A DNA stretch of 56,163 nt from Anaerolineae bacterium (GTDB lineage: Bacteria > Chloroflexota > Anaerolineae > Anaerolineales > E44-bin32): NCBI GenBank assembly GCA_011174845.1, contig DUEW01000006.1, forward strand, positions 1 through 56,163, written 5' to 3'. Of the stretch, positions 1-56,163 are shown in pieces. Position 1 is the first letter of the stretch. Each line of letters begins with the position of its first letter. Under the pieces are notes generated by a model that was not told the DNA's origin, did no database searches, and was given only the letters and a program-made list of their open reading frames with translations. A program made the position numbers and the translations under genes.

Positions 1-1443
1 TAACTCAACAGCTCCCTGTACACATTTTGACACCGGGCCGGCCATGACCGCTTCCTCATGGCAACCCCCGACCGCCAGGAGATGGCCATCTGGACTGAAG
101 GCCAAGGACGGGACGTTGCCTACATGACCAACCTCCAGGATGTCAATCAGCCGGCGCGTATCGACATCCCACAGGAACACGCCCCCTTTCACACACCGCG
201 TTAGGCCGAAATATTCTTCTTCCAAACAGACGCCGGAAGCTACCAGACCGCCATCCGAGCTGAAGGATAGGCTTTGAACGAAGTTCTGGGGTCCATAAAG
301 AAAACTGTCGAGAGCACCGCTTCGACTGAGTGCATCCAGTAGGCTGCTTCGTGCTTCGATTGTGTCGTCCATACGCACAGCTTCCACGCTGAGCAGTAAC
401 GCCAGGTCTAGCTGCCTATCGAGCTGAATGGCTGCTTGAGCCGCTAGTTGACGCGACAAGGCCACGCGCAACGCTTCTTCCGCCTGCTGGCGACGTAGCT
501 GGGCTTCCTCTTCCGCAGCCACTGCTGTGCTTGCGATGATCGCCTGATCCTCAGCAGCGGTAGCCTGCAGGTTGGCGCGGTCTTCCGCTGCGTTGCGTTC
601 CATAATGCTACGCTCTTGCACTGCATTGGTTTGGATGAGGATTGCGGTAACGACAGCAGCCAGGATGAGCATAACGGAGGCGATGACACCGCCTGCCGTT
701 ATACGCCGCCTACGGTTTTCGTCCCTGCGACCGAATGCCACGTACTCTAACTGGAGTGGTGAGGGTTCGGGATCTTGCCCCACGCTCTCTGAGATCAGAG
801 CTTCAGCTTCTTTAAGGGCTTCACCACGTAGCAGGAAGCTGCTGCTGCGTTCCTGTTGTTCCCAAGTAGCAGCATTACGTTGCAGTTCATTGAGAGCCCG
901 CACACGTTCAATGTCTTGTTCCAGCGCGCTGAGAAGTTCCCGAGTCGGCTTCAGCCAGTCATCGTGTGACTTGAAGGGGATATATTGCACGGCGCTGATG
1001 CGCTGCCAGTTTCGATGGACGAGCTTCTTTAAGTCGCGCTCTGGGATGAAGATGGCCTCCGGAATGAGCTCTTCATCAGGGATGGCATTGATCGCTTGTG
1101 TGATCTCAGCCAGAGCGGAGGCTTCGTCCTCTCCATAAAGCATGATTGGAATTTTGCGCTTGCTGTGTTCAACAGCATGGGCGATTTCGGCGTTGCAGTA
1201 GGGTGAGATCACTGACTGAGGACTGATGATAAAGACGAAGTTATCCGCTGCTTCGATGCCCTGCTCGATCTCATGCCACCATTCAGATCCGGCTGGAATA
1301 CCTCTTAAGGGCACATCACTTTTATCGAACCAGGGTTCCTTTCCGTTAGCGACCAATTCACTCGCGAGCTGTTCGACGAAATCCAGGTTTGATCGCGAGT
1401 AAGAAATGAAGGCATCTGTTGTGGCTAATTCAGTGGTAGACAT
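1..1443 (-). CDS. TIR-coiled-coil-WD40 protein, 3' end outside window
   Basis: The frame stays open for 481 codons from an ATG at 1443 to the window edge, so the C-terminus is missing. Residues 8-130 are a TIR domain: it opens DAFISYSRS and has SPYCNAEIAHA, where E86 is at the place of the NADase glutamate. One membrane helix lies at about 247-270. A charged Ala/Glu-rich coiled coil follows to about 350 and ends SRQLAAQAAIQLDRQLDLAL, a segment typical of TIR-WD40 and STAND-WD40 proteins. The last hundred residues contain WD40 blades (FSSDGG, GVFLWDVDT, FSPDGHLLAVGG). It is the last visible gene of the TIR/SLOG/RyR operon, 221 bp after the previous gene. The likely role is a signalling NADase whose WD40 propeller senses a ligand or partner. 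The domain calls are seen in the sequence and the role is inferred. Confidence 0.9.
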   Translation of the reverse strand, partial: MSTTELATTDAFISYSRSNLDFVEQLASELVANGKEPWFDKSDVPLRGIPAGSEWWHEIEQGIEAADNFVFIISPQSVISPYCNAEIAHAVEHSKRKIPIMLYGEDEASALAEITQAINAIPDEELIPEAIFIPERDLKKLVHRNWQRISAVQYIPFKSHDDWLKPTRELLSALEQDIERVRALNELQRNAATWEQQERSSSFLLRGEALKEAEALISESVGQDPEPSPLQLEYVAFGRRDENRRRRITAGGVIASVMLILAAVVTAILIQTNAVQERSIMERNAAEDRANLQATAAEDQAIIASTAVAAEEEAQLRRQQAEEALRVALSRQLAAQAAIQLDRQLDLALLLSVEAVRMDDTIEARSSLLDALSRSGALDSFLYGPQNFVQSLSFSSDGGLVASGVCLEEEYFGLTRCVKGGVFLWDVDTRRLIDILEVGHVGNVPSLAFSPDGHLLAVGGCHEEAVMAGPVSKCVQGAVEL

Positions 1444-1490
1444 AAGTTCAGATCACCTTGAAATTGAGAAGCTTTCCTGAGAAAGACACG

Positions 1491-1527
1491 ACGCATCACG
1501 CATCACGAATCACGCATTATGCGTCAC
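1491..1527. repeat. short tandem GCATCAC-type repeat in a 221-bp gap
   Basis: The gap 1444-1664 holds a run of imperfect GCATCAC units that ends in a small palindrome (ACGCATTATGCGT). It has no T-tract, so it is not a convincing terminator. Nothing else is recognised in this gap. Confidence 0.4.
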
Positions 1528-1664
1528 AGTGACTCATTGAAGTAATTTGTATATCGATTTCGGATCATCGTTGTATGGATCATGAATCACGTAAGCCTCT
1601 GCTCCCCATGGTTAACGGAAACAATGCAAAGACTCCTGATAGCTTGTGCTCCCATTTATCTTCT

Positions 1665-3470
1665 TTATTCGACCTTGTTCAGGGTTTTGATTCTGATGTT
1701 GGAGTACGTAACACCCGGAGGCTCCTCCCAATATTGAGTTAAACCGATTCTGCCACGGCGGTTAATTTCGTCGGGGATAAACGCGGAGGCTACTTTTTGA
1801 TCATCTATATAGAAGTTAGCTTTGTCTCCAATTATTTCAATTTGAAAGATATGGGTTGGTTCCTGGAAATTAAAATCGCCGTAATTAAGCACTAACCAGT
1901 TTTCACCCTGATGATAAGGTGTATGTTTTTCTATCTTTGCGACTCCATGGCCGTAAGCGAAAAAAAGACATCCATAGGAATAACCAGTACCGTCTCCGTA
2001 TATAATAAATGAACCTTCTACATCTGAAAGAGGACTTGTAACCTCAGCGATTAAGATCAAATCTCCTTCGACAATTTCATTTGACCAGGCAAAAGTATCT
2101 GTTGATAAATCCTCCGCGATAGTCGTGTAGCTGTTCTCCCCCGATTGGCGCCAAAGCGTTTCACTGGGAATATTGAAGGTCAATGTTCGCCACTCGCTCC
2201 AGCCAGAAGAGGTGGAGGGTAGTTCCTCCATCGCAAAGCACTCAAAATCGGCAATTGTTGAAACTTCGAGGGCTTGTCCGGCGATTAAACCAACCTGCAA
2301 AGGATTGATATTCGAGATATGTTGACCGATGATCGTCCAATTACCACCATCCTCGCTGTAGTAACCCGTATACGTTGTTCCCTCACGTCGTAAACGTAGG
2401 TATGCTATTGATGGATTCGTAGTATCAGTCGCGAAACTTTCGATAACATCGCTGATGCTATCGAAATAGATACCATTATCAACACAGGTATCAGGACGAT
2501 CACAATAACTTCTACCAAGCTGCACTACATTTTGGTCATCTTGGTAGACGATCAGTCCGGCGAATTGGTAATTTCTCGTTGGGGTGAAGTGAACCAAAGT
2601 GGCGATCTCAAAATCACCGCTCGGTGCTTCGCGTAATAATACGTTAGTAGGCAGTTCAGGAATAAACCCGTCAACTGTACCGGGTTGTAGCGTGACACGC
2701 CATGAGCCAGGGTTGTCGGTTAAACTCCAATGTGTGGAAACTTCACGAAGGATAGTCCATCCCTCTGCCAATGCATTTTCAAAATCATCACGGAATTGGA
2801 TGGAAGGTACTTCTGTTGGAGCGGTCGTTGGCACAACCGGAACAGGTGTATCCGTTAATTTGGAAATCAATGATTCAGATGCGGATGAGACATCTGAAGG
2901 TGTTGGTGTTGACCGTGTTTGGGATATGGCCAACCATCCAACTCCGCCCACAATCACCACGACTGCGAGAGCGAGTAGAGCTGTCGCCCAGATCGGTAGA
3001 GGCCATCGCTTTTTCGCTAGCGCTTCCATAACGGTCTCGGCCACTGGAGGGGGTTGTTCTTCTGCTCCCACGGACAGTAAAGCCTGAACTGAGTCAGCCA
3101 GTTTTCCTAGATGCCGTTCCAGGGGAGGACTCATGGCATCTAACCAGTGGAGCGATTTGATGTAGTAACGCATCGCGTCTGTAGGCTCGAAGTCTTCGAT
3201 ACGAAAGGGTATGATGGGGGTGCCGTTATCGACGGCTTCTTCTACCTCGCGAAGAACCTGCCCCGACGTGTTGGACCCTTTCGAGAGAACCAGAACAAAG
3301 ACTTTGCAATCGTTGATGGCGTTGACAAGAGCCGCAGCGTACGGCAGACCGGGTGGAACGTCTCGGGGAGCGATCCAGCAACGGATCCTTCTTCCTTCAA
3401 GGGTTGCACAGACAGCGTCAGCAACCACCTTATCCTGCGAAGAGTAGCTTATGAACACATCGTGTGCCAT
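1665..3470 (-). CDS. membrane TIR protein with C-terminal lectin-like domain
   Basis: This 601-residue protein has a strong ribosome site (AAGGAGGTGG) before its ATG. Residues 1-132 are a TIR domain (HDVFISYSSQDK; WIAPRDVPPG; E75 in QVLREVEEA at the catalytic-glutamate position). One membrane helix lies at about 158-182, then a Ser/Thr/Pro linker. From about residue 225 there are two stretches that look like concanavalin/LamG-type beta-sandwiches (for example RDDFENALAEGWTI and YYSEDGGNWTIIG). With one helix, the TIR domain would be cytoplasmic and the sandwich domains outside. It lies 49 bp after the channel-like gene and clearly belongs to that operon. The likely role is an envelope-linked NADase or scaffold. 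The domains are seen; topology and role are inferred. Confidence 0.88.
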   Translation of the reverse strand: MAHDVFISYSSQDKVVADAVCATLEGRRIRCWIAPRDVPPGLPYAAALVNAINDCKVFVLVLSKGSNTSGQVLREVEEAVDNGTPIIPFRIEDFEPTDAMRYYIKSLHWLDAMSPPLERHLGKLADSVQALLSVGAEEQPPPVAETVMEALAKKRWPLPIWATALLALAVVVIVGGVGWLAISQTRSTPTPSDVSSASESLISKLTDTPVPVVPTTAPTEVPSIQFRDDFENALAEGWTILREVSTHWSLTDNPGSWRVTLQPGTVDGFIPELPTNVLLREAPSGDFEIATLVHFTPTRNYQFAGLIVYQDDQNVVQLGRSYCDRPDTCVDNGIYFDSISDVIESFATDTTNPSIAYLRLRREGTTYTGYYSEDGGNWTIIGQHISNINPLQVGLIAGQALEVSTIADFECFAMEELPSTSSGWSEWRTLTFNIPSETLWRQSGENSYTTIAEDLSTDTFAWSNEIVEGDLILIAEVTSPLSDVEGSFIIYGDGTGYSYGCLFFAYGHGVAKIEKHTPYHQGENWLVLNYGDFNFQEPTHIFQIEIIGDKANFYIDDQKVASAFIPDEINRRGRIGLTQYWEEPPGVTYSNIRIKTLNKVE

Positions 3471-3519
3471 GTTCCCCCCACCTCCTTTACCATCTTACTT
3501 CGTTTCGTCAACAATTTCT

Positions 3520-5352
3520 TCACCTAGAGCTGTGTACCTGAAATCCTGCTCGGGATAGGAGCCGGGGCAGATCACGAATGAAATCGCGGTTCTTCTCCTT
3601 TTCGCTTTCTGGCAGATCTGTCCATGAGATGAGTGTGGGGTGTACCTTTCTAGCGTCATCCCTTTCTGATCCATGTCTCCAACCTTCACGACGTAGCTCT
3701 TGACACCAACGTTCGTGCTCCATGCGGGCCATGATTTCAATGTCGTTTTCATTAAACTTAAAATCGACCGCATCCCAATCCCTGAGCGACTCGATCCTGT
3801 GTTCGATCGAACCCAGTTTGACACCCATGTGGTCCGCATAGCGGCGATTAGATTCTTTCCTTTCCTCAGGGAGTTGATCCCAAGGCACCAAGGTGGGATT
3901 GTCCTCGCTCGTAAGGCCTAAAAGGTTTTGTTCTCGAACATAATCTTCATGAACCGCTCGGGCGAACATTTCATGGATCCCGCCAAAGAGCAGCTCGGGT
4001 GTGCAGGTCTTATCCAGCAGTCCATAGGCATGGAGATTGCGGAAGGCACTTTGCTCCTCGAGCGCTTGCCCTAACAGGGAAGCGAGCCCCTGTTCCTCCA
4101 TCATCCGAACAATGATGGGGGTGTCTTGTTCTTTGGTGCGACGGAGGAGTGTTAGACCAATATTCAGACCGAGCGAATCATTATCGAAGCAGACGTAGAT
4201 AATATCGATCGGGCGTCCTTGAGAATCGGCCAAGAAATTGGCTTCATAGAAATCCGGCGATCTCACATCCATCGAGAGGGTTTGGACCTGGCAGCAATCC
4301 GTCAGATGGGGAACCCTCACCTCCAAGGATTTCCATTTTTCGGAGGCTTTCAGGTCAATCATCGTAATTCTCAATGGGTTATTGACGCCCGGGTTCCTTG
4401 TGTGCCAGGCATAGGCAGCCTGAGTCAGGACGCTTTCGCCCATCCGTCCCATTCCAATCAGGAGAATGTGGGGTGCAGGATCGGATTGTCCTCGTTTAGG
4501 ATCGAAGGGAGAAAATTCTTTGAGGAGAAGCTGTGCAGCCCGTTCGAAAACGTTGAAAAGTTCAAGTCTCAGCTGGGTAAAAGTTTCGCCTCCGATCTCA
4601 TTCTCTCGCAGTAAGTCACACAGCTGAGGATCGACAATGTGAATGATGCAGCTCAGTGGATCGCGACTGAGGTTTTTTACCAGATTTTGTGCTTGGACGG
4701 CGATTTCGGCGTTTGTCCCGTCATCGTCGCAAACGGCAAGCAGATATCGTGCCCTGTGGGTCGCAGCTCGATGCAGCACTGCGCGATCTGTGGCATCACC
4801 GATCAGAACGATCGCACCGCGCACCTGAAGCTGCTCGATCCAATCGTTACCCTCATCCAGCTCGATGACCACGACATTTTCACCACATTCGAGAAGACTT
4901 CTGGCGAGTAATAGCCCTTTGCGACTGAGCCCACAAATCACAATGTGATCACGCATGAACCACAAACGAAGCAGTTGAGTCTGTTCACGGAAGAGGAGCG
5001 CCAGCGCTTGAAGTGCCGTGTACGCAGCCAATGCCGGAAGAGCGAACCTGGCAATCTCCAATTCCCACGGGAGTGGTCCGTCAACTGAACCGGATTCCAG
5101 TGTGACAAGCTGCAGGGTCATATAGATCAGATCGAGAGGTGTGGGAGCTTCACCTTGCGAAATTGCTGATTTTTCGAGCCCTAAATACCCCAGGGCGAGG
5201 GCAATGATCCACAAACTACCGATAAAAACCCACCGGTATTCCTTCCACGATCTACTGAAGACCTGAGATGGTAAATCTACTCTTGATATTCGCCGATTTT
5301 TTCTTTTTCTGGCCTCAATTTGCGATTCCTTGTCAGTGGATGGAACCATCAT
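3520..5352 (-). CDS. two-TM TrkA/RCK channel-like protein with two RyR domains
   Basis: This 610-residue protein has two membrane helices (about 41-58 and 99-121) flanking a re-entrant pore-like segment at 70-90. The expected K+ filter TVGYG is replaced by TLESG (84-88). Two tandem RCK/TrkA-N domains follow: HIVICGLSRKG at 136 and HILLIGMGRMG at 295, both with Rossmann glycine motifs. The C-terminus has two RyR (ryanodine-receptor repeat) units, at about 459-510 (PWDQLPEERKESNR) and 536-605 (MEHERWCQELRREGWRHG; DLPESEKEKNRD). Its start overlaps the SLOG stop as ATGA (5349-5352), so the two are translationally coupled. The likely role is a ligand-gated ion channel, opened by a nucleotide bound to the RCK or RyR domains. 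Ion selectivity is unknown. Confidence 0.88.
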   Translation of the reverse strand: MMVPSTDKESQIEARKRKNRRISRVDLPSQVFSRSWKEYRWVFIGSLWIIALALGYLGLEKSAISQGEAPTPLDLIYMTLQLVTLESGSVDGPLPWELEIARFALPALAAYTALQALALLFREQTQLLRLWFMRDHIVICGLSRKGLLLARSLLECGENVVVIELDEGNDWIEQLQVRGAIVLIGDATDRAVLHRAATHRARYLLAVCDDDGTNAEIAVQAQNLVKNLSRDPLSCIIHIVDPQLCDLLRENEIGGETFTQLRLELFNVFERAAQLLLKEFSPFDPKRGQSDPAPHILLIGMGRMGESVLTQAAYAWHTRNPGVNNPLRITMIDLKASEKWKSLEVRVPHLTDCCQVQTLSMDVRSPDFYEANFLADSQGRPIDIIYVCFDNDSLGLNIGLTLLRRTKEQDTPIIVRMMEEQGLASLLGQALEEQSAFRNLHAYGLLDKTCTPELLFGGIHEMFARAVHEDYVREQNLLGLTSEDNPTLVPWDQLPEERKESNRRYADHMGVKLGSIEHRIESLRDWDAVDFKFNENDIEIMARMEHERWCQELRREGWRHGSERDDARKVHPTLISWTDLPESEKEKNRDFIRDLPRLLSRAGFQVHSSR

Positions 5353-5975
5353 TCTTCTCCAGCGATCGATAGGGGGTTCTGCGAAGGAAAGCGCTCGAAA
5401 AAGATTCTATCTGTCCTCTCTTCCTGTTGGACTGCTTCCTTGGTATTCTGGTCGCGTTGAGTGTACCGTATCCAAACGAGAGGTAGATCTCGTTCACGAG
5501 CGAGGCGGATGATGTCTCCAGTGCCTCCTTTTCCTTGAGCGACCTGGCCGTCCCAGATGGCGAATAGTAGATCACAGTGATCGAGGATGTATTTCCCGGC
5601 TGCGGCGTAGGCTTCATCACGTGACGTCGGGTGTGATAATTCGATGATCTTATCTGCCTGATCTAACAAGCGATGGAATTCCTTTTTAGATTCATCTGAA
5701 GAGAAATCTCCTAAATATTTTTCGAGGGGCATGGGCAGGATCGCGGTGAGCTTAGTCCCTTGGTGCCGTAGAAGGCGCTTTGCTATAACCCGATCCGCGC
5801 CTTCTGCGAGCGGGGAGAGCACCGTGAATGTGCGACCGGAGTATGTCTGAAGGATCGTTTCAATGACTTGATCGATGGCTGAGGTGAGTTCTAGCGTCTC
5901 TCTGATCCATCGATGTCCTGTTACACCGATCGTGATTTCTCGCTTTGATGGTTTGGGTTTGCTCATGTTTTCCAT
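5349..5975 (-). CDS. SLOG-family nucleotide-binding protein
   Basis: This 208-residue Rossmann-like protein has SLOG (SMF/DprA-LOG) features: ITIGVTGHRW near the start, LSPLAEGADRVIAKRLL in the middle, and DLLFAIWDGQVAQGKGGTGD with the GGTG phosphate-binding turn, followed by LPLVWI. SLOG domains bind or process nucleotides, and the SLOG domain of Thoeris ThsA binds a cyclic ADP-ribose isomer. Here it is encoded alone between the AAA+/RyR gene (9-bp gap) and the channel gene (ATGA overlap). It may therefore be the soluble receptor for a TIR product or an enzyme that makes a signal. The ATG at 5966 (MSKPKPSK) is an alternative start with a slightly better upstream purine tract. Confidence 0.85.
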   Translation of the reverse strand: MENMSKPKPSKREITIGVTGHRWIRETLELTSAIDQVIETILQTYSGRTFTVLSPLAEGADRVIAKRLLRHQGTKLTAILPMPLEKYLGDFSSDESKKEFHRLLDQADKIIELSHPTSRDEAYAAAGKYILDHCDLLFAIWDGQVAQGKGGTGDIIRLARERDLPLVWIRYTQRDQNTKEAVQQEERTDRIFFERFPSQNPLSIAGEE

Positions 5976-5984
5976 GCAAATGGA

Positions 5985-8636
5985 TCAGGATTTGAGGATG
6001 GCGTACCCAGCTTTGGCCAGGATTTCGGGGATTTGCTGAATCAAAATCCGATCTTTTTCCCTTTCTTCCTCAGGCAGCTCATCCCATTCCACCAAGGCCG
6101 AGTGCAACTTTTGTTCTTTTTCGGTTTTCGGAGAATGTCTCCAGCCGGCATTGACCTTCTCTGTCATCCAGCGTTGATGCTCCAATTCGGCGAGGAATTC
6201 CAGATCATCACCGGGGAAATCGAAGGGCGGTTCATTGCTGCGAGCAGGGACCATGAGATAACCAACGGCTGCGAGTTTGTTGGCGATGTCGCGGACGTTA
6301 TCGCGGTTGGAATCCTTTTCGTTCTCCGGCAGATCCTGGTATGGTTTCAACGAACTGTGCGTTTTCTCGGTCGTGTCCGTTTGGGGTCCGTAATGGAAGC
6401 CCTTCTCCCTCAGCTCCTCGCAGAATATCTCATGCGCTGCTTCAGCGAGTTTCTCGAGGAGAGTTCCCTCCAATTTCATTTGCTGCACGCGCGCAAGGAA
6501 ATCACGACCATCTACATGCAGATTGAGCTGGTCCTCCGGGGGAAGGTTTGAACGCTCAAATGCGGTCGCACCTGCAAGCAAGCTCATGTGAAGGATGGAT
6601 TCCATGGAGCGCACCCCATGTTTGTAACGATTGGTTTCTAGGAACGCTTGCAGGATGCCATGGTCGATGTGGACCCGTCGAACACCCTCCTGCGGGCGAA
6701 TGATTTGAGGGACATTCAGCTCGAAGAGCACGCGCAGGATGATCGCCCTGCGGATGATGAAATAGGGATCAGGGATGGGTTCTCCGGTGCCCTCGTCAAT
6801 GGGGCGAGCTATAGGATTTGGTCCGAGGACGTTCAAGAATCCCTTGAGACGGCTGATGAAGTCCGGCAGCTTCACCGCTCTACGTTCGGTCTCGTCAAGT
6901 TCAGCTCCAAATTCTTCCATGCGATGGCTGGTGCCACCCGCAAATACGAAGATGGCACGCCCGATGGGATGGGTGATTTGTCCTTCCTGGAAAGCACCGT
7001 CTTGCATGGGAGCTAAGAAGTAGCGCAACCAGCCCAGATGTTTATCCCCAAGCGGTGTGTCAAATTCATCCCAAAATACAAGAGGGATTTTCCCAGAAAG
7101 GCCTATATCTCGTACCTGATGGAGAGCACCCAGGAGTTCCTCCGAATGTCCAAATTGGGAGATGTTGAAACTTATGGGCTGAATCTCTCCTGGTCGTGAG
7201 GATTTCGCAATTTGGGTCACACCAAACGATTTTCCTGAGCCTGGAGGCCCAAAAACTGCAATGGAAAGAGGACGTTTGGGTGGACGTTCGCAGAACTCTG
7301 TGATCAGGCTTCGGATGCTGTGTAGCGCCTCGATTTCCCTGCGGTCCACCGTGACTAAGGCACCGAATTTGCCAATCGGTATTCCTTCTAAGGCTGCATC
7401 GATTCCGTCCAGGACGATGCGTTGAGCGACATCGGTTAAAGCTCCAGTGTAGCGATCCTCGAGGATCGTCCAGAAACCCGGCATCACCTGTAAGGAGCCT
7501 GGGTCGGTAGGAGAAAGGATATTCCTAACAGGATCCTGAATAGGGGCCACTGTCAATGGGGTTTCCCCTTCCTCGATCTCGCTGATCACTTTATCGATGG
7601 GAAACCGAAGTTCTGCCGTCTTTGGATCCGAACCTGGATGACCGTAGCCATCCAGGTGGAGCTTTCGCATGGCAGCAATCCCGGACCGGATCCCATTTCC
7701 GAGCTCGGGTTGGGATCGGTTGAGCATCAGTTGACGTATCAAAGAGGTGATCAAACAGGAGGTGTAGCCAAACATGCCTCCAGGATGTTTCCGCTCCCAA
7801 TCTCCCTCCAAGTTGTGTGGATCGAAGAAAAGTAATGCTTTCTTCTCAACGGCCTGAGAATGCGATAGAAGAACCGCGCCCGCTGTATGAAAGGAAACGA
7901 TCACATGCGCGCAGCGAGAGAGGTTGTTCACCCGAGGATTGTGTGTCAACTCCCAATAGATATCTTGCGCGGTACGTTCCCAAGACACCTGACGGCTGAT
8001 TTGCACCTCGGTCTGTCGTAAGTCTGCAATTGTGGTTACGATGATTAGGTTTTTTGCATAGGCTTCAAACAAATGATCCCACAAGGGTCCCTCAGCGACG
8101 GGTTTGGACATCTTGAGGATGACCCAGGGCTTCTGCTCACGGTTCTGGAGGGATTTCGGCCAAAGCGCAGGTCGATCGCGGAATCCCAGACCGGCATCAT
8201 CGAGGACGACAATGTCCACCTCTGTGGGGTCGTCTACCACACGGAGGGTCTGATCCTCCTCGCTGGATTCATCCCACAGACAATGGTCGATCCCCAGATA
8301 TTGTGCCACGCGCCAAACGGTTCGATCGCCGGACTTGAATGGTGACCACAAGGCGTAGGAGTGGTGATAGCGTGGGTCTCCGTGTTGGACGGGATCCATT
8401 GGCGTTGCTGGTTGATAGATCCTATAGCTGATTTGATCCTTGTCTGGCGTGGAGGTGGCGAGGGCTTCGATCAGATCGGCCTGCAAGGCCGCGCCACCGC
8501 GCTGCCACCAGATGCGGGAGCAGCGGTCGATCCGCCACCGTTCCCCGCGTTCGCTTAAATCCCGAGCGAGGTTCCAATCCATCGTGACGTCGCCGGTGAC
8601 GACGATCTTCTTGATATTCTTTTCTTGTGACATCAT
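5985..8636 (-). CDS. PfkB-like / AAA+ ATPase / double RyR protein
   Basis: This 883-residue protein is the first gene of the operon. Residues 10-300 resemble a degenerate PfkB/ribokinase fold: VVTGDVTMDWN at the first strand, GGAALQA, DIVVLDDAGLG and HVIVSFHTAGAVLLS. The catalytic GAGD turn is replaced by GGMFG (286-290), so kinase activity is doubtful. Residues 430-690 are an AAA+ ATPase with Walker A GPPGSGKS (463-470) and Walker B PLVFWDEFD (518-526). Two RyR units end the protein, at about 728-795 (ELREKGFHYG; DLPENEKDSNRD) and 812-880 (AELEHQRWMTEKVNAGWRHS; ELPEEEREKDR). RyR domains shared with the channel suggest that both read the same ligand or bind each other. The PfkB-like assignment is inferred; the AAA+ and RyR calls are clear. 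Confidence 0.85.
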   Translation of the reverse strand: MMSQEKNIKKIVVTGDVTMDWNLARDLSERGERWRIDRCSRIWWQRGGAALQADLIEALATSTPDKDQISYRIYQPATPMDPVQHGDPRYHHSYALWSPFKSGDRTVWRVAQYLGIDHCLWDESSEEDQTLRVVDDPTEVDIVVLDDAGLGFRDRPALWPKSLQNREQKPWVILKMSKPVAEGPLWDHLFEAYAKNLIIVTTIADLRQTEVQISRQVSWERTAQDIYWELTHNPRVNNLSRCAHVIVSFHTAGAVLLSHSQAVEKKALLFFDPHNLEGDWERKHPGGMFGYTSCLITSLIRQLMLNRSQPELGNGIRSGIAAMRKLHLDGYGHPGSDPKTAELRFPIDKVISEIEEGETPLTVAPIQDPVRNILSPTDPGSLQVMPGFWTILEDRYTGALTDVAQRIVLDGIDAALEGIPIGKFGALVTVDRREIEALHSIRSLITEFCERPPKRPLSIAVFGPPGSGKSFGVTQIAKSSRPGEIQPISFNISQFGHSEELLGALHQVRDIGLSGKIPLVFWDEFDTPLGDKHLGWLRYFLAPMQDGAFQEGQITHPIGRAIFVFAGGTSHRMEEFGAELDETERRAVKLPDFISRLKGFLNVLGPNPIARPIDEGTGEPIPDPYFIIRRAIILRVLFELNVPQIIRPQEGVRRVHIDHGILQAFLETNRYKHGVRSMESILHMSLLAGATAFERSNLPPEDQLNLHVDGRDFLARVQQMKLEGTLLEKLAEAAHEIFCEELREKGFHYGPQTDTTEKTHSSLKPYQDLPENEKDSNRDNVRDIANKLAAVGYLMVPARSNEPPFDFPGDDLEFLAELEHQRWMTEKVNAGWRHSPKTEKEQKLHSALVEWDELPEEEREKDRILIQQIPEILAKAGYAILKS

Positions 8637-8670
8637 GGAGGGCGTTCCTTATGATAGGGGCGGTATATCT

Positions 8671-8691
8671 ATAGTAGTTGATAACCACTAT
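8671..8691. promoter_or_regulatory. imperfect palindrome between divergent operons, possible operator
   Basis: The 245-bp space between the TIR/SLOG/RyR operon (minus) and the amine-dehydrogenase-like gene (plus) contains ATAGTAGTT-GAT-AACCACTAT with one arm mismatch. It lies 35 bp upstream of the AAA+/RyR start codon. The surroundings are AT-rich and would hold promoters for both directions, but no convincing -35/-10 pair was identified. Confidence 0.3.
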
Positions 8692-8881
8692 CGAAATCAA
8701 ATCCAAAATTCGCGGTTTGGAACATGTTTGAGTGAGTACATTCACGAAGGAATCATTTTCTCATGCAAACCATCGACAACGCTACTGTCCTGTTACCTAA
8801 TTTGGTGCTCTAATACTACTTTATCAATAGAATTAGCGCAGATGTATAAACCTAACTTCTGCAGACGAGAGGCGAAAAGAA

Positions 8882-10924
8882 ATGGAGAATCGATACGATA
8901 TCCTCTTCCAACCGGTACGCATTGGCCCTGTGTTAGCCCCGAATCGATTCTATCAAGTGCCCCATTGCAATGGATTGGGGTATCGGATGCCAAGGGCTTT
9001 GGCTGCCATGCGGGGGATCAAGGCCGAGGGTGGATGGGGGGTCGTATGCACGGAAGAGGTGGAGATCCATCACAGCTCCGACCTGATGCCTAATTTAGAA
9101 GGAAGGCTTTGGGGGGATCGCGATATCGCCCCATTGCAGATGATGGTCGAAGCGGTGCATCAGCACGGCACCCTGGCTGGCATCGAGTTGACACACAGCG
9201 GTCATCACGCCCCGAACCTCTATTCCCGCGTCCCCCCGCTTGGGCCCCGATCGATGGGAGTATCCGGTTACCACCCGTGGCAGACTCGGCGTATGGACAA
9301 GGAAGATATTCGCAACTTGCGACGCTGGCATCGGGATGCCGCCCTGAGAGCGAAGCGAGCAGGTTTCGACATCATCTACTGCTATGCCGGTCACAATTTT
9401 TGCTTGGCGATGCACTTCCTATTGCGCCGCTACAACGATCGATCTGACGAATATGGTGGCAGTTTAGAGAATCGAGTGCGGCTCCTACGCGAATTGATCG
9501 AAGATACCAAAGAGGCCGTTGGGGATACCAGCGCTGTAGCAGTGCGTCTGGCCGTGGATGAGCTGATCGGTGAGGACGGCATCACCCATCAGGGCGAGGG
9601 TCACGACATCGTTGCCATGCTGGCCGAACTGCCTGATCTGTGGGATGTCAATATCAGTGACTGGCCTAACGACTCGGTCACATCAAGATTTGAGAAGGAA
9701 GGCTACCAGGAACCCTACATCGCCTTTGTCAAAACGCTCACGAGCAAACCTGTAGTTGGGGTCGGTCGTTACACTTCCCCCGAAAGCATGGTCACGGCTA
9801 TACAGCGTGGTGTGATGGATTTCATCGGCGCCGCCCGGCCTTCGATCGCCGATCCCTTTCTACCGCAAAAAATCAAGCAGGGCCGGACCGAGGATATTCG
9901 TGAATGTATCGGTTGCAATATCTGCGTGACTGGCGATCTACTCTCTGTGCCTATTCGATGCACCCAAAATCCCACGATGGGAGAGGAATGGCGCCGCGAT
10001 TGGCACCCAGAGATCATTACGCCAACGAAGGAACCCAAAGAAGTGCTGGTGGTTGGGGGTGGACCTTCCGGGTTGGAGTGTGCCCGGGCCCTGGGGCAGC
10101 GGGGTTATTCGGTTGTCTTGGTCGAAGCACGAAAAGAGCTTGGCGGACGGGTGGCTTTGGAAGCCAATCTCCCCGGATTGAGTGAATGGCGCCGCGTCAT
10201 CGACTGGCGCCTTACCCAGATTCAAGAGATGGATCAGGTGTCCGTTTATCCTGCGAGCCCGATGAGTGCTAAAGATGTCCAGGAAACAGCGTATGCGCAT
10301 GTGGTGATTGCCACCGGCGCATTGTGGGGCCGAGACGGTGTCGGGCGAACACACTGGCGCCCGATACCCGGATACGATCTTCCAGCCATCTTCACACCGG
10401 ATGATATCTTGGCGGATCGGTTACCGATGGGCCAGGTCCTCGTTTATGACGATGATCATTACTACATGGGGGGCTTGATCGCGGAATTACTTTCAAGTCG
10501 GGGGTGTGTTGTAACCATGGTTACCCCAGCGCCTTTGGTCTCGTACTGGACACAGTACACATTGGAACAAGAACGCATTCAGCGCCGGTTGATGGCGAAG
10601 GGTGTCACTTTGTTCACTCAGCATTCTCTCACCTCGATTCAGCCCGACCGTCTCACCTTGTCCCATACGATTTCTAACTTTGAAACATCTTTACCTTACG
10701 ACGCGGTTGTCTTGGTTGGCGCTCGCGCTCCCAATGACGAACTGTATCTTGCACTCAAGCCTGCCCTCGAGAAGAAGATCATTTCAACTCTGCGAGTGAT
10801 CGGGGATGCGGAAGCTCCCACGATCATTGCGCAAGCGGTTTTTTCTGGCTACCTCGCGGCAACAGAATTTGACAAAACATCTTCGGAAGGTACGCCTTTT
10901 CGGATTGAGTATGTGGAGGTTTAG
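8882..10924 (+). CDS. trimethylamine/histamine dehydrogenase-like iron-sulfur flavoprotein
   Basis: This 680-residue protein follows the TMADH / 2,4-dienoyl-CoA-reductase layout: an old-yellow-enzyme FMN barrel (1-335), a [4Fe-4S] site with C342, C345, C348 and C360, and an FAD/NAD(P)-like module starting VLVVGGGPSGLECARAL at about 388. The motif NRFYQVPHC puts C29 at the position of TMADH Cys30, which bonds FMN covalently. TQNPTMGEEWRRDWHPE is also TMADH-like. Of the TMADH aromatic bowl (Tyr60, Trp264, Trp355), the tryptophan near 261 seems kept, but residues 59 and 352 are Glu and Asp. Asp at the last site recalls histamine dehydrogenase. It probably oxidises a small amine and passes electrons to an ETF or similar acceptor. 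The substrate is unknown, and no electron-transfer flavoprotein is nearby. Confidence 0.88.
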   Translation: MENRYDILFQPVRIGPVLAPNRFYQVPHCNGLGYRMPRALAAMRGIKAEGGWGVVCTEEVEIHHSSDLMPNLEGRLWGDRDIAPLQMMVEAVHQHGTLAGIELTHSGHHAPNLYSRVPPLGPRSMGVSGYHPWQTRRMDKEDIRNLRRWHRDAALRAKRAGFDIIYCYAGHNFCLAMHFLLRRYNDRSDEYGGSLENRVRLLRELIEDTKEAVGDTSAVAVRLAVDELIGEDGITHQGEGHDIVAMLAELPDLWDVNISDWPNDSVTSRFEKEGYQEPYIAFVKTLTSKPVVGVGRYTSPESMVTAIQRGVMDFIGAARPSIADPFLPQKIKQGRTEDIRECIGCNICVTGDLLSVPIRCTQNPTMGEEWRRDWHPEIITPTKEPKEVLVVGGGPSGLECARALGQRGYSVVLVEARKELGGRVALEANLPGLSEWRRVIDWRLTQIQEMDQVSVYPASPMSAKDVQETAYAHVVIATGALWGRDGVGRTHWRPIPGYDLPAIFTPDDILADRLPMGQVLVYDDDHYYMGGLIAELLSSRGCVVTMVTPAPLVSYWTQYTLEQERIQRRLMAKGVTLFTQHSLTSIQPDRLTLSHTISNFETSLPYDAVVLVGARAPNDELYLALKPALEKKIISTLRVIGDAEAPTIIAQAVFSGYLAATEFDKTSSEGTPFRIEYVEV

Positions 10925-11093
10925 GAGGCTTGTAAAGCATGTTCATCGTAAGGGCGCACGGCCGTGCACTCTTACATCGTTAACTCCAATCGTAGGAATA
11001 GTTTGGATCCTCACCCCAACACTCACCCTGTTTGTTCCGTGGCCACAGGCTTCGGCCTACGCATCTGCGCACCATGTGGGTTGGAAGCGCAAA

Positions 11094-11128
11094 GACAGTC
11101 ATCCTGAGCCTGTCGAAGGATGACTGTC
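11094..11128. repeat. palindromic REP-like unit between convergent genes
   Basis: Perfect 12-bp arms (GACAGTCATCCT / AGGATGACTGTC) flank an 11-base loop. The loop carries the GAGCCTGTCGA core seen in dispersed repeats of many environmental genomes. It lies in the 240-bp gap between the convergent amine-dehydrogenase-like and hydrolase genes. It could fold in RNA from either side, but no T-tract follows. The rest of 10925-11164 shows nothing recognisable. Confidence 0.55.
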
Positions 11129-11164
11129 GAGATTGGGTTTCATTGTTTTCATTGCGATAGAGTG

Positions 11165-11932
11165 CTAGGAAGCCGTTTTCTTTAATTGTCGATACATGAC
11201 CTCGATATTCCATTTATGGAGTCTCTCGGCGCCCAGACCTGGATGGATGGGATACTCGGAATCTTCGAGGATCTCATCAATGCTATGACCCTGGGCGATA
11301 TGGTCGGCGGTGCGGTTCCAGGAAAGTTCTATGTAATTTAGCTGGCTGATGACCGTGTCCTCTGCACATAGCAAGCCATGACCAGGCACGATGACCTGTG
11401 CGCCTAATGTGAGCAGCCATTTGAGAGCCTTCATGAGGTCAGGCACGTTGGCAGTAGCCAAGAACGGGTAGCGGCCCTCGAAAATCAGATCCCCAGCGAA
11501 CAGTACCTCGATCTCTGGGAGCCAAACGACTGAAGAGTCGGGTGTGTGCCCTCCCGCGTGGATGAATTCCAAGCATCTGTCACCGATCTCGATATTCCGT
11601 CGGTCCTCGAAAACCTTTGTGGGTAGTAACTGGGTCTTTAACTTGGTAGACTTCCGCTTCGCGATTCTCTGGTAAGTAAGCTTATGCGCCAGAATGGGGC
11701 AATCGAAGAGGGGGATGCCTTTGGTGTGATCGTTGTGGGAATGGGTGATACACACAAGGCATACATCTGAAGGTGCAACCCCCGCGGCAGCCAGGAACTC
11801 TCGAATGTCCGATTCGCGCGAAGTCGTGTCGATTACGACGATACCTTCACTGGTTTGGATCAACCCAACATTAGCTCCCCCCTCGGGACGAATAAAGGCA
11901 GTCACGCCAGGGGATACTTCGTGGATTTCCAT
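11165..11932 (-). CDS. metallo-beta-lactamase-fold hydrolase
   Basis: This 255-residue protein has the MBL metal motif THSHNDH (about residues 82-88), a later HAGGHTPDSSVVW with the third-site histidine, and LFAGDLIFEG with the bridging aspartate. A final PGHG motif completes the zinc or iron centre. The layout is that of glyoxalase II-like and related hydrolases. The substrate cannot be read from the sequence. It faces the amine-dehydrogenase-like gene end to end, so the two are not co-transcribed, and it is separated from the fdrA operon by about 600 bp. Confidence 0.82.
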   Translation of the reverse strand: MEIHEVSPGVTAFIRPEGGANVGLIQTSEGIVVIDTTSRESDIREFLAAAGVAPSDVCLVCITHSHNDHTKGIPLFDCPILAHKLTYQRIAKRKSTKLKTQLLPTKVFEDRRNIEIGDRCLEFIHAGGHTPDSSVVWLPEIEVLFAGDLIFEGRYPFLATANVPDLMKALKWLLTLGAQVIVPGHGLLCAEDTVISQLNYIELSWNRTADHIAQGHSIDEILEDSEYPIHPGLGAERLHKWNIEVMYRQLKKTAS

Positions 11933-12055
11933 AGGAGTAATTCTATACCCAACCTTTCTAAAACGATGTCTCTTCTAGATGAATCCCCCAACATCAGTTA
12001 CAAGCAAAAAGAATGAGTGAAGAATTGAAAACATCCGTCACGAACCACGATGAGG

Positions 12056-12082
12056 AAAGAGCTCCATGGGTTGGAGCTCTTT
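12056..12082 (-). terminator. hairpin downstream of the fdrA operon
   Basis: Arms AAAGAGCTCCA / TGGAGCTCTTT (11 bp) surround a 5-base loop. Only a short T-run follows on either strand, so termination would be modest. It sits after the operon and the MFS relic. Apart from this hairpin and the relic, 11933-12534 contains no gene. Confidence 0.5.
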
Positions 12083-12117
12083 ATGTCTTGCAGATACTTG
12101 TTAGCATGAGGGTGGTA

Positions 12118-12350
12118 AGGCGACTTGTTGTGTTTTCTGCGTTTCCTTGAGCCAGCGTAGGCTGACGAAAAATCAACATCACAATCGAACCGCTAACGTA
12201 GGGCAGACCCCAATTGAGATCGAAGACCACACTTCTCAGCAGCGTTCCGAAGATCCAACCCAGGTTGATGAAGAAATTGCTGAGCCCCCTGGCTCAGGGT
12301 GATGCGCTTCGAGGTCAGCAACGTAATCGCCGGGATGAGCAGTACAGTGC
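12118..12350 (-). pseudogene. C-terminal relic of an MFS transporter
   Basis: The complement resembles, at both DNA and protein level, the 3' end of the intact MFS gene at 24966-26156. LSNFFINLGWIFGTLL and VVFDLNWGLPYVSGSIVMLI match LSNSFVSLGRIFGPML and LVFDMHWGLPFVSASFVMLI. The reading frame is broken: residues before LSN (IPAITLLTSKRITLSQG) and after VMLI are in other frames. No start or upstream part was found past about 12350. It is a decayed duplicate, probably from a duplication or a recombined copy. Confidence 0.75.
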
Positions 12351-12534
12351 ATAGGATTAAGATAACAACAGTCCCACTCCAAGGTGTGTGTCTGGATTTG
12401 GACTTGGGACCAGAATGTCGTAAATTTGGAATCTGGCAATCTCAAACAAAAGATGAATGACCTAAAGAAGTGGAAAGGTTCGGGATGAGATCGGGGAAGT
12501 TAATCAAGAAGCCATGCTTAGTAGAAAAAAAAGA

Positions 12535-12708
12535 TTACATTAATTTCTCCAATATATCGATCATCTCTTGATCACCACCGGCCGGAGGGATCCAATCGAC
12601 CTGAACGACTTCGACCTCCTGTTGTTCTAAACTTTCTGCAAATCCCCTCAAGCCCATATTTATAATTACCAACTCTTCTTGCAGGAGATCCTCGACCTTG
12701 TCCTCCAT
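12535..12708 (-). CDS. detached C-terminal tail of FdrA/AllF (57 aa)
   Basis: This 57-residue frame reads IINMGLRGFAESLEQQ, then VDWIPPAGGDQEM. It resembles the C-terminus of E. coli FdrA as I remember it (INIGLRSFALELQ...SPVAGGNKK). It follows the fdrA stop in the same frame, separated only by TAG GAG GAA TGC before its ATG. The stop itself forms part of a strong ribosome site (TAGGAGG, 6 bases before ATG). It is therefore either an independently initiated tail subunit or the end of a readthrough product. 514 plus 57 residues approximates the 555 of E. coli FdrA. Confidence 0.82.
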   Translation of the reverse strand: MEDKVEDLLQEELVIINMGLRGFAESLEQQEVEVVQVDWIPPAGGDQEMIDILEKLM

Positions 12709-12717
12709 GCATTCCTC

Positions 12718-14262
12718 CTAAACATGTTTTAATAACTGGCAGCAAAAAAGCGCAGCTTTTGCATTGCTCTGGAATACGATCACGCCTGCTTCACGTAGCA
12801 GTCTCTCCTGCAGATCCAATTCCTGTGGATCCTCCTTGGTACCGCAGATCGATGCCACAATCGTCAACTCTCCACCCTGTTGCCGTACCATTTGTTTTGC
12901 TTCTAAGATCGCGTCATACAACTCGCCCACAGGGTCCATCGAAGCGTTAAATCCCAGAATAAAATCGAGCAGTAAAACGGCGACGGACGGATCCCGGCTT
13001 TCGCTCATGATCCGTTGTCTGCGTGTCGTGCCATCGATCATCGGATGGGGTCTTCCCAGCGTGTAGGTCTCATCGCCCATGTCGATCAGCGTATGCTCAG
13101 AACTTCTGTCCGGATCGGCGAGTTTGTAATGGGGATCCAGGGGCGCGTTTGAATGGACCACGATACCGGCCTCACCCAAGATTTGCTGAGATTGGTAGCA
13201 AAAGGTCCCACCAGCAAATAGTCCGCGAAGGAAACGTTGTTCGGGAGCCCAATCTGCGCGAGATTTTGACGCCAATTCACGCTCCTGATGTGTCAGCTCT
13301 ATCCTTATAGCTGTTGGCTTTTCTCCGACATGTTGGATCGCTGCCAGGACCGCATCGTCTATTGTTGTTGTCCAGGTTAGAGCTTCTCCCCCCTCGAAAG
13401 AATCCATACGCGCTCCAAGGAAGCAGCTGACGACAGGTTTACCGCAGAGCTTAAAGCGTGCGATAAGACGCTCAAGTGTTTTTCGCCCTGGTGGTTTTGC
13501 GATGATTGCTATGACCTTCGTTTGAGGGTCGGCCTCAAGCGCATCTAGCGCTTGGAAGCTGGTGATCCCTCCGATCTCATCCGAAAGGTCATGACTGCCA
13601 GTGCCGATGGCATGAGAAATTCCAAAACCGGCATTGTGGATCTGGCATGTAAATTCCTGCAGTCCCGTTCCCGATGGTCCGATCACACCGAACGCTCCCC
13701 TGTTGATGATGTTTGAGAATCCAATCCCGACCCCGCCAAGGATGCTGGTACCGCAATCCGGCCCCATAACTAGCAATTTTTTCTCCGCTGCAAGTTCCTT
13801 GAGCTTACGTTCTTCCTCAACGGGTACATTGCTGCTGAAAATGAATAAGCTCAACCCGGCGTCCAAGGCCTTTCTGGCTTCCCGGAATACGTATTCTCCC
13901 GGGATAGTTAGCACTGCGAGGTTGGCATGGGGTTTCTTGGCAAGACCATCATTGAGGGTGTGAAGAAGGGAGACCAATACTTTCTCTTCGAGTGCAAGTA
14001 AAGCTTGATCCAGCCCTCCTAGGACGGTATCAACAACCTGAGGGGTTTCTGCGATCACCGCGACGATCAGGTCGTTGGGCTTCGCAGTTACGATCTGATC
14101 TCCATAAATTCCGATGTCGGCCAGGAGTTGCTTGTTCTTCTCGCTAGCCATCAGGACCGCCGTCTGTAACACGCCTTTGTTTTGAGAAAGTCGTTTGTTG
14201 ACGCCCATCAGGAAAACAGAATCATAGTATTGGTTCTTTCGAATCACGAACCCGATGGCCAT
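12718..14262 (-). CDS. allF: FdrA/AllF, oxamate carbamoyltransferase subunit
   Basis: This 514-residue protein has succinyl-CoA-synthetase-like Rossmann features: LLVMGPDCGTSILGG, GAFGVIGPSGTGLQEF and HAIGTGSHDLSDEIGG. TLGRPHPMID matches the E. coli FdrA family. AllFGH (formerly FdrA, YlbE, YlbF) make up oxamic transcarbamylase. This enzyme splits oxalurate with phosphate to oxamate and carbamoyl phosphate in anaerobic allantoin use. It lies 39 bp after allG in the ABC-importer operon. It ends earlier than E. coli FdrA; the missing tail is encoded just after, in frame, behind a TAG. No carbamate kinase is in the window. Confidence 0.88.
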   Translation of the reverse strand: MAIGFVIRKNQYYDSVFLMGVNKRLSQNKGVLQTAVLMASEKNKQLLADIGIYGDQIVTAKPNDLIVAVIAETPQVVDTVLGGLDQALLALEEKVLVSLLHTLNDGLAKKPHANLAVLTIPGEYVFREARKALDAGLSLFIFSSNVPVEEERKLKELAAEKKLLVMGPDCGTSILGGVGIGFSNIINRGAFGVIGPSGTGLQEFTCQIHNAGFGISHAIGTGSHDLSDEIGGITSFQALDALEADPQTKVIAIIAKPPGRKTLERLIARFKLCGKPVVSCFLGARMDSFEGGEALTWTTTIDDAVLAAIQHVGEKPTAIRIELTHQERELASKSRADWAPEQRFLRGLFAGGTFCYQSQQILGEAGIVVHSNAPLDPHYKLADPDRSSEHTLIDMGDETYTLGRPHPMIDGTTRRQRIMSESRDPSVAVLLLDFILGFNASMDPVGELYDAILEAKQMVRQQGGELTIVASICGTKEDPQELDLQERLLREAGVIVFQSNAKAALFCCQLLKHV

Positions 14263-14301
14263 TAGAAATCTTCTCCAGGAAGCGGGTGTTCCTTCAAGTT
14301 A

Positions 14302-15552
14302 TTACGTGTTGTATTTCTGACTAAATGCGATCAGTGCTTGCTTGAAGCATTCGATCGGTGCCCGAACTAAACCGGCACCAATAATCGGGTAGCCGGGATC
14401 TTTATGCGCAATCGCCGTATCGATGATGGGACTTACGTTGGTTTGCACGACCTTGCGAATGTCAATCCCCACGGATGTGCCTGCAAATCCGAGCGCTGGC
14501 ATTCGATAGGTAGGGTGTGTGGCGGAGGTGATCTTCCTCATCTCGCGAGTATATTCAAGCGCCTCCTCAGGTGTACCCCCGACGAGAGTCAGAATCCCAG
14601 GTGCCCCACCAATGGTGAAAGCTCCCCAACCGACGGTCTCAGCGATGGCTGAATCACCCATATCGAATCCGGCGTCATCGGCGGAGTAGCCAGGCAGGAA
14701 CAGCCCGTCAACTACTGGCGCCGGAGCAGTAAACCATTCATCTCCAAGGCCGCTGACACGAATCCCGAAATCGGTTCCGTTGCGTGCCATCGCGGTGACA
14801 ATCGTGCTGTACTCGATATCCATAACGGGATCGGTGATCGCTTTGCCACATGCCATCGCCAAGCCCAGGAATAGTAAATTGTGCCCAGCTAAGTACTGCA
14901 GCGTCGGGAGCGCCCGCTCTTTTAGGACATCCGCTTCAGAGATCGCGATAGCCATTCTATTGGCGAACAAGCTCGATGATGCACTATGGCGGTTGTGGAG
15001 CTCATCCCCCATTTGGAGTGCTTGTATGATAATGGGGTTTAACTCCAAACCTCCCATCTTCTGCAGCGCTTCCCGGAGCGTAGGAGCCCAAATGTCTCGC
15101 CAGAGCCTAAGACCGTCTAATGCATCTTTGCTGAATTCGCCAAATTGCTGCCGTCCTTCTACCTGGCGGCAGAATGCCCGGTTGCCAAAGGCTCGGTTTT
15201 CCACAACCCAGACCGGTGCCGAGGGTGAGATGGTGCCTGCCATCGGCCCAACTGCATGGTGGTGATGGTTCGGCTCAAGCCGGATCTCTCCCTTTTCAAG
15301 TTTAGCTCGCGCTTCCTCGGGACCTTCAGCCCAACCCTCGTATATCACCATGCCAATGATGGCGCCTTGTTGCGCGCCACACATGCGTCCCCACTCGATC
15401 GGCGGACCAGAGTGAGTGATCATCTTGTTCTCCAACCCGGGGATCACCTCACCTGCAGGGGCGACGTCAACAAGCACCGGATCACCTGATGTGAGACGGC
15501 GAACAGCCTCTTCATTCGCTTTCTCAATTTTTTGTTTGATATCCATGAGCAC
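14302..15552 (-). CDS. allG: AllG/YlbE, DUF1116 oxamate carbamoyltransferase subunit
   Basis: This 416-residue DUF1116 protein matches E. coli YlbE closely at several places: VSGLGDEWFTAPAPVVDGLF, MGDSAIAETVGWG, IDIRKVVQTNVSPIIDTAIA and GAGLVRAPIECFKQAL. The length equals the family norm (about 420). The start MLMDIKQKIEKANEEA may use the second Met (MDIKQK). It follows allH by 12 bp and precedes allF by 39 bp, the gene set known to give oxamic transcarbamylase activity. The conserved His-rich segment LEPNHHHHAVGPMAG is visible near residue 95. Confidence 0.88.
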   Translation of the reverse strand: MLMDIKQKIEKANEEAVRRLTSGDPVLVDVAPAGEVIPGLENKMITHSGPPIEWGRMCGAQQGAIIGMVIYEGWAEGPEEARAKLEKGEIRLEPNHHHHAVGPMAGTISPSAPVWVVENRAFGNRAFCRQVEGRQQFGEFSKDALDGLRLWRDIWAPTLREALQKMGGLELNPIIIQALQMGDELHNRHSASSSLFANRMAIAISEADVLKERALPTLQYLAGHNLLFLGLAMACGKAITDPVMDIEYSTIVTAMARNGTDFGIRVSGLGDEWFTAPAPVVDGLFLPGYSADDAGFDMGDSAIAETVGWGAFTIGGAPGILTLVGGTPEEALEYTREMRKITSATHPTYRMPALGFAGTSVGIDIRKVVQTNVSPIIDTAIAHKDPGYPIIGAGLVRAPIECFKQALIAFSQKYNT

Positions 15553-15564
15553 TTCCTTCTGGAG

Positions 15565-16551
15565 CTACGATTGGCACGAAACGATGGATCGAACCCTGAA
15601 TGTGTTTTGACTGGCCATGTCAATGGTGATCAACATGCCAGTCAATACACCAGCAAGCAAATCCCATCCTGTCGAGTGGCCAATTTTTATGAGCTTCATT
15701 CCTAGCAAATAGGTGCTTTCCAAACACTCATCCGTCAACAGGGCGTTGATGAACTTGTGAAGTGTTTCTGAGGCATGTCCAGTTGCATGGTCTTTCAGCA
15801 TGGTGAAGCTTATGACATGGGTGCGTGATTTCGCTCTTTCTAAGAATCGAGTCAAATCGGTAGCTCTAACATTGTGAAGTGGGGCGTATGTGTGCTGAAG
15901 GGTCATTACGCAAAACAACAGTCCCCCAATGAAATCGTCGCCCGATGGGGTCAGCCCTTCACCCAGGCCAATTAATTCAGCAGCAGTTTTAAGGATTCGC
16001 GGGAAATCGTGATCGAGACACGCCTTGGATATTTCTTGGATCACTGGCCATGCATATTCCGATACTGCTGTCAGTCTGGGAAATGAGTGCGGTGATGGTT
16101 GATCCTGGATACACTTCAGGAGCTCTGGGATAAAAATACCAAAGCCTTTTGGTGAAGGAAGATTATTAATTAAGGAAAAGATGGCGCCTAGATGCTCTGA
16201 AAGATCGCAAATCGGCAGGTGATCTCCAGGAAACGAAAGAGGTGATCCCCATATGGATGCCCGACTAAAATCAAGAATGAAGTTCGAAACAAGCCCTAAA
16301 TGCTGATCGATCACGGTGAAGGATGAATCAACCGCAACTCTTGGCAAGGGTCCAACGAGATGAATACCGCGTTGATGCATCGGGGTACTCTCAGTTGCCA
16401 ACCAGCAAAGATCATCTTGGGCGTTTATGAGATAGATTGCATTCGAGAATGCCGCAAGCACTCTCCCGTGTGAACCTTGCGTGAGCATACTGCGGGCTTG
16501 TTCACCCATGCGGTGAATTATAAGCACCGGTTTTTTCGAAATGGGTTTCAT
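15565..16551 (-). CDS. allH: AllH/YlbF, DUF2877 oxamate carbamoyltransferase subunit
   Basis: The frame can be read from 16659, but the Met at 16551 (MKPISKKPVLIIHR) is chosen because the longer version would cross the stable stem-loop at 16567-16599. The resulting 328-residue protein has the DUF2877 signature LIGLGEGLTPSGDDFIGGLL. E. coli YlbF is shorter, with about 271 residues. The gene follows the importer lipoprotein and precedes allG by 12 bp. The ribosome site is weak, so it may be translated less than the lipoprotein gene. Catalytic roles of the three subunits are not resolved in the sequence. Confidence 0.82.
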   Translation of the reverse strand: MKPISKKPVLIIHRMGEQARSMLTQGSHGRVLAAFSNAIYLINAQDDLCWLATESTPMHQRGIHLVGPLPRVAVDSSFTVIDQHLGLVSNFILDFSRASIWGSPLSFPGDHLPICDLSEHLGAIFSLINNLPSPKGFGIFIPELLKCIQDQPSPHSFPRLTAVSEYAWPVIQEISKACLDHDFPRILKTAAELIGLGEGLTPSGDDFIGGLLFCVMTLQHTYAPLHNVRATDLTRFLERAKSRTHVISFTMLKDHATGHASETLHKFINALLTDECLESTYLLGMKLIKIGHSTGWDLLAGVLTGMLITIDMASQNTFRVRSIVSCQS

Positions 16552-16566
16552 CCGATTAACATTCAG

Positions 16567-16599
16567 ATCATCGGCAGGAGTATAACTCCTGCCGATGAT
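16567..16599 (-). promoter_or_regulatory. 15-bp intercistronic stem-loop after the binding-protein gene
   Basis: Perfect 15-bp arms (ATCATCGGCAGGAGT / ACTCCTGCCGATGAT) flank a 3-base loop, between the lipoprotein stop and the allH start. No T-run follows on the minus strand, so it looks like an mRNA stabiliser or attenuator. Such a hairpin commonly lets a binding protein be made in excess over downstream genes. Confidence 0.65.
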
Positions 16600-16622
16600 T
16601 TCAAACCATAGATTTGAGAGTG

Positions 16623-17810
16623 CTATTTCGGACTGCCGATGATGCCCTCGACGAACCAATCCACGGAACTCATGAGATCGTCCGTCAAGACTTCACCCTC
16701 GGCTACCACAATATTCCCGTCCTGATCCACAATTGGGCCGGCGAAGACCACAATCGTACCGGCTTCCACTTCGGCACTCACCGCCAGGACTTCATCCTGA
16801 ACCTCTTGGGGTACCTGGGGTCCGAAGGGAGCCATAGCCATACAGCCATCAAACAAGCTGCAGCGTAGGAAGATCGGTTGCCAAGTGCCGTCGACCACTG
16901 TTGATGCAAGCCAGGTCAGTGTGCCACCGAGTGTGTACCCTGTGCCAGAGATCCAATACTCAGGAGCAAACTCTTGGGCATGAAGGGATTGGAAACCAAT
17001 GGAATACACGCCTCGGGATTCGGCGGTCGAAATGATCGTAGTTGGTGAGTCGACATGCATGGTGATGACGTCTGCGCCCTGATTGATGAGGGAGTTCGTC
17101 GCATCGGCTTCCTTGGCGCTGTCTCCCCAGCTAAAAGTGAATGTCACAGTGGTCTCCACATCGGGATTGACCGAGGCTGCACCTAGATGGAATGCGTTGG
17201 CGAAGGTTAATGTCCATCCTAAGGGAAATGCAGCTACAAAACCTAGTTTATTTGTTTCGGTCATCAAACCCGCCGCGACCCCCATGATGTACCACGCGTC
17301 CGGAGGTTCGCCGAAGAAATTGGCGAAGTTCGCACCCATCTCCCAGCCGCCGGCATGCTCGAAGATGACATCTGGGTACTTGTACGATAGTTCAAGAGCT
17401 GGATACTGGTGGTTGAAGGCCGTGGCGATGATCATTCCTGCGCCTTGCTGGATCATGTTTTCCATTGTGGAGGTAGCCCCAGCTTCTTCAGGGACATTTT
17501 CAGCTTCGATGATCTCTACGCACGGAATGTTGTCCTTTATCGCCATGACGCTCTCATGCATGGCTTGGTTGTAGCCTGCGTCGTTGATGGGACCGCCATG
17601 CAGTGCCCCGATGATTAAACAAGGTCCTACTTCGGCGGGTGGCTCGGTTGGTTCAGGAGGCTCGGTTGGCTCAGCAGTCGGAGCCTTTGTCGGCGGGGAA
17701 GTGGGTTCAGGTGGAGCCTCGGTTGGCGTTGCAGCCGGACCGCAAGCAGTAAGCAAAAGCACGGTGGTCATGACGACGGCTACTATGGAATACAGCGATT
17801 TGGTTTTCAT
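16623..17810 (-). CDS. BMP-family ABC transporter substrate-binding lipoprotein
   Basis: This 395-residue protein starts with a lipoprotein signal (lipobox LLTAC, Cys at about 23) and a long Pro/Thr/Glu linker typical of Chloroflexota. The mature part has the BMP/PnrA pattern: LIIGALHGGPINDAGYNQAM, then IIATAFNHQYPALELS and a DVITMHVDSPTT segment. BMP proteins of this transporter class bind nucleosides, purines or related rings outside the membrane. The ribosome site (AGGAGA) is good. It follows the second permease by about 100 bp and precedes the oxamate carbamoyltransferase genes. The ligand may thus be an ureide or nucleobase (inference). Confidence 0.88.
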   Translation of the reverse strand: MKTKSLYSIVAVVMTTVLLLTACGPAATPTEAPPEPTSPPTKAPTAEPTEPPEPTEPPAEVGPCLIIGALHGGPINDAGYNQAMHESVMAIKDNIPCVEIIEAENVPEEAGATSTMENMIQQGAGMIIATAFNHQYPALELSYKYPDVIFEHAGGWEMGANFANFFGEPPDAWYIMGVAAGLMTETNKLGFVAAFPLGWTLTFANAFHLGAASVNPDVETTVTFTFSWGDSAKEADATNSLINQGADVITMHVDSPTTIISTAESRGVYSIGFQSLHAQEFAPEYWISGTGYTLGGTLTWLASTVVDGTWQPIFLRCSLFDGCMAMAPFGPQVPQEVQDEVLAVSAEVEAGTIVVFAGPIVDQDGNIVVAEGEVLTDDLMSSVDWFVEGIIGSPK

Positions 17811-17912
17811 TTTTTCTTCTCCTCATAGCGGTAAATGTTATCAGGTTGGATCAGCTTATCTAGAGATCCGTTGTGTTCAGAACGCCTCCTTTTCTATACG
17901 CTTTCCCCTTTC

Positions 17913-18830
17913 TCATTCGGTACCTTGATACACTCTTCCAAGGCTGGCAGGAGCAGCGTGTTTGCGAGTTCCACCCCAGATAATGAGGACAAGGATGGTT
18001 AGAATGTACGGAATGGTGTCGAGTAAAAATGGAGAAATCTGGATGCCACTTGATTGGAGCAAGAGTTGAAAAGCGACCGCACCGCTGAAAAGTAAAGCTC
18101 CAACAATCGCCCTTATGGGATTCCACTTGGAAAATATCACCAACGCCACGGCAATAAAGCCACGTCCAGCTGTCATATACTCTGTCCAGTTCATCGTATA
18201 AGCAATCGAGAGATGAGCAGCGCCGAGACCGGCGAGGAGACCGCCGGCAAAGAGCGCTTGGTAGCGGATCAGAAGAGGATTTCGCCCTGAAGCAAAAGCC
18301 GTGTCCGCATTCTCTCCAACGGCTCGAAGCCCAAGTCCCCAACGAGTGCGGAAAAGGAGCCACCAAACCAGGATAGCCACTGGGATAACCAGGTAAATCA
18401 GGAGATCGAATTTAAACAGGGAGCTATACAACACTGGGAGGTTGGAAAGGCCTGGTAAAGGTAATCTTGGCAACCCTCTAATCTTCGCACCTACATACGG
18501 CCTTCCGATCCACGCACTTAAACCAAAGCCGAAGAACATCAGCGCTAATCCACTGGCCAACTGGTTGGCTCGACGTGAAACCACTAAGAAACCGAGGATC
18601 AGATTCATCAGGCCACCAGCGATGACAGAAACCAACATGCCCAAGTATGGATTGCCAGAGATCGCGGTCACGGCAAAACCAGCTGAAGCGCTGACAAGCA
18701 TCACTCCTTCTAACCCGAGATTGACGATGCCCGAGCGCTGATCGATGATTTCACCCAGGGTGGTATAGAGCAGGGATGTGCCTGAGAAGATCGCACTTGA
18801 TAGGACACCCAGAATTGAAAGTAATGTCAT
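17913..18830 (-). CDS. BMP-type ABC importer permease, second subunit
   Basis: This 305-residue, very hydrophobic protein matches the RbsC/NupC-like BPD_transp_2 permeases: GEIIDQRSGIVNLGLEGVML near the start (the conserved coupling segment) and GLGLRAVGENADTAFASG in the middle. Its start overlaps the end of the first permease gene by four bases (18827-18830). The pair of permeases with one double ATPase and one BMP lipoprotein is the standard nucleoside-importer layout (NupABC/YufOPQ type). Confidence 0.87.
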   Translation of the reverse strand: MTLLSILGVLSSAIFSGTSLLYTTLGEIIDQRSGIVNLGLEGVMLVSASAGFAVTAISGNPYLGMLVSVIAGGLMNLILGFLVVSRRANQLASGLALMFFGFGLSAWIGRPYVGAKIRGLPRLPLPGLSNLPVLYSSLFKFDLLIYLVIPVAILVWWLLFRTRWGLGLRAVGENADTAFASGRNPLLIRYQALFAGGLLAGLGAAHLSIAYTMNWTEYMTAGRGFIAVALVIFSKWNPIRAIVGALLFSGAVAFQLLLQSSGIQISPFLLDTIPYILTILVLIIWGGTRKHAAPASLGRVYQGTE

Positions 18831-19885
18831 GCATCTTTCCTTTGAATGAGGAAATTAGGTCGGGCGAGGACCACAAAGAGTGTAAAAGCAAGCAGGACAT
18901 TGATCACTGCATATGGTAGATCTCGAGTTAGTTGCAGCAGGTTCCCCCCGCTAATAATGATCGATATGACGAAGGATGTCAGGAGAATTCCAAGGGGTGA
19001 GCCACCTGCTAGCCAACTGATCAAGAAACCCATAAATCCAATGCCTCTCGAAAAATTTGCCAGAAGGACTCCATAGAACCCCGACACTTGCGCCATACCA
19101 GCCAACCCGGAAATAGCGCCACCGATGCACATGACGGAAATCAAATAGATCTTCACAGGAATGCCATTGCGTCTTGCGGCCTGTGGATTGCCGCCGATGG
19201 CCTTCATTTCTAAACCCCAGCGGGTGTATTTCATGACAAACCAAAATACCGTCAACAGCACGAGGGCGAGCACAAGGCTTAGATCAATTCGTGTATTGAA
19301 TAGTGTTGGTAGTCGTGCAGAGGTCGAAAAATTTGGTGTCTTATTGGTGTCCATAGGAGAATGCCAGAATCCGAATATGAAAAAGGAAACAATCATTGGA
19401 GCCACAGAGTTTAAAAGCAGCGTGGTGATGGTTTCATTTACGATCCCCGTTGCGCGTAAGTAGCCGGGGACGAATGCCCACAAACTGCCCCCGATCATCC
19501 CTAACAACATCATCAAAGGCAACAAAATCCATGCAGGGAGATCTCCGAATGTGAGCGCCCCCCAAGTTGCGAGACACGCTCCCATATAGAGCTGGCCTTC
19601 AACACCAACGTTGATCAAGATAATTCGCGACGGTATGGCAACACCTAATGCTGTAAGCAGCAGAGGGGTCATTGTCACAATGACTTCGGAAAAGCCATAG
19701 GCACTGCCCAGAGTAGAAGAAAATATATCTTTATAGGATTGGATTGGATCTTTGCCAGAGATCCACAGGATGATACCGAAAAGGAGAAAAGCAAGCACGA
19801 TCATGAAAGCATAGCGAACGACAGCGTTTATAGTTTTCTGACGAACGAAGCCGGATCGCTTGATTGCATCACGCATTGGCAGCAT
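18827..19885 (-). CDS. BMP-type ABC importer permease, first subunit
   Basis: This 352-residue membrane protein of the BPD_transp_2 family has GLEMKAIGGNPQAARRNGIP as the ATPase-contact loop and about eight to ten hydrophobic helices. It overlaps the ATPase gene by 17 bp (19869-19885) and the second permease by 4 bp. It starts with a basic cytoplasmic segment (MLPMRDAIKRSGFVRQK) and the start may be the second Met. It should form the heterodimeric channel with the next gene product. Confidence 0.87.
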   Translation of the reverse strand: MLPMRDAIKRSGFVRQKTINAVVRYAFMIVLAFLLFGIILWISGKDPIQSYKDIFSSTLGSAYGFSEVIVTMTPLLLTALGVAIPSRIILINVGVEGQLYMGACLATWGALTFGDLPAWILLPLMMLLGMIGGSLWAFVPGYLRATGIVNETITTLLLNSVAPMIVSFFIFGFWHSPMDTNKTPNFSTSARLPTLFNTRIDLSLVLALVLLTVFWFVMKYTRWGLEMKAIGGNPQAARRNGIPVKIYLISVMCIGGAISGLAGMAQVSGFYGVLLANFSRGIGFMGFLISWLAGGSPLGILLTSFVISIIISGGNLLQLTRDLPYAVINVLLAFTLFVVLARPNFLIQRKDA

Positions 19886-21434
19886 CTTGAACCTCGGATC
19901 CAGTCATGAGGTGACCGACTTCATAGAAGTTCGTTTCGTCGGGTTTAAAAGATCCCACAATTCTTCCACCGTAGAGGACGATCAATCGATCGCTAAGCAG
20001 GAACAGTTCTTCTAGGTCTTCTGAAATGAGTAAAACTCCGGCACCGTCATCGCGTGCTTGAATCAGCGCTTGTCGCGCGGCGATGGTGCTTTGTACGTCC
20101 AAACCTCGTGTGAGGTAAGAGGCGATGATTAAGCGCGGATCGTGGGTCAGTTCGCGTACGATGATCATCCGCTGTAGATTTCCACCAGAGAGCGACCTGG
20201 CGGGAATGTTCAATGAAAAGGAAAATCCTAACCTCTCCATCGTATTTTCGATGTCGGTCTTAATCGCTTGCCAATCCATTGCGAGCCCTCCCCGGAGGGC
20301 ATAATGCCAAGTTTTGGTCACCGCCATGTTTTCCAAGACCGTCAGGTAGGGTGCGGCTGCCATCGTGAGCGGATTCTCGGGAATAAAACTGACTAGACTT
20401 CTGCGTAACTTTTGAATTGAACTATTCGTGACATCTTTACCAAACAAATGTTTGGTACCCTTGACGCACTTGATCACTCCCAGAACGACATCGCCAAGTT
20501 CTCTTTGACCGTTACCAGAAACCCCTGCGATGCCGACGATTTCACCAGGGTAGACCTTTAGATCAATCTCTTCTAGTTTGGTTTCCGCACCTTCACCGTG
20601 TGTATATACATCGTGTAATTCCAATATAGGTAACGCAGTTTCTTCTCGAGCCACTTTCTTGCCGGTTTTGAGCCCGGAGAGTTTCCTGCCGAACATCATC
20701 TCCACTAGCTTGTCTTCGCTGGCGTTGGATCGTACTAACGAGCCTGCAACGCATCCATTGTGTAAGACGGTGATCCTATCAGCGCATTCCAAGACTTCTT
20801 TTATCTTGTGGGTGATCAGGATGATGGCATACCCATCCTGACGCATGCTGTAAAGGACCTCGAACAGGGCATCAACTTCATGGGGGGCCAGTACACGGGT
20901 TGGCTCGTCCAATATAAGCAAGCGAGAATCCGAAAGTATCAATTTTAGGATCTCAACTTTCTGTTGTTCTCCGATGGAAAGCTCATTCACCATTGCGTGA
21001 GGGTTAACCCGCAAGCCATAGCGGGTAGACATCTCCTCAATCCATCTACTGACGTCTCTTAGATTAACCACGGTGCTGAGATCCGGTAAGAATAAGGCGA
21101 TATTTTCAGCCACGCTGAAGGCAGGGATGAGAGTGAAATCCTGAAATACCATCCCGATTTGCAGGGCACGGGCATCATTCGGTGATTGAATTGAAACCGG
21201 CTTGCCATCAAGGAAGATCCGACCAGAATCGGCACGGTAGAAGCCATATAAGATCTTCATCAGTGTACTTTTTCCCGCTCCATTCTCGCCTAGTAGAGCA
21301 TGGATCTCAGAGCGGAATATATCGAAATCAATGCGGTCGTTAGCGACTACCCCCGGGAAGGATTTGCTGATCTCTCTCATTGAGATCATGGGGGGCGTTT
21401 GTGATGCTGATGGAGGTGTTGTCAGCATAGTCAT
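19869..21434 (-). CDS. BMP-type ABC importer double ATPase
   Basis: This 521-residue protein has two ABC domains in tandem. The first has Walker A LLGENGAGKST (about 51-61), signature ELSIGEQQKVEILKL and Walker B RLLILDEPTRVLAPHE. The second has a degenerate nucleotide site: GIAGVSGNGQRE in place of Walker A, signature SLSGGNLQRM, and RLIIASYLTRGLDVQ in place of a full Walker B. This asymmetry is normal in RbsA/NupO-type ATPases. It is the first gene of the importer/oxamate operon. Transcription probably starts in 21435-21620. Confidence 0.9.
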   Translation of the reverse strand: MTMLTTPPSASQTPPMISMREISKSFPGVVANDRIDFDIFRSEIHALLGENGAGKSTLMKILYGFYRADSGRIFLDGKPVSIQSPNDARALQIGMVFQDFTLIPAFSVAENIALFLPDLSTVVNLRDVSRWIEEMSTRYGLRVNPHAMVNELSIGEQQKVEILKLILSDSRLLILDEPTRVLAPHEVDALFEVLYSMRQDGYAIILITHKIKEVLECADRITVLHNGCVAGSLVRSNASEDKLVEMMFGRKLSGLKTGKKVAREETALPILELHDVYTHGEGAETKLEEIDLKVYPGEIVGIAGVSGNGQRELGDVVLGVIKCVKGTKHLFGKDVTNSSIQKLRRSLVSFIPENPLTMAAAPYLTVLENMAVTKTWHYALRGGLAMDWQAIKTDIENTMERLGFSFSLNIPARSLSGGNLQRMIIVRELTHDPRLIIASYLTRGLDVQSTIAARQALIQARDDGAGVLLISEDLEELFLLSDRLIVLYGGRIVGSFKPDETNFYEVGHLMTGSEVQDAANA

Positions 21435-21534
21435 AGCCTGGACAGGCGCGAAAAAACGAAAGCTTTATCAGAGCCGTTTTCTTGATTGACCTTCAGTTGT
21501 TTTTATCTTAGAGGTGGCGATTGGTCTTTGTAAG

Positions 21535-21605
21535 CGTAGAAACTGGGGGTTTTTAGAACGAGAAGATAAGTAAAAACTACGCGCATTATCCGCGCAGTTT
21601 CTACG
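21535..21605. other. inverted repeat upstream of the importer operon
   Basis: CGTAGAAACTG (21535-21545) pairs with CAGTTTCTACG (21595-21605). Between them are smaller complementary stretches (GTTTTTA / TAAAAAC; GCGC / GCGC). It lies 100-170 bp upstream of the ATPase start and next to the long palindrome. It could be a leader structure or part of the regulatory region. Confidence 0.4.
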
Positions 21606-21621
21606 GAGTGGCAAATGAACC

Positions 21622-21745
21622 GGATGAGTGCGCTAAAAAATCACTCGCGAGGAGTAGGGAGGGGTATATGTGGGGGTGTGGGCAGCGCCCACACCCCCAC
21701 ATATACCGTTCCTCGTCTCTCAGTTGATCTTTTTTCAGTGGATTC
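21622..21745. repeat. long palindromic terminator-like element, copy 1
   Basis: A perfect 21-bp stem (21663-21683 with 21687-21707, loop AGC) is extended by a weaker outer stem. The whole is bounded by an A-run on the left (CTAAAAAA) and a T-run on the right (TTTTTTCAG). It therefore looks like an intrinsic terminator on either strand. A near-identical copy lies at 51241-51366, with identical core arms. It sits just after the NarL-type regulator gene (minus strand). Confidence 0.82.
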
Positions 21746-21762
21746 ACCAGATCGAATGAGGC

Positions 21763-22401
21763 TCAATCGATCAGACCATGTTCACGAGCGTAGCGTACGA
21801 GGTCAACGCGACTTTGAAGCCCTAGTTTCCCGGAAAGGTTGGCTCGGTGGCCTTCAACCGTACGTACACTGATGTTGAGCACTTCGCCGATTTGGCGGTT
21901 TGTATACCCCTGTACGATGTATGTTAACACTTCGGTCTCACGTGGGGTGAGGGGTTCAATATTCTCAGATTTCGATCGTTGAGTACTGACGGTCTCATCG
22001 AAAAGCTCTCGCACCATAGCTGGGTCGACATACATATCGCCCCGCATAAGGATATTAATAGCTGAAATCAGTTCGGTCTCGGCGGCCCGCTTGAGGATAT
22101 ACCCCGATGCTCCGGCTCGGATGTCCTCACGCAGCATGGCCTGATCCTCATGAATGGTCAGGATCAGGATATGCAAGTCAGGGAATCGAGGTTTGATTTT
22201 CTTCGTGACGGCGATTCCATCCAGATCCGGCATGCTGAGATCGAGCAGGAGGATATCGGGTACCATTTCCTCGATCAACTTGATCGCCTCATATCCTCCC
22301 GTTGCTTCTCCTACCAATTCCATGGAAGGTTCCTCTTTCAGTAAGGTGCGAAGCCCGGTTCGCACGATGGCATGGTCATCTGCGATCAAGATTTTAGGCA
22401 T
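21763..22401 (-). CDS. NarL/FixJ-family response regulator
   Basis: This 212-residue protein has a receiver domain with DD at 8-9, phosphoacceptor D54 (ILLLDLSMPD) and the conserved Lys in GYILKRA. A LuxR-type helix-turn-helix follows (LTPRETEVLTYIVQGYTNRQ; VRTVEGHRANLSGKLG). It overlaps the kinase gene in ATGCCTAA (22394-22401), so the two are coupled. The target genes are unknown; the importer operon starts about 330 bp downstream, beyond the palindromic element. Confidence 0.92.
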   Translation of the reverse strand: MPKILIADDHAIVRTGLRTLLKEEPSMELVGEATGGYEAIKLIEEMVPDILLLDLSMPDLDGIAVTKKIKPRFPDLHILILTIHEDQAMLREDIRAGASGYILKRAAETELISAINILMRGDMYVDPAMVRELFDETVSTQRSKSENIEPLTPRETEVLTYIVQGYTNRQIGEVLNISVRTVEGHRANLSGKLGLQSRVDLVRYAREHGLID

Positions 22402-24463
22402 TGCTGGGAACCTCAGCGTTCACGGTCGTGCCCTTACCAGGGGAGCTCTCGATGGTGAACCTTCCACCGAGCATCTCAACCCGCTCACGCATTCCGAACA
22501 GACCAAGATGTTCTTCGTAGATGGGCACAGTGGGGATGAATCCGACCCCGTTATCTTCAATCGTAGCAGCTACATGTTCACTTCGTTGACTGAGAACCAC
22601 GTCCACATGCGTTGCCTGAGCATGGAGGATGACATTGGTCAGGGATTCCTGCACAATTCGAAACAAGGCCGTTTCCACGTCACTGGGAAGTCGTTCCTCC
22701 TGCATGCCAACAGCCTCAAATTCGACCTGGATGTTGTACTGTTTGCTAAATTCGTTGAGGTACTGTTCCAATGCGGTGACCAAGCCCAGGTGATCCAGGC
22801 TGGCCGGTCGCAAGTCGACGGCAAGTTGGTGAAGATTTTCTTGGAGTTCGTTCGTTGTGTCTTTTAGTTCTGATATTCTCTTGCGGACCAACGCTTCTTG
22901 GTTCGCGTCGCGCTCCAACAGTCCTAGTTGGACCATCAAGGCGGCAAGAAGCTGACCCGATTCGTCATGCAACTCGCGTGACAAGTGAAGACGTTCTTTT
23001 TCCTGAGCTTGTATAAGTCGCTGAGAGAGCGCATGGAGCTGGCGATTGCTCTTGCGTACTTCTTCGAACAACCAGCTGTTCTGAATGACGACGGCAGCTA
23101 GATTGGCGTAGGAATGGATTAAGAGCTGCCGGTCCTGCGTGAAGAATAGCTTGTCCTTACTCAGTAGCTTGAGAGCACCTATGGGTTTACCGCTAAAAAC
23201 GAGTGGGATGGAGGCATAGGATTGGTGAGTAAGGGTCGATCGAGGAGTGGATTGAGGCAGTTCGTCAATGGTCTTTACACGGCTTTGTTGGAAATCCTCC
23301 ATAGGGTAGTTGTGATCCCAAGTGGATTTTAGCGTAGGGATCGCCTCAACAGGAAGACCGTGGGCTGCGACGAGGTGAGCACTAGAGCCTCCCTGTCCAT
23401 CCGTTTCAATCCAGGTGGCATCCAATCCAAGACGGGCCACAGCAAGTTGGCATATCACGTTGTAGATATTAGGAATATCGGAGTTATCCAAGAAGGTCCT
23501 TGATGATTCGTTCAAGGTCGCAAGTTCATCGGCGCGGTGGCGAAGTGCCTCCGTGGCTCTGCGTCGTTCGGTGGTGGCGGCAGCGAGGATCAGCGCAGTA
23601 AGGGAAACCACTGCCGAAAAGGTCTGGAGCAGAACGAGGCTGTCGTTTTTCGATTGAAGTGAAAAGGGGCCCGCACCTTGAACGGTGCCCCAGATGGCGA
23701 TGCCGGAGACAAGAATGACGGCGGTCGCAGCACCACGTTGACCTAATCGTAAAGCTGCCCAGATGATGAAGGGGAAGATCAGATAAATGAGTGCCTGGTG
23801 ATAGATACTGGCCGAGGGTCGATTGCTGAAGACATACCAGGTCACCAGCGCAAGCAAAGTAAGCAATGTCCCTCCTTCAATACGTACAGGATTGGTGAGT
23901 CTGAAGGAGGTTGGCTTCGACCAGACCAACAACGCGGGCGCGACAACGAGCGCGCCAAGCATATCGCCAATCCACCAGGTAAGCCAGATTGCACCGAGGT
24001 TACCCGACCCAGCTAGCCCTGTCAGGGAAAGTGAAGTGATGCCGATCGTGGCGCTAATGGTCGTTGCAAATAGAGAAACGAGAGCTAGCCCAACGACATC
24101 TTGAATGCGGTCGATCTCGTTGTGGAAGTCGAAGAATTTCTTTAAAAGGTATGCACCAGCTAAGGCTTCTAAGGTATTTCCGAGCGCCATGCCTAGAGAG
24201 AGGTTGAAGGGTGCTCCCGTCAGCAATGAACCCAGTAAAACACCAAGGCTAACGCCAGGCCACAGTTTGTTTCCAAATACAAGCAACGCAGCTAAAGCGA
24301 TACCCGTCGGTGGCCAGACTGGGGAGGTGTTGATCTGAACATAGGCCATTTTCAAGCCTAGCCTGGCTGCTAAGTGGTAGACCACAGTGAGCGTTGCAAT
24401 CTTGAGCAGTAAAGAGGCAAGGGGTTTTGATTCTATAACTGAGAATCGCTTAATGAATCGCAT
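22394..24463 (-). CDS. MASE1-GAF sensor histidine kinase (HisKA_3 type)
   Basis: This 689-residue kinase has an N-terminal MASE1 membrane domain of about eight helices (1-300), with its conserved NTSPVWPPTGIALAALLVFG. A GAF-like domain covers about 320-465. The dimerisation helix carries H499 in SRELHDESGQ. The HATPase domain has FRIVQESLTNVILHA (N-box), EDNGVGF and GLFGMRERVEMLGG. MASE1 sensors respond to unknown extracytoplasmic or membrane signals. It forms a two-component pair with the downstream overlapping regulator. Confidence 0.92.
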   Translation of the reverse strand: MRFIKRFSVIESKPLASLLLKIATLTVVYHLAARLGLKMAYVQINTSPVWPPTGIALAALLVFGNKLWPGVSLGVLLGSLLTGAPFNLSLGMALGNTLEALAGAYLLKKFFDFHNEIDRIQDVVGLALVSLFATTISATIGITSLSLTGLAGSGNLGAIWLTWWIGDMLGALVVAPALLVWSKPTSFRLTNPVRIEGGTLLTLLALVTWYVFSNRPSASIYHQALIYLIFPFIIWAALRLGQRGAATAVILVSGIAIWGTVQGAGPFSLQSKNDSLVLLQTFSAVVSLTALILAAATTERRRATEALRHRADELATLNESSRTFLDNSDIPNIYNVICQLAVARLGLDATWIETDGQGGSSAHLVAAHGLPVEAIPTLKSTWDHNYPMEDFQQSRVKTIDELPQSTPRSTLTHQSYASIPLVFSGKPIGALKLLSKDKLFFTQDRQLLIHSYANLAAVVIQNSWLFEEVRKSNRQLHALSQRLIQAQEKERLHLSRELHDESGQLLAALMVQLGLLERDANQEALVRKRISELKDTTNELQENLHQLAVDLRPASLDHLGLVTALEQYLNEFSKQYNIQVEFEAVGMQEERLPSDVETALFRIVQESLTNVILHAQATHVDVVLSQRSEHVAATIEDNGVGFIPTVPIYEEHLGLFGMRERVEMLGGRFTIESSPGKGTTVNAEVPSNA

Positions 24464-24965
24464 GCATTACCCTTTGAAACCTTCTTTAGAGATTATAAAG
24501 GAGTCTTCGAGTCTGATGAAGTTGAAATCGTTGGTTTGCTCGAGAGAGACCCGGTCATGCCAGAAATCTAGCTGTAAAGTCAGCTACTTTGTGGAGTATG
24601 GTCTTTTACAGATAACTCGGATCATCACTCGTTAGGGCAGACACGGGATGAGAGCGAAAGTGATATCGGGCATTCTCGTCCTCAGCTGCACAAGTAGATG
24701 TCAGTCCACTCTTATGAGTTCAAGGTTAGCGAATGTATTCTGGAAAGTCAATCCACAAACAGATGATGGAGTTGGCTTAAAGGTTTATCTCGTGAGTTAA
24801 GTATTTTTCTTGATGTGGCTCAAAATGTAGTTCCGATGAGAGGGTTTTTGTAGAATTCTCTGAGTCCATGTCAGCAAATTTAGGTGTTTTTGTTATTCAA
24901 GGGGGAAAGGGCTCCGATAGTCGGAACTCTTTTCGGTTTCCAGATCGTTATCAGCATGAGCAAGT
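24464..24965. other. 502-bp intergenic region, no gene recognised
   Basis: The space between the MFS exporter stop and the histidine kinase start is AT-rich and should hold the kinase promoter. No hairpin with a T-run, repeat or credible coding frame was seen. Confidence 0.5.
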
Positions 24966-26156
24966 TCAGGCGACAGGTTGTGTTTTCCGCGTTTCCTTGA
25001 CCCAGCGCAGGCTGGCGAAAAATCCGATCAACATCACAAATGAGGCGCTAACGAAAGGTAAGCCCCAATGCATGTCAAAGACCAAGCCGCCAAGCATGGG
25101 GCCGAAAATGCGGCCCAGGCTGACGAAAGAATTGCTGAGTCCCATGGTCACGCCCTGGCTCAAGGTGGCGCGCTTGGAGGTCAGCGAGGTGATGGACGGG
25201 ATGAGCAACGCGTTGGCTAAGCTAAAAAATCCTATGGTGATCAGTAGTGATACGTATTGGTCGGCCAACATTACGGTAAGTAAGCTGACAGCGGAGAACA
25301 GGAATCCGACTTTGATGACCGCTGGATCGCCGAAGCGTTTGGTGAGGGGTCCTACTAGAAGACCCTGTCCGATGGCCGATACTAAACCGAGGATAGTGAA
25401 AATTACCCCGACCTCACTTGTCCCATATCCAAAGCGTTCGAGTGCGTAGAGGCCTAAGATACCGTAGAAGATCATCAAACCGCCGGTCACCAGAAAGACC
25501 AAGACCAGCAAGGATCCGATGGGGCTGTACAGGGCTTTCCACCAGGAGCGCAGGTCAAAGATAGGCTGATTTGTGATCCTCGGTGACCGATCACTTTGAG
25601 GAAGCGATTCGGGAAGAAGTAGGATGATCAGGATTAAAGCCAACACCGACATCCCGCCAGCGACGAAGAAGGGAAAGGAAAGCGACCGCTCGGCGAGCAG
25701 ACCACCCATTGCAGGGCCGAAGATCGCACCGAGTCCTCCGGCAGCGCCCAGTATACCCATCCCGCCACCGCGATCCTCCTCCGAGGTGCTATCGCTGATA
25801 TAGGCCATAGTTGTCGGCGCGGTCGCGGATGAGAGCACGCCGGCAAGAATCCGGGCCGCGAACATCATCCACAGCTGTGTGGCCAGACCGAATCCCACCA
25901 TCGTAATGCCATAGCCGAGAACGCCGATCATCAGGATCGGTTTGCGGCCGACGCGATCGGAGAGGCTCCCCCAGATGGGTCCAAAGATCAACCTCATTAC
26001 GGCGTATGAAGCTACCAGCAGACCTAATTCGGTTCCGCCGGCGCCCAACTGCTCCATGTAAAAGGGAATGATGGGCATGACGACACCGAAACCCAGCGTG
26101 ACGACGACCAGGGTAAAGGCCAGGATGAGCAGGTTCTTGCGGTTGCTGGATTGCAT
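24966..26156 (-). CDS. MFS multidrug-type transporter
   Basis: The frame is open from 26423, but that part overlaps the preceding enzyme in another frame. The Met at 26156 (MQSSNRKNLLILAF) has a ribosome site (GGAGAA, 7 bases). The 396-residue product has about twelve helices and the MFS motif A GSLSDRVGRKPILMIG in loop 2-3, as in DHA1 drug:proton antiporters of the TetA/Bmr type. It is the last gene of the PEP-synthase-like cluster, 68 bp after the enzyme gene, so it may export the modified product. A decayed partial copy lies at 12118-12350. Confidence 0.87.
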   Translation of the reverse strand: MQSSNRKNLLILAFTLVVVTLGFGVVMPIIPFYMEQLGAGGTELGLLVASYAVMRLIFGPIWGSLSDRVGRKPILMIGVLGYGITMVGFGLATQLWMMFAARILAGVLSSATAPTTMAYISDSTSEEDRGGGMGILGAAGGLGAIFGPAMGGLLAERSLSFPFFVAGGMSVLALILIILLLPESLPQSDRSPRITNQPIFDLRSWWKALYSPIGSLLVLVFLVTGGLMIFYGILGLYALERFGYGTSEVGVIFTILGLVSAIGQGLLVGPLTKRFGDPAVIKVGFLFSAVSLLTVMLADQYVSLLITIGFFSLANALLIPSITSLTSKRATLSQGVTMGLSNSFVSLGRIFGPMLGGLVFDMHWGLPFVSASFVMLIGFFASLRWVKETRKTQPVA

Positions 26157-26224
26157 CAGGAATTCTCCACGGGCTTCGCGGCAGGAGGGGTATGTGTCCT
26201 TCTGCCCGTTGCTTATCTCTTTCC

Positions 26225-28852
26225 TTATATATCTGGATGAATCTGTACCAAACCGGCGTCGCCATCTACGGTGATCCGCTTGCCGTCTTGTATGACGCGC
26301 GTGGCAATCCCGGTCCCTAACACAGCGGGTATGCCATACTCTCGGGCGACGATGGAGCCGTGGCTGAGCGGGCCTCCAATATTGGTGACGATGCCGCCGG
26401 CCATGGCAAAAAGCGGCGTCCAAGCCGGGGTTGTGATCTCGGCCACCAGGATATCGCCGGGCTGCATCTGACTAAAATCCTCCGAGCCCAGCAGGACGCG
26501 GGCCGTGGCCGTGACCTTCCCTGGGCTAGCGGCGACACCTTTGAGGACTTCTTCGGTTTGCTCATCAGCGCTGACGGGCATAAAGGCGTCGATTTTGATG
26601 CCCATGACTCGGTCACTGGGCGGTAGCTGTTGAGGCGGTGTTACCTGTTTCAGTGCAAGCCACAAGGCTCTGCGCTCCCGGATACGCTCGGTTAGGTACT
26701 CCGGTGCCTCGCCGCGATCCAGCGCTGCGGCTGCGCTCTCGACCTCGGATCGCTCCAGCCAGTAGATGTCGCTGGGTTCAGCGATGGCCTTGGCTTCTGC
26801 GAAGCGACGACCCAGTTCGTGTAGCATCCGGCGCAGCACGGGGTAACCCAGGCCGATGTCAAAGATGCTGTCTTCGCGCACCCGGGTAAAGGTCTGCGCA
26901 TAACGCAGAGTCCAACGGAAGAGCCGGAGTTTAAGTCCCTTGACCCGCTCTAATGCGACCTGCACCGCTGCTTCGCGTCGATCAGCCAGTTTCTGCTGGC
27001 GCTCATGGGGGTTCGTTCCCTCACCCCGGATGAACAGCTTGATCACCTCCAACAGCGGCAGCGGGTCGTTCACCGGCAGCGGCTTGGCGAAGTCCAGGTC
27101 GTAGATGGTGTGGCCGTATTGCGCCAGGTGAGCTTGGAAGCGCCGTCGCCACTCGCGCCAAGGATCGGCGTCCGGTAGTGCTTCGTCGTCGGCTAACTGT
27201 GCCGCGATCTGGTCCGACGGCGTGTCTAGCAAGTAGGCTGCCAGATCGTTGCGTTCGAGGCACCACTGGGCCAAGTTGTAGAGAGCTTTCTCACCTTGGA
27301 TGGGCGTGTTATCGGCACCCAACAGCAGGGTTGCAGCGGGTGGATCGCCCTCGCGCTTGACCAGTTTGTCGTAGACGGCGGTGAACAGACCCTCGGTCCC
27401 AGCGGCGGCGCCGAGGGTGTCCACCTGGAGCGCGGTGAGGTAATCGGCCATAGCAGTGGTGAGTTCGTCCGCGCCTTCCATGAGTTCAGCGGCGGCAAGT
27501 ACGTCCGGTGACCTGTCGCGCCAGCGAGCTACGACCTCCGCGTATCGGGGACGTGCGACTTCATTCCAGTGCCCTACGGCGTTGCGCAAGAGCCGCGGAA
27601 GGGCCGGTCCCATCCTGAACAAAACCCATAGCCAGTCCCGGCAGCCCAGTTTCACGTGCTGGTAGGCATAGTCGTTGATCGTGGTCAAAAAGTCTTCCAG
27701 AATGGCAGGGTTACCACCGATCAACTCCTCCATTATCCGCCCCATCCCTGTATTGATGGCTGGCACACCCATCGTAATAAACAGGGGCGTCAGCGGGTCG
27801 GGCATAAAATCGGCGATGCTGCCGCGCATATAGGGTCCTTTAGGATCGGGCATGGGCCACTCGGTCGGTGGCTGGAGCGCGGGTTCGGGCAACGCCGTGA
27901 TGGGCCGCGCCTGGACGATGGCCAGCTTACCGTCGGCCAATGCCCACTCGATATCCATGGGCATGCCGTATAACTCCTCGATCTGCACGCCCAGCTTCAC
28001 CAACTCGGCGGCAGCCTCGTCGTCGAGCGCCGGGGCGCGGCGTAACTCAGTAGGGACCGGTTGCTCCTCCGTGCCGCCGTCCACTCGGGCGGTCATGACT
28101 TGCTTATCAGCGATCTGACGCTCCAGTACCGCGCCGCTAACTTTATCAACAGTGAACGCATCGGGTGTCACCAGCCCGCCGACGACCGCCTCACCCAAGC
28201 CCCAGGCAGCGCTGATCATGGCCTGATCGCGGCGGCCCGTCACCGGATTGGCTGTGAAGAGAATGCCCGCCGTCTCAGCAGGGATCAGAATTTGCACGAC
28301 CACCGCCAGGCTCAGCCCATCAGGCCCGATGTCGTGCCGCGCCCGGTAGCCGATGGCTCGTGCCGTCCACAGGCTAGCCCAGCAGCGCTTGACCGCTTCC
28401 AGCACCTCCGCAGCTACATCTACGTTAAGAAAGGTGTCCTGCTGCCCGGCAAAGCTGGCTTCGGGTAGGTCTTCGGCAGTGGCCGAGGAGCGAACAGCGA
28501 CGACGGGGTCTCGTCCGGCCAGTTCGGCATAGGCTAAAGCGATGGCGCTGGCTACATTTGGCGGAGTCTGCGCTGCGGTGAACAGTGCGCGGATGGCCGT
28601 CGATGCGGCTTCCAACGTAGCTGGTTGATGGATATCTATCGGCTCCAAGGCGGCCAAGATGCGGGGTTGTAGATCGTTTTCGGCCACGAAGCGCCGATAG
28701 GCAGCCGTGGTCACGTGAAAACCGTCGGGCACCGGTAAGCCAGCGGTGACGAGCCGGGCCAACGAGGCCCCCTTGCCCCCCACGGTCTCTAGGATTGCCC
28801 CTGGATCGGCCAACGGTAAAACATACTCGAAGGATTTGATGTTCATCGCCAT
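26225..28852 (-). CDS. PEP synthase / rifampin phosphotransferase-like enzyme
   Basis: This 875-residue protein has the order ATP-grasp (about 10-320; GGKGASLARLVTAGLPVPDG, VAVRSSATAEDLPEASFAGQ, DIEWALADGKLAIVQARPI), a central substrate domain (about 330-750), and the swivelling phosphohistidine domain with GGPLSHGSIVAREYGIPAVL (H831). Length and the layout with the His domain at the C-terminus fit rifampin phosphotransferases and uncharacterised relatives better than PpsA, where the His domain is central. The reaction should be ATP + substrate + H2O to AMP + phosphorylated substrate + Pi. The stop of the previous gene and this start almost touch (TAACATG). The DNA looks GC-richer than its neighbours, which suggests transfer. 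Confidence 0.82.
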   Translation of the reverse strand: MAMNIKSFEYVLPLADPGAILETVGGKGASLARLVTAGLPVPDGFHVTTAAYRRFVAENDLQPRILAALEPIDIHQPATLEAASTAIRALFTAAQTPPNVASAIALAYAELAGRDPVVAVRSSATAEDLPEASFAGQQDTFLNVDVAAEVLEAVKRCWASLWTARAIGYRARHDIGPDGLSLAVVVQILIPAETAGILFTANPVTGRRDQAMISAAWGLGEAVVGGLVTPDAFTVDKVSGAVLERQIADKQVMTARVDGGTEEQPVPTELRRAPALDDEAAAELVKLGVQIEELYGMPMDIEWALADGKLAIVQARPITALPEPALQPPTEWPMPDPKGPYMRGSIADFMPDPLTPLFITMGVPAINTGMGRIMEELIGGNPAILEDFLTTINDYAYQHVKLGCRDWLWVLFRMGPALPRLLRNAVGHWNEVARPRYAEVVARWRDRSPDVLAAAELMEGADELTTAMADYLTALQVDTLGAAAGTEGLFTAVYDKLVKREGDPPAATLLLGADNTPIQGEKALYNLAQWCLERNDLAAYLLDTPSDQIAAQLADDEALPDADPWREWRRRFQAHLAQYGHTIYDLDFAKPLPVNDPLPLLEVIKLFIRGEGTNPHERQQKLADRREAAVQVALERVKGLKLRLFRWTLRYAQTFTRVREDSIFDIGLGYPVLRRMLHELGRRFAEAKAIAEPSDIYWLERSEVESAAAALDRGEAPEYLTERIRERRALWLALKQVTPPQQLPPSDRVMGIKIDAFMPVSADEQTEEVLKGVAASPGKVTATARVLLGSEDFSQMQPGDILVAEITTPAWTPLFAMAGGIVTNIGGPLSHGSIVAREYGIPAVLGTGIATRVIQDGKRITVDGDAGLVQIHPDI

Positions 28853-28853
28853 G

Positions 28854-30470
28854 TTATGCCTCTGTTGATTCTCTGATCTTCAGTATTTCCACCGTACCTC
28901 GCCCACCATCCACGCGCACTCGGTCGCCGGTTTTCAGGCGTATTGTAGCGTCGCCACAGCCGACGACGGCGGGGATTCCTAGTTCCCGAGCCACGATGGC
29001 GGCGTGGGAAAGTGAACCACCGATGTCCGTAATCACAGCCGCGGCTCGAGGGAATAGAGGCGTCCAGCCGACATTCGTCGTGCGGGCGACCAGAATCTCG
29101 CCAGCTTGGAGCCGATCACCCTCTTCAGGGTTGTCAATCCTCTGAACGATCCCCTCCACGCGCCCGGCGGAGCCTGGCTGCCCGTTGATGACATCGTCAG
29201 CCCTCGGCGCAGGGGGGGGTTCGTGTACATGGATGTCAAAGACATCTTTTCGGCGGTTCGGGTCGGCGGCCCACTGGAAGGGATCGAAACGACCCCGAAT
29301 CCACGCCGGCAAAGACGGCAACGCTCTGTACTTATCATACATCTGCCGCCGAGCGGGAATGTGTTCCACTGAAGATGTGTCGCCTGATAGGACAGCGACG
29401 AGCTCGTCAACCGTGAGGAAGAACACACCATCGCCAAGCCCGCTAAGCTCGCCGGCACGCAGGAAAAATGCTCGAATAATGTTTACGATTCGCGTGAGTT
29501 CTGAGCGCGTCTCTTCGCGCAGGGTGTTCGCCTCCACTATGGCGTCGATTTGGTGCGCGACATCCTGAACTTTCTTGGGGGTCAACTGTCGTGTGATCCC
29601 TTGCAGCACCGCGTCGAATTCGGCATCTCGTTTCTCAAACAGCGCTGTGACGTCGATCGGTGACGTAGCGAATTCTGCCAACTGCATGTCAAGCCAATTT
29701 GGATCTTCGTATGGGCGGGGCTCGGCCAACTCGTTCTCATGCGGCCCACGGTGGCCATATCGCTGGAAATATTCTTCACGACTCAACTCACCGCTCCTCA
29801 CCTTGGAGAGGCCTACCAGCGGTCCCAAGCTGGCCAGTTCCCCGGCACTGTGGATCGTCGTCATCAGCGAATTGGCTTCATCGTTTCCCAAGAGCTTGAT
29901 CAATTCGGTCTTGAGCTTTTTGGTCAGTTGATTAAGTTCCTCGTTCATCTTGTCTTGGAGGGGGTGGATCTCGTTCCACAGGGGTCTGATCTCCTTCGCC
30001 CAGATGGCGATCAACTCGTCTCCTGACGCACTCTTGAGCCGGTGCCTTAGCTCTTTACACCGTTCTCGCACTATCGACAGGAACTCAGGTGCAGTTTTCC
30101 TCAGCCTGCCTTTCTTCAACTCGTTCCTGGACTGCTGCGGAAGAACTTGGAACAACAAAGTCCTCCAGGAAACGGGGAACGAGGGGATATCCACGCCGGC
30201 CGGGGGGACTCCAATTGAATCCTTGACCATGCCCATCACTCGTTCATGTTTCCGCATGAGCTTGAGCAGGAACGAATACGTCAGGCTGTAGTTGAGGTAG
30301 GGGCGCCCGGCGATGTGTTCGATCGTGGGAATATCGCCCATTGACATCATGCTGAAAAAATCTTGCCATACCGACCAGGTGCTCGGCGTGGTCGCTGTGG
30401 GAAATACTTCACCCACAATCATGTTCGTCCACAGGTAATCTCCCCTAGCGGTAGCGTTCTGCTCTGTCAT
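28854..30470 (-). CDS. PEP-utilising swivelling-domain protein lacking the ATP-grasp domain
   Basis: The start at 30470 (MTEQNATARGDYLW) is set by a strong ribosome site (AAGGAGGTCAGC). The 538-residue product begins directly with the substrate-like region (YLWTNMIVGEVFPTATTPST) and ends with the phosphohistidine domain (GGSLSHAAIVARELGIPAV, H489). No ATP-binding domain is present, so it should receive phosphate from another protein, as in two-component phenylphosphate synthase. The neighbouring full-length enzyme may supply it. It is paralogous to the frameshifted gene upstream (31362-32983). Confidence 0.8.
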   Translation of the reverse strand: MTEQNATARGDYLWTNMIVGEVFPTATTPSTWSVWQDFFSMMSMGDIPTIEHIAGRPYLNYSLTYSFLLKLMRKHERVMGMVKDSIGVPPAGVDIPSFPVSWRTLLFQVLPQQSRNELKKGRLRKTAPEFLSIVRERCKELRHRLKSASGDELIAIWAKEIRPLWNEIHPLQDKMNEELNQLTKKLKTELIKLLGNDEANSLMTTIHSAGELASLGPLVGLSKVRSGELSREEYFQRYGHRGPHENELAEPRPYEDPNWLDMQLAEFATSPIDVTALFEKRDAEFDAVLQGITRQLTPKKVQDVAHQIDAIVEANTLREETRSELTRIVNIIRAFFLRAGELSGLGDGVFFLTVDELVAVLSGDTSSVEHIPARRQMYDKYRALPSLPAWIRGRFDPFQWAADPNRRKDVFDIHVHEPPPAPRADDVINGQPGSAGRVEGIVQRIDNPEEGDRLQAGEILVARTTNVGWTPLFPRAAAVITDIGGSLSHAAIVARELGIPAVVGCGDATIRLKTGDRVRVDGGRGTVEILKIRESTEA

Positions 30471-30480
30471 GCTGACCTCC

Positions 30481-31083
30481 TTATTTTGGAAATAATCTCC
30501 CTGTCCTTTGCATATATATTTTGTATTCCTCACCGAAATCGTCGACCATCATCTGCTCCTCCTTGGGGATGCGGAGTGCTAGCACGACGATCGAGACCAC
30601 AAGCAAGGCGATAAAGAACCAATTTGCAGTGACCAGGGCAATGCCGGTTAAAAAGCCCAGCAATGCCAGATAGATTGGGTGTCGTATTCGGGCGTAAGGC
30701 CCCGTGGTTATTAACGTGTGCTCCTCGCGCATTTGCAGGTGTGGTGACCATGCCTTCCCCAATGTCCCCTGAGACCACGCATAGAGTACGAAACTGAAAA
30801 CCCCTAGGGCGATGCCTGTCCAGCGCAACCAATTCGGAAATGGCACCAAGAGTACCTCAAGCCATGCTGGGTTGATGGCATACAGCACGAAAAAGGCGAT
30901 GAGAGAGAGGGAACCAATCGCCCGGACGACGGCGTACCACCATCCTTCGCGTTCGATCGCATCGCGGTCAGCTTTCACGCGCTCCCCAGCACGATGAACC
31001 CGAGAAGCAAAATAAACCTGCATCACCATCATCCCCCCGAAAAGAACCCAGAAGGCGATGCGAAAGATAGATTCTGTATTCAT
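30481..31083 (-). CDS. isoprenylcysteine carboxyl methyltransferase-like membrane protein
   Basis: This 200-residue protein (start MNTESIFRIAFWV, GGAGG upstream) has four to five helices and the ICMT/NnrU-like signature GPYARIRHPIYLALLGFLTG, with EEQMMVDDFGEEYKIYMQRT near the C-terminus. Such proteins methylate lipophilic or isoprenoid substrates with S-adenosylmethionine in the membrane. Bacterial members are largely uncharacterised. It lies 10 bp before the next gene in the cluster, in the middle of the PEP-utilising genes. That supports a tailoring role in the same pathway (inference). Confidence 0.83.
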   Translation of the reverse strand: MNTESIFRIAFWVLFGGMMVMQVYFASRVHRAGERVKADRDAIEREGWWYAVVRAIGSLSLIAFFVLYAINPAWLEVLLVPFPNWLRWTGIALGVFSFVLYAWSQGTLGKAWSPHLQMREEHTLITTGPYARIRHPIYLALLGFLTGIALVTANWFFIALLVVSIVVLALRIPKEEQMMVDDFGEEYKIYMQRTGRLFPK

Positions 31084-31188
31084 AGGATGATCCTCCATTC
31101 CCCTGCCAAGATGAGCCTACCATCTCGGCGCAGTTGCTCACGATCACGAGAGTGTAACGATCCTTGCGCCACGATCTATCCTGGTCGT

Positions 31189-31310
31189 CTATCCGCTGCG
31201 GATGCGCGGCGTGGCGAGGCTTATACCCGGAACCGCCGGGATGACGTACTCACGGGCGACGATGGATGCATGGCTCAGCGGCTGTCGTGCGATCGTTAAC
31301 TTGCCGAACG
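31189..31310 (-). pseudogene. relic of a PEP-utiliser swivelling domain
   Basis: The complement translates to LSHASIVAREYVIPAV and then a degraded tail before a TAG at 31189. It closely resembles LSHGSIVAREYGIPAV of the full-length enzyme. The preceding residues KLTIARQP are only faintly similar to the expected GIVTNIGGP. No further upstream coding was found. It is the remnant of an additional paralogue between the frameshifted gene and the methyltransferase gene. Confidence 0.7.
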
Positions 31311-31361
31311 ATCGACCTATCTCGCTCATTCAAAAACCTTTCTTCCGATCATCCGTTGCTG

Positions 31362-32983
31362 TCAGGCGGACTCCAGAATTTCCACCGTACCCCTCCCGCC
31401 GTCTACGCGAATACGGGCTCCGGTACGCAGACGGGTGGTGGCACTGCCGCAGCCGACCACAGCCGGGATGCCCAGCTCGCGGGCGACGATGGCCGCGTGA
31501 GACAGCGGCGCGCCCACATCGGTGACGACGGCTGCGGCGCGGGGGAAGAGCGGCGTCCAGCCAACATTGGTCGTTACCGCAACCAGGATCTCTCCTGGCT
31601 GGAGTTGGTCACCCTGCTCCGGTCCGTCCAACACGCGGACCAAGCCTTCAACGCGGCCTGTCGCGCCGGCAAAACCGCTGATGGTGTTGGATGTGGAGAC
31701 AGGCGCCGCTGCGGTGGCGTCGTAGATGTCATTACGTCTGTTCGAGTCGGCGACCCACTCGAAGGGGTCAAAGCTCCCACGGATGATCATGGGGTAGGGC
31801 GGCAGGGCTTCGTAGCGAGCGTGGGTTTCCTGGCGAGCGGGGATGTGTTGCTTGGCAGTATCGTCGCCGGACAAGAGCGCCAACAGCTCGTCCAGGTTCA
31901 GGAAAAAGACACCGTTTCCCATCCCGGTCAGCTCGCCCGCCCGGACGGCCCAGGCACGGACCGTTCCATAGATGCGCGTTACCTCCGAGCGGACATCCTC
32001 GCGCATACGGGCGGCCGGCCCAACTGCATCGACCCTGCGCTGCAATTTTCGAGCCTGGCGCGGAAAACGCTTCGCGAAGCGCTGCCAGGCAGCTTCGAAC
32101 TCGGCTCGGCGATTGACCAGCAACGCATCCACGTCCACTGGTGACTTGCTAAACTCTTCTATCTGCCGGTCCAGCCAGGTTGGATTCTCGGCTGGTCGGG
32201 GGGCAGAGAGCTCCATCTCGCGGGGCCCCCGGTGGCCGTAGCGCCGCAGGTACTCCTCACGACTCATCTCTCCATGCGTTACTTTGGAGATGCCGACTAC
32301 CGGTCCCATGCTGGCCATCAGCTCCTTTTCCGTGCTCAAGTTGGATAAGAGCGCGTTGGCGTCGGCCTCACCGACAAGCTCCACCAGCTTTTCCTTCAGC
32401 TTGAGCGAATCCTCGAAAGGTTTGTAGCCGCCACCGACGATCCAGATCATATCCTGGAAATAGGGTAGAAACTCTGTTTGCCAGAGGGAGACCAAGCTTT
32501 GCCCATTCGACGCCTCCAGGAAGCATTGCTCCATACGGTGGCACCACGATGGATTGGTGGCTAAAAAGGCCGGCACTTTTTTGCCCCCTGGTTCTCCTTG
32601 ATCCCCAGACCGATCATCCTCGGTAACGCGCGTAACAGCATGGACCGAGCTAGGGGGACTACGGGAACATCCAACCCCGTCGTCACCTTGCCCAACAAAC
32701 CACCGATATCCGCTAACGCCGATTCCATATCTTTGCCCATCGCCAGAAGCATTGAAACCATCACGCTGATGTTGGCATAGAAACGGCCGCAGATATTGCC
32801 GGCCATCGAGTATCCTGGTAAAAAGGTGTTCTCTTCGTAAAACGTCTTGGAAACCGACCAGGTTAGGGGCGTCATTACATCGGGCCGGGCTTCACCATAG
32901 TTGTTCCGCGACCAGAGGAAATCGCCGGTCAGGCTGTCATTCCAGGCACCGGTAAACGGATCGTATCCTCTTTTTTTAATCAT
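31362..32983 (-). CDS. PEP-utilising swivelling-domain protein with internal -1 frameshift
   Basis: Start at 32983 (MIKKRGYDPFTG) with GAGGAAGG upstream, immediately after the stop of the small gene. The first frame runs to a stop at about 32560; the second frame continues to 31362. The join is at the A AAA AAG heptamer at about 32574-32580, where a -1 shift gives KKVPAFL, which lines up with the paralogue (RKTAPEFL). The fused product would be 540 residues, matching the 538 of the intact paralogue. It ends with the phosphohistidine motif APLSHAAIVARELGIPAV. It is either a frameshift mutation in an A-tract or programmed slippage. Both halves otherwise look well conserved. Confidence 0.78.
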
Positions 32984-32984
32984 T

Positions 32985-33260
32985 TTAGCGTCCTTCCTCA
33001 TCGTCCACCTCGATGAGGCGAACGGAAATCAGTTTCAGGTTCAGATCCCAGAGTTTGCAGAGTATGCCCCGTAGGGCAGCCTGATCGGCCATAGAGCCGA
33101 TGAGAATGGTGATGGGCGATTGGTTGCTTGTGTGAGTGAGTGTGATGGTTAGGTTGTTGAACCAAGAGGACCAACGTCCATCGAGTTTTCCACGGATCCG
33201 GATCTCATAGGATGGGAGTTGGTCCGAACCTGAAGGAAATCGTGATTTTTCATATGGCAT
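32985..33260 (-). CDS. small conserved-looking protein of unknown function, first in cluster
   Basis: This 91-residue protein (MPYEKSRFPSGSDQLPSYEI) has an alternating hydrophobic pattern: ITLTHTSNQSPITILIGSMA, then DQAALRGILCKLWDLNLKLI. It ends in an acidic tail. No family was recognised with certainty. The next start (ATG at 32983) follows its TAA by one base, so the two are coupled. Two CCTATAGT direct repeats on the minus strand lie within 30 bp upstream of its start and could be promoter or operator elements. The LuxR regulator gene ends 89 bp upstream. Confidence 0.7.
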   Translation of the reverse strand: MPYEKSRFPSGSDQLPSYEIRIRGKLDGRWSSWFNNLTITLTHTSNQSPITILIGSMADQAALRGILCKLWDLNLKLISVRLIEVDDEEGR

Positions 33261-33349
33261 GGTTTCACTATAGGGGAACTATAGGTGAATTGTCATCACA
33301 TGAATGGGTGATCCTGAGCAATTCACCCACGGAGGCATTTGGGAGAATA

Positions 33350-36040
33350 TTAAAGAAGATCCAGTTCGGTCGCTCGGGCGACGGCTTCGTGCCGGCTGTG
33401 GACTCCCAATTTAGCATAGATGCTTTTCAAGTGGCTGCGTGCGGTATTCACAGAGATGATCAGTTCGTCTGCAAGTTCTTCCGCGGTCAATCCGGTAGGG
33501 AGGAGATGGAGAACCTCGAGCTCCCTGGGGCTCAGGGGTTCAAGTAAATCTTGCGTGGTTGGCGGTGCCATCGAAATGGGCAATCCAGCTTTACCCAACA
33601 AACGGTCCGTGAAGTCGATCAGTTCAGGGGAATCCCACACGGATCGTGCTGCTTGTAGGAGTTGGATGACCTCTTCCCCCTCGGTCAAAAAGACGCGTAC
33701 TGCATCTACGGGAGCAGCCATCTGCAAGGCTCTATGCAAGGCAGCCAAGGAGGAGGTCGAATCGTCCATGGTATGGAATGCTCGAGCCTTCAAAATTTCG
33801 GCTTCGATCTGTAGGAAGGGACGGTTTGCTCGCTCCGCTAGTGATAGAAGTTCCATTAATACCTTAAGCGCTTGCTCACAACGACCTTCTGCGATGTGCA
33901 GGCGCGCCAGGATGGGAAGTTCGTATTTATAGAGCCTCGCCACCACTTGATCTTGCTGATAGAGAGAGGGGATACGCTCGGGAGCGCCTTCAAGATCTCG
34001 ATGGGCAACCCATGCTCGGACCGGTTCTAAGTCTCCATAACGCACCTTTATACCGGCTTCGAACAGCTCAACGATCCAATCGTCGAATTCAGAGGCATCG
34101 AAGCGTTGAGCGAGATCGTGGAGGGTCTCAAGTGAATCCTGCAACGCCTGCGCATCGCCTCGAACAAAGTGAAGCATCGCCATGGATAGATGCCCGTTCA
34201 GTGTGCTGATCAAGCTCCAGCGCTCGGCTTGCTGGATGCCCTCCTGGAGCAGTCGCTCGGCGGAGGCAAGATCATAGCGTTCAAGAGCCACGTCGCCGAG
34301 ACCGATCAGCGGTCCACCTGCGATCGGCAGAAGTTTCCCACCTTGATCGGTGGCGATGTTCAACGCTTGTCGGAAAAGTTTCTCGGCTTCCTTCACCTGT
34401 AATTGCCTCAAACGCATTTCGCCAAGCTCACAGAGGATCATCACAGTAGCTGCTCTGTTTCCGGATCGCTGGCTGGTCTGGGAGGTTTGCTCCAGCAGTT
34501 GGACGCCGCCCTCGGCATCCCCCATGGCGATCTGTGTAGCTGCGGCGCAAAAGGTCGCAAAGTCACGCAGATAAATTTCATCCTCGGGCAGGCTCTTCAA
34601 GGCTTGTTTGGTGAGTTCCAGACCATGTTCCATCTGGCCTCGGGAAAGGGCGATGAAGGCTTGTAGTGTGAGCGAGATGCCGGGAGGGTAGGTTTCTTCT
34701 GGGCTCTTCTGAAGTTGATCCTCAATGGTGCTCAGCGGCGCACCGTGCAGCAGGAGCGACCACGCCCGGTAAACGCCCAGCTTGGGTCGCCTCCGGATTT
34801 CCTCTTCCGGCAAGCGCTGCACCCAGCGTAGGAAGGTCATCGTTTCGCTTCGCATGAAGGTTTCTTGGGCGGCGCGTTCGACAAGATCCGCGGCAAATAC
34901 AGGGTCATGCGTCAGGATTGCGTGTTGGACGGCTTCGTCCATCAAGCCATGGTCTTCACACCATTCACTTGCTCGGCGGTGAAGCGCGGTGATGTATTCG
35001 GGGTGCTTTAACCGCAGGCGCGCCAGGAGCAGATCGGCAAAGAGTCTGTGATACCGGTACCATTCACGCTGTTCGTCAAGTGGGACGATAAATAGGTTCG
35101 CTCGTTCTAAGTTCTTCAAGATTCTCTGGCTGGGTTCGGTGGCTTCGCCAACCTCTTCCATCACGGCGTTGCATAGGGATCCGCATAAACGGGGCAGAAT
35201 GGATGTGTTAAGCAGAAATGTCTGAATGTGGGGGGGCTGTCGGCGTAGGACTTCATCGAGCAGGTAGTCCATGATGTAGTGATGACTGCCGGAGAAGTCC
35301 CGTATGAAAGCAGTTTGATCCTGATGACCTTGAAGGGAGGCGGCAGCCATCTGCAGTCCAGAGATCCACCCTTCAGTTCGATGGGTTAAACTCTGCACGT
35401 CGTCTGACGTGAGCGCCAAATCGCTAAAGGTGCTGAGGAAAGCCTCGGCTTCTTGAACTTGAAAACGTAGATCTTCCATCCGCAGCTCGTTCAATTGGCC
35501 ACGCCCCCTTAAGCGGGTTATGGGGAGGGGCGGATCGGCGCGCGTCGCGATCAGGAGGTGTGCCTGTGGCGGCAGATGATCGAGCAGGTAACTCATACGG
35601 TCATGTACGGTTTGACTCCGGATCCAATGATAGTCATCGAGAACGAGGGTGGTCTGTCTCGGCGATTGACCCATCTGGTTGATCAAAGGGATCAAGATCT
35701 GTTGCTGGATTTCGTCTTCCGATAGCTGCTCCCCGAGATAGGACGGGAGATCTGCTGTGGGGATTCCGCTTTCAATCGCGGCAAGAAGATAACTCATGAA
35801 GCGGACCGGGTCGTTATCGCCCTCGTCCAGTGAGAGCCAAGCGGCGGGGAATCCACGTTCTTGTATCCATGCGCTCAGTAGTGTTGTTTTCCCGTATCCC
35901 GCCGGCGCCGAAAGGAGAGTCAAACGGATGTTGGGTTGAAGACCGCGATCCAACGATTCGAGAAGTCGCGTCCGCTGGACCGTCTTTGGTGGAAGCGGCG
36001 GGATCTGGATCTTTGTGGTGAGAAAGTGCCTCTGAGCCAT
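33350..36040 (-). CDS. MalT-like LuxR-family ATP-dependent regulator
   Basis: The Met at 36040 (MAQRHFLTTKIQIPP) is the family-typical start; the open frame before it is not conserved in style. The product has 896 residues. It has a STAND NTPase (Walker A LLSAPAGYGKTTLLSAW; Walker B TTLVLDDYHWI), a long TPR-like helical region (about 400-800) and a C-terminal LuxR helix-turn-helix (LSPRELEVLHLLPTGLTAEE; SVNTARSHLKSIYAKLG). Such proteins activate transcription after binding an effector in the TPR region. It sits at the head of the PEP-utilising/MFS cluster in the same direction and is the natural candidate for its regulator. Confidence 0.9.
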   Translation of the reverse strand: MAQRHFLTTKIQIPPLPPKTVQRTRLLESLDRGLQPNIRLTLLSAPAGYGKTTLLSAWIQERGFPAAWLSLDEGDNDPVRFMSYLLAAIESGIPTADLPSYLGEQLSEDEIQQQILIPLINQMGQSPRQTTLVLDDYHWIRSQTVHDRMSYLLDHLPPQAHLLIATRADPPLPITRLRGRGQLNELRMEDLRFQVQEAEAFLSTFSDLALTSDDVQSLTHRTEGWISGLQMAAASLQGHQDQTAFIRDFSGSHHYIMDYLLDEVLRRQPPHIQTFLLNTSILPRLCGSLCNAVMEEVGEATEPSQRILKNLERANLFIVPLDEQREWYRYHRLFADLLLARLRLKHPEYITALHRRASEWCEDHGLMDEAVQHAILTHDPVFAADLVERAAQETFMRSETMTFLRWVQRLPEEEIRRRPKLGVYRAWSLLLHGAPLSTIEDQLQKSPEETYPPGISLTLQAFIALSRGQMEHGLELTKQALKSLPEDEIYLRDFATFCAAATQIAMGDAEGGVQLLEQTSQTSQRSGNRAATVMILCELGEMRLRQLQVKEAEKLFRQALNIATDQGGKLLPIAGGPLIGLGDVALERYDLASAERLLQEGIQQAERWSLISTLNGHLSMAMLHFVRGDAQALQDSLETLHDLAQRFDASEFDDWIVELFEAGIKVRYGDLEPVRAWVAHRDLEGAPERIPSLYQQDQVVARLYKYELPILARLHIAEGRCEQALKVLMELLSLAERANRPFLQIEAEILKARAFHTMDDSTSSLAALHRALQMAAPVDAVRVFLTEGEEVIQLLQAARSVWDSPELIDFTDRLLGKAGLPISMAPPTTQDLLEPLSPRELEVLHLLPTGLTAEELADELIISVNTARSHLKSIYAKLGVHSRHEAVARATELDLL

Positions 36041-36652
36041 CTTTGTTACAACGATCGTCGAGGCGATTATACAGCATGGATCGCTTCGAGATTGGAAGCT
36101 CAAACGATCCACCGAAGGCGTGGTTGACTTTGGTTGTGTGCCTGTTGCGTAGAGAGACAAATGAGATCTCGCAGCTAGAGTTCTTGAGAGCGCATCGCGA
36201 ATGGTTTCTTAAGGAGATAGATCGATGAGCGATTCTTCAACCTCATTGAGGGAAAATCAAGGCGATAACGCAATGAGGTTGGTACGGTTAAATACGATGA
36301 TGTAAAAAAGGAAAACCTACCATCCTTCATGATTGGAATCTATAAAAGGTCGCAGATTGCCCTGAGCAGCAATATTAGCCTTCTAGATAATGCAGTACAA
36401 AAAACGAAGCAGTGAGAACATACGGACAAGTTATAAATATTTATTTGGTGGTAAAAGGTAAAATCGTTTGATACTGATGTTATCTATCGAAATGAACATT
36501 TATATCCATTAAGGATTCGGAGGAAGATTTATTCTCGAGTAGGCACTGACTCATATAAATGTCGAAGACCAGCTTTCGAGGTGGTCATAATGGATAATGA
36601 TTTACGAACTATGATATGAAAGTTGGTCTTCTTATATTCGGTAATTTGGGAA
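36041..36652. other. 612-bp gap with a weak inverted repeat
   Basis: This AT-rich space has no credible gene. AAGACCAGCTTTC (36565-36577) pairs with GAAAGTTGGTCTT (36618-36630), with one G-U and a 40-base loop, downstream of the Flp pilin gene. It may be a poor terminator. The upstream part should contain the MalT-like gene promoter. Confidence 0.4.
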
Positions 36653-36799
36653 CTAGATATTTTCCAAGATAGTCGAGAACACGTTCCCGATGGCCGGTCC
36701 GAGCAGCGCCAAGATGACGATAACCACGACTGCGACAAGAACAAGGATCAAAGCATATTCGACGAGCCCTTGGCCGGCTTCTTTGTTGTAGTACAACAT
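36653..36799 (-). CDS. Flp/Fap-type pilin
   Basis: This 48-residue protein has a perfect ribosome site (AAGGAGGTGA). It reads MLYYNKEAG, then QGLVEYALILVLVAVVVIVI. This is the Flp prepilin signature: a short leader, glycine at 9, and E14-Y15 five to six residues later, followed by a hydrophobic helix. TadV-type peptidase should cut after G9. It lies 38 bp downstream of the RseP-like gene. No tad secretion genes are in the window, so assembly would need genes elsewhere. Confidence 0.88.
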   Translation of the reverse strand: MLYYNKEAGQGLVEYALILVLVAVVVIVILALLGPAIGNVFSTILENI

Positions 36800-36837
36800 C
36801 ACGGTTCACCTCCTTTCTGTTTTGATTTTCTCCATCC

Positions 36838-37887
36838 CTATGCAAAGGGATGGAGAATGTCGTTCAGCGTTAGAATAGATAAAAGGACGAGCAGCGCCAC
36901 CACGCCAGCGGCGTGGATCGCTTTCTCAACTTTGATGCTGATACGCCTCCCCCGAAGGATCTCAATTCCAACGAACAACGCTCTTCCACCATCTAAGGCC
37001 GGAAGCGGAAGTAAATTGGTCAATCCGATGGCAGTGCTCAACCATGCGCCCAGGTAAAGGATGGGGAACCACTCGTTCCATTGGACAGCATTTGCCACGG
37101 CCTGGTCGCTGACCTGCTTCAATCCCACCGGTCCAGTTATGCGGGCTTCGCCGGAGGTCATCTGACCACTTGCAAGACGAATGGTCAGGTTGGTGGTTTC
37201 TTGAACCAGTGCGATCATCTGCTCAACGGCCCTACGAACGGCTGTTGGCAGGTTGTATTTGACGATGATCCCGGTGGTTAGAAAGCCTGCCGGCCCTTCA
37301 CCCTCGGGCCATTCATTTCTCGGAGTAAGGGTTATGGTAGAAAGATCGCCATCCCGATGGATATTAAAAGTAATGGATTGACCTCTATTTTCATAGATCA
37401 GATTACGCAATTCAGTTGTGTTATGTACCAGAGTGTCATTTACCTGAACGATTACATCTTGGGGCTGCAAACCAGCGATTTTGGCTGGAGATCCCGCGAA
37501 TACATCCACTACCTTGACCTGATCGGGCCATCCCGCCATGAAACCGGCAGCCAAGAGGCATAAGCCGATCAGAAAATTTGCGATCGGCCCGGAAGCGAAG
37601 ATCCCCAATCGTTTCCAGGGTGAACTGGCAGCTAATCCTCCCGGGATGGAGGGGTCAAATTCACCTTCTAGGCGTACAAATCCTCCAAGGGGAAGCCAGT
37701 TGAGCGTGATTTCCGTCTCGCGCCACCTTGTTATTCTCAACACTCGTGGCGGCAATCCGAATCCAAATTCCTTGATCTTCACATGAGACATTCGCGCAGC
37801 TATGAAGTGACCAAGTTCATGAACGAAGACGAGGGCGCCAAGGGTGATGACGAAGACAAGTACATTGCGGATGGCTTCCAAAGACAT
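36838..37887 (-). CDS. rseP: RseP-like site-2 zinc metalloprotease
   Basis: This 349-residue membrane protein has FVHELGHFIAARM, with the HELGH zinc motif at 23-27, near the first helix. A single PDZ domain follows at about 120-200 (VDVFAGSPAKIAGLQPQDVI). NLLPLPALDGGRALFVG near the C-terminus carries the third-ligand aspartate. The family cleaves membrane-anchored anti-sigma factors and signal remnants inside the membrane. E. coli RseP has two PDZ domains and about 450 residues; the single-PDZ form is common elsewhere. In this window it could act on the ECF anti-sigma factor encoded at 42082-43245 (inference). Confidence 0.9.
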   Translation of the reverse strand: MSLEAIRNVLVFVITLGALVFVHELGHFIAARMSHVKIKEFGFGLPPRVLRITRWRETEITLNWLPLGGFVRLEGEFDPSIPGGLAASSPWKRLGIFASGPIANFLIGLCLLAAGFMAGWPDQVKVVDVFAGSPAKIAGLQPQDVIVQVNDTLVHNTTELRNLIYENRGQSITFNIHRDGDLSTITLTPRNEWPEGEGPAGFLTTGIIVKYNLPTAVRRAVEQMIALVQETTNLTIRLASGQMTSGEARITGPVGLKQVSDQAVANAVQWNEWFPILYLGAWLSTAIGLTNLLPLPALDGGRALFVGIEILRGRRISIKVEKAIHAAGVVALLVLLSILTLNDILHPFA

Positions 37888-38206
37888 GAGAGGCTCCTGT
37901 GATGCTTTTTCGTGTGTCGAATTATCTCTTCAGCTTTCAATTTCCAATAGCTTCGTCATACCAACTTCAGATAACAAATACTGCCTTGATCATTCTTACA
38001 GTACGGTTCCTATTACGTTTCACGATTTACGTTTTCCTCTCCATTTCATCCGATGATTTCTTGATCTCCAGAGCTAAGTCCTGAGGCTCACTGTGCCTTC
38101 AGGCTCATTGCGGCACGAAATTGCATCGTGCTTTAATGCAGTTAGCCTATTCAAGATAACCTTAAGGCAGAATTGAGTACAAAACTGCCGGAAAATTGCC
38201 GAGTTG
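37888..38206. other. 319-bp divergent intergenic region
   Basis: The region separates the RseP-like gene (minus) and the NB-ARC gene (plus). It is AT-rich over 37915-38040 and should hold both promoters. No repeat, RNA gene or clear promoter pair was identified. Confidence 0.4.
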
Positions 38207-41068
38207 ATGATGAAAAACGGCAATCCTAAAGATCCGCTCAATCGCAAATCGATTCGTAAAGCTCTACGATGCTGGAAGAACTCCCAACAGCTTGGCGAAC
38301 AATCCCTCGCGCGTTTAGGTGTCGTGGAGGCTAGGCGTAAAGCAGCCGGCTACTGTTCGACGCCCATCGGCTATGGAGTCGCCTTGCGCGATGTTCTGCG
38401 ACACGCCATTAGGAATCTAAAGCCAGACGAGGAGCCGCCTGATCCCTTCGAGAAGCGTTGGAGACTCTATCTGCTCCTGAACGAGGCCTACATCAGTGGT
38501 CGTTCCCCCGAGTACATAAGCGCTCAAATGGGTATTGCGCGCAGCACATACGATCATGCACAAGCGAGTGCTTTAGATGCGCTTGCAGATCTCCTGCGAG
38601 AGTGGGACCAGCATGGTAGTCCGGAAGATCCGAATCTTGCTTTTTTGAGGCCTGAAAAACCGAGATTTCGTAGGGCGCTCTTCCTGCTTCCGCCCCGACC
38701 CGATCATCCGATTGTCGGGAGAAGCTCGTTACTACAAGGAGTAAAAAATCTATTGCATGTCGATGATCAACCCTTGGCGGGGATGAGCGGTTTACCTGGC
38801 GTTGGTAAAACGACTTTGGCGATCGAATTAGCACACGATCCGGACGTTCGCGAGAGGTATGAAGATGGCGTGCTTTGGGTAGGTTTGGGCCGTGAGCCAG
38901 ACTTGCTTGTGTTGCTAAGCCAGTGGGCGGTCGCCTTGGGGCTGCCATTGGAGGAGATCAACAAGCTAGATCGCCTTACGGACCGGGCGAAAGCCATCCA
39001 TGCGGCCATAGGCATGGACCGGATGCTGCTCGTGATCGACGATGTCTGGAACGCTCATGAGGGACTCACATTCAAGATTGGGGGAGCTAACTGTGCCCAT
39101 CTTATGACCACTCGGTTGCCCAAAGTTGCCCATGAAATGGCAGGCGAAGGCGCAATTGAGCTTTGTGAACTGGACGAGGTGGATGGGTTGAGGTTGTTGG
39201 ATCATTATGCGCCGGAGGTCACATCTGCTGAGCCGGATGAGGCCCGTTTGTTGGTAAACGAAGTGGGCGGATTGCCATTAGCACTTGTGCTGATGGGGCG
39301 TTACTTGCGGCGAGAAGCTCGCAGCGGGCAAATGCGTCGTCTAAAGGCAGCGCTTGAGAGGTTGAAAGATGCTGGGGAACGACTGCGATTGTCTCAGATC
39401 CATTCGCCGCTTGAACAGCAGCCCAGTCTCCTGTTAAGTGAGCCACTTTCATTGAAAGCAGCGATTGATATTAGCGTTCAGGCTTTGGACGATGTATTAA
39501 AGTCGGCTCTGCTAGCCCTCTCTGTCTTGCCTCCCAAACCGAATTCATTTAGTGAAGCATCAGCATTGGTCGTCGCTTCAGTTTCCACGGAGGTATTGGA
39601 TAATTTAGTGGATTTTGGATTGTTGGAGAGCCGTGAACCAGATCGCTACACCTTAAATCGTTCGATTTCCGAATTTGCAGGACTTGCTCTAGAGGACGAA
39701 GAAGCCTATCGGAGGTTTGTGGATTACTATGTCGAATTTGTGGAAGCTCACCAGAAAGATTTCCCTGCAATCGAGATCGAGACACAGAATATTCTCGCCG
39801 CACTTCATGTTGCCTTCGAACGGAAGATATATGCCCAGTTGATTCGAGGCGCGAACGCATTCTACCCCTTCCTGGAAGCCGTGGGGCTCTTGGATCAAGC
39901 CCAGATGCATCTGACCAGGGCGGAAAAAGCGGCGAGACAGATCGATGACATGTATGGACTGATAACCACGTTGGAGAGAATGGGAAGAACGGCCCAACGG
40001 CGAGGAGATTATGATACCGCCAGGAAAATCTACGGGGAGGGTTTTCAACTCGCACGCAAACATGACGATGCGAAAAGTATGTGTGCTTTGCTTCAGGGGC
40101 TCGGTGTGGTCGCCTTTAGCCGAGGCGATTATCAAGAAGCGGAAAAACATTATTTACAAGGATTGGATTTGGCCAGGACGTTTGATCAGCGAGAAAGAAT
40201 CAGTGCTATCCTGTCAAATTTGGGCACGTTGGCGTTCAGTCGTGGGGAAATCGATCAAGCGGAGACGCACTTTCGAGATGGGTTAGCCGCGGCTCGTGAA
40301 ATCGAAGATCGTGCCCACATCAGCTCCATTTTGATGAACCTCGGTGTCGTTTTAGCTCGGCGTAGAGCTTTTGAAGAGGCAGATGTGCATTTTCAGGAGA
40401 GCCTAGAACTGGCACGGGCAGAAGGAAACCGCAAGAATATCAGCTTCCTCCTTACGAATTTGGGCACCCTGGCAAGTGATCGCGGTGATGAGAAGCAAGC
40501 AGAGATGTATATCCAAGACGCTCTAACACTTGCTCGAGAGATGGATGATCGTGCAAGGATTAGCCACCTTCTGGCAAACCTGGGTGGTTTGGCGACGACA
40601 GGCGGGGATCATGACGCTGCTGAAGGGTATCTGAAGGAAGGCCATACTCTGGCTCGGGAGATTGGGCATCGTGAATATACAACGTTGATTCTCACGAACA
40701 TGGGTGTACTGATGAGGGAGCGAGGCGATGATGATCAAGCGGAATCATGCTTTGCAGAAGCCCTTGAATTAGCCAAGGAAATGGGCCATCGCCGTTTTAT
40801 CAGCGTCGTTTTGAGCAATCGAGGCGAGCTTTACCTTGGGAAGGAAGATTGGCAGAAAGCCGAAGTTGACTTCGAGGTATCAGGGAAAATAGCCAGGGAA
40901 ATCGATCTGAAGGAGTTCATTGCGGTGGCTTTGTATGGATTAGCCCGCGTAGCTAGAGCACGTGGAGATCATGGTGAGGCGATTCGTTTGGGAAAGGAAA
41001 GTCTGGAGATTTTCGAGACCATCAACCATCCAAAGTCAAGCGATGTCACTGAGTGGTTGAAGCAATGA
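38207..41068 (+). CDS. NB-ARC STAND NTPase with C-terminal TPR array
   Basis: This roughly 953-residue protein may start at ATG 38207 or 38210. The N-terminal 140 residues hold a helix-turn-helix-like segment (SPEYISAQMGIARSTYDHAQ). An NB-ARC domain follows: VGRSSLLQGV, P-loop GLPGVGKTT at about 196-204, Walker B MLLVIDDVW and the GLPLAL motif. From about 545 to the end are roughly ten TPR repeats of 40 residues with a recurring pattern (ILSNLGTLAFSRGEIDQAE). STAND proteins are switches that assemble when a ligand binds the repeats. With a DNA-binding-like N-terminus it may be a regulator. A defence role is possible but unsupported. Confidence 0.88.
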   Translation: MMKNGNPKDPLNRKSIRKALRCWKNSQQLGEQSLARLGVVEARRKAAGYCSTPIGYGVALRDVLRHAIRNLKPDEEPPDPFEKRWRLYLLLNEAYISGRSPEYISAQMGIARSTYDHAQASALDALADLLREWDQHGSPEDPNLAFLRPEKPRFRRALFLLPPRPDHPIVGRSSLLQGVKNLLHVDDQPLAGMSGLPGVGKTTLAIELAHDPDVRERYEDGVLWVGLGREPDLLVLLSQWAVALGLPLEEINKLDRLTDRAKAIHAAIGMDRMLLVIDDVWNAHEGLTFKIGGANCAHLMTTRLPKVAHEMAGEGAIELCELDEVDGLRLLDHYAPEVTSAEPDEARLLVNEVGGLPLALVLMGRYLRREARSGQMRRLKAALERLKDAGERLRLSQIHSPLEQQPSLLLSEPLSLKAAIDISVQALDDVLKSALLALSVLPPKPNSFSEASALVVASVSTEVLDNLVDFGLLESREPDRYTLNRSISEFAGLALEDEEAYRRFVDYYVEFVEAHQKDFPAIEIETQNILAALHVAFERKIYAQLIRGANAFYPFLEAVGLLDQAQMHLTRAEKAARQIDDMYGLITTLERMGRTAQRRGDYDTARKIYGEGFQLARKHDDAKSMCALLQGLGVVAFSRGDYQEAEKHYLQGLDLARTFDQRERISAILSNLGTLAFSRGEIDQAETHFRDGLAAAREIEDRAHISSILMNLGVVLARRRAFEEADVHFQESLELARAEGNRKNISFLLTNLGTLASDRGDEKQAEMYIQDALTLAREMDDRARISHLLANLGGLATTGGDHDAAEGYLKEGHTLAREIGHREYTTLILTNMGVLMRERGDDDQAESCFAEALELAKEMGHRRFISVVLSNRGELYLGKEDWQKAEVDFEVSGKIAREIDLKEFIAVALYGLARVARARGDHGEAIRLGKESLEIFETINHPKSSDVTEWLKQ

Positions 41069-41500
41069 TTTAGGAAACTGCTGAAGTATGTAAAGCGTAG
41101 TTCCAATGGTTTGGTATTTTCTAGAGTCATTATTCACTGGTGTAAGTTCAGCTTGTGTGCAGTAACGATCTCATGCTGAGTAATTCTCAGAATCTGTGCT
41201 CGTATGGTTCCAGCGGAATCCTGATCAGAAATGATCTACTCATTGGAATCACAGCGACGAATTATTCGCTATCGTGGACCGGATATGCGTATATGTTTAT
41301 TCGAAGCGTTGCAGATGGTAGATGAAGAGGATGTATTCCTCAACTCGCAGTCTTGATACTTTCCACGATCTAGAAGCTTTAATCTTATTAACCTCGTGTC
41401 ATGATCGGCCTCCCGTCTCCATTCCTAGAAGTTCTGCGTATCTTTTCAAACCTTGTCACATCCGAACCCCGATCGGTGTCATAATAATGAGAGCGGTTTG
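41069..41500. other. 432-bp gap, no gene recognised
   Basis: The space between the NB-ARC gene and the sigma-factor start has only scattered short frames. It should hold the promoter of the ECF operon. No hairpin with a T-run was seen after the NB-ARC stop. Confidence 0.4.
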
Positions 41501-42085
41501 ATGAGTGCGCTGAGGTCGATATTGACTACCATGCAAACGCCGGTGTCCGAAGAAAAAGACGAAGCTGAAGCCGGGATAGCAGCGTTTGAAGCCGTTTTTA
41601 AAGAGCACTGGTCCCTCGTCTATGGAGTGATCGTTCGCGTCCTCGGTGACCCCGATGATGCGGAAGACCTCTCGCTGGAGATCTTCTGGCGTCTGTATCG
41701 TAAGTTCCAGCATGATGTCAAGACAGTTAAAATCCGCAACCTGCGTGCATGGCTTTATCGAACGGCGACGAATGAAGCGCTCAACGGGCTGCGAAGTCGC
41801 AGGCGTCGTGCCCATTACGAAAGACAAGCCAGCGCACGCGCCCTCACTGAAAATCCGGTTGGTAACCCTGTCGAGGAGGTCGAACGAGTCGAGGAGCGGG
41901 CCAGAGTACGTGTGGTTTTGGCGGAGATGAAGGCACGAGACGCGCAACTGCTTCTTTTACGCCACACAGGTCTTTCCTACGCTGAAGTTGCTGAAGTAGT
42001 GGGTGTTGAACCAAGTTCGGTAGGCACCCTGTTGGCTCGTGCCGAATCAGTGTTTGAGAAACGCTACCGGGAGCTGGAAGGATGA
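41501..42085 (+). CDS. ECF-type RNA polymerase sigma factor
   Basis: The ATG at 41501 (MSALRSILTTMQ) is preferred over an upstream TTG at 41453. The 194-residue product has sigma region 2 (VYGVIVRVLGDPDDAEDLSL; EIFWRLYRKF; IRNLRAWLYRTATNEALNGL) and region 4 (LLLRHTGLSYAEVAEVVGVE; GTLLARAE). Region 3 is absent, as expected for ECF factors. Its stop overlaps the anti-sigma start as ATGA (42082-42085). The pair probably responds to an envelope signal. Confidence 0.9.
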   Translation: MSALRSILTTMQTPVSEEKDEAEAGIAAFEAVFKEHWSLVYGVIVRVLGDPDDAEDLSLEIFWRLYRKFQHDVKTVKIRNLRAWLYRTATNEALNGLRSRRRRAHYERQASARALTENPVGNPVEEVERVEERARVRVVLAEMKARDAQLLLLRHTGLSYAEVAEVVGVEPSSVGTLLARAESVFEKRYRELEG

Positions 42086-43245
42086 GGAAAATGCATGTAG
42101 ACGAAGGAACCCTGCGAGCGTTGGTGGATGGAGAGTTATCGGAATCTGAAGAGACACGCGTACGTGACCATCTGAACAGATGTGATCGCTGCCAAGAAAT
42201 CATCGAGGAGCTCACGGCTCGAGCGGAGCGTGTTCACGGCCGCATGGCCTCCCTCGATCTAACGGAAAAGTCGACTTCAATTGATATCATTCGTGAACGG
42301 CTGCAAGTACATATCGTTGAAAAGGAGACCAGTATGCTGGGTAGACTATTTCAAAGGAAGTACAGGCTCGCCTGGACGACCGCGTTGGTCGTGATCGTTC
42401 TTGGGATCTCTATGCTCTTTCCACAGGTTCGGGTCCTCGCCGGGCGCCTGCTGGAGCTCTTCCGTGTAGAGCAGATCCAGGCTGTCGAGGTCGGCCTCAC
42501 CCTCGAAATGCTTCCGGATTATATGGAGCGGTACTTTCAATCCTTCGAGGCCCTGCTCGGTGATCAGATCGACATCGAGGAGCTGATAGAACCACGCGAG
42601 GTTAGGGATGCGAACGAGGCGAGTAATTTGGCCGGGTTTAACGTGCGCTTACCAACGGAGGTGGAGGGTGAACTGCACATCGTTTATCAAGCAGCGAAGA
42701 CTGTCAGCTACAAACTCGATCGCGACCTCTTGCAGAGCTTATTAGACGAGTTGGGTTACAGCGATGTGGTCATACCTGAGAATGTCGATGGTAAGGAGGT
42801 CACCATTCACTTCCCTGACATCGTTGCGGCGTTGTATGGTGACTGTGCGATAGAGGAAGGCGAAGATCAGTCACAACCTACACAAGGGGAGACCTGCATG
42901 ATCCTGATTCAAGGCCGATCTCCTACGGTGGATATCCCACCGGAATTGGATCTTAACCGCTTGGGTGAGGTCTTTTTACAAATGATGGGGATGTCAGCTG
43001 AGGAGGCATCACATTTCAGCGAACATGTGGACTGGCTGACGACGTTGGTGCTACCCATTCCTGAGGATGCACAGTACGAGGACATACCGAGCGTCGATGG
43101 TGTTCCGGGCGTGCTGGTTAAGGATCAGATAGGCAAAGACATGGCACGTTATACCCTCCTGTGGGTCAAATCCGGTATTTTGCACGGTCTGATAGGCATA
43201 GACGATCCTGATCGGGCTCTCAGCGTGGCGGATTCGTTAAAATAA
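42082..43245 (+). CDS. membrane anti-sigma factor with zinc-finger domain
   Basis: This 387-residue protein begins with a zinc-finger anti-sigma domain, HLNRCDRCQEIIEEL (HxxxCxxC). A cytoplasmic linker and one membrane helix follow (LAWTTALVVIVLGISMLF, about 95-112), then a 270-residue outer domain without a recognised fold. It should hold the co-encoded sigma factor inactive at the membrane until it is cleaved or changes shape. The outer part contains C254 and C270 in a short acidic segment, a possible disulfide loop. Translational coupling to the sigma gene is visible. Confidence 0.87.
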   Translation: MRKMHVDEGTLRALVDGELSESEETRVRDHLNRCDRCQEIIEELTARAERVHGRMASLDLTEKSTSIDIIRERLQVHIVEKETSMLGRLFQRKYRLAWTTALVVIVLGISMLFPQVRVLAGRLLELFRVEQIQAVEVGLTLEMLPDYMERYFQSFEALLGDQIDIEELIEPREVRDANEASNLAGFNVRLPTEVEGELHIVYQAAKTVSYKLDRDLLQSLLDELGYSDVVIPENVDGKEVTIHFPDIVAALYGDCAIEEGEDQSQPTQGETCMILIQGRSPTVDIPPELDLNRLGEVFLQMMGMSAEEASHFSEHVDWLTTLVLPIPEDAQYEDIPSVDGVPGVLVKDQIGKDMARYTLLWVKSGILHGLIGIDDPDRALSVADSLK

Positions 43246-43270
43246 AGTAGGATACACTAGTAACATTGAA

Positions 43271-43309
43271 GATAAGGTAGACAAGGTTCTTCACGCTGTC
43301 TACCTTATC
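43271..43309 (+). terminator. stem-loop between the anti-sigma gene and the ABC genes
   Basis: Perfect 13-bp arms GATAAGGTAGACA / TGTCTACCTTATC flank a 13-base loop, 25 bp after the anti-sigma stop. Only CTTTGCCTT follows, so termination may be partial or it may be an mRNA-stabilising hairpin. The ABC genes could be partly co-transcribed with the sigma operon. Confidence 0.55.
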
Positions 43310-43336
43310 CTTTGCCTTGGAGAACCAAAGATTTTC

Positions 43337-44290
43337 ATGGATCCCTCACTGGCCATCGAGACTTCCGGCCTCAGCAAGCACTTCAGTGACAATATCGCTG
43401 TAGTTGACCTATCCCTGCGGGTGGAGCGGGGGGAGATCTTTGGTTTCTTAGGACCCAATGGTGCTGGGAAGACCACCGCGATGAAGATGCTCCTGGGACT
43501 TATCTCGCCCACTGCCGGGGAGGGGCGCGTACTCGGAGCTCCTCTCGGTGATCTGGAGGCAAGAAGACGTATCGGCTTTCTACCGGAGCACTTTCGTTTT
43601 CACGAATGGCTCACGGCGGAAGAGTTTCTCACCCTTCACGCGAATCTCTACCATATGGAACAGGAATATCTGTCTCAGCGCATTCCCGAGCTGCTCGAGC
43701 TCGTTGGGCTAACAGCACACGCTCATCGTAAACTGCGAACCTTTTCCAAAGGTATGCTCCAGCGGATCGGCTTTGCGCAAGCGTTGCTCAACGACCCAGA
43801 GGTGGTGTTTCTGGACGAACCCACATCGGGGCTCGATCCCATGGGGCGTCGTTTGGTGCGTGACATCACCCGCGATCTCCGTGCCAAGGGCACGACGATT
43901 TTTCTCAACTCACATTTTCTCAGTGAGGTCGAAGTCACCTGTGATCGGGTAGCTTTCATCAAGGAGGGGGCCATCGTCCACACAGCCACTCTCGATTCTT
44001 TGACCAATGGAGAGCTGCATGTTGCAGTTCGCGCTCGAAACCTCACCCCTGAGGCTCGTCAAGGGTTAACACACTGGTGTCGGAACCTTCAGGTCGAGGG
44101 TGATCAGCTTACTTTCCAGCTGGATTCCGAGGACCAACTCCCCCTTGTAAACCGTTATCTTGCAGAGCAGGGAGTGGATTTATACACCGTGCAGCCAAAG
44201 TTCATTGCACTTGAAGACCTTTTCTTGAAGATTATTGGGGAGGGGGAAAGTTCTGATCCGCGTGAAGTTTCAGGGAATCTGGAGACCTAG
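43337..44290 (+). CDS. ABC-2 type exporter ATPase
   Basis: This 317-residue ATPase has Walker [10 protein letters not shown] (39-47), signature [17 protein letters not shown], Walker [16 protein letters not shown] and the switch histidine in [11 protein letters not shown]. It has the C-terminal extension usual for DrrA/NatA-type exporters. The permease gene follows after 13 bp. It lies downstream of the ECF/anti-sigma operon, so it may be part of that stress regulon. The substrate is unknown. Confidence 0.9.
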
Positions 44291-44303
44291 CAGTTTGAAG
44301 ATC

Positions 44304-45152
44304 ATGCACTCAATATTCGTCATCACGAAACTGACGATCCGAGAGGCTTCCAGACGGAAGATCCTCTGGGCAGCATTGATCCTAGGGCTGCTCTTCCTCA
44401 TCATTTATGGATTAGGTTTTCATTTCGCTAGGCTGGATCTTGAGAAAAGCATGCAGCTAAGGAGCGGGATGAACATTGTGCTAATGCATGAGATGTACAA
44501 TTTCCTGCTCCTGGCGGGTTTGTATACCGTGAACTTCATGATCATTGCTATGAGCGCGCTTGTCTCGATAGACACCCTCTCAGGTGAAATCACCTCCGGT
44601 ACGATCCAATCTTTGGTCACGAAACCGCTCCAGCGTTGGCAGATTGTGATCGGGAAGTGGTTGGGCTTCTGTTTTATCCTCACTCTCTATCTGCTCTTCA
44701 TGGTTGGAGGGACGATGGGTGTGGTCTATGCTACGTCGGGGTACATCGCGCCCCATTCAATCCAGGGTCTAGCCCTTCTATGGTTGAACGGCATGCTCTT
44801 TCTAAGCCTCTCGTTGTGGGGAGGTTCGTTCCTTTCCACGCTGACGAACGGCGTCGTAGCATTCGGTCTATTTGGAGTCACTTTTGTCGGTGGCTGGATG
44901 GAACAAATCGGGTCCTTTCTCGAGAATCCGGTGGCAGTGAACATTGGGATTCTTTCGAGCCTCATATTTCCCTGCGAGGCGGTTTGGCGGCGGACCGTGT
45001 ACCTCATGCAGTCACCTTTGGTGACGAGATTGGGCGTCTCTTTCTTTTCGTCCTCTTCGGTCCCCAGCCGACTGATGATCCTCTATGCCGTCATCTATGC
45101 AGGGATCTTACTGATCGGTGCTGTGAGACGTTTCAACCGTCGTGATCTATGA
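44304..45152 (+). CDS. ABC-2 type exporter permease
   Basis: The Met at 44304 (MHSIFVITKLTIREASRRKI) is chosen because earlier in-frame residues overlap the ATPase gene and are not hydrophobic. The 282-residue product has about six helices, and the REASRRKILWAALILGLLF start is typical of NosY/ABC-2 permeases. ITSGTIQSLVTKPLQRWQ is the coupling-helix region. It should pair with the preceding ATPase in export of lipids, peptides or drugs. Confidence 0.87.
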   Translation: MHSIFVITKLTIREASRRKILWAALILGLLFLIIYGLGFHFARLDLEKSMQLRSGMNIVLMHEMYNFLLLAGLYTVNFMIIAMSALVSIDTLSGEITSGTIQSLVTKPLQRWQIVIGKWLGFCFILTLYLLFMVGGTMGVVYATSGYIAPHSIQGLALLWLNGMLFLSLSLWGGSFLSTLTNGVVAFGLFGVTFVGGWMEQIGSFLENPVAVNIGILSSLIFPCEAVWRRTVYLMQSPLVTRLGVSFFSSSSVPSRLMILYAVIYAGILLIGAVRRFNRRDL

Positions 45153-45254
45153 ATCAAGCAGCGGAAGAATCCACCCCCTCAGAAAATCAGTAATTTCATA
45201 GACACCTAGCCACACAGCGACGACCGATTTTCGTGTCGTTCACGTTGCCTAGGA

Positions 45255-46502
45255 TCACTGCCTGTTCAGATTCATGTCTTGGGATTCAGAGGAGGCTGTT
45301 TGCGGGTCTACCTTGTACCTGGTGGCCAGGATGAAGACCCCAAAACCAACGATGGTCAAAACGGTGATGATGCGAAAGAGGACGATCATCCCCACCGTGT
45401 CATAAAAATATCCGCCCAGCAACGAGCCGACGATGGGACCTAAACCAAAGGATATTGTGCTCAGTAAAGATTGGCCCGTGGTCCTCAAACCCTTTGGCGT
45501 GTGATCGTTGATATAGGTGACGCTGGCTACCAGAAATGTGGCGAAACTGAGACCTTGGAGCAATTGCACCGGCATCACCCATCCCGGGGTCTGGATAAAT
45601 GAAAAAAGCAGCCAACGAATGGCATAAGTGATAAAGGCGAAGCTCAGCAGTCCATTCACCCCGATACGGTTCATCATGGTCTCGGAGAGGACCATCACAG
45701 GAATCTCGGTCGACGCTGAAAGAGACCATGCCAATCCAATGGTCCCCTCGCTCGCACCGAGTCCATCCATATAGAGACTAAAGAAGTAATTAAATGTACC
45801 CGTCGTCACAGCAAGGAGAAAGACACTCAGCAAGAAAAGTAAAAGGGTTCGACGGGAAAGTAATTGACGTAGACCTTGACGAAGGGGGGGGCGTAGGATT
45901 TGCCCCCGAGTGGGTTGAAGGAGCGAAACAAGGAAGGTTATCCCTAAAAGGAAGATATAGCTGTAGAAAAACCAGGGGAGCCCCCAGGTGTTGATGATCT
46001 CTCCCACAAGCCAGGTGGATACCATCCAACCAATGGTGCCCCACACCCGCATCCCACCGAAAGTGCCTCTGTTCGTTTCGAGGGTATCTAAAGCTGCAGT
46101 GTCGAGCAGAGGCATGGTCGGTGTAGCAAAGAATGCGTAGATAAGGATGATGGGTATCAGCAATTCATACTGAGAAGTCCTAGAGATCAAATAAACTGAG
46201 ATGGCGGACAGGAGCAGCGAAAGGCTTAGGATTCTGCGGTGAAGTCGAAGCGTGTCGGCAAGCATCCCCCAGAGGAGGGAGGTTGATGAAGTCACAATCA
46301 ATGGCAGGGCGGAAAGAGTACCGATCTGGACGCCACTGAGGCCAATCCGTTCGTAATAGAGCGTAATGAATGGAAAAAAGGCTCCTAACGCCATGTAATA
46401 GGAGAAATATAAGAGGCGGGATTTTAATACTGCACTGGATGATCGTTCTCTTAAACTGGGTCCAGAGGGCATCGAAGTAGGCTCCGTTCGATTTTTGTCC
46501 AT
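45255..46502 (-). CDS. MFS transporter (LacY/PPP-like family)
   Basis: The frame is open to 46655, but the upstream part is not convincing. MDKNRTEPTS at 46502 or MPSGPSLRER at 46472 (GGAG upstream) are the plausible starts. The product of about 415 residues has twelve helices. It begins LYFSYYMALGAFFPFITLYY, matching the MFS_1_like group of sugar and nucleoside:proton symporters. Motif-A-like residues lie in SLLWGMLADTLRLHRRIL. It converges with the ABC-2 operon, with a 102-bp gap. The substrate is unknown. Confidence 0.82.
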   Translation of the reverse strand: MDKNRTEPTSMPSGPSLRERSSSAVLKSRLLYFSYYMALGAFFPFITLYYERIGLSGVQIGTLSALPLIVTSSTSLLWGMLADTLRLHRRILSLSLLLSAISVYLISRTSQYELLIPIILIYAFFATPTMPLLDTAALDTLETNRGTFGGMRVWGTIGWMVSTWLVGEIINTWGLPWFFYSYIFLLGITFLVSLLQPTRGQILRPPLRQGLRQLLSRRTLLLFLLSVFLLAVTTGTFNYFFSLYMDGLGASEGTIGLAWSLSASTEIPVMVLSETMMNRIGVNGLLSFAFITYAIRWLLFSFIQTPGWVMPVQLLQGLSFATFLVASVTYINDHTPKGLRTTGQSLLSTISFGLGPIVGSLLGGYFYDTVGMIVLFRIITVLTIVGFGVFILATRYKVDPQTASSESQDMNLNRQ

Positions 46503-46814
46503 GGACAATAGGAAGATCAAACGGATGGTGCAATTCGAAGGTTGACTTCCAGATCGAACAGCACAAAAAAAGAGGCGTGAGATATCTGTGTGCGTTGGAG
46601 GATCGATAATCCGTGCAGGATTGATAAAAATCTCACGCCATGTGAAGCATACCACCGAGTGAGCGTTTTCGAAAGCGGCCTGATGTTATGCTGCACGGCG
46701 GTTGATTCTCCGTCTTTTGCAGTCCCCCGACCTCGGCAAAGAGTCATTCTGTGGGAAAATGTCAACCGGAATATTCTCAGTACGATCTTTACCCCGAGAA
46801 TGAGGATAATCGTA

Positions 46815-47403
46815 ATGCCGGAAGACGCGATCTTCGCCGAAAATCTCACCTACCGCTACGGTCAACTGACGGCCGTGGATCATATTACCTTTCAGGTGGC
46901 CAAGCAGGAGATCTTGGGGTTCCTGGGACCCAATGGAGTGGGGAAGACCACAACCGTTAAAATGCTCACCGGGCAGATCAAGCCTGTGGAAGGTCGGGTT
47001 TTTATTCAGGGTATCGATGTGGCTCGTCATCTAAAGCAGGTGCAAGGGCCAATCGGAGTATGCTTCGAGGCTTCCAATCTATATGCGCAGTTAAGCGATG
47101 AAGATAATTTAAGGCTCCTCGCTCGTCTCTTCGGTGTCAAGGATTTTGGCGCTTCGACGCTGTTGAAGCGGGTTGGTTTGGACGGTCGTGGGAAGGATCC
47201 AGTGGAGAACTACTCCAATGGGATGAAGCAGCGACTTATGGTGGCGCGCCTTGGTTAACCGACCTGACATCCTTTTTCTGGACGAACCGACGGAGGGGCT
47301 TGATCCCGCCTCGGCCGTTGACATACGCGACCTCATCCGAGAAGAACATAAGCGAGGAGCCACTATCTTTCTCACCACACACGACATGATGGAGGCCGGA
47401 TAG
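46815..47403 (+). pseudogene. decayed ABC transporter ATPase
   Basis: The start at 46815 (MPEDAIFAENLTYRYG) gives a good ABC ATPase with Walker A GPNGVGKTT and signature ENYSNGMKQRLMVARL. At about 47250 the frame shifts: GCGCGCC appears to have lost two bases. Coding then resumes with LVNRPDILFLDEPTEGLDPA and FLTTHDMMEAG. A stop at 47401 ends it where DxxEAxxLxDR is expected. There is no permease gene downstream. It is therefore a truncated, frameshifted relic. 46656-46814 and 47404-47554 contain nothing else recognisable. Confidence 0.8.
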
Positions 47404-47554
47404 CGAACTCGAATGCAGGAGCCTGCTTGACACCAACTATAGATTGGATTTTCATTCCTGAGAGATAACATCATTACATGTGGGGCGGTTCACGAACTGC
47501 CTCTACTTATTTCGAGATCAAATCCTGGCGTCGACCTATCTTGGCAACGAAGGG

Positions 47555-48445
47555 TTAGGGTTCCAGCGTGGGGTGAGGGGGCCAAGGGATCAAAACCCAC
47601 TCGGTGTAGCCGTGTTTTTCCGCCGTGTAAATCCTGGCGCTGGAGGGTTCCATGCATCCTGGTTCGTCGGTGAGGAAAGCGGGGGATGTCCAGAAATGGA
47701 GCGGGGTGAAACGTAATTGGCCGTCCTGGCACAACCAAGCCTCGATCAGGTATCCACGATCGTCGTCCAAACTCATCGGTACTAGATACCAAGCGACCAT
47801 GACTTGGTCGCCGTTACGGCTGGCCTGCACGTTGGTGGGTGGCCAGTAGAACTCGGTGTAGGGGAGCAGGGTGCGGATCTGAGGTACGTTTGATATGTCT
47901 CCGTCGAGCTCCAGGAACTCGGTTTTCGCCCAACAGTAGTCAGTGTAATTCCATGGGTCCACGTAGATCCAACTGCCATCTTGGTTTCGACCGAGAACCG
48001 TGACGCGGTTACCCGGGAAGAGGCCCCATTCGTAGAGGTAGGCTGAGCCGGGACCATAGCGGCAGTTGGCTTGGACCATAACCCGTCCGCGGATGATCGG
48101 CGTTGCGGTAGGTGTAGGTGTATGGCTAGGCGTGGGTGTCATCGTGGGTGTATCAGTGATGGTTGGTGTCAGGGTAATGGTGGCTGTCTTGGTTTGTGTT
48201 GGCGTGTTGGTGGGTGTTGGAGTTTCTGTTGCGGTAAGCGTCGAGGTCGGGGTATTTGTGTAGGTAGGTGATGGAGAAGGTGTGAATGTAAACGTAGGTG
48301 TCGTCACCGGTGTGGGCGTTGGCCTTTGCGACCACGCTAAACCACTACCGAACCCGATAGCGAATAAGAGTAATCCTAGGGGTACGAGGGCTATCAGCTG
48401 ACGTCTCATCGTCTTGATTCTTGACTCGGATCGGAATCTACGCAA
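47555..48445 (-). CDS. anchored surface protein with Thr/Pro linker and SH3-like domain
   Basis: The protein has 296 residues, or 284 if it starts at 48409 (MRRQLIALVPLGLLL). A signal-anchor helix (LIALVPLGLLLFAIGFGSGL) is followed by a low-complexity Thr/Pro region of about 80 residues with many TPT and TATP units, common in Anaerolineae secreted proteins. A bacterial SH3-like domain follows (VQANCRYGPGSAYLYEWGLF; VTVLGRNQDGSWIYV). The last 120 residues have a fibronectin-like pattern (PPTNVQASRNGDQVMVAWYL). The function is probably binding at the cell envelope. The repeat-rich linker biases base composition locally. Confidence 0.83.
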   Translation of the reverse strand: MRRFRSESRIKTMRRQLIALVPLGLLLFAIGFGSGLAWSQRPTPTPVTTPTFTFTPSPSPTYTNTPTSTLTATETPTPTNTPTQTKTATITLTPTITDTPTMTPTPSHTPTPTATPIIRGRVMVQANCRYGPGSAYLYEWGLFPGNRVTVLGRNQDGSWIYVDPWNYTDYCWAKTEFLELDGDISNVPQIRTLLPYTEFYWPPTNVQASRNGDQVMVAWYLVPMSLDDDRGYLIEAWLCQDGQLRFTPLHFWTSPAFLTDEPGCMEPSSARIYTAEKHGYTEWVLIPWPPHPTLEP

Positions 48446-48494
48446 GGGGTCTCGGGTATGGTAATTACGAGGTTGTGGGGGTTGTCATTCGGAC

Positions 48495-48610
48495 CCATCC
48501 TCGTAGCCGCAGGCTTTCGCTTGCTGTCATTTTACACCCCAAAGGGTGCGGCTACATTGGTCTTTGTGACCGCCATGGTTGTAGCTGCAGGCTTTAGCCT
48601 GCGCTTGAAA
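48495..48610. repeat. two units of a dispersed GTAGC(C/T)GCAGGCTTT repeat
   Basis: GTAGCCGCAGGCTTTCGCTTGC (about 48503-48524) and GTAGCTGCAGGCTTTAGCCTGCG (about 48580-48602) are related units. They have a short internal palindrome (GCAGGCTTTAGCCTGC). Such units are widespread dispersed repeats in environmental bacteria. An open frame on the other strand that crosses them (peptide RLKPAATT) is a product of the repeat. The rest of 48446-48945 shows no gene. Confidence 0.65.
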
Positions 48611-48945
48611 AGTTCACCATTCCTTCTGTGATAATACAATAAACTTGTATTCTCTTTATGGAGAGCCAAGGAGAACCTCGCCTTGGTTACGCAACCTTCT
48701 ATGTGTTCAGGTGTAACTATAACGAGTAAGAATTCCAACTCCTCGTTCAACCCTTCGCCACCGTTTTCGATCGAGCTTGATGTGAAAAGCGATGCATCTT
48801 GATATATTTTTTTGAATGATTCGTCAGGTTCAAGGAGGAAACCATACGGGTGGTTGTCAGGAAAAGTGTATTCAAATCTGCTAGAAATGAAGCGTGTCTA
48901 TGGACATCTGTCCTAGGTTTCAAACATTTCTAAAGGAGTGGCATA

Positions 48946-49719
48946 ATGTCGAAAAGGACCGTCTTCGATTACCAAGCTTATGCGGGACACACAAAGCATT
49001 TGGGAGGCATGGCAGCTACGGAGGAGCTTGTCGATTTGTGTGAAATCTCAAGTGATGATGAGGTGCTGGAGGTCGGTTGTGGGGTTGGCCAGACAGCTGT
49101 ATGGCTTGCTAGGCGGATCGGCTGTCGTGTGATCGGTGTGGACAACTTGCAGGGTATGGTCGAGCGAGCTCGGGAGCGAGCCGAGAGGGCAGGTGTTGAG
49201 GAGCGGGTCGAATTTCGTGTAGCCAACATTATCGATCTACCCTTTGAAGACGATCGTTTCGACGCCGTATTCGGCGAATCGATCACCGTATTTGCCACCG
49301 ACCATGCCAAAGCGATCAAGGAGTACGCACGTGTGGTAAAACCCGGCGGTCTCGTCGGGCTAAACGAGTCGACCTGGCTTCAACCACCATCCCCCGAACT
49401 TATCGCATGGTTATCACAAGATATGGCCGCCAATGCAACCGCGCATACGGCTGAGGAGTGGGAGGGGCTATTAGAGAGTGCTGGATTACAAGACCTCGTC
49501 GTTCGAATCTCAAAGGTCGACACAAGGAAAGAGGTTCTGGGTCTCTTTCGCCGATATGGATGTGGGGGTTTTCTCCAAATTATTGGGCGGGCCCTGACAC
49601 TCTACCTTCGGAACCCTGAATATCGGAACTTCGTCCGGGAGACCCGAGAAGGCGGAATAATCCCAGAGAACACGCAGGATTACCTAGGCTACGGCCTATA
49701 CATCGGCCGCAAACCCTAA
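48946..49719 (+). CDS. class I SAM-dependent methyltransferase
   Basis: This 257-residue protein has a good ribosome site (AAAGGAG). The Rossmann motif I is VLEVGCGVGQTAVWLARR and motif post-I is VIGVDNLQGMVERAR. FRVANIIDLPFEDDRFDAVF carries the acidic loop, and ARVVKPGGLVGLNEST is the usual motif III. The C-terminal 90 residues, with an YLRNPEYRNFVRE segment, differ from UbiE/sterol methyltransferases and may set substrate choice. It stands alone between a repeat region and the ArsR-type operon, so context gives no substrate. Confidence 0.85.
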   Translation: MSKRTVFDYQAYAGHTKHLGGMAATEELVDLCEISSDDEVLEVGCGVGQTAVWLARRIGCRVIGVDNLQGMVERARERAERAGVEERVEFRVANIIDLPFEDDRFDAVFGESITVFATDHAKAIKEYARVVKPGGLVGLNESTWLQPPSPELIAWLSQDMAANATAHTAEEWEGLLESAGLQDLVVRISKVDTRKEVLGLFRRYGCGGFLQIIGRALTLYLRNPEYRNFVRETREGGIIPENTQDYLGYGLYIGRKP

Positions 49720-49832
49720 ACGAAAGATTGCATTGGCTCGTTTCCCTCTGAGACGATCATTCGAAAGGCGTCAGTTCTTTCCTAACGGTTGGAGTCATAC
49801 CTGCTCGTCATTGACGTAAGGATGAGCTCTGC

Positions 49833-50261
49833 TTACTTTTCCCTCTCGTCTTCATAGCGAAGCATGAAAGTGATATTCTGAACCTCTTCAGCGTCGGGGA
49901 TCGTTTCGCCGAACGCCTTGGACAGGGTATCCAGAACACGATCGAAGAGGTCTGGTTCCTCCAGGTCATCACGATCCAATTGAAAGAAGGTTTCTCGCGT
50001 CTCGGTGTCCTTTTTTAGGAAATATCTTTTTATGCGACCTTCTTGCATGTGAAAATCGACCAATCCAGCGTCTTGAAGCTGGGCAAGGTGATGATACAGG
50101 TTATACCGGTTCTCACCTGTAAGTTCTTCCAACTCCACCGTAGAGAGTTCTTGACTCTTAAGGTTCTTAAGTATGATTTGGCGCGTCGGGTGAGCGGCAG
50201 CTTTAACGAGCTGATCGGTGTATGAACGGCTGGACTTAGACGTTTTCTTTTTTCTTGCCAT
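49833..50261 (-). CDS. ArsR-like winged-helix transcriptional regulator
   Basis: The Met at 50261 (MARKKKTSKSSRSYTDQLV) gives 142 residues. The winged helix reads AAAHPTRQIILKNLKSQELS, TVELEELTGENRYNLYHHLA and QLQDAGLVDFHMQEGRIKRY. There is no cysteine metal site. It overlaps the upstream GATase-like gene by 26 bp and is probably co-transcribed with it. It may bind the 14-bp palindrome at 51200-51213 and control its own operon (inference). Confidence 0.85.
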   Translation of the reverse strand: MARKKKTSKSSRSYTDQLVKAAAHPTRQIILKNLKSQELSTVELEELTGENRYNLYHHLAQLQDAGLVDFHMQEGRIKRYFLKKDTETRETFFQLDRDDLEEPDLFDRVLDTLSKAFGETIPDAEEVQNITFMLRYEDEREK

Positions 50262-51129
50262 TATCTTTCTTACCTTTGCGACGACGATCATGTTTCCGCT
50301 TTGAAAGCAATACGCTTGTGATCATGATCTGCGATGTGTACGCGCTTTCCACGGAGCCGGTGTCAAGCTCATTGGTGCCCATCTGTTGGTATTTATCCAT
50401 CATATCCTTTGAAATGCCTTTTTGCTTTAAATACTCCATCGAAGGGGCAGCGTGACGGGCAGTACGGGTTTCGGTTCGTTGAAGGTAGAAATGACTGATC
50501 ATGTGGTAGATCTTACCCTGACCGTAATCAAAGGTGATGAACACAGGGGCTTCACCATACCTTTCTTCGATCTCCTTTGAAGTCGTGAGAACTTTCACCT
50601 TCTCCTTATCTAAAATCCGAATTGGATAGCTGCTGCCTTCGAGCCACCATTGAGGATCGTCTTCCTTGTCGAGAACCGATTTTAAGAAGGGATCTTCACT
50701 TTCAAGCACCTCGATGCGAACGACTTCGTCACGCGTCGGGCGCAGATTGTACTCGACAAAACCAGGGAAGGCTTTTTCGAGGACATGTTTCAGTGCCCAA
50801 TCGGTGGTAAATAAAAAGCCACCTTCTTCGACAAAGGTCCTTATTTTTTGCAATCCACCGGGGGTTAATTTCCCCGGGCAGTTGATGAACACAATCTGAT
50901 CGGGTCGGAGGTCGGCTCTAGCTAGGTCCTCAGGGTTGACCGCTGTGAAGGGCGTACCGGCATGTTCGAAAACGTCTTCGATGTGATCATGCACACCGCG
51001 CACGACGATCACATCCGCGGCATGGATCTGTTCCAATTCACGGAGTGTTTCAGGGGAGGCGTCTTTCAGGCGATCTTTCAGCAACTCCTGAGCGACTTGA
51101 TACGCGCTATTCATGCTTTCTTTCGTCAT
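50236..51129 (-). CDS. GATase1/ThuA-like protein of unknown function
   Basis: The start at 51129 (MTKESMNSAYQVAQELL) is fixed by GAGGAGG five bases upstream. The 297-residue product has an alternating beta/alpha pattern that looks like a class I glutamine amidotransferase-like fold: HAADVIVVRGVHDHIEDVFE, IVFINCPGKLTPGGLQKIRT and FVEEGGFLFTTDWALKHVLE. A C in FINCPG is not in a normal GxCxG nucleophile elbow, so enzyme activity is uncertain. The C-terminus is very basic (KRKHDRRRKGKKDNGKKK). It precedes the ArsR-type regulator in one operon. No function is assigned. Confidence 0.68.
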   Translation of the reverse strand: MTKESMNSAYQVAQELLKDRLKDASPETLRELEQIHAADVIVVRGVHDHIEDVFEHAGTPFTAVNPEDLARADLRPDQIVFINCPGKLTPGGLQKIRTFVEEGGFLFTTDWALKHVLEKAFPGFVEYNLRPTRDEVVRIEVLESEDPFLKSVLDKEDDPQWWLEGSSYPIRILDKEKVKVLTTSKEIEERYGEAPVFITFDYGQGKIYHMISHFYLQRTETRTARHAAPSMEYLKQKGISKDMMDKYQQMGTNELDTGSVESAYTSQIMITSVLLSKRKHDRRRKGKKDNGKKKENV

Positions 51130-51199
51130 GAGATCCTCCTCGGCGGTGCAGTTCAAAATTCTCTGAATCTACGTTGAGATAATACAACAAAAATGTATA

Positions 51200-51213
51200 T
51201 AAGTAAATACTTA
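51200..51213. promoter_or_regulatory. 14-bp palindrome upstream of the GATase-like operon
   Basis: TAAGTA-AA-TACTTA lies 71 bp upstream of the start codon in an AT-rich stretch. Its size and AT-rich arms are typical of ArsR-family operators, and the operon encodes such a regulator. Confidence 0.42.
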
Positions 51214-51240
51214 CTTACATCCTATTCCGATATTTTCTTC

Positions 51241-51366
51241 TATGAGTGCGCTGAAAAAACCACCAGCGAGGAGAAGGGAAGGGTATATGTGGGGGTGTGG
51301 GCGCCGCCCACACCCCCACATATACCGGTCCTTCTCTAGCGGGTGACCTTTTTTCAGAGGATTCTT
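51241..51366. repeat. long palindromic terminator-like element, copy 2
   Basis: The 21-bp core arms (51282-51302 and 51306-51326, loop GCC) are identical to those of the copy at 21622-21745. The outer parts (ATGAGTGCGCTGAAAAAA on the left, TTTTTTCAGAGGATTC on the right) are also shared with few changes. It sits between the small membrane-protein gene and the GATase-like gene on the minus strand, again after a minus-strand stop codon. Confidence 0.82.
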
Positions 51367-51425
51367 CTATGCAACAGTCATCAAAGGAGGAATGTTGTAG
51401 TCGGTGGGGATGTGTTTACTACGAA

Positions 51426-51451
51426 CAGAACGGGCATGAGAGCCCGTTCTG
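51426..51451 (-). terminator. small hairpin downstream of the membrane-protein gene
   Basis: CAGAACGGGC and GCCCGTTCTG form a 10-bp GC-rich stem with a 6-base loop, 68 bp past the stop at 51519. No T-run follows on the minus strand, so it is only terminator-like. The long palindrome lies just beyond it. Confidence 0.4.
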
Positions 51452-51518
51452 CGATGCTCGAGACTGATTTTAAATGTACTCACGGATATGAGAAGAAGAA
51501 CCCTTGGGTCTTATTTCC

Positions 51519-51815
51519 TTATTGTCCGACCAACGACAAGAGAAGGGCGGTCAAACCTGCGATGAGAAACCCGCCAGCAGCGATACGGTAGCGGAATTTG
51601 TTGCGCTGGTTGATGGATTCTAAATAACCATCGAATTCGCGCAGGAACTCGGATGTCGTTGGATCGTCTTCTAACACACCTACATCCGTCTCCTTCTCCT
51701 GGGATTTGTGTCGGTTCGCGTAGGATCTTATTGGATCGTTCCCAAAATGCCAGAAGACGAACGAGAATGAGAAGAAAATCAACGCGGCGATGAGCCAGGG
51801 CACAGTGAACATGGT
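51519..51815 (-). CDS. small two-helix membrane protein, unknown
   Basis: The start at 51815 (MFTVPWLIAALIFFSFSF) is preferred because AGGTGG lies just upstream; longer in-frame versions are not convincing. The 98-residue product has an N-terminal helix (about 4-22) and a C-terminal helix (about 75-95, IAAGGFLIAGLTALLLSLVG). The acidic middle segment would then be on the cytoplasmic side. No family was recognised. The upstream space 51816-52131 contains no other gene. Confidence 0.6.
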   Translation of the reverse strand, partial: TMFTVPWLIAALIFFSFSFVFWHFGNDPIRSYANRHKSQEKETDVGVLEDDPTTSEFLREFDGYLESINQRNKFRYRIAAGGFLIAGLTALLLSLVGQ

Positions 51816-52131
51816 TCCACCTATTCTGTTATCGATGCTGTCAATGACAGTTCGAATTTTTGATGCAATATCCTGCGCTATAAAGGGAATAACACTGGAA
51901 ACTTCCCAGAACATGATATACGAAGACGTGCCCCTTTGCAGTAGGATTTTGTGGGGAGGTGGGCGATCACAAGATGGATATCCATCACTATCAGCTATGA
52001 CCTTTAGTGTCCAAAAGCTAAAATGTGAAGATCTCATTCAGGCGTGTGTTGTATATAGTCTAAAATACACAAATCGGAACTTGCTGGGTTGATTTCTGAG
52101 CTCAGTTGGATGATGCAACGTCTAAAAAATC

Positions 52132-52167
52132 AAAAGGGAACCCTCGTGTCAAAGAGGGTTCCTTTTT
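52132..52167 (-). terminator. strong intrinsic terminator of the pyrimidine operon
   Basis: A 14-bp stem, including one G-U pair, has an 8-base loop and is flanked by A- and T-runs (AAAAGGGAACCCTC / GAGGGTTCCTTTTT). It lies 22 bp past the dihydropyrimidinase stop. It can work in both directions. Confidence 0.88.
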
Positions 52168-52189
52168 GTTTAACCTCGGATGTGAGCGA

Positions 52190-53563
52190 TTAGAGATGGA
52201 TCGGACTACGTTTTAGGAACTGGCCGGCTCCAACTTCTCCTACGAATTCGTTATCCTTGACAATGACCTTACCTCGCTGCAGAACTAGGGTTGGGTAGCC
52301 CTTTACAGTGACATCTTCATAAGGGCTGTAGTCCACGTTCATATGAAGGTTCTCTTGGGTTAACCTGTACTTCTTGTTTGGATCCCAGATGACCAAATCA
52401 GCATCGGCACCGATGACGATGGTGCCCTTACGTGGCAGCAAACCAAAAAGCCGCGCAGGGCCGGTAGCAACGAGTTCCACGAAACGGTTGATGGAAAACC
52501 GACCTTTATTGACACCAAAGTGGTAGATCAGAGGTAACCGTGTCTCGACGGCGGGCATACCGTTTGGTATCTTCGAGAAATCGTCCTTGCCCATGTCCTT
52601 CTGACCGACAAAGTTGAAGGGGCAGTGATCGGTGCCCACTGTCTGGAGATCGCCGCTAGCAAGTCCTTTCCACAGTGCCTCAGAATTCCCCTTTGGACGC
52701 AACGGAGGCGACATGACATACTTGGCTCCTTCGAAGTTTGGCTCCTCATATTTCTCCATCGAGAACATCAAGTACTGAGGACAGGTCTCGCCGAAAACCT
52801 TAAAACCTTGTGCTCGACCCGCTTTGAGCGCTTCTAGCGCATCGGCTGAAGTCATGTGGACCACATAGAGCGGCGCGCCGGTCATACCCGCCAATACAAC
52901 GGCTCGGTGGGTCGCTTCCGCTTCCGCTTCGGGAGGATGGCTCAGGGCGTGCCAAATGGGTTCCTTCTTACCCTCGGCCACATGCTTATTGATCAGGTAA
53001 TTCAGAACGTCGCCATTCTCAGCGTGAACGCAGATCAACCCTCCGATCTCCTTAGCCCTTAGCAAAGAACGATACAGGGATTCATCGTCTACCATAAAAA
53101 CGCCCTTATAGGCCATGAAGACTTTAAAGCTTGGCACTCCGATGCCTACCATGTCCCCCATCTCTTCCATGCGCTCGTCGTCCATGGATCCAATGGCGAT
53201 GTGCATTCCATAGTCAATGCACACCTTATCTTTTGCTTTCTCCAGCCAGATGTCTAACGCCTCCTGTAGCGTTTGTCCTTCTCCCTGGATAGCGAAGTCA
53301 ATGATGGTGGTAGTGCCACCGCAAGCAGCCGCGATGGTTCCGGTGCGGAAATCGTCGGCCGAGACGCTGCCCATGAAGGGCAACTCCATGTGGGTGTGGG
53401 GATCGACGCCGCCGGGTATGACATACATGCCCTTGGCATCGATGACCTCATCACCTGAAAGATCCCGCCCGATCAGAGCAATGGTCTCGCCGTCAACCCC
53501 AATATCGGCTTGATAACTTTCGGTGGCAGTGACAACTGTACCGTTCTTGATGACCAGGTCCAT
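52190..53563 (-). CDS. hydA: dihydropyrimidinase / D-hydantoinase
   Basis: This 457-residue amidohydrolase has the metal motif GGVDPHTHMELPF (H56, H58), the bridging carboxylated lysine in FMAYKG (K153), ICVHAENGD and GTDHCPF with the catalytic aspartate. The N-terminal MDLVIKNGTVVTATESYQAD is family-typical. It opens 5,6-dihydrouracil or dihydrothymine to N-carbamoyl-beta-amino acids, with metals in the cytoplasm. The ribosome site (AAGGAGG) is strong. It is the last gene of the pyrimidine operon, 89 bp after preA, followed by a terminator. Confidence 0.92.
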   Translation of the reverse strand: MDLVIKNGTVVTATESYQADIGVDGETIALIGRDLSGDEVIDAKGMYVIPGGVDPHTHMELPFMGSVSADDFRTGTIAAACGGTTTIIDFAIQGEGQTLQEALDIWLEKAKDKVCIDYGMHIAIGSMDDERMEEMGDMVGIGVPSFKVFMAYKGVFMVDDESLYRSLLRAKEIGGLICVHAENGDVLNYLINKHVAEGKKEPIWHALSHPPEAEAEATHRAVVLAGMTGAPLYVVHMTSADALEALKAGRAQGFKVFGETCPQYLMFSMEKYEEPNFEGAKYVMSPPLRPKGNSEALWKGLASGDLQTVGTDHCPFNFVGQKDMGKDDFSKIPNGMPAVETRLPLIYHFGVNKGRFSINRFVELVATGPARLFGLLPRKGTIVIGADADLVIWDPNKKYRLTQENLHMNVDYSPYEDVTVKGYPTLVLQRGKVIVKDNEFVGEVGAGQFLKRSPIHL

Positions 53564-53652
53564 GGTGACCTCCTTCTTTCATACCCCCTTGTTGAGCATC
53601 TTGAGCCCAACGTGGGCTTTAAACTCTTGGATGGTACCTCCCTGCCTCGTCA

Positions 53653-54831
53653 CTAGCGAGGCACCATCGTGATACTTCCCAACGGACAAACCATTGCGCA
53701 CAAGCCACATCCGTCGCACTTGTCACCATCTATGATCACGACTTCGCCCTTGATTCCGGTGATGGCTTGGAAGCCGCCGTCAGCGCAGGAAGTGATGCAC
53801 AGCAAACAGCCATTACACGTGTCGTCTACACTAGCGCGGACGCGAGGCGCAAGCGGCATCTCTGGAAATTCTACAATATTGGGTAGCGCCACGCCGATGA
53901 GTGGTTGTAGGTTGCTGAAGCCTTTATTATCAAGGTAAGTATTCAATTCTTGAAGCATCTTCTCGATGATACCGTACCCCTGCCACATCACTGCCGTGCA
54001 TATTTGCACCGTACTGGCTCCGAGGGCCATGAACTCAACTGCGTCTTGCCATGTGTTGAGCCCACCCAGTCCTGAGATGGGTAACCCGGTGGCTTTGGCG
54101 ATCTGAGCCACACAGCGCAAGGCGATGGGTTTGATGCCGGGGCCGGAGTAGCCGCCATAAGTGGAAACTCCACCGATTGAAGGCATTGGTGTCAAGCTGT
54201 CCAGATCTACGCCGATGAGGCCTGATACGGTGTTGATGGTACTTAAAGCGTCAGCGCCATTATCCGTAGCTGCCTGGGCGACGGAGACAATATCAGTTAC
54301 GTTGGGGGTCAGTTTTACTACGACAGGCACCTTGGATACCTTCTTCACCCATGACACTACCTTGCCAGTCAGTTCAGCGTTCTGGCCGATGAAAGCGCCC
54401 ATTCCTTTGGAGGGCATGCCGTGCGGGCATGACACGTTGAGTTCCAGCGCATCGATACCGACATCTTGCATGGCCTCAGCTAGGCGTTGCCAGTTCTCCT
54501 CAACCGGCGCATCCATAATGCTAGCCCATAGCGGGCGGTCGGGGTAAGCAGCCTTGACATCGGTAATCTCCTGCTGCCATTCCTCGACGGTCAATTGAGT
54601 GGTCAACTCTACATTCTCCATTCCGATTCTGCGTTTACCGTGGTGCAGCGGCTGGAGCCGAGGTTGGAGATCTGTTGCCGCATCGAGGGCGATGCTCTTG
54701 GTTACCGCGCCGCCCCATCCTGCAGCAAAAGCTCGTTTGATCATCTCTGCTGTTCGAGTCGGTGGGGCTGAAGCCAACATGAAGGGGTTAGAGAAGCGCA
54801 TTCCCGAAAAATCGACGCTCAAGTCAGCCAT
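53653..54831 (-). CDS. preA: dihydropyrimidine dehydrogenase subunit PreA
   Basis: This 392-residue protein has a DHOD-like FMN barrel with the catalytic cysteine C135 in NVSCPHGMPSKGMGAFIGQ. Two [4Fe-4S] motifs end the protein: CNGCLLCITSC and CDGCGLCAMVCPLGSI. PreA reduces uracil or thymine to the dihydro form. In E. coli it works with PreT, which takes electrons from NADH. No preT is beside it here, so the electron donor must be encoded elsewhere. It follows the ureidopropionase gene by 65 bp in the operon. Confidence 0.92.
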   Translation of the reverse strand: MADLSVDFSGMRFSNPFMLASAPPTRTAEMIKRAFAAGWGGAVTKSIALDAATDLQPRLQPLHHGKRRIGMENVELTTQLTVEEWQQEITDVKAAYPDRPLWASIMDAPVEENWQRLAEAMQDVGIDALELNVSCPHGMPSKGMGAFIGQNAELTGKVVSWVKKVSKVPVVVKLTPNVTDIVSVAQAATDNGADALSTINTVSGLIGVDLDSLTPMPSIGGVSTYGGYSGPGIKPIALRCVAQIAKATGLPISGLGGLNTWQDAVEFMALGASTVQICTAVMWQGYGIIEKMLQELNTYLDNKGFSNLQPLIGVALPNIVEFPEMPLAPRVRASVDDTCNGCLLCITSCADGGFQAITGIKGEVVIIDGDKCDGCGLCAMVCPLGSITMVPR

Positions 54832-54896
54832 GGTACCCTCTTTGGAGTGTGAAATAAGACATAGGTTTTTGTATCAGAGAATTTCCTAGGTATATT

Positions 54897-55742
54897 CTAC
54901 GGCACGACAATATCGCCGTAGATTTCCGGTCGGCGGTCGCGATAGAACTGCCAGAGATCACGCACCTCGCGGATTAGATCAAGATCTAGATCTCGTACAA
55001 TGAGTTCTTCTTCATAGGCATCACCTACTTCACCCACAAACTCACCGCGCGGGGTACAGAAATAACTCTGACCGTAGTAATCGTTGGGGCCAAGGTCCTC
55101 TTCAATGCCCACACGGTTGATGGTGCCTACGAAGTAGCCATTGGCGATGGCATGGCTGGTTTGTTCGATTCGCCATAGATGCTGTGACAAACCGCGTGAG
55201 GTGGCCGAGGGGATGAAGACGATCTCGGCACCCTTGAGGCCGAGCATCCTCGCCCCTTCTGGGAAGTGGCGGTCGTAGCATATATATACACCTACCTTGC
55301 CGACAGTCGTGTCGAACACTGGATACCCCAGGTTGCCGGGACGGAAGTAGAATTTCTCCCAGAAACCACCGACCTGTGGAATGTGGGTCTTACGGTACTT
55401 GCCTAGATAGGTGCCATCGGCATCGATGACAGCTGCGGTGTTGTAATAAATTCCCGCGGCCTCTTCTTCGTACATAGGCACGACCATGACCATCCCAGTT
55501 TCTTGAGCCAGTTCCTGCATGCGCTTGATGGTAGGACCCTCTGGGATCTGTTCTGCCAGACCATACCATTTAGAATCCTGCTCCTGGCAGAAATAAGGAG
55601 CGTTGAACAGCTCTTGAAAGCACATGATTTGGGCACCTTTATTAGCCGCTTCACGGGCATAATTTTCATGTTTTTGGATCATGGATTCTTGGTCGCCTGA
55701 ATAGGTCGCCTGGAGCAATGCGCCATGAACGATGCGAGCCAT
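54897..55742 (-). CDS. beta-ureidopropionase / N-carbamoyl amidohydrolase (nitrilase family)
   Basis: This 281-residue nitrilase-superfamily enzyme has the triad Glu (E44 in CFQELFNAPY), Lys (in GKYRKTHIP, about 117) and Cys (in VGVYICYDRHFPEGARM, about 153). It has TSRGLSQHLWRIEQTSHAIA in the usual position. The closest functional types are N-carbamoylputrescine amidase and beta-ureidopropionase. The operon with preA and dihydropyrimidinase favours release of beta-alanine, CO2 and ammonia from N-carbamoyl-beta-alanine. The start has GGGAGG upstream and it is the first gene of the operon. Confidence 0.9.
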   Translation of the reverse strand: MARIVHGALLQATYSGDQESMIQKHENYAREAANKGAQIMCFQELFNAPYFCQEQDSKWYGLAEQIPEGPTIKRMQELAQETGMVMVVPMYEEEAAGIYYNTAAVIDADGTYLGKYRKTHIPQVGGFWEKFYFRPGNLGYPVFDTTVGKVGVYICYDRHFPEGARMLGLKGAEIVFIPSATSRGLSQHLWRIEQTSHAIANGYFVGTINRVGIEEDLGPNDYYGQSYFCTPRGEFVGEVGDAYEEELIVRDLDLDLIREVRDLWQFYRDRRPEIYGDIVVP

Positions 55743-56163
55743 GAGTATCCTCCCTCTGATTGAGATGACGAGTGTGATCTTTGGAATTCGTCGTGATGGA
55801 AATTAGAAGGATTCTTATCCTCGATGAGACCATTATCGCACAGAAGTCACACGATGTCGTTAATACCCTCACAGGATGTACGCAATATACTTCGGATAGT
55901 TGTATTATTTAGGATAAGTAGACGATCAACCCTTCATAGAATACCCCACATCATCGACAATCAATCCCCAACGGGTAAGGAAACCTCATGAGCTAGAAGG
56001 GGTCGCATGTTATTGATCATCACCCTTATTGTGAACTTTCTTGGCTTGATCATGGATCCCAAATGTCTTTTATGAATTTTGGTGACGCGTTTCTCAGTCC
56101 ACATGACCGACGAATCGATCTTTCACCTCAGGATGAGGAACATCATTATTGCATTCATCTTTT
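55743..56163. other. 421-bp upstream region of the pyrimidine operon
   Basis: The right end of the window holds the presumed promoter of the operon. On the minus strand GATAATGG at about 55830 resembles a -10 box, but a matching -35 was not identified. No credible gene start or end was found here on either strand. Confidence 0.4.

What the first reader, a model, noticed from the sequence alone, without database searches (positions are those of the whole stretch)
1..8636. TIR / SLOG / RyR-channel / AAA+ operon: candidate new cyclic-nucleotide defence system
Five co-directional, tightly spaced genes combine two TIR proteins (candidate makers of cADPR isomers), a lone SLOG protein (the fold that senses such signals in Thoeris), an RCK channel-like protein with RyR repeats, and an AAA+ protein with the same RyR repeats. 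RyR was named from a channel linked to cADPR signalling in animals. A model is: TIR makes a signal, SLOG and RyR modules read it, and the channel depolarises the membrane. Comparative work by Burroughs and Aravind has already linked SLOG, TIR and RyR domains in predicted conflict systems. This exact five-gene set with a channel effector is not known to me.
Basis: partly seen in the sequence, partly recalled or inferred. Interest (0 to 1): 0.92.

Follow-up and report, generated by a model that had tools for sequence, protein, structure and literature searches.

The report
Bacterial TIR signalling operon with RyR receptors
A Chloroflexota-type bacterium carries an operon in which membrane-anchored TIR enzymes sit beside proteins bearing the nucleotide-pocket domain of animal ryanodine receptors, one of them an ion channel; the same set of parts recurs across many phyla and looks like an undescribed immune-type signalling system.

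Summary
Five minus-strand genes (8636 to 1) encode a ribokinase-fold/AAA+/RyR-RyR hub, a SLOG-type protein, a two-TM RCK channel with a C-terminal RyR pair, and two TIR-TM-ectodomain proteins (the last cut by the contig end). The core recurs widely: a genome scan gave 189 hub relatives; in 78 hub loci read, SLOG (41, nine fused to the hub), TIR (29) and the channel (23) lie within 10 kb. In 43 genomes, 26 of 106 TIR genes lie within 10 kb of RyR hits, against 0.8 expected. Best model: TIR makes an ADP-ribose-type signal, RyR clefts of hub and channel read it, the channel opens. Signal identity, gating and phage defence are not shown. The SLOG is not the Thoeris family and the pore lacks TVGYG. 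I file it as a new variant of TIR-nucleotide signalling built on an apparently undescribed AAA-RyR hub family.

The parts
7536..8621 (-). AAA-RyR hub, N-terminal ribokinase/PfkB-fold domain (residues 6-367); DTxGAGD kinase motif absent
   Evidence: AF2 pLDDT 85.9; Foldseek E 6.9e-10 to a sugar kinase; VIA Z 19.7, rmsd 4.1 over 292 to pseudouridine kinase; GAGD in 0 of 36 family members; no Pfam match
6492..7316 (-). AAA-RyR hub, AAA+ ATPase domain (residues 441-715)
   Evidence: Walker A GPPGSGKS and Walker B VFWDEFD in the family alignment; Pfam AAA 17.0 bits, under the 21.2 cut-off
6237..6491 (-). AAA-RyR hub, RyR repeat 1 (H735, F738, H760, N777)
   Evidence: PF02026; in 76 proteins H 73, F/Y 72, H 48, N 74
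5988..6221 (-). AAA-RyR hub, RyR repeat 2 with the full H-W-H-D signature of phage RyDEP (H820, W823, H845, D862)
   Evidence: PF02026; H 74, W 71, H 59, D 68 of 76; RyDEP H75/W78/H100/D117 have the same spacing (PMC13232231)
5349..5975 (-). SLOG-superfamily protein (208 aa)
   Evidence: GVTGHR / LAEGADR / GKGGTG motifs; DprA/SMF in 7 of 26 members, best 1.6e-6, YAcAr SLOG in 7; relatives fused to SLATT or NUDIX or to the hub itself
4957..5247 (-). Channel: two TM helices and pore loop with LESGS in place of TVGYG
   Evidence: TM peaks at residues 41 and 103; GsuK/MthK pore alignment; filter-region alignment
3985..4953 (-). Channel: tandem RCK (TrkA_N-type) gating domains
   Evidence: TrkA_N 1e-20; GsuK E 1.9e-12; KtrA, DMI1, TrkA and CASTOR gating rings Z 21-22.5
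3523..3990 (-). Channel: C-terminal RyR pair = Repeat12-like module (H468, Y471 / H546, W549, H571, N588)
   Evidence: PF02026 two stretches; human RyR3 Repeat12 structures with ADP/dantrolene among Foldseek hits; H 20/20, W 18/20 in repeat b
3096..3470 (-). TIR domain of protein 4, catalytic-type Glu present
   Evidence: TIR_2 8.8e-20; Glu column E in 35 of 37 aligned TIRs
2925..2981 (-). Single TM helix of protein 4
   Evidence: hydropathy 2.65 at residue 164
2223..2792 (-). ConA/LamG-like ectodomain of protein 4 (GH43_C2, DUF1349)
   Evidence: 9.1e-17 and 2.7e-13
1069..1443 (-). TIR domain of protein 5, catalytic-type Glu (E86) present
   Evidence: TIR_2 6.6e-22
634..690 (-). Single TM helix of protein 5
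   Evidence: hydropathy 2.81 at residue 252
1..282 (-). Start of WD40 ectodomain of protein 5, cut by the contig end
   Evidence: WD40 1.1e-6; contig C190 begins at base 1

Best explanation
A TIR-driven nucleotide signalling system, most likely of immune/conflict type. Two single-pass TIR receptors (TIR inside, ConA-like or WD40 domain outside, judged from the basic residues on the TIR side of the TM helix) are triggered and convert NAD+ into an ADP-ribose-type signal, plausibly a cADPR isomer. The signal is bound in the pseudosymmetric clefts of the RyR-pair (R12) modules of the AAA hub and of the RCK channel, with the SLOG protein as a second reader. R12 closure, helped by the AAA ATPase, opens the GsuK-like channel, and the ion flux stops growth or kills the cell. 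The hub's second RyR repeat keeps the full His/Asp dyad and may also destroy the signal. Shown here: genes, domains, folds, recurrence, TIR association, conserved pocket residues. Inferred: signal identity, binding, gating, outcome, trigger.
For: Hub-SLOG-channel core recurs, and SLOG is fused to the hub in nine loci. TIR genes cluster at RyR hits: 26 of 106 within 10 kb against 0.81 expected; within the order 8 of 9 RyR-positive genomes have TIR against 26 of 112 negatives, P 1.4e-4. TIR Glu kept in 35 of 37; one TM helix in 28 of 37. RyR pocket residues kept at RyDEP spacing (PMC13232231 shows phage R12 domains binding 2'/3'cADPR, 6 of 8 tested, nM Kd for two, and one cleaving them). Human R12 closes like a clamshell on adenine nucleotides (PMC12627627). 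Channel model matches GsuK and RyR3 R12. Other NAD-linked or membrane effectors occupy the same neighbourhoods: SLOG-SLATT, DUF4062-NACHT (DUF4062 is a TIR-like NADase in PMC13174449), a SIR2 family protein on a plasmid. Hub tree mixes phyla; genes under purifying selection.
Against: No biochemistry. The pocket residues are conserved across PF02026 in general, and human R12 binds ADP/ATP, so they do not single out cADPR. 22 of 78 hub loci show none of the three partners (many contigs are short), and G003 has the core but no TIR in a 76% complete genome. No phage challenge, no defence island shown around the window, no PADLOC hit for hub or channel. Ectodomains suggest an extracellular cue rather than an intracellular phage signal. 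A catalytic Glu alone does not show activity.
Confidence: 0.5

Rival explanations
1. A Toll-like envelope or environment sensor, not phage defence: TIR-TM-ectodomain receptors read extracellular glycans or other cues, and the same TIR-to-R12-to-channel chain adjusts membrane potential or ion balance rather than killing.
For: Ectodomain variety on hub-associated TIR proteins: GH43_C2/ConA, WD40, SBP_bac_5, PPC with choline-binding repeats, fn3/CarboxypepD_reg, LVIVD; single TM in 28 of 37 near TIRs against 8 of 21 elsewhere, P 0.010.
Against: Company of SLATT, DUF4062-NACHT and SIR2 genes, patchy distribution and mixed-phylum tree are more typical of conflict systems.
Confidence: 0.22
2. The R12 modules are energy or NAD sensors: they bind ADP/ATP/NAD, as human R12 and GsuK do, and TIR acts only by NAD+ loss. 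The channel opens when nucleotide balance changes; no cyclic signal is made.
For: Human RyR3 R12 binds ADP/AMP-PCP (PMC12627627); GsuK structures hold ADP and NAD; hub N-terminal domain has a nucleoside/sugar-kinase fold.
Against: Phage relatives of the same domain bind 2'/3'cADPR with nM affinity (PMC13232231); SLOG company fits a derived nucleotide.
Confidence: 0.15
3. The hub RyR pair is mainly an off-switch: a sink or glycosidase that removes TIR product, while SLOG is the real receptor controlling channel or SLATT effectors.
For: Complete H/W/H/D set with both RyDEP catalytic residues in hub repeat 2, D in 68 of 76; one phage member is a glycosidase (PMC13232231); SLOG fused to SLATT effectors.
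Against: Other phage members only bind despite conservation; channel repeat b has N instead of D in 11 of 20 and is fused to a gate, which fits a receptor.
Confidence: 0.1
4. Chance or bin-mixing neighbours with no joint function.
For: MAG contigs; last gene truncated.
Against: Recurrence in dozens of genomes with fusions and TIR clustering.
Confidence: 0.01

Closest known systems
Thoeris (TIR ThsB + SIR2-SLOG ThsA or macro-TM effectors)
   Same: TIR with catalytic-type Glu beside a SLOG-type protein and a membrane effector; inferred ADPR-type signal
   Different: No ThsA: SLOG is a separate non-STALD protein; presumed receptors are RyR pairs on an AAA hub and an RCK channel; TIR proteins are TM-anchored with ectodomains; ThsB_TIR score under cut-off
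Phage RyDEP proteins (PF02026/R12; PMC13232231)
   Same: Same domain family and same H-W-H-D pocket positions
   Different: Phage proteins evade Thoeris by cleaving or sequestering the signal; here the domain is in host genes, fused to an ATPase and a channel, next to TIR
GsuK and CASTOR/DMI1-type RCK channels
   Same: Two TM helices and tandem RCK domains; best fold matches
   Different: LESG-type filter region instead of TVGYG; extra C-terminal R12 module; hub and SLOG in the operon
Animal ryanodine receptor Repeat12
   Same: R12 fold with an aromatic/His pocket that binds adenine nucleotides and sits on a channel
   Different: Unrelated channel body; bacterial repeats are at the C terminus of an RCK channel
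SLOG-SLATT systems and DUF4062 (Swarozyc)
   Same: Same SLOG family fused to SLATT; DUF4062-NACHT next to hubs
   Different: The ribokinase-fold/AAA+/R12 hub is not part of the described systems, as far as I could check

Membership tests
Thoeris | TIR (ThsB) with catalytic Glu | tested here: met
   Both window TIRs keep it; 35 of 37 aligned TIRs
Thoeris | ThsB_TIR family score over cut-off | tested here: not met
   17.4 bits against 21.2 for protein 5, not listed for protein 4
Thoeris | ThsA effector (SIR2-STALD SLOG) | tested here: not met
   No SIR2 or STALD match in the five proteins; no STALD match in 26 SLOG members
Thoeris | TIR makes a cADPR isomer that activates the effector | not testable with these tools
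   needs LC-MS and binding assays
PF02026 RyR/R12 domain | Domain score over curated cut-off | tested here: met
   92.7 and 68.3 bits against 27.4
PF02026 RyR/R12 domain | Ligand-pocket residues H, W, H, D | tested here: met
   All four in hub repeat 2; H-F-H-N in repeat 1; H-W-H-N in channel repeat b; channel repeat a degenerate
SLOG superfamily | SMF/DprA-LOG-type Rossmann motifs | tested here: inconclusive
   Motifs present; window protein has only weak Pfam scores, relatives DprA 1.6e-6 and YAcAr 0.0011; SLATT fusions; no structure predicted
RCK-gated K+ channel (GsuK type) | 2TM pore with tandem RCK domains | tested here: met
RCK-gated K+ channel (GsuK type) | TVGYG selectivity filter | tested here: not met
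   LESGS in the window; LESG-, MEGG- or HSG-like in the 18 relatives that cover the region
Ribokinase/PfkB kinases | Fold | tested here: met
   Z 19.7, rmsd 4.1, 292 aligned
Ribokinase/PfkB kinases | DTxGAGD catalytic motif | tested here: not met
   GAGD in 0 of 36 members; the region reads PGGMxGYTSCL
CBASS | CD-NTase | tested here: not met
   no such domain in the five proteins; genes beyond the contig end are unknown

The most novel reading that the evidence does not exclude
R12 (ryanodine-receptor repeat) domains are host-side receptors of TIR-made cADPR isomers in a large prokaryotic immune system; here they gate an RCK channel directly, which would be a bacterial cADPR-RyR-type channel pathway driven by Toll-like TIR membrane receptors.
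Probability: 0.35. Interest if true: 0.95.

Novelty: new variant of a known kind. Interest (0 to 1): 0.85.

Why it matters
Whether, and where, cADPR acts on ryanodine receptors is long disputed. In 2026 phage R12 domains were shown to bind or cleave 2'/3'cADPR. Host operons that put R12 on a channel next to TIR enzymes give a natural system in which signal, receptor and gate can each be tested. It would also add an apparently undescribed AAA-R12 hub family, with exchangeable partners, to TIR-based signalling, and TIR receptors with a Toll-like topology in bacteria.

Tried and rejected
Burroughs et al. 2015 (NAR) and Yirmiya et al. 2025 (TIR systems preprint) were not held, so a prior description of this hub cannot be excluded. 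Viral contigs and phage records: no hub. A truncated hub in G004 looked like a deletion remnant, but the 19-kb stretch holds 100 N (a scaffold gap), so nothing is concluded. Sequence searches could not name the N-terminal hub domain; structure did. The SLOG profile against solved structures gave only chance hits. Promoter-like sites were no more than in shuffles. Genome G425 (37 TIR matches) was left out of the enrichment as an outlier; one of its TIRs lies about 6 kb from a standalone RyR hit, none within 10 kb of its hub.
Full report
Observation. The five ORFs are present on the minus strand at the stated coordinates. The contig (C190, 99.5 kb, in a 3.13-Mb, 81% complete MAG) begins at base 1, so the fifth gene and anything after it are cut. 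Pfam finds RyR in the AAA protein and in the channel, TrkA_N in the channel, and TIR_2 in both TIR proteins. The five genes are conserved in order in a second species of the genus (L027: 88, 67, 81, 79 and 92% identity, dN/dS 0.07-0.23).

What the proteins are. (1) The AAA protein begins with a domain that no sequence library names; its AF2 model (pLDDT 85.9) is a ribokinase-family fold (Foldseek E 6.9e-10; Z 19.7, rmsd 4.1, 292 aligned). The GAGD motif is absent in all 36 members, so I infer a ligand-binding pseudokinase. It is followed by an AAA+ module and two RyR repeats. (2) The SLOG-type protein has GxTGHR, LAEGAD and GGT motifs; relatives score for DprA/SMF and YAcAr, never for STALD. 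(3) The channel model (pLDDT 84.8) matches GsuK (E 1.9e-12) and, at its C terminus, human RyR3 Repeat12 with ADP or dantrolene; RCK rings of KtrA, DMI1, TrkA and CASTOR give Z 21-22.5. The filter region reads LESGS; TVGYG is absent in all relatives that cover the region. (4, 5) The TIR proteins have one TM helix after the TIR domain and a ConA-like or WD40 domain beyond it.

Recurrence. PF02026 is found in 9 of 121 related genomes. Seven of these have the AAA-RyR hub (G000, G002, G003, G011, G020, G021, G112). SLOG and the RyR channel lie directly downstream in six; in G020 hub and SLOG-channel pair lie at the ends of two contigs. G057 has a RyR channel without a hub and G089 only a short RyR ORF. 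A scan of one genome for each of 84,980 species gave 189 AAA-RyR relatives; the 80 loci kept come from Chloroflexota, Acidobacteriota, Chlorobiota, Planctomycetota, Actinomycetota, Bacillota, Bacteroidota, Armatimonadota, Thermodesulfobacteriota, Pseudomonadota and others, and one archaeal MAG. In 78 loci with a detected AAA domain, SLOG (41, nine fused to the hub), TIR (29) and the RCK channel (23) lie within 10 kb; 22 show none, many on short contigs. In the tree of the AAA domain Chloroflexota needs 11 label changes, and the archaeal copy sits among Chloroflexota copies; paralogy and mis-binning are not excluded.

TIR association. In 43 hub genomes (outlier G425 left out) 26 of 106 TIR matches lie within 10 kb of a RyR match, expected 0.81; the Poisson tail of about 5e-30 overstates certainty, because TIRs come in tandem and genomes are related, but 20 genomes contribute. 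Within the order, TIR occurs in 8 of 9 RyR-positive and 26 of 112 RyR-negative genomes (P 1.4e-4). The catalytic-type Glu is kept in 35 of 37 TIRs, and 28 of 37 have exactly one TM helix, against 8 of 21 TIRs elsewhere in such genomes (P 0.010).

The RyR clue. A 2026 preprint (PMC13232231) shows that phage PF02026/R12 proteins bind 2'cADPR and 3'cADPR (6 of 8 tested; nM Kd for two) and that one cleaves them, using H75, W78, H100 and D117, with H75/D117 as catalytic dyad. In the window the hub's second repeat has H820, W823, H845 and D862: the same spacing. Across 76 hub proteins these are H 74, W 71, H 59, D 68; the first repeat is H 73, F/Y 72, N 74; in 20 channels repeat b is H 20, W 18, and N 11 or D 9 at the dyad position. 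Human R12 forms a pseudosymmetric cleft that closes like a clamshell on adenine nucleotides and drug (PMC12627627). This supports ligand reading by hub and channel. It does not prove a cADPR isomer, since the residues are conserved in the family at large and human R12 takes ADP and ATP.

Partners. Besides SLOG and the channel, hubs sit next to SLOG-SLATT proteins (L082; L148 by DUF4231), RelA/SpoT-TPR proteins with LSDAT or RyR parts (L084, L138, L085), DUF4062-NACHT-repeat proteins (L112, L123, L146; DUF4062 is a TIR-like NADase, PMC13174449), TIR proteins with varied ectodomains, and, on a Methylobacterium plasmid, a SIR2 family gene and a transposase. Exchange of signal makers and membrane effectors around a constant reader is what one expects of a signalling system in conflict with phages or other elements, but no phage test exists.

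Verdict. Existence, recurrence and joint function: very likely. R12 as nucleotide receptor: likely (about 0.7). A TIR-made ADPR isomer as ligand: about even. Channel as effector: about 0.6. Anti-phage role: about 0.5. Nothing in the libraries, or in the open papers I could search, names this hub as a system; two relevant papers could not be read, so I call it a new variant of TIR-nucleotide signalling rather than categorically new.

Noticed in passing
L084:12679-14715, L138:12653-14686, L085:15251-17785: RelA/SpoT-TPR proteins next to or near AAA-RyR hubs, two with an LSDAT (SLOG) part and the L085 one ending in a RyR repeat; two match PADLOC candidate PDC-S33.
   Followed up: partly
L068:7561-8706, L069:8319-9407, L071:8659-9921: Relatives of the window SLOG fused to NUDIX hydrolase domains, away from hubs; recalls the SLOG + NUDT9H layout of TRPM2 (from memory).
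   Followed up: no
L112:4134-7319, L123:13831-16497, L146:6110-9166: DUF4062-NACHT-WD40/TPR proteins in hub operons; DUF4062 was reported as a TIR-like NADase in 2026.
   Followed up: partly
L174 (Methylobacterium sp. FF17 plasmid pA): AAA-RyR hub on a plasmid of a cultured genus, with a transposase and a 2082-aa SIR2 family gene next to it.
   Followed up: partly
L135:14516-15007 and G425:C514:8140-8409: Short proteins that are little more than one full PF02026 domain (E about 1e-34), one of them next to a hub and channel.
   Followed up: no
L059:7074-12059: SLOG-SLATT protein, standalone RyR ORF and TIR-WD40 gene together without an AAA hub.
   Followed up: no
window 38204-41068: NB-ARC-TPR (STAND-type) protein, another possible defence or regulatory gene, about 30 kb from the operon.
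   Followed up: no
window 12718-16659: CoA-ligase (FdrA-like), AllG and AllH genes: an oxamate carbamoyltransferase (allantoin degradation) cluster.
   Followed up: no
G000:C163:496-855: Third TIR gene of the genome, at a contig edge; might or might not belong to the missing end of this operon.
   Followed up: no
window 8882-10924: 680-aa oxidoreductase (old-yellow-enzyme type by sequence look) divergent from the hub, in the same place in L027.
   Followed up: partly
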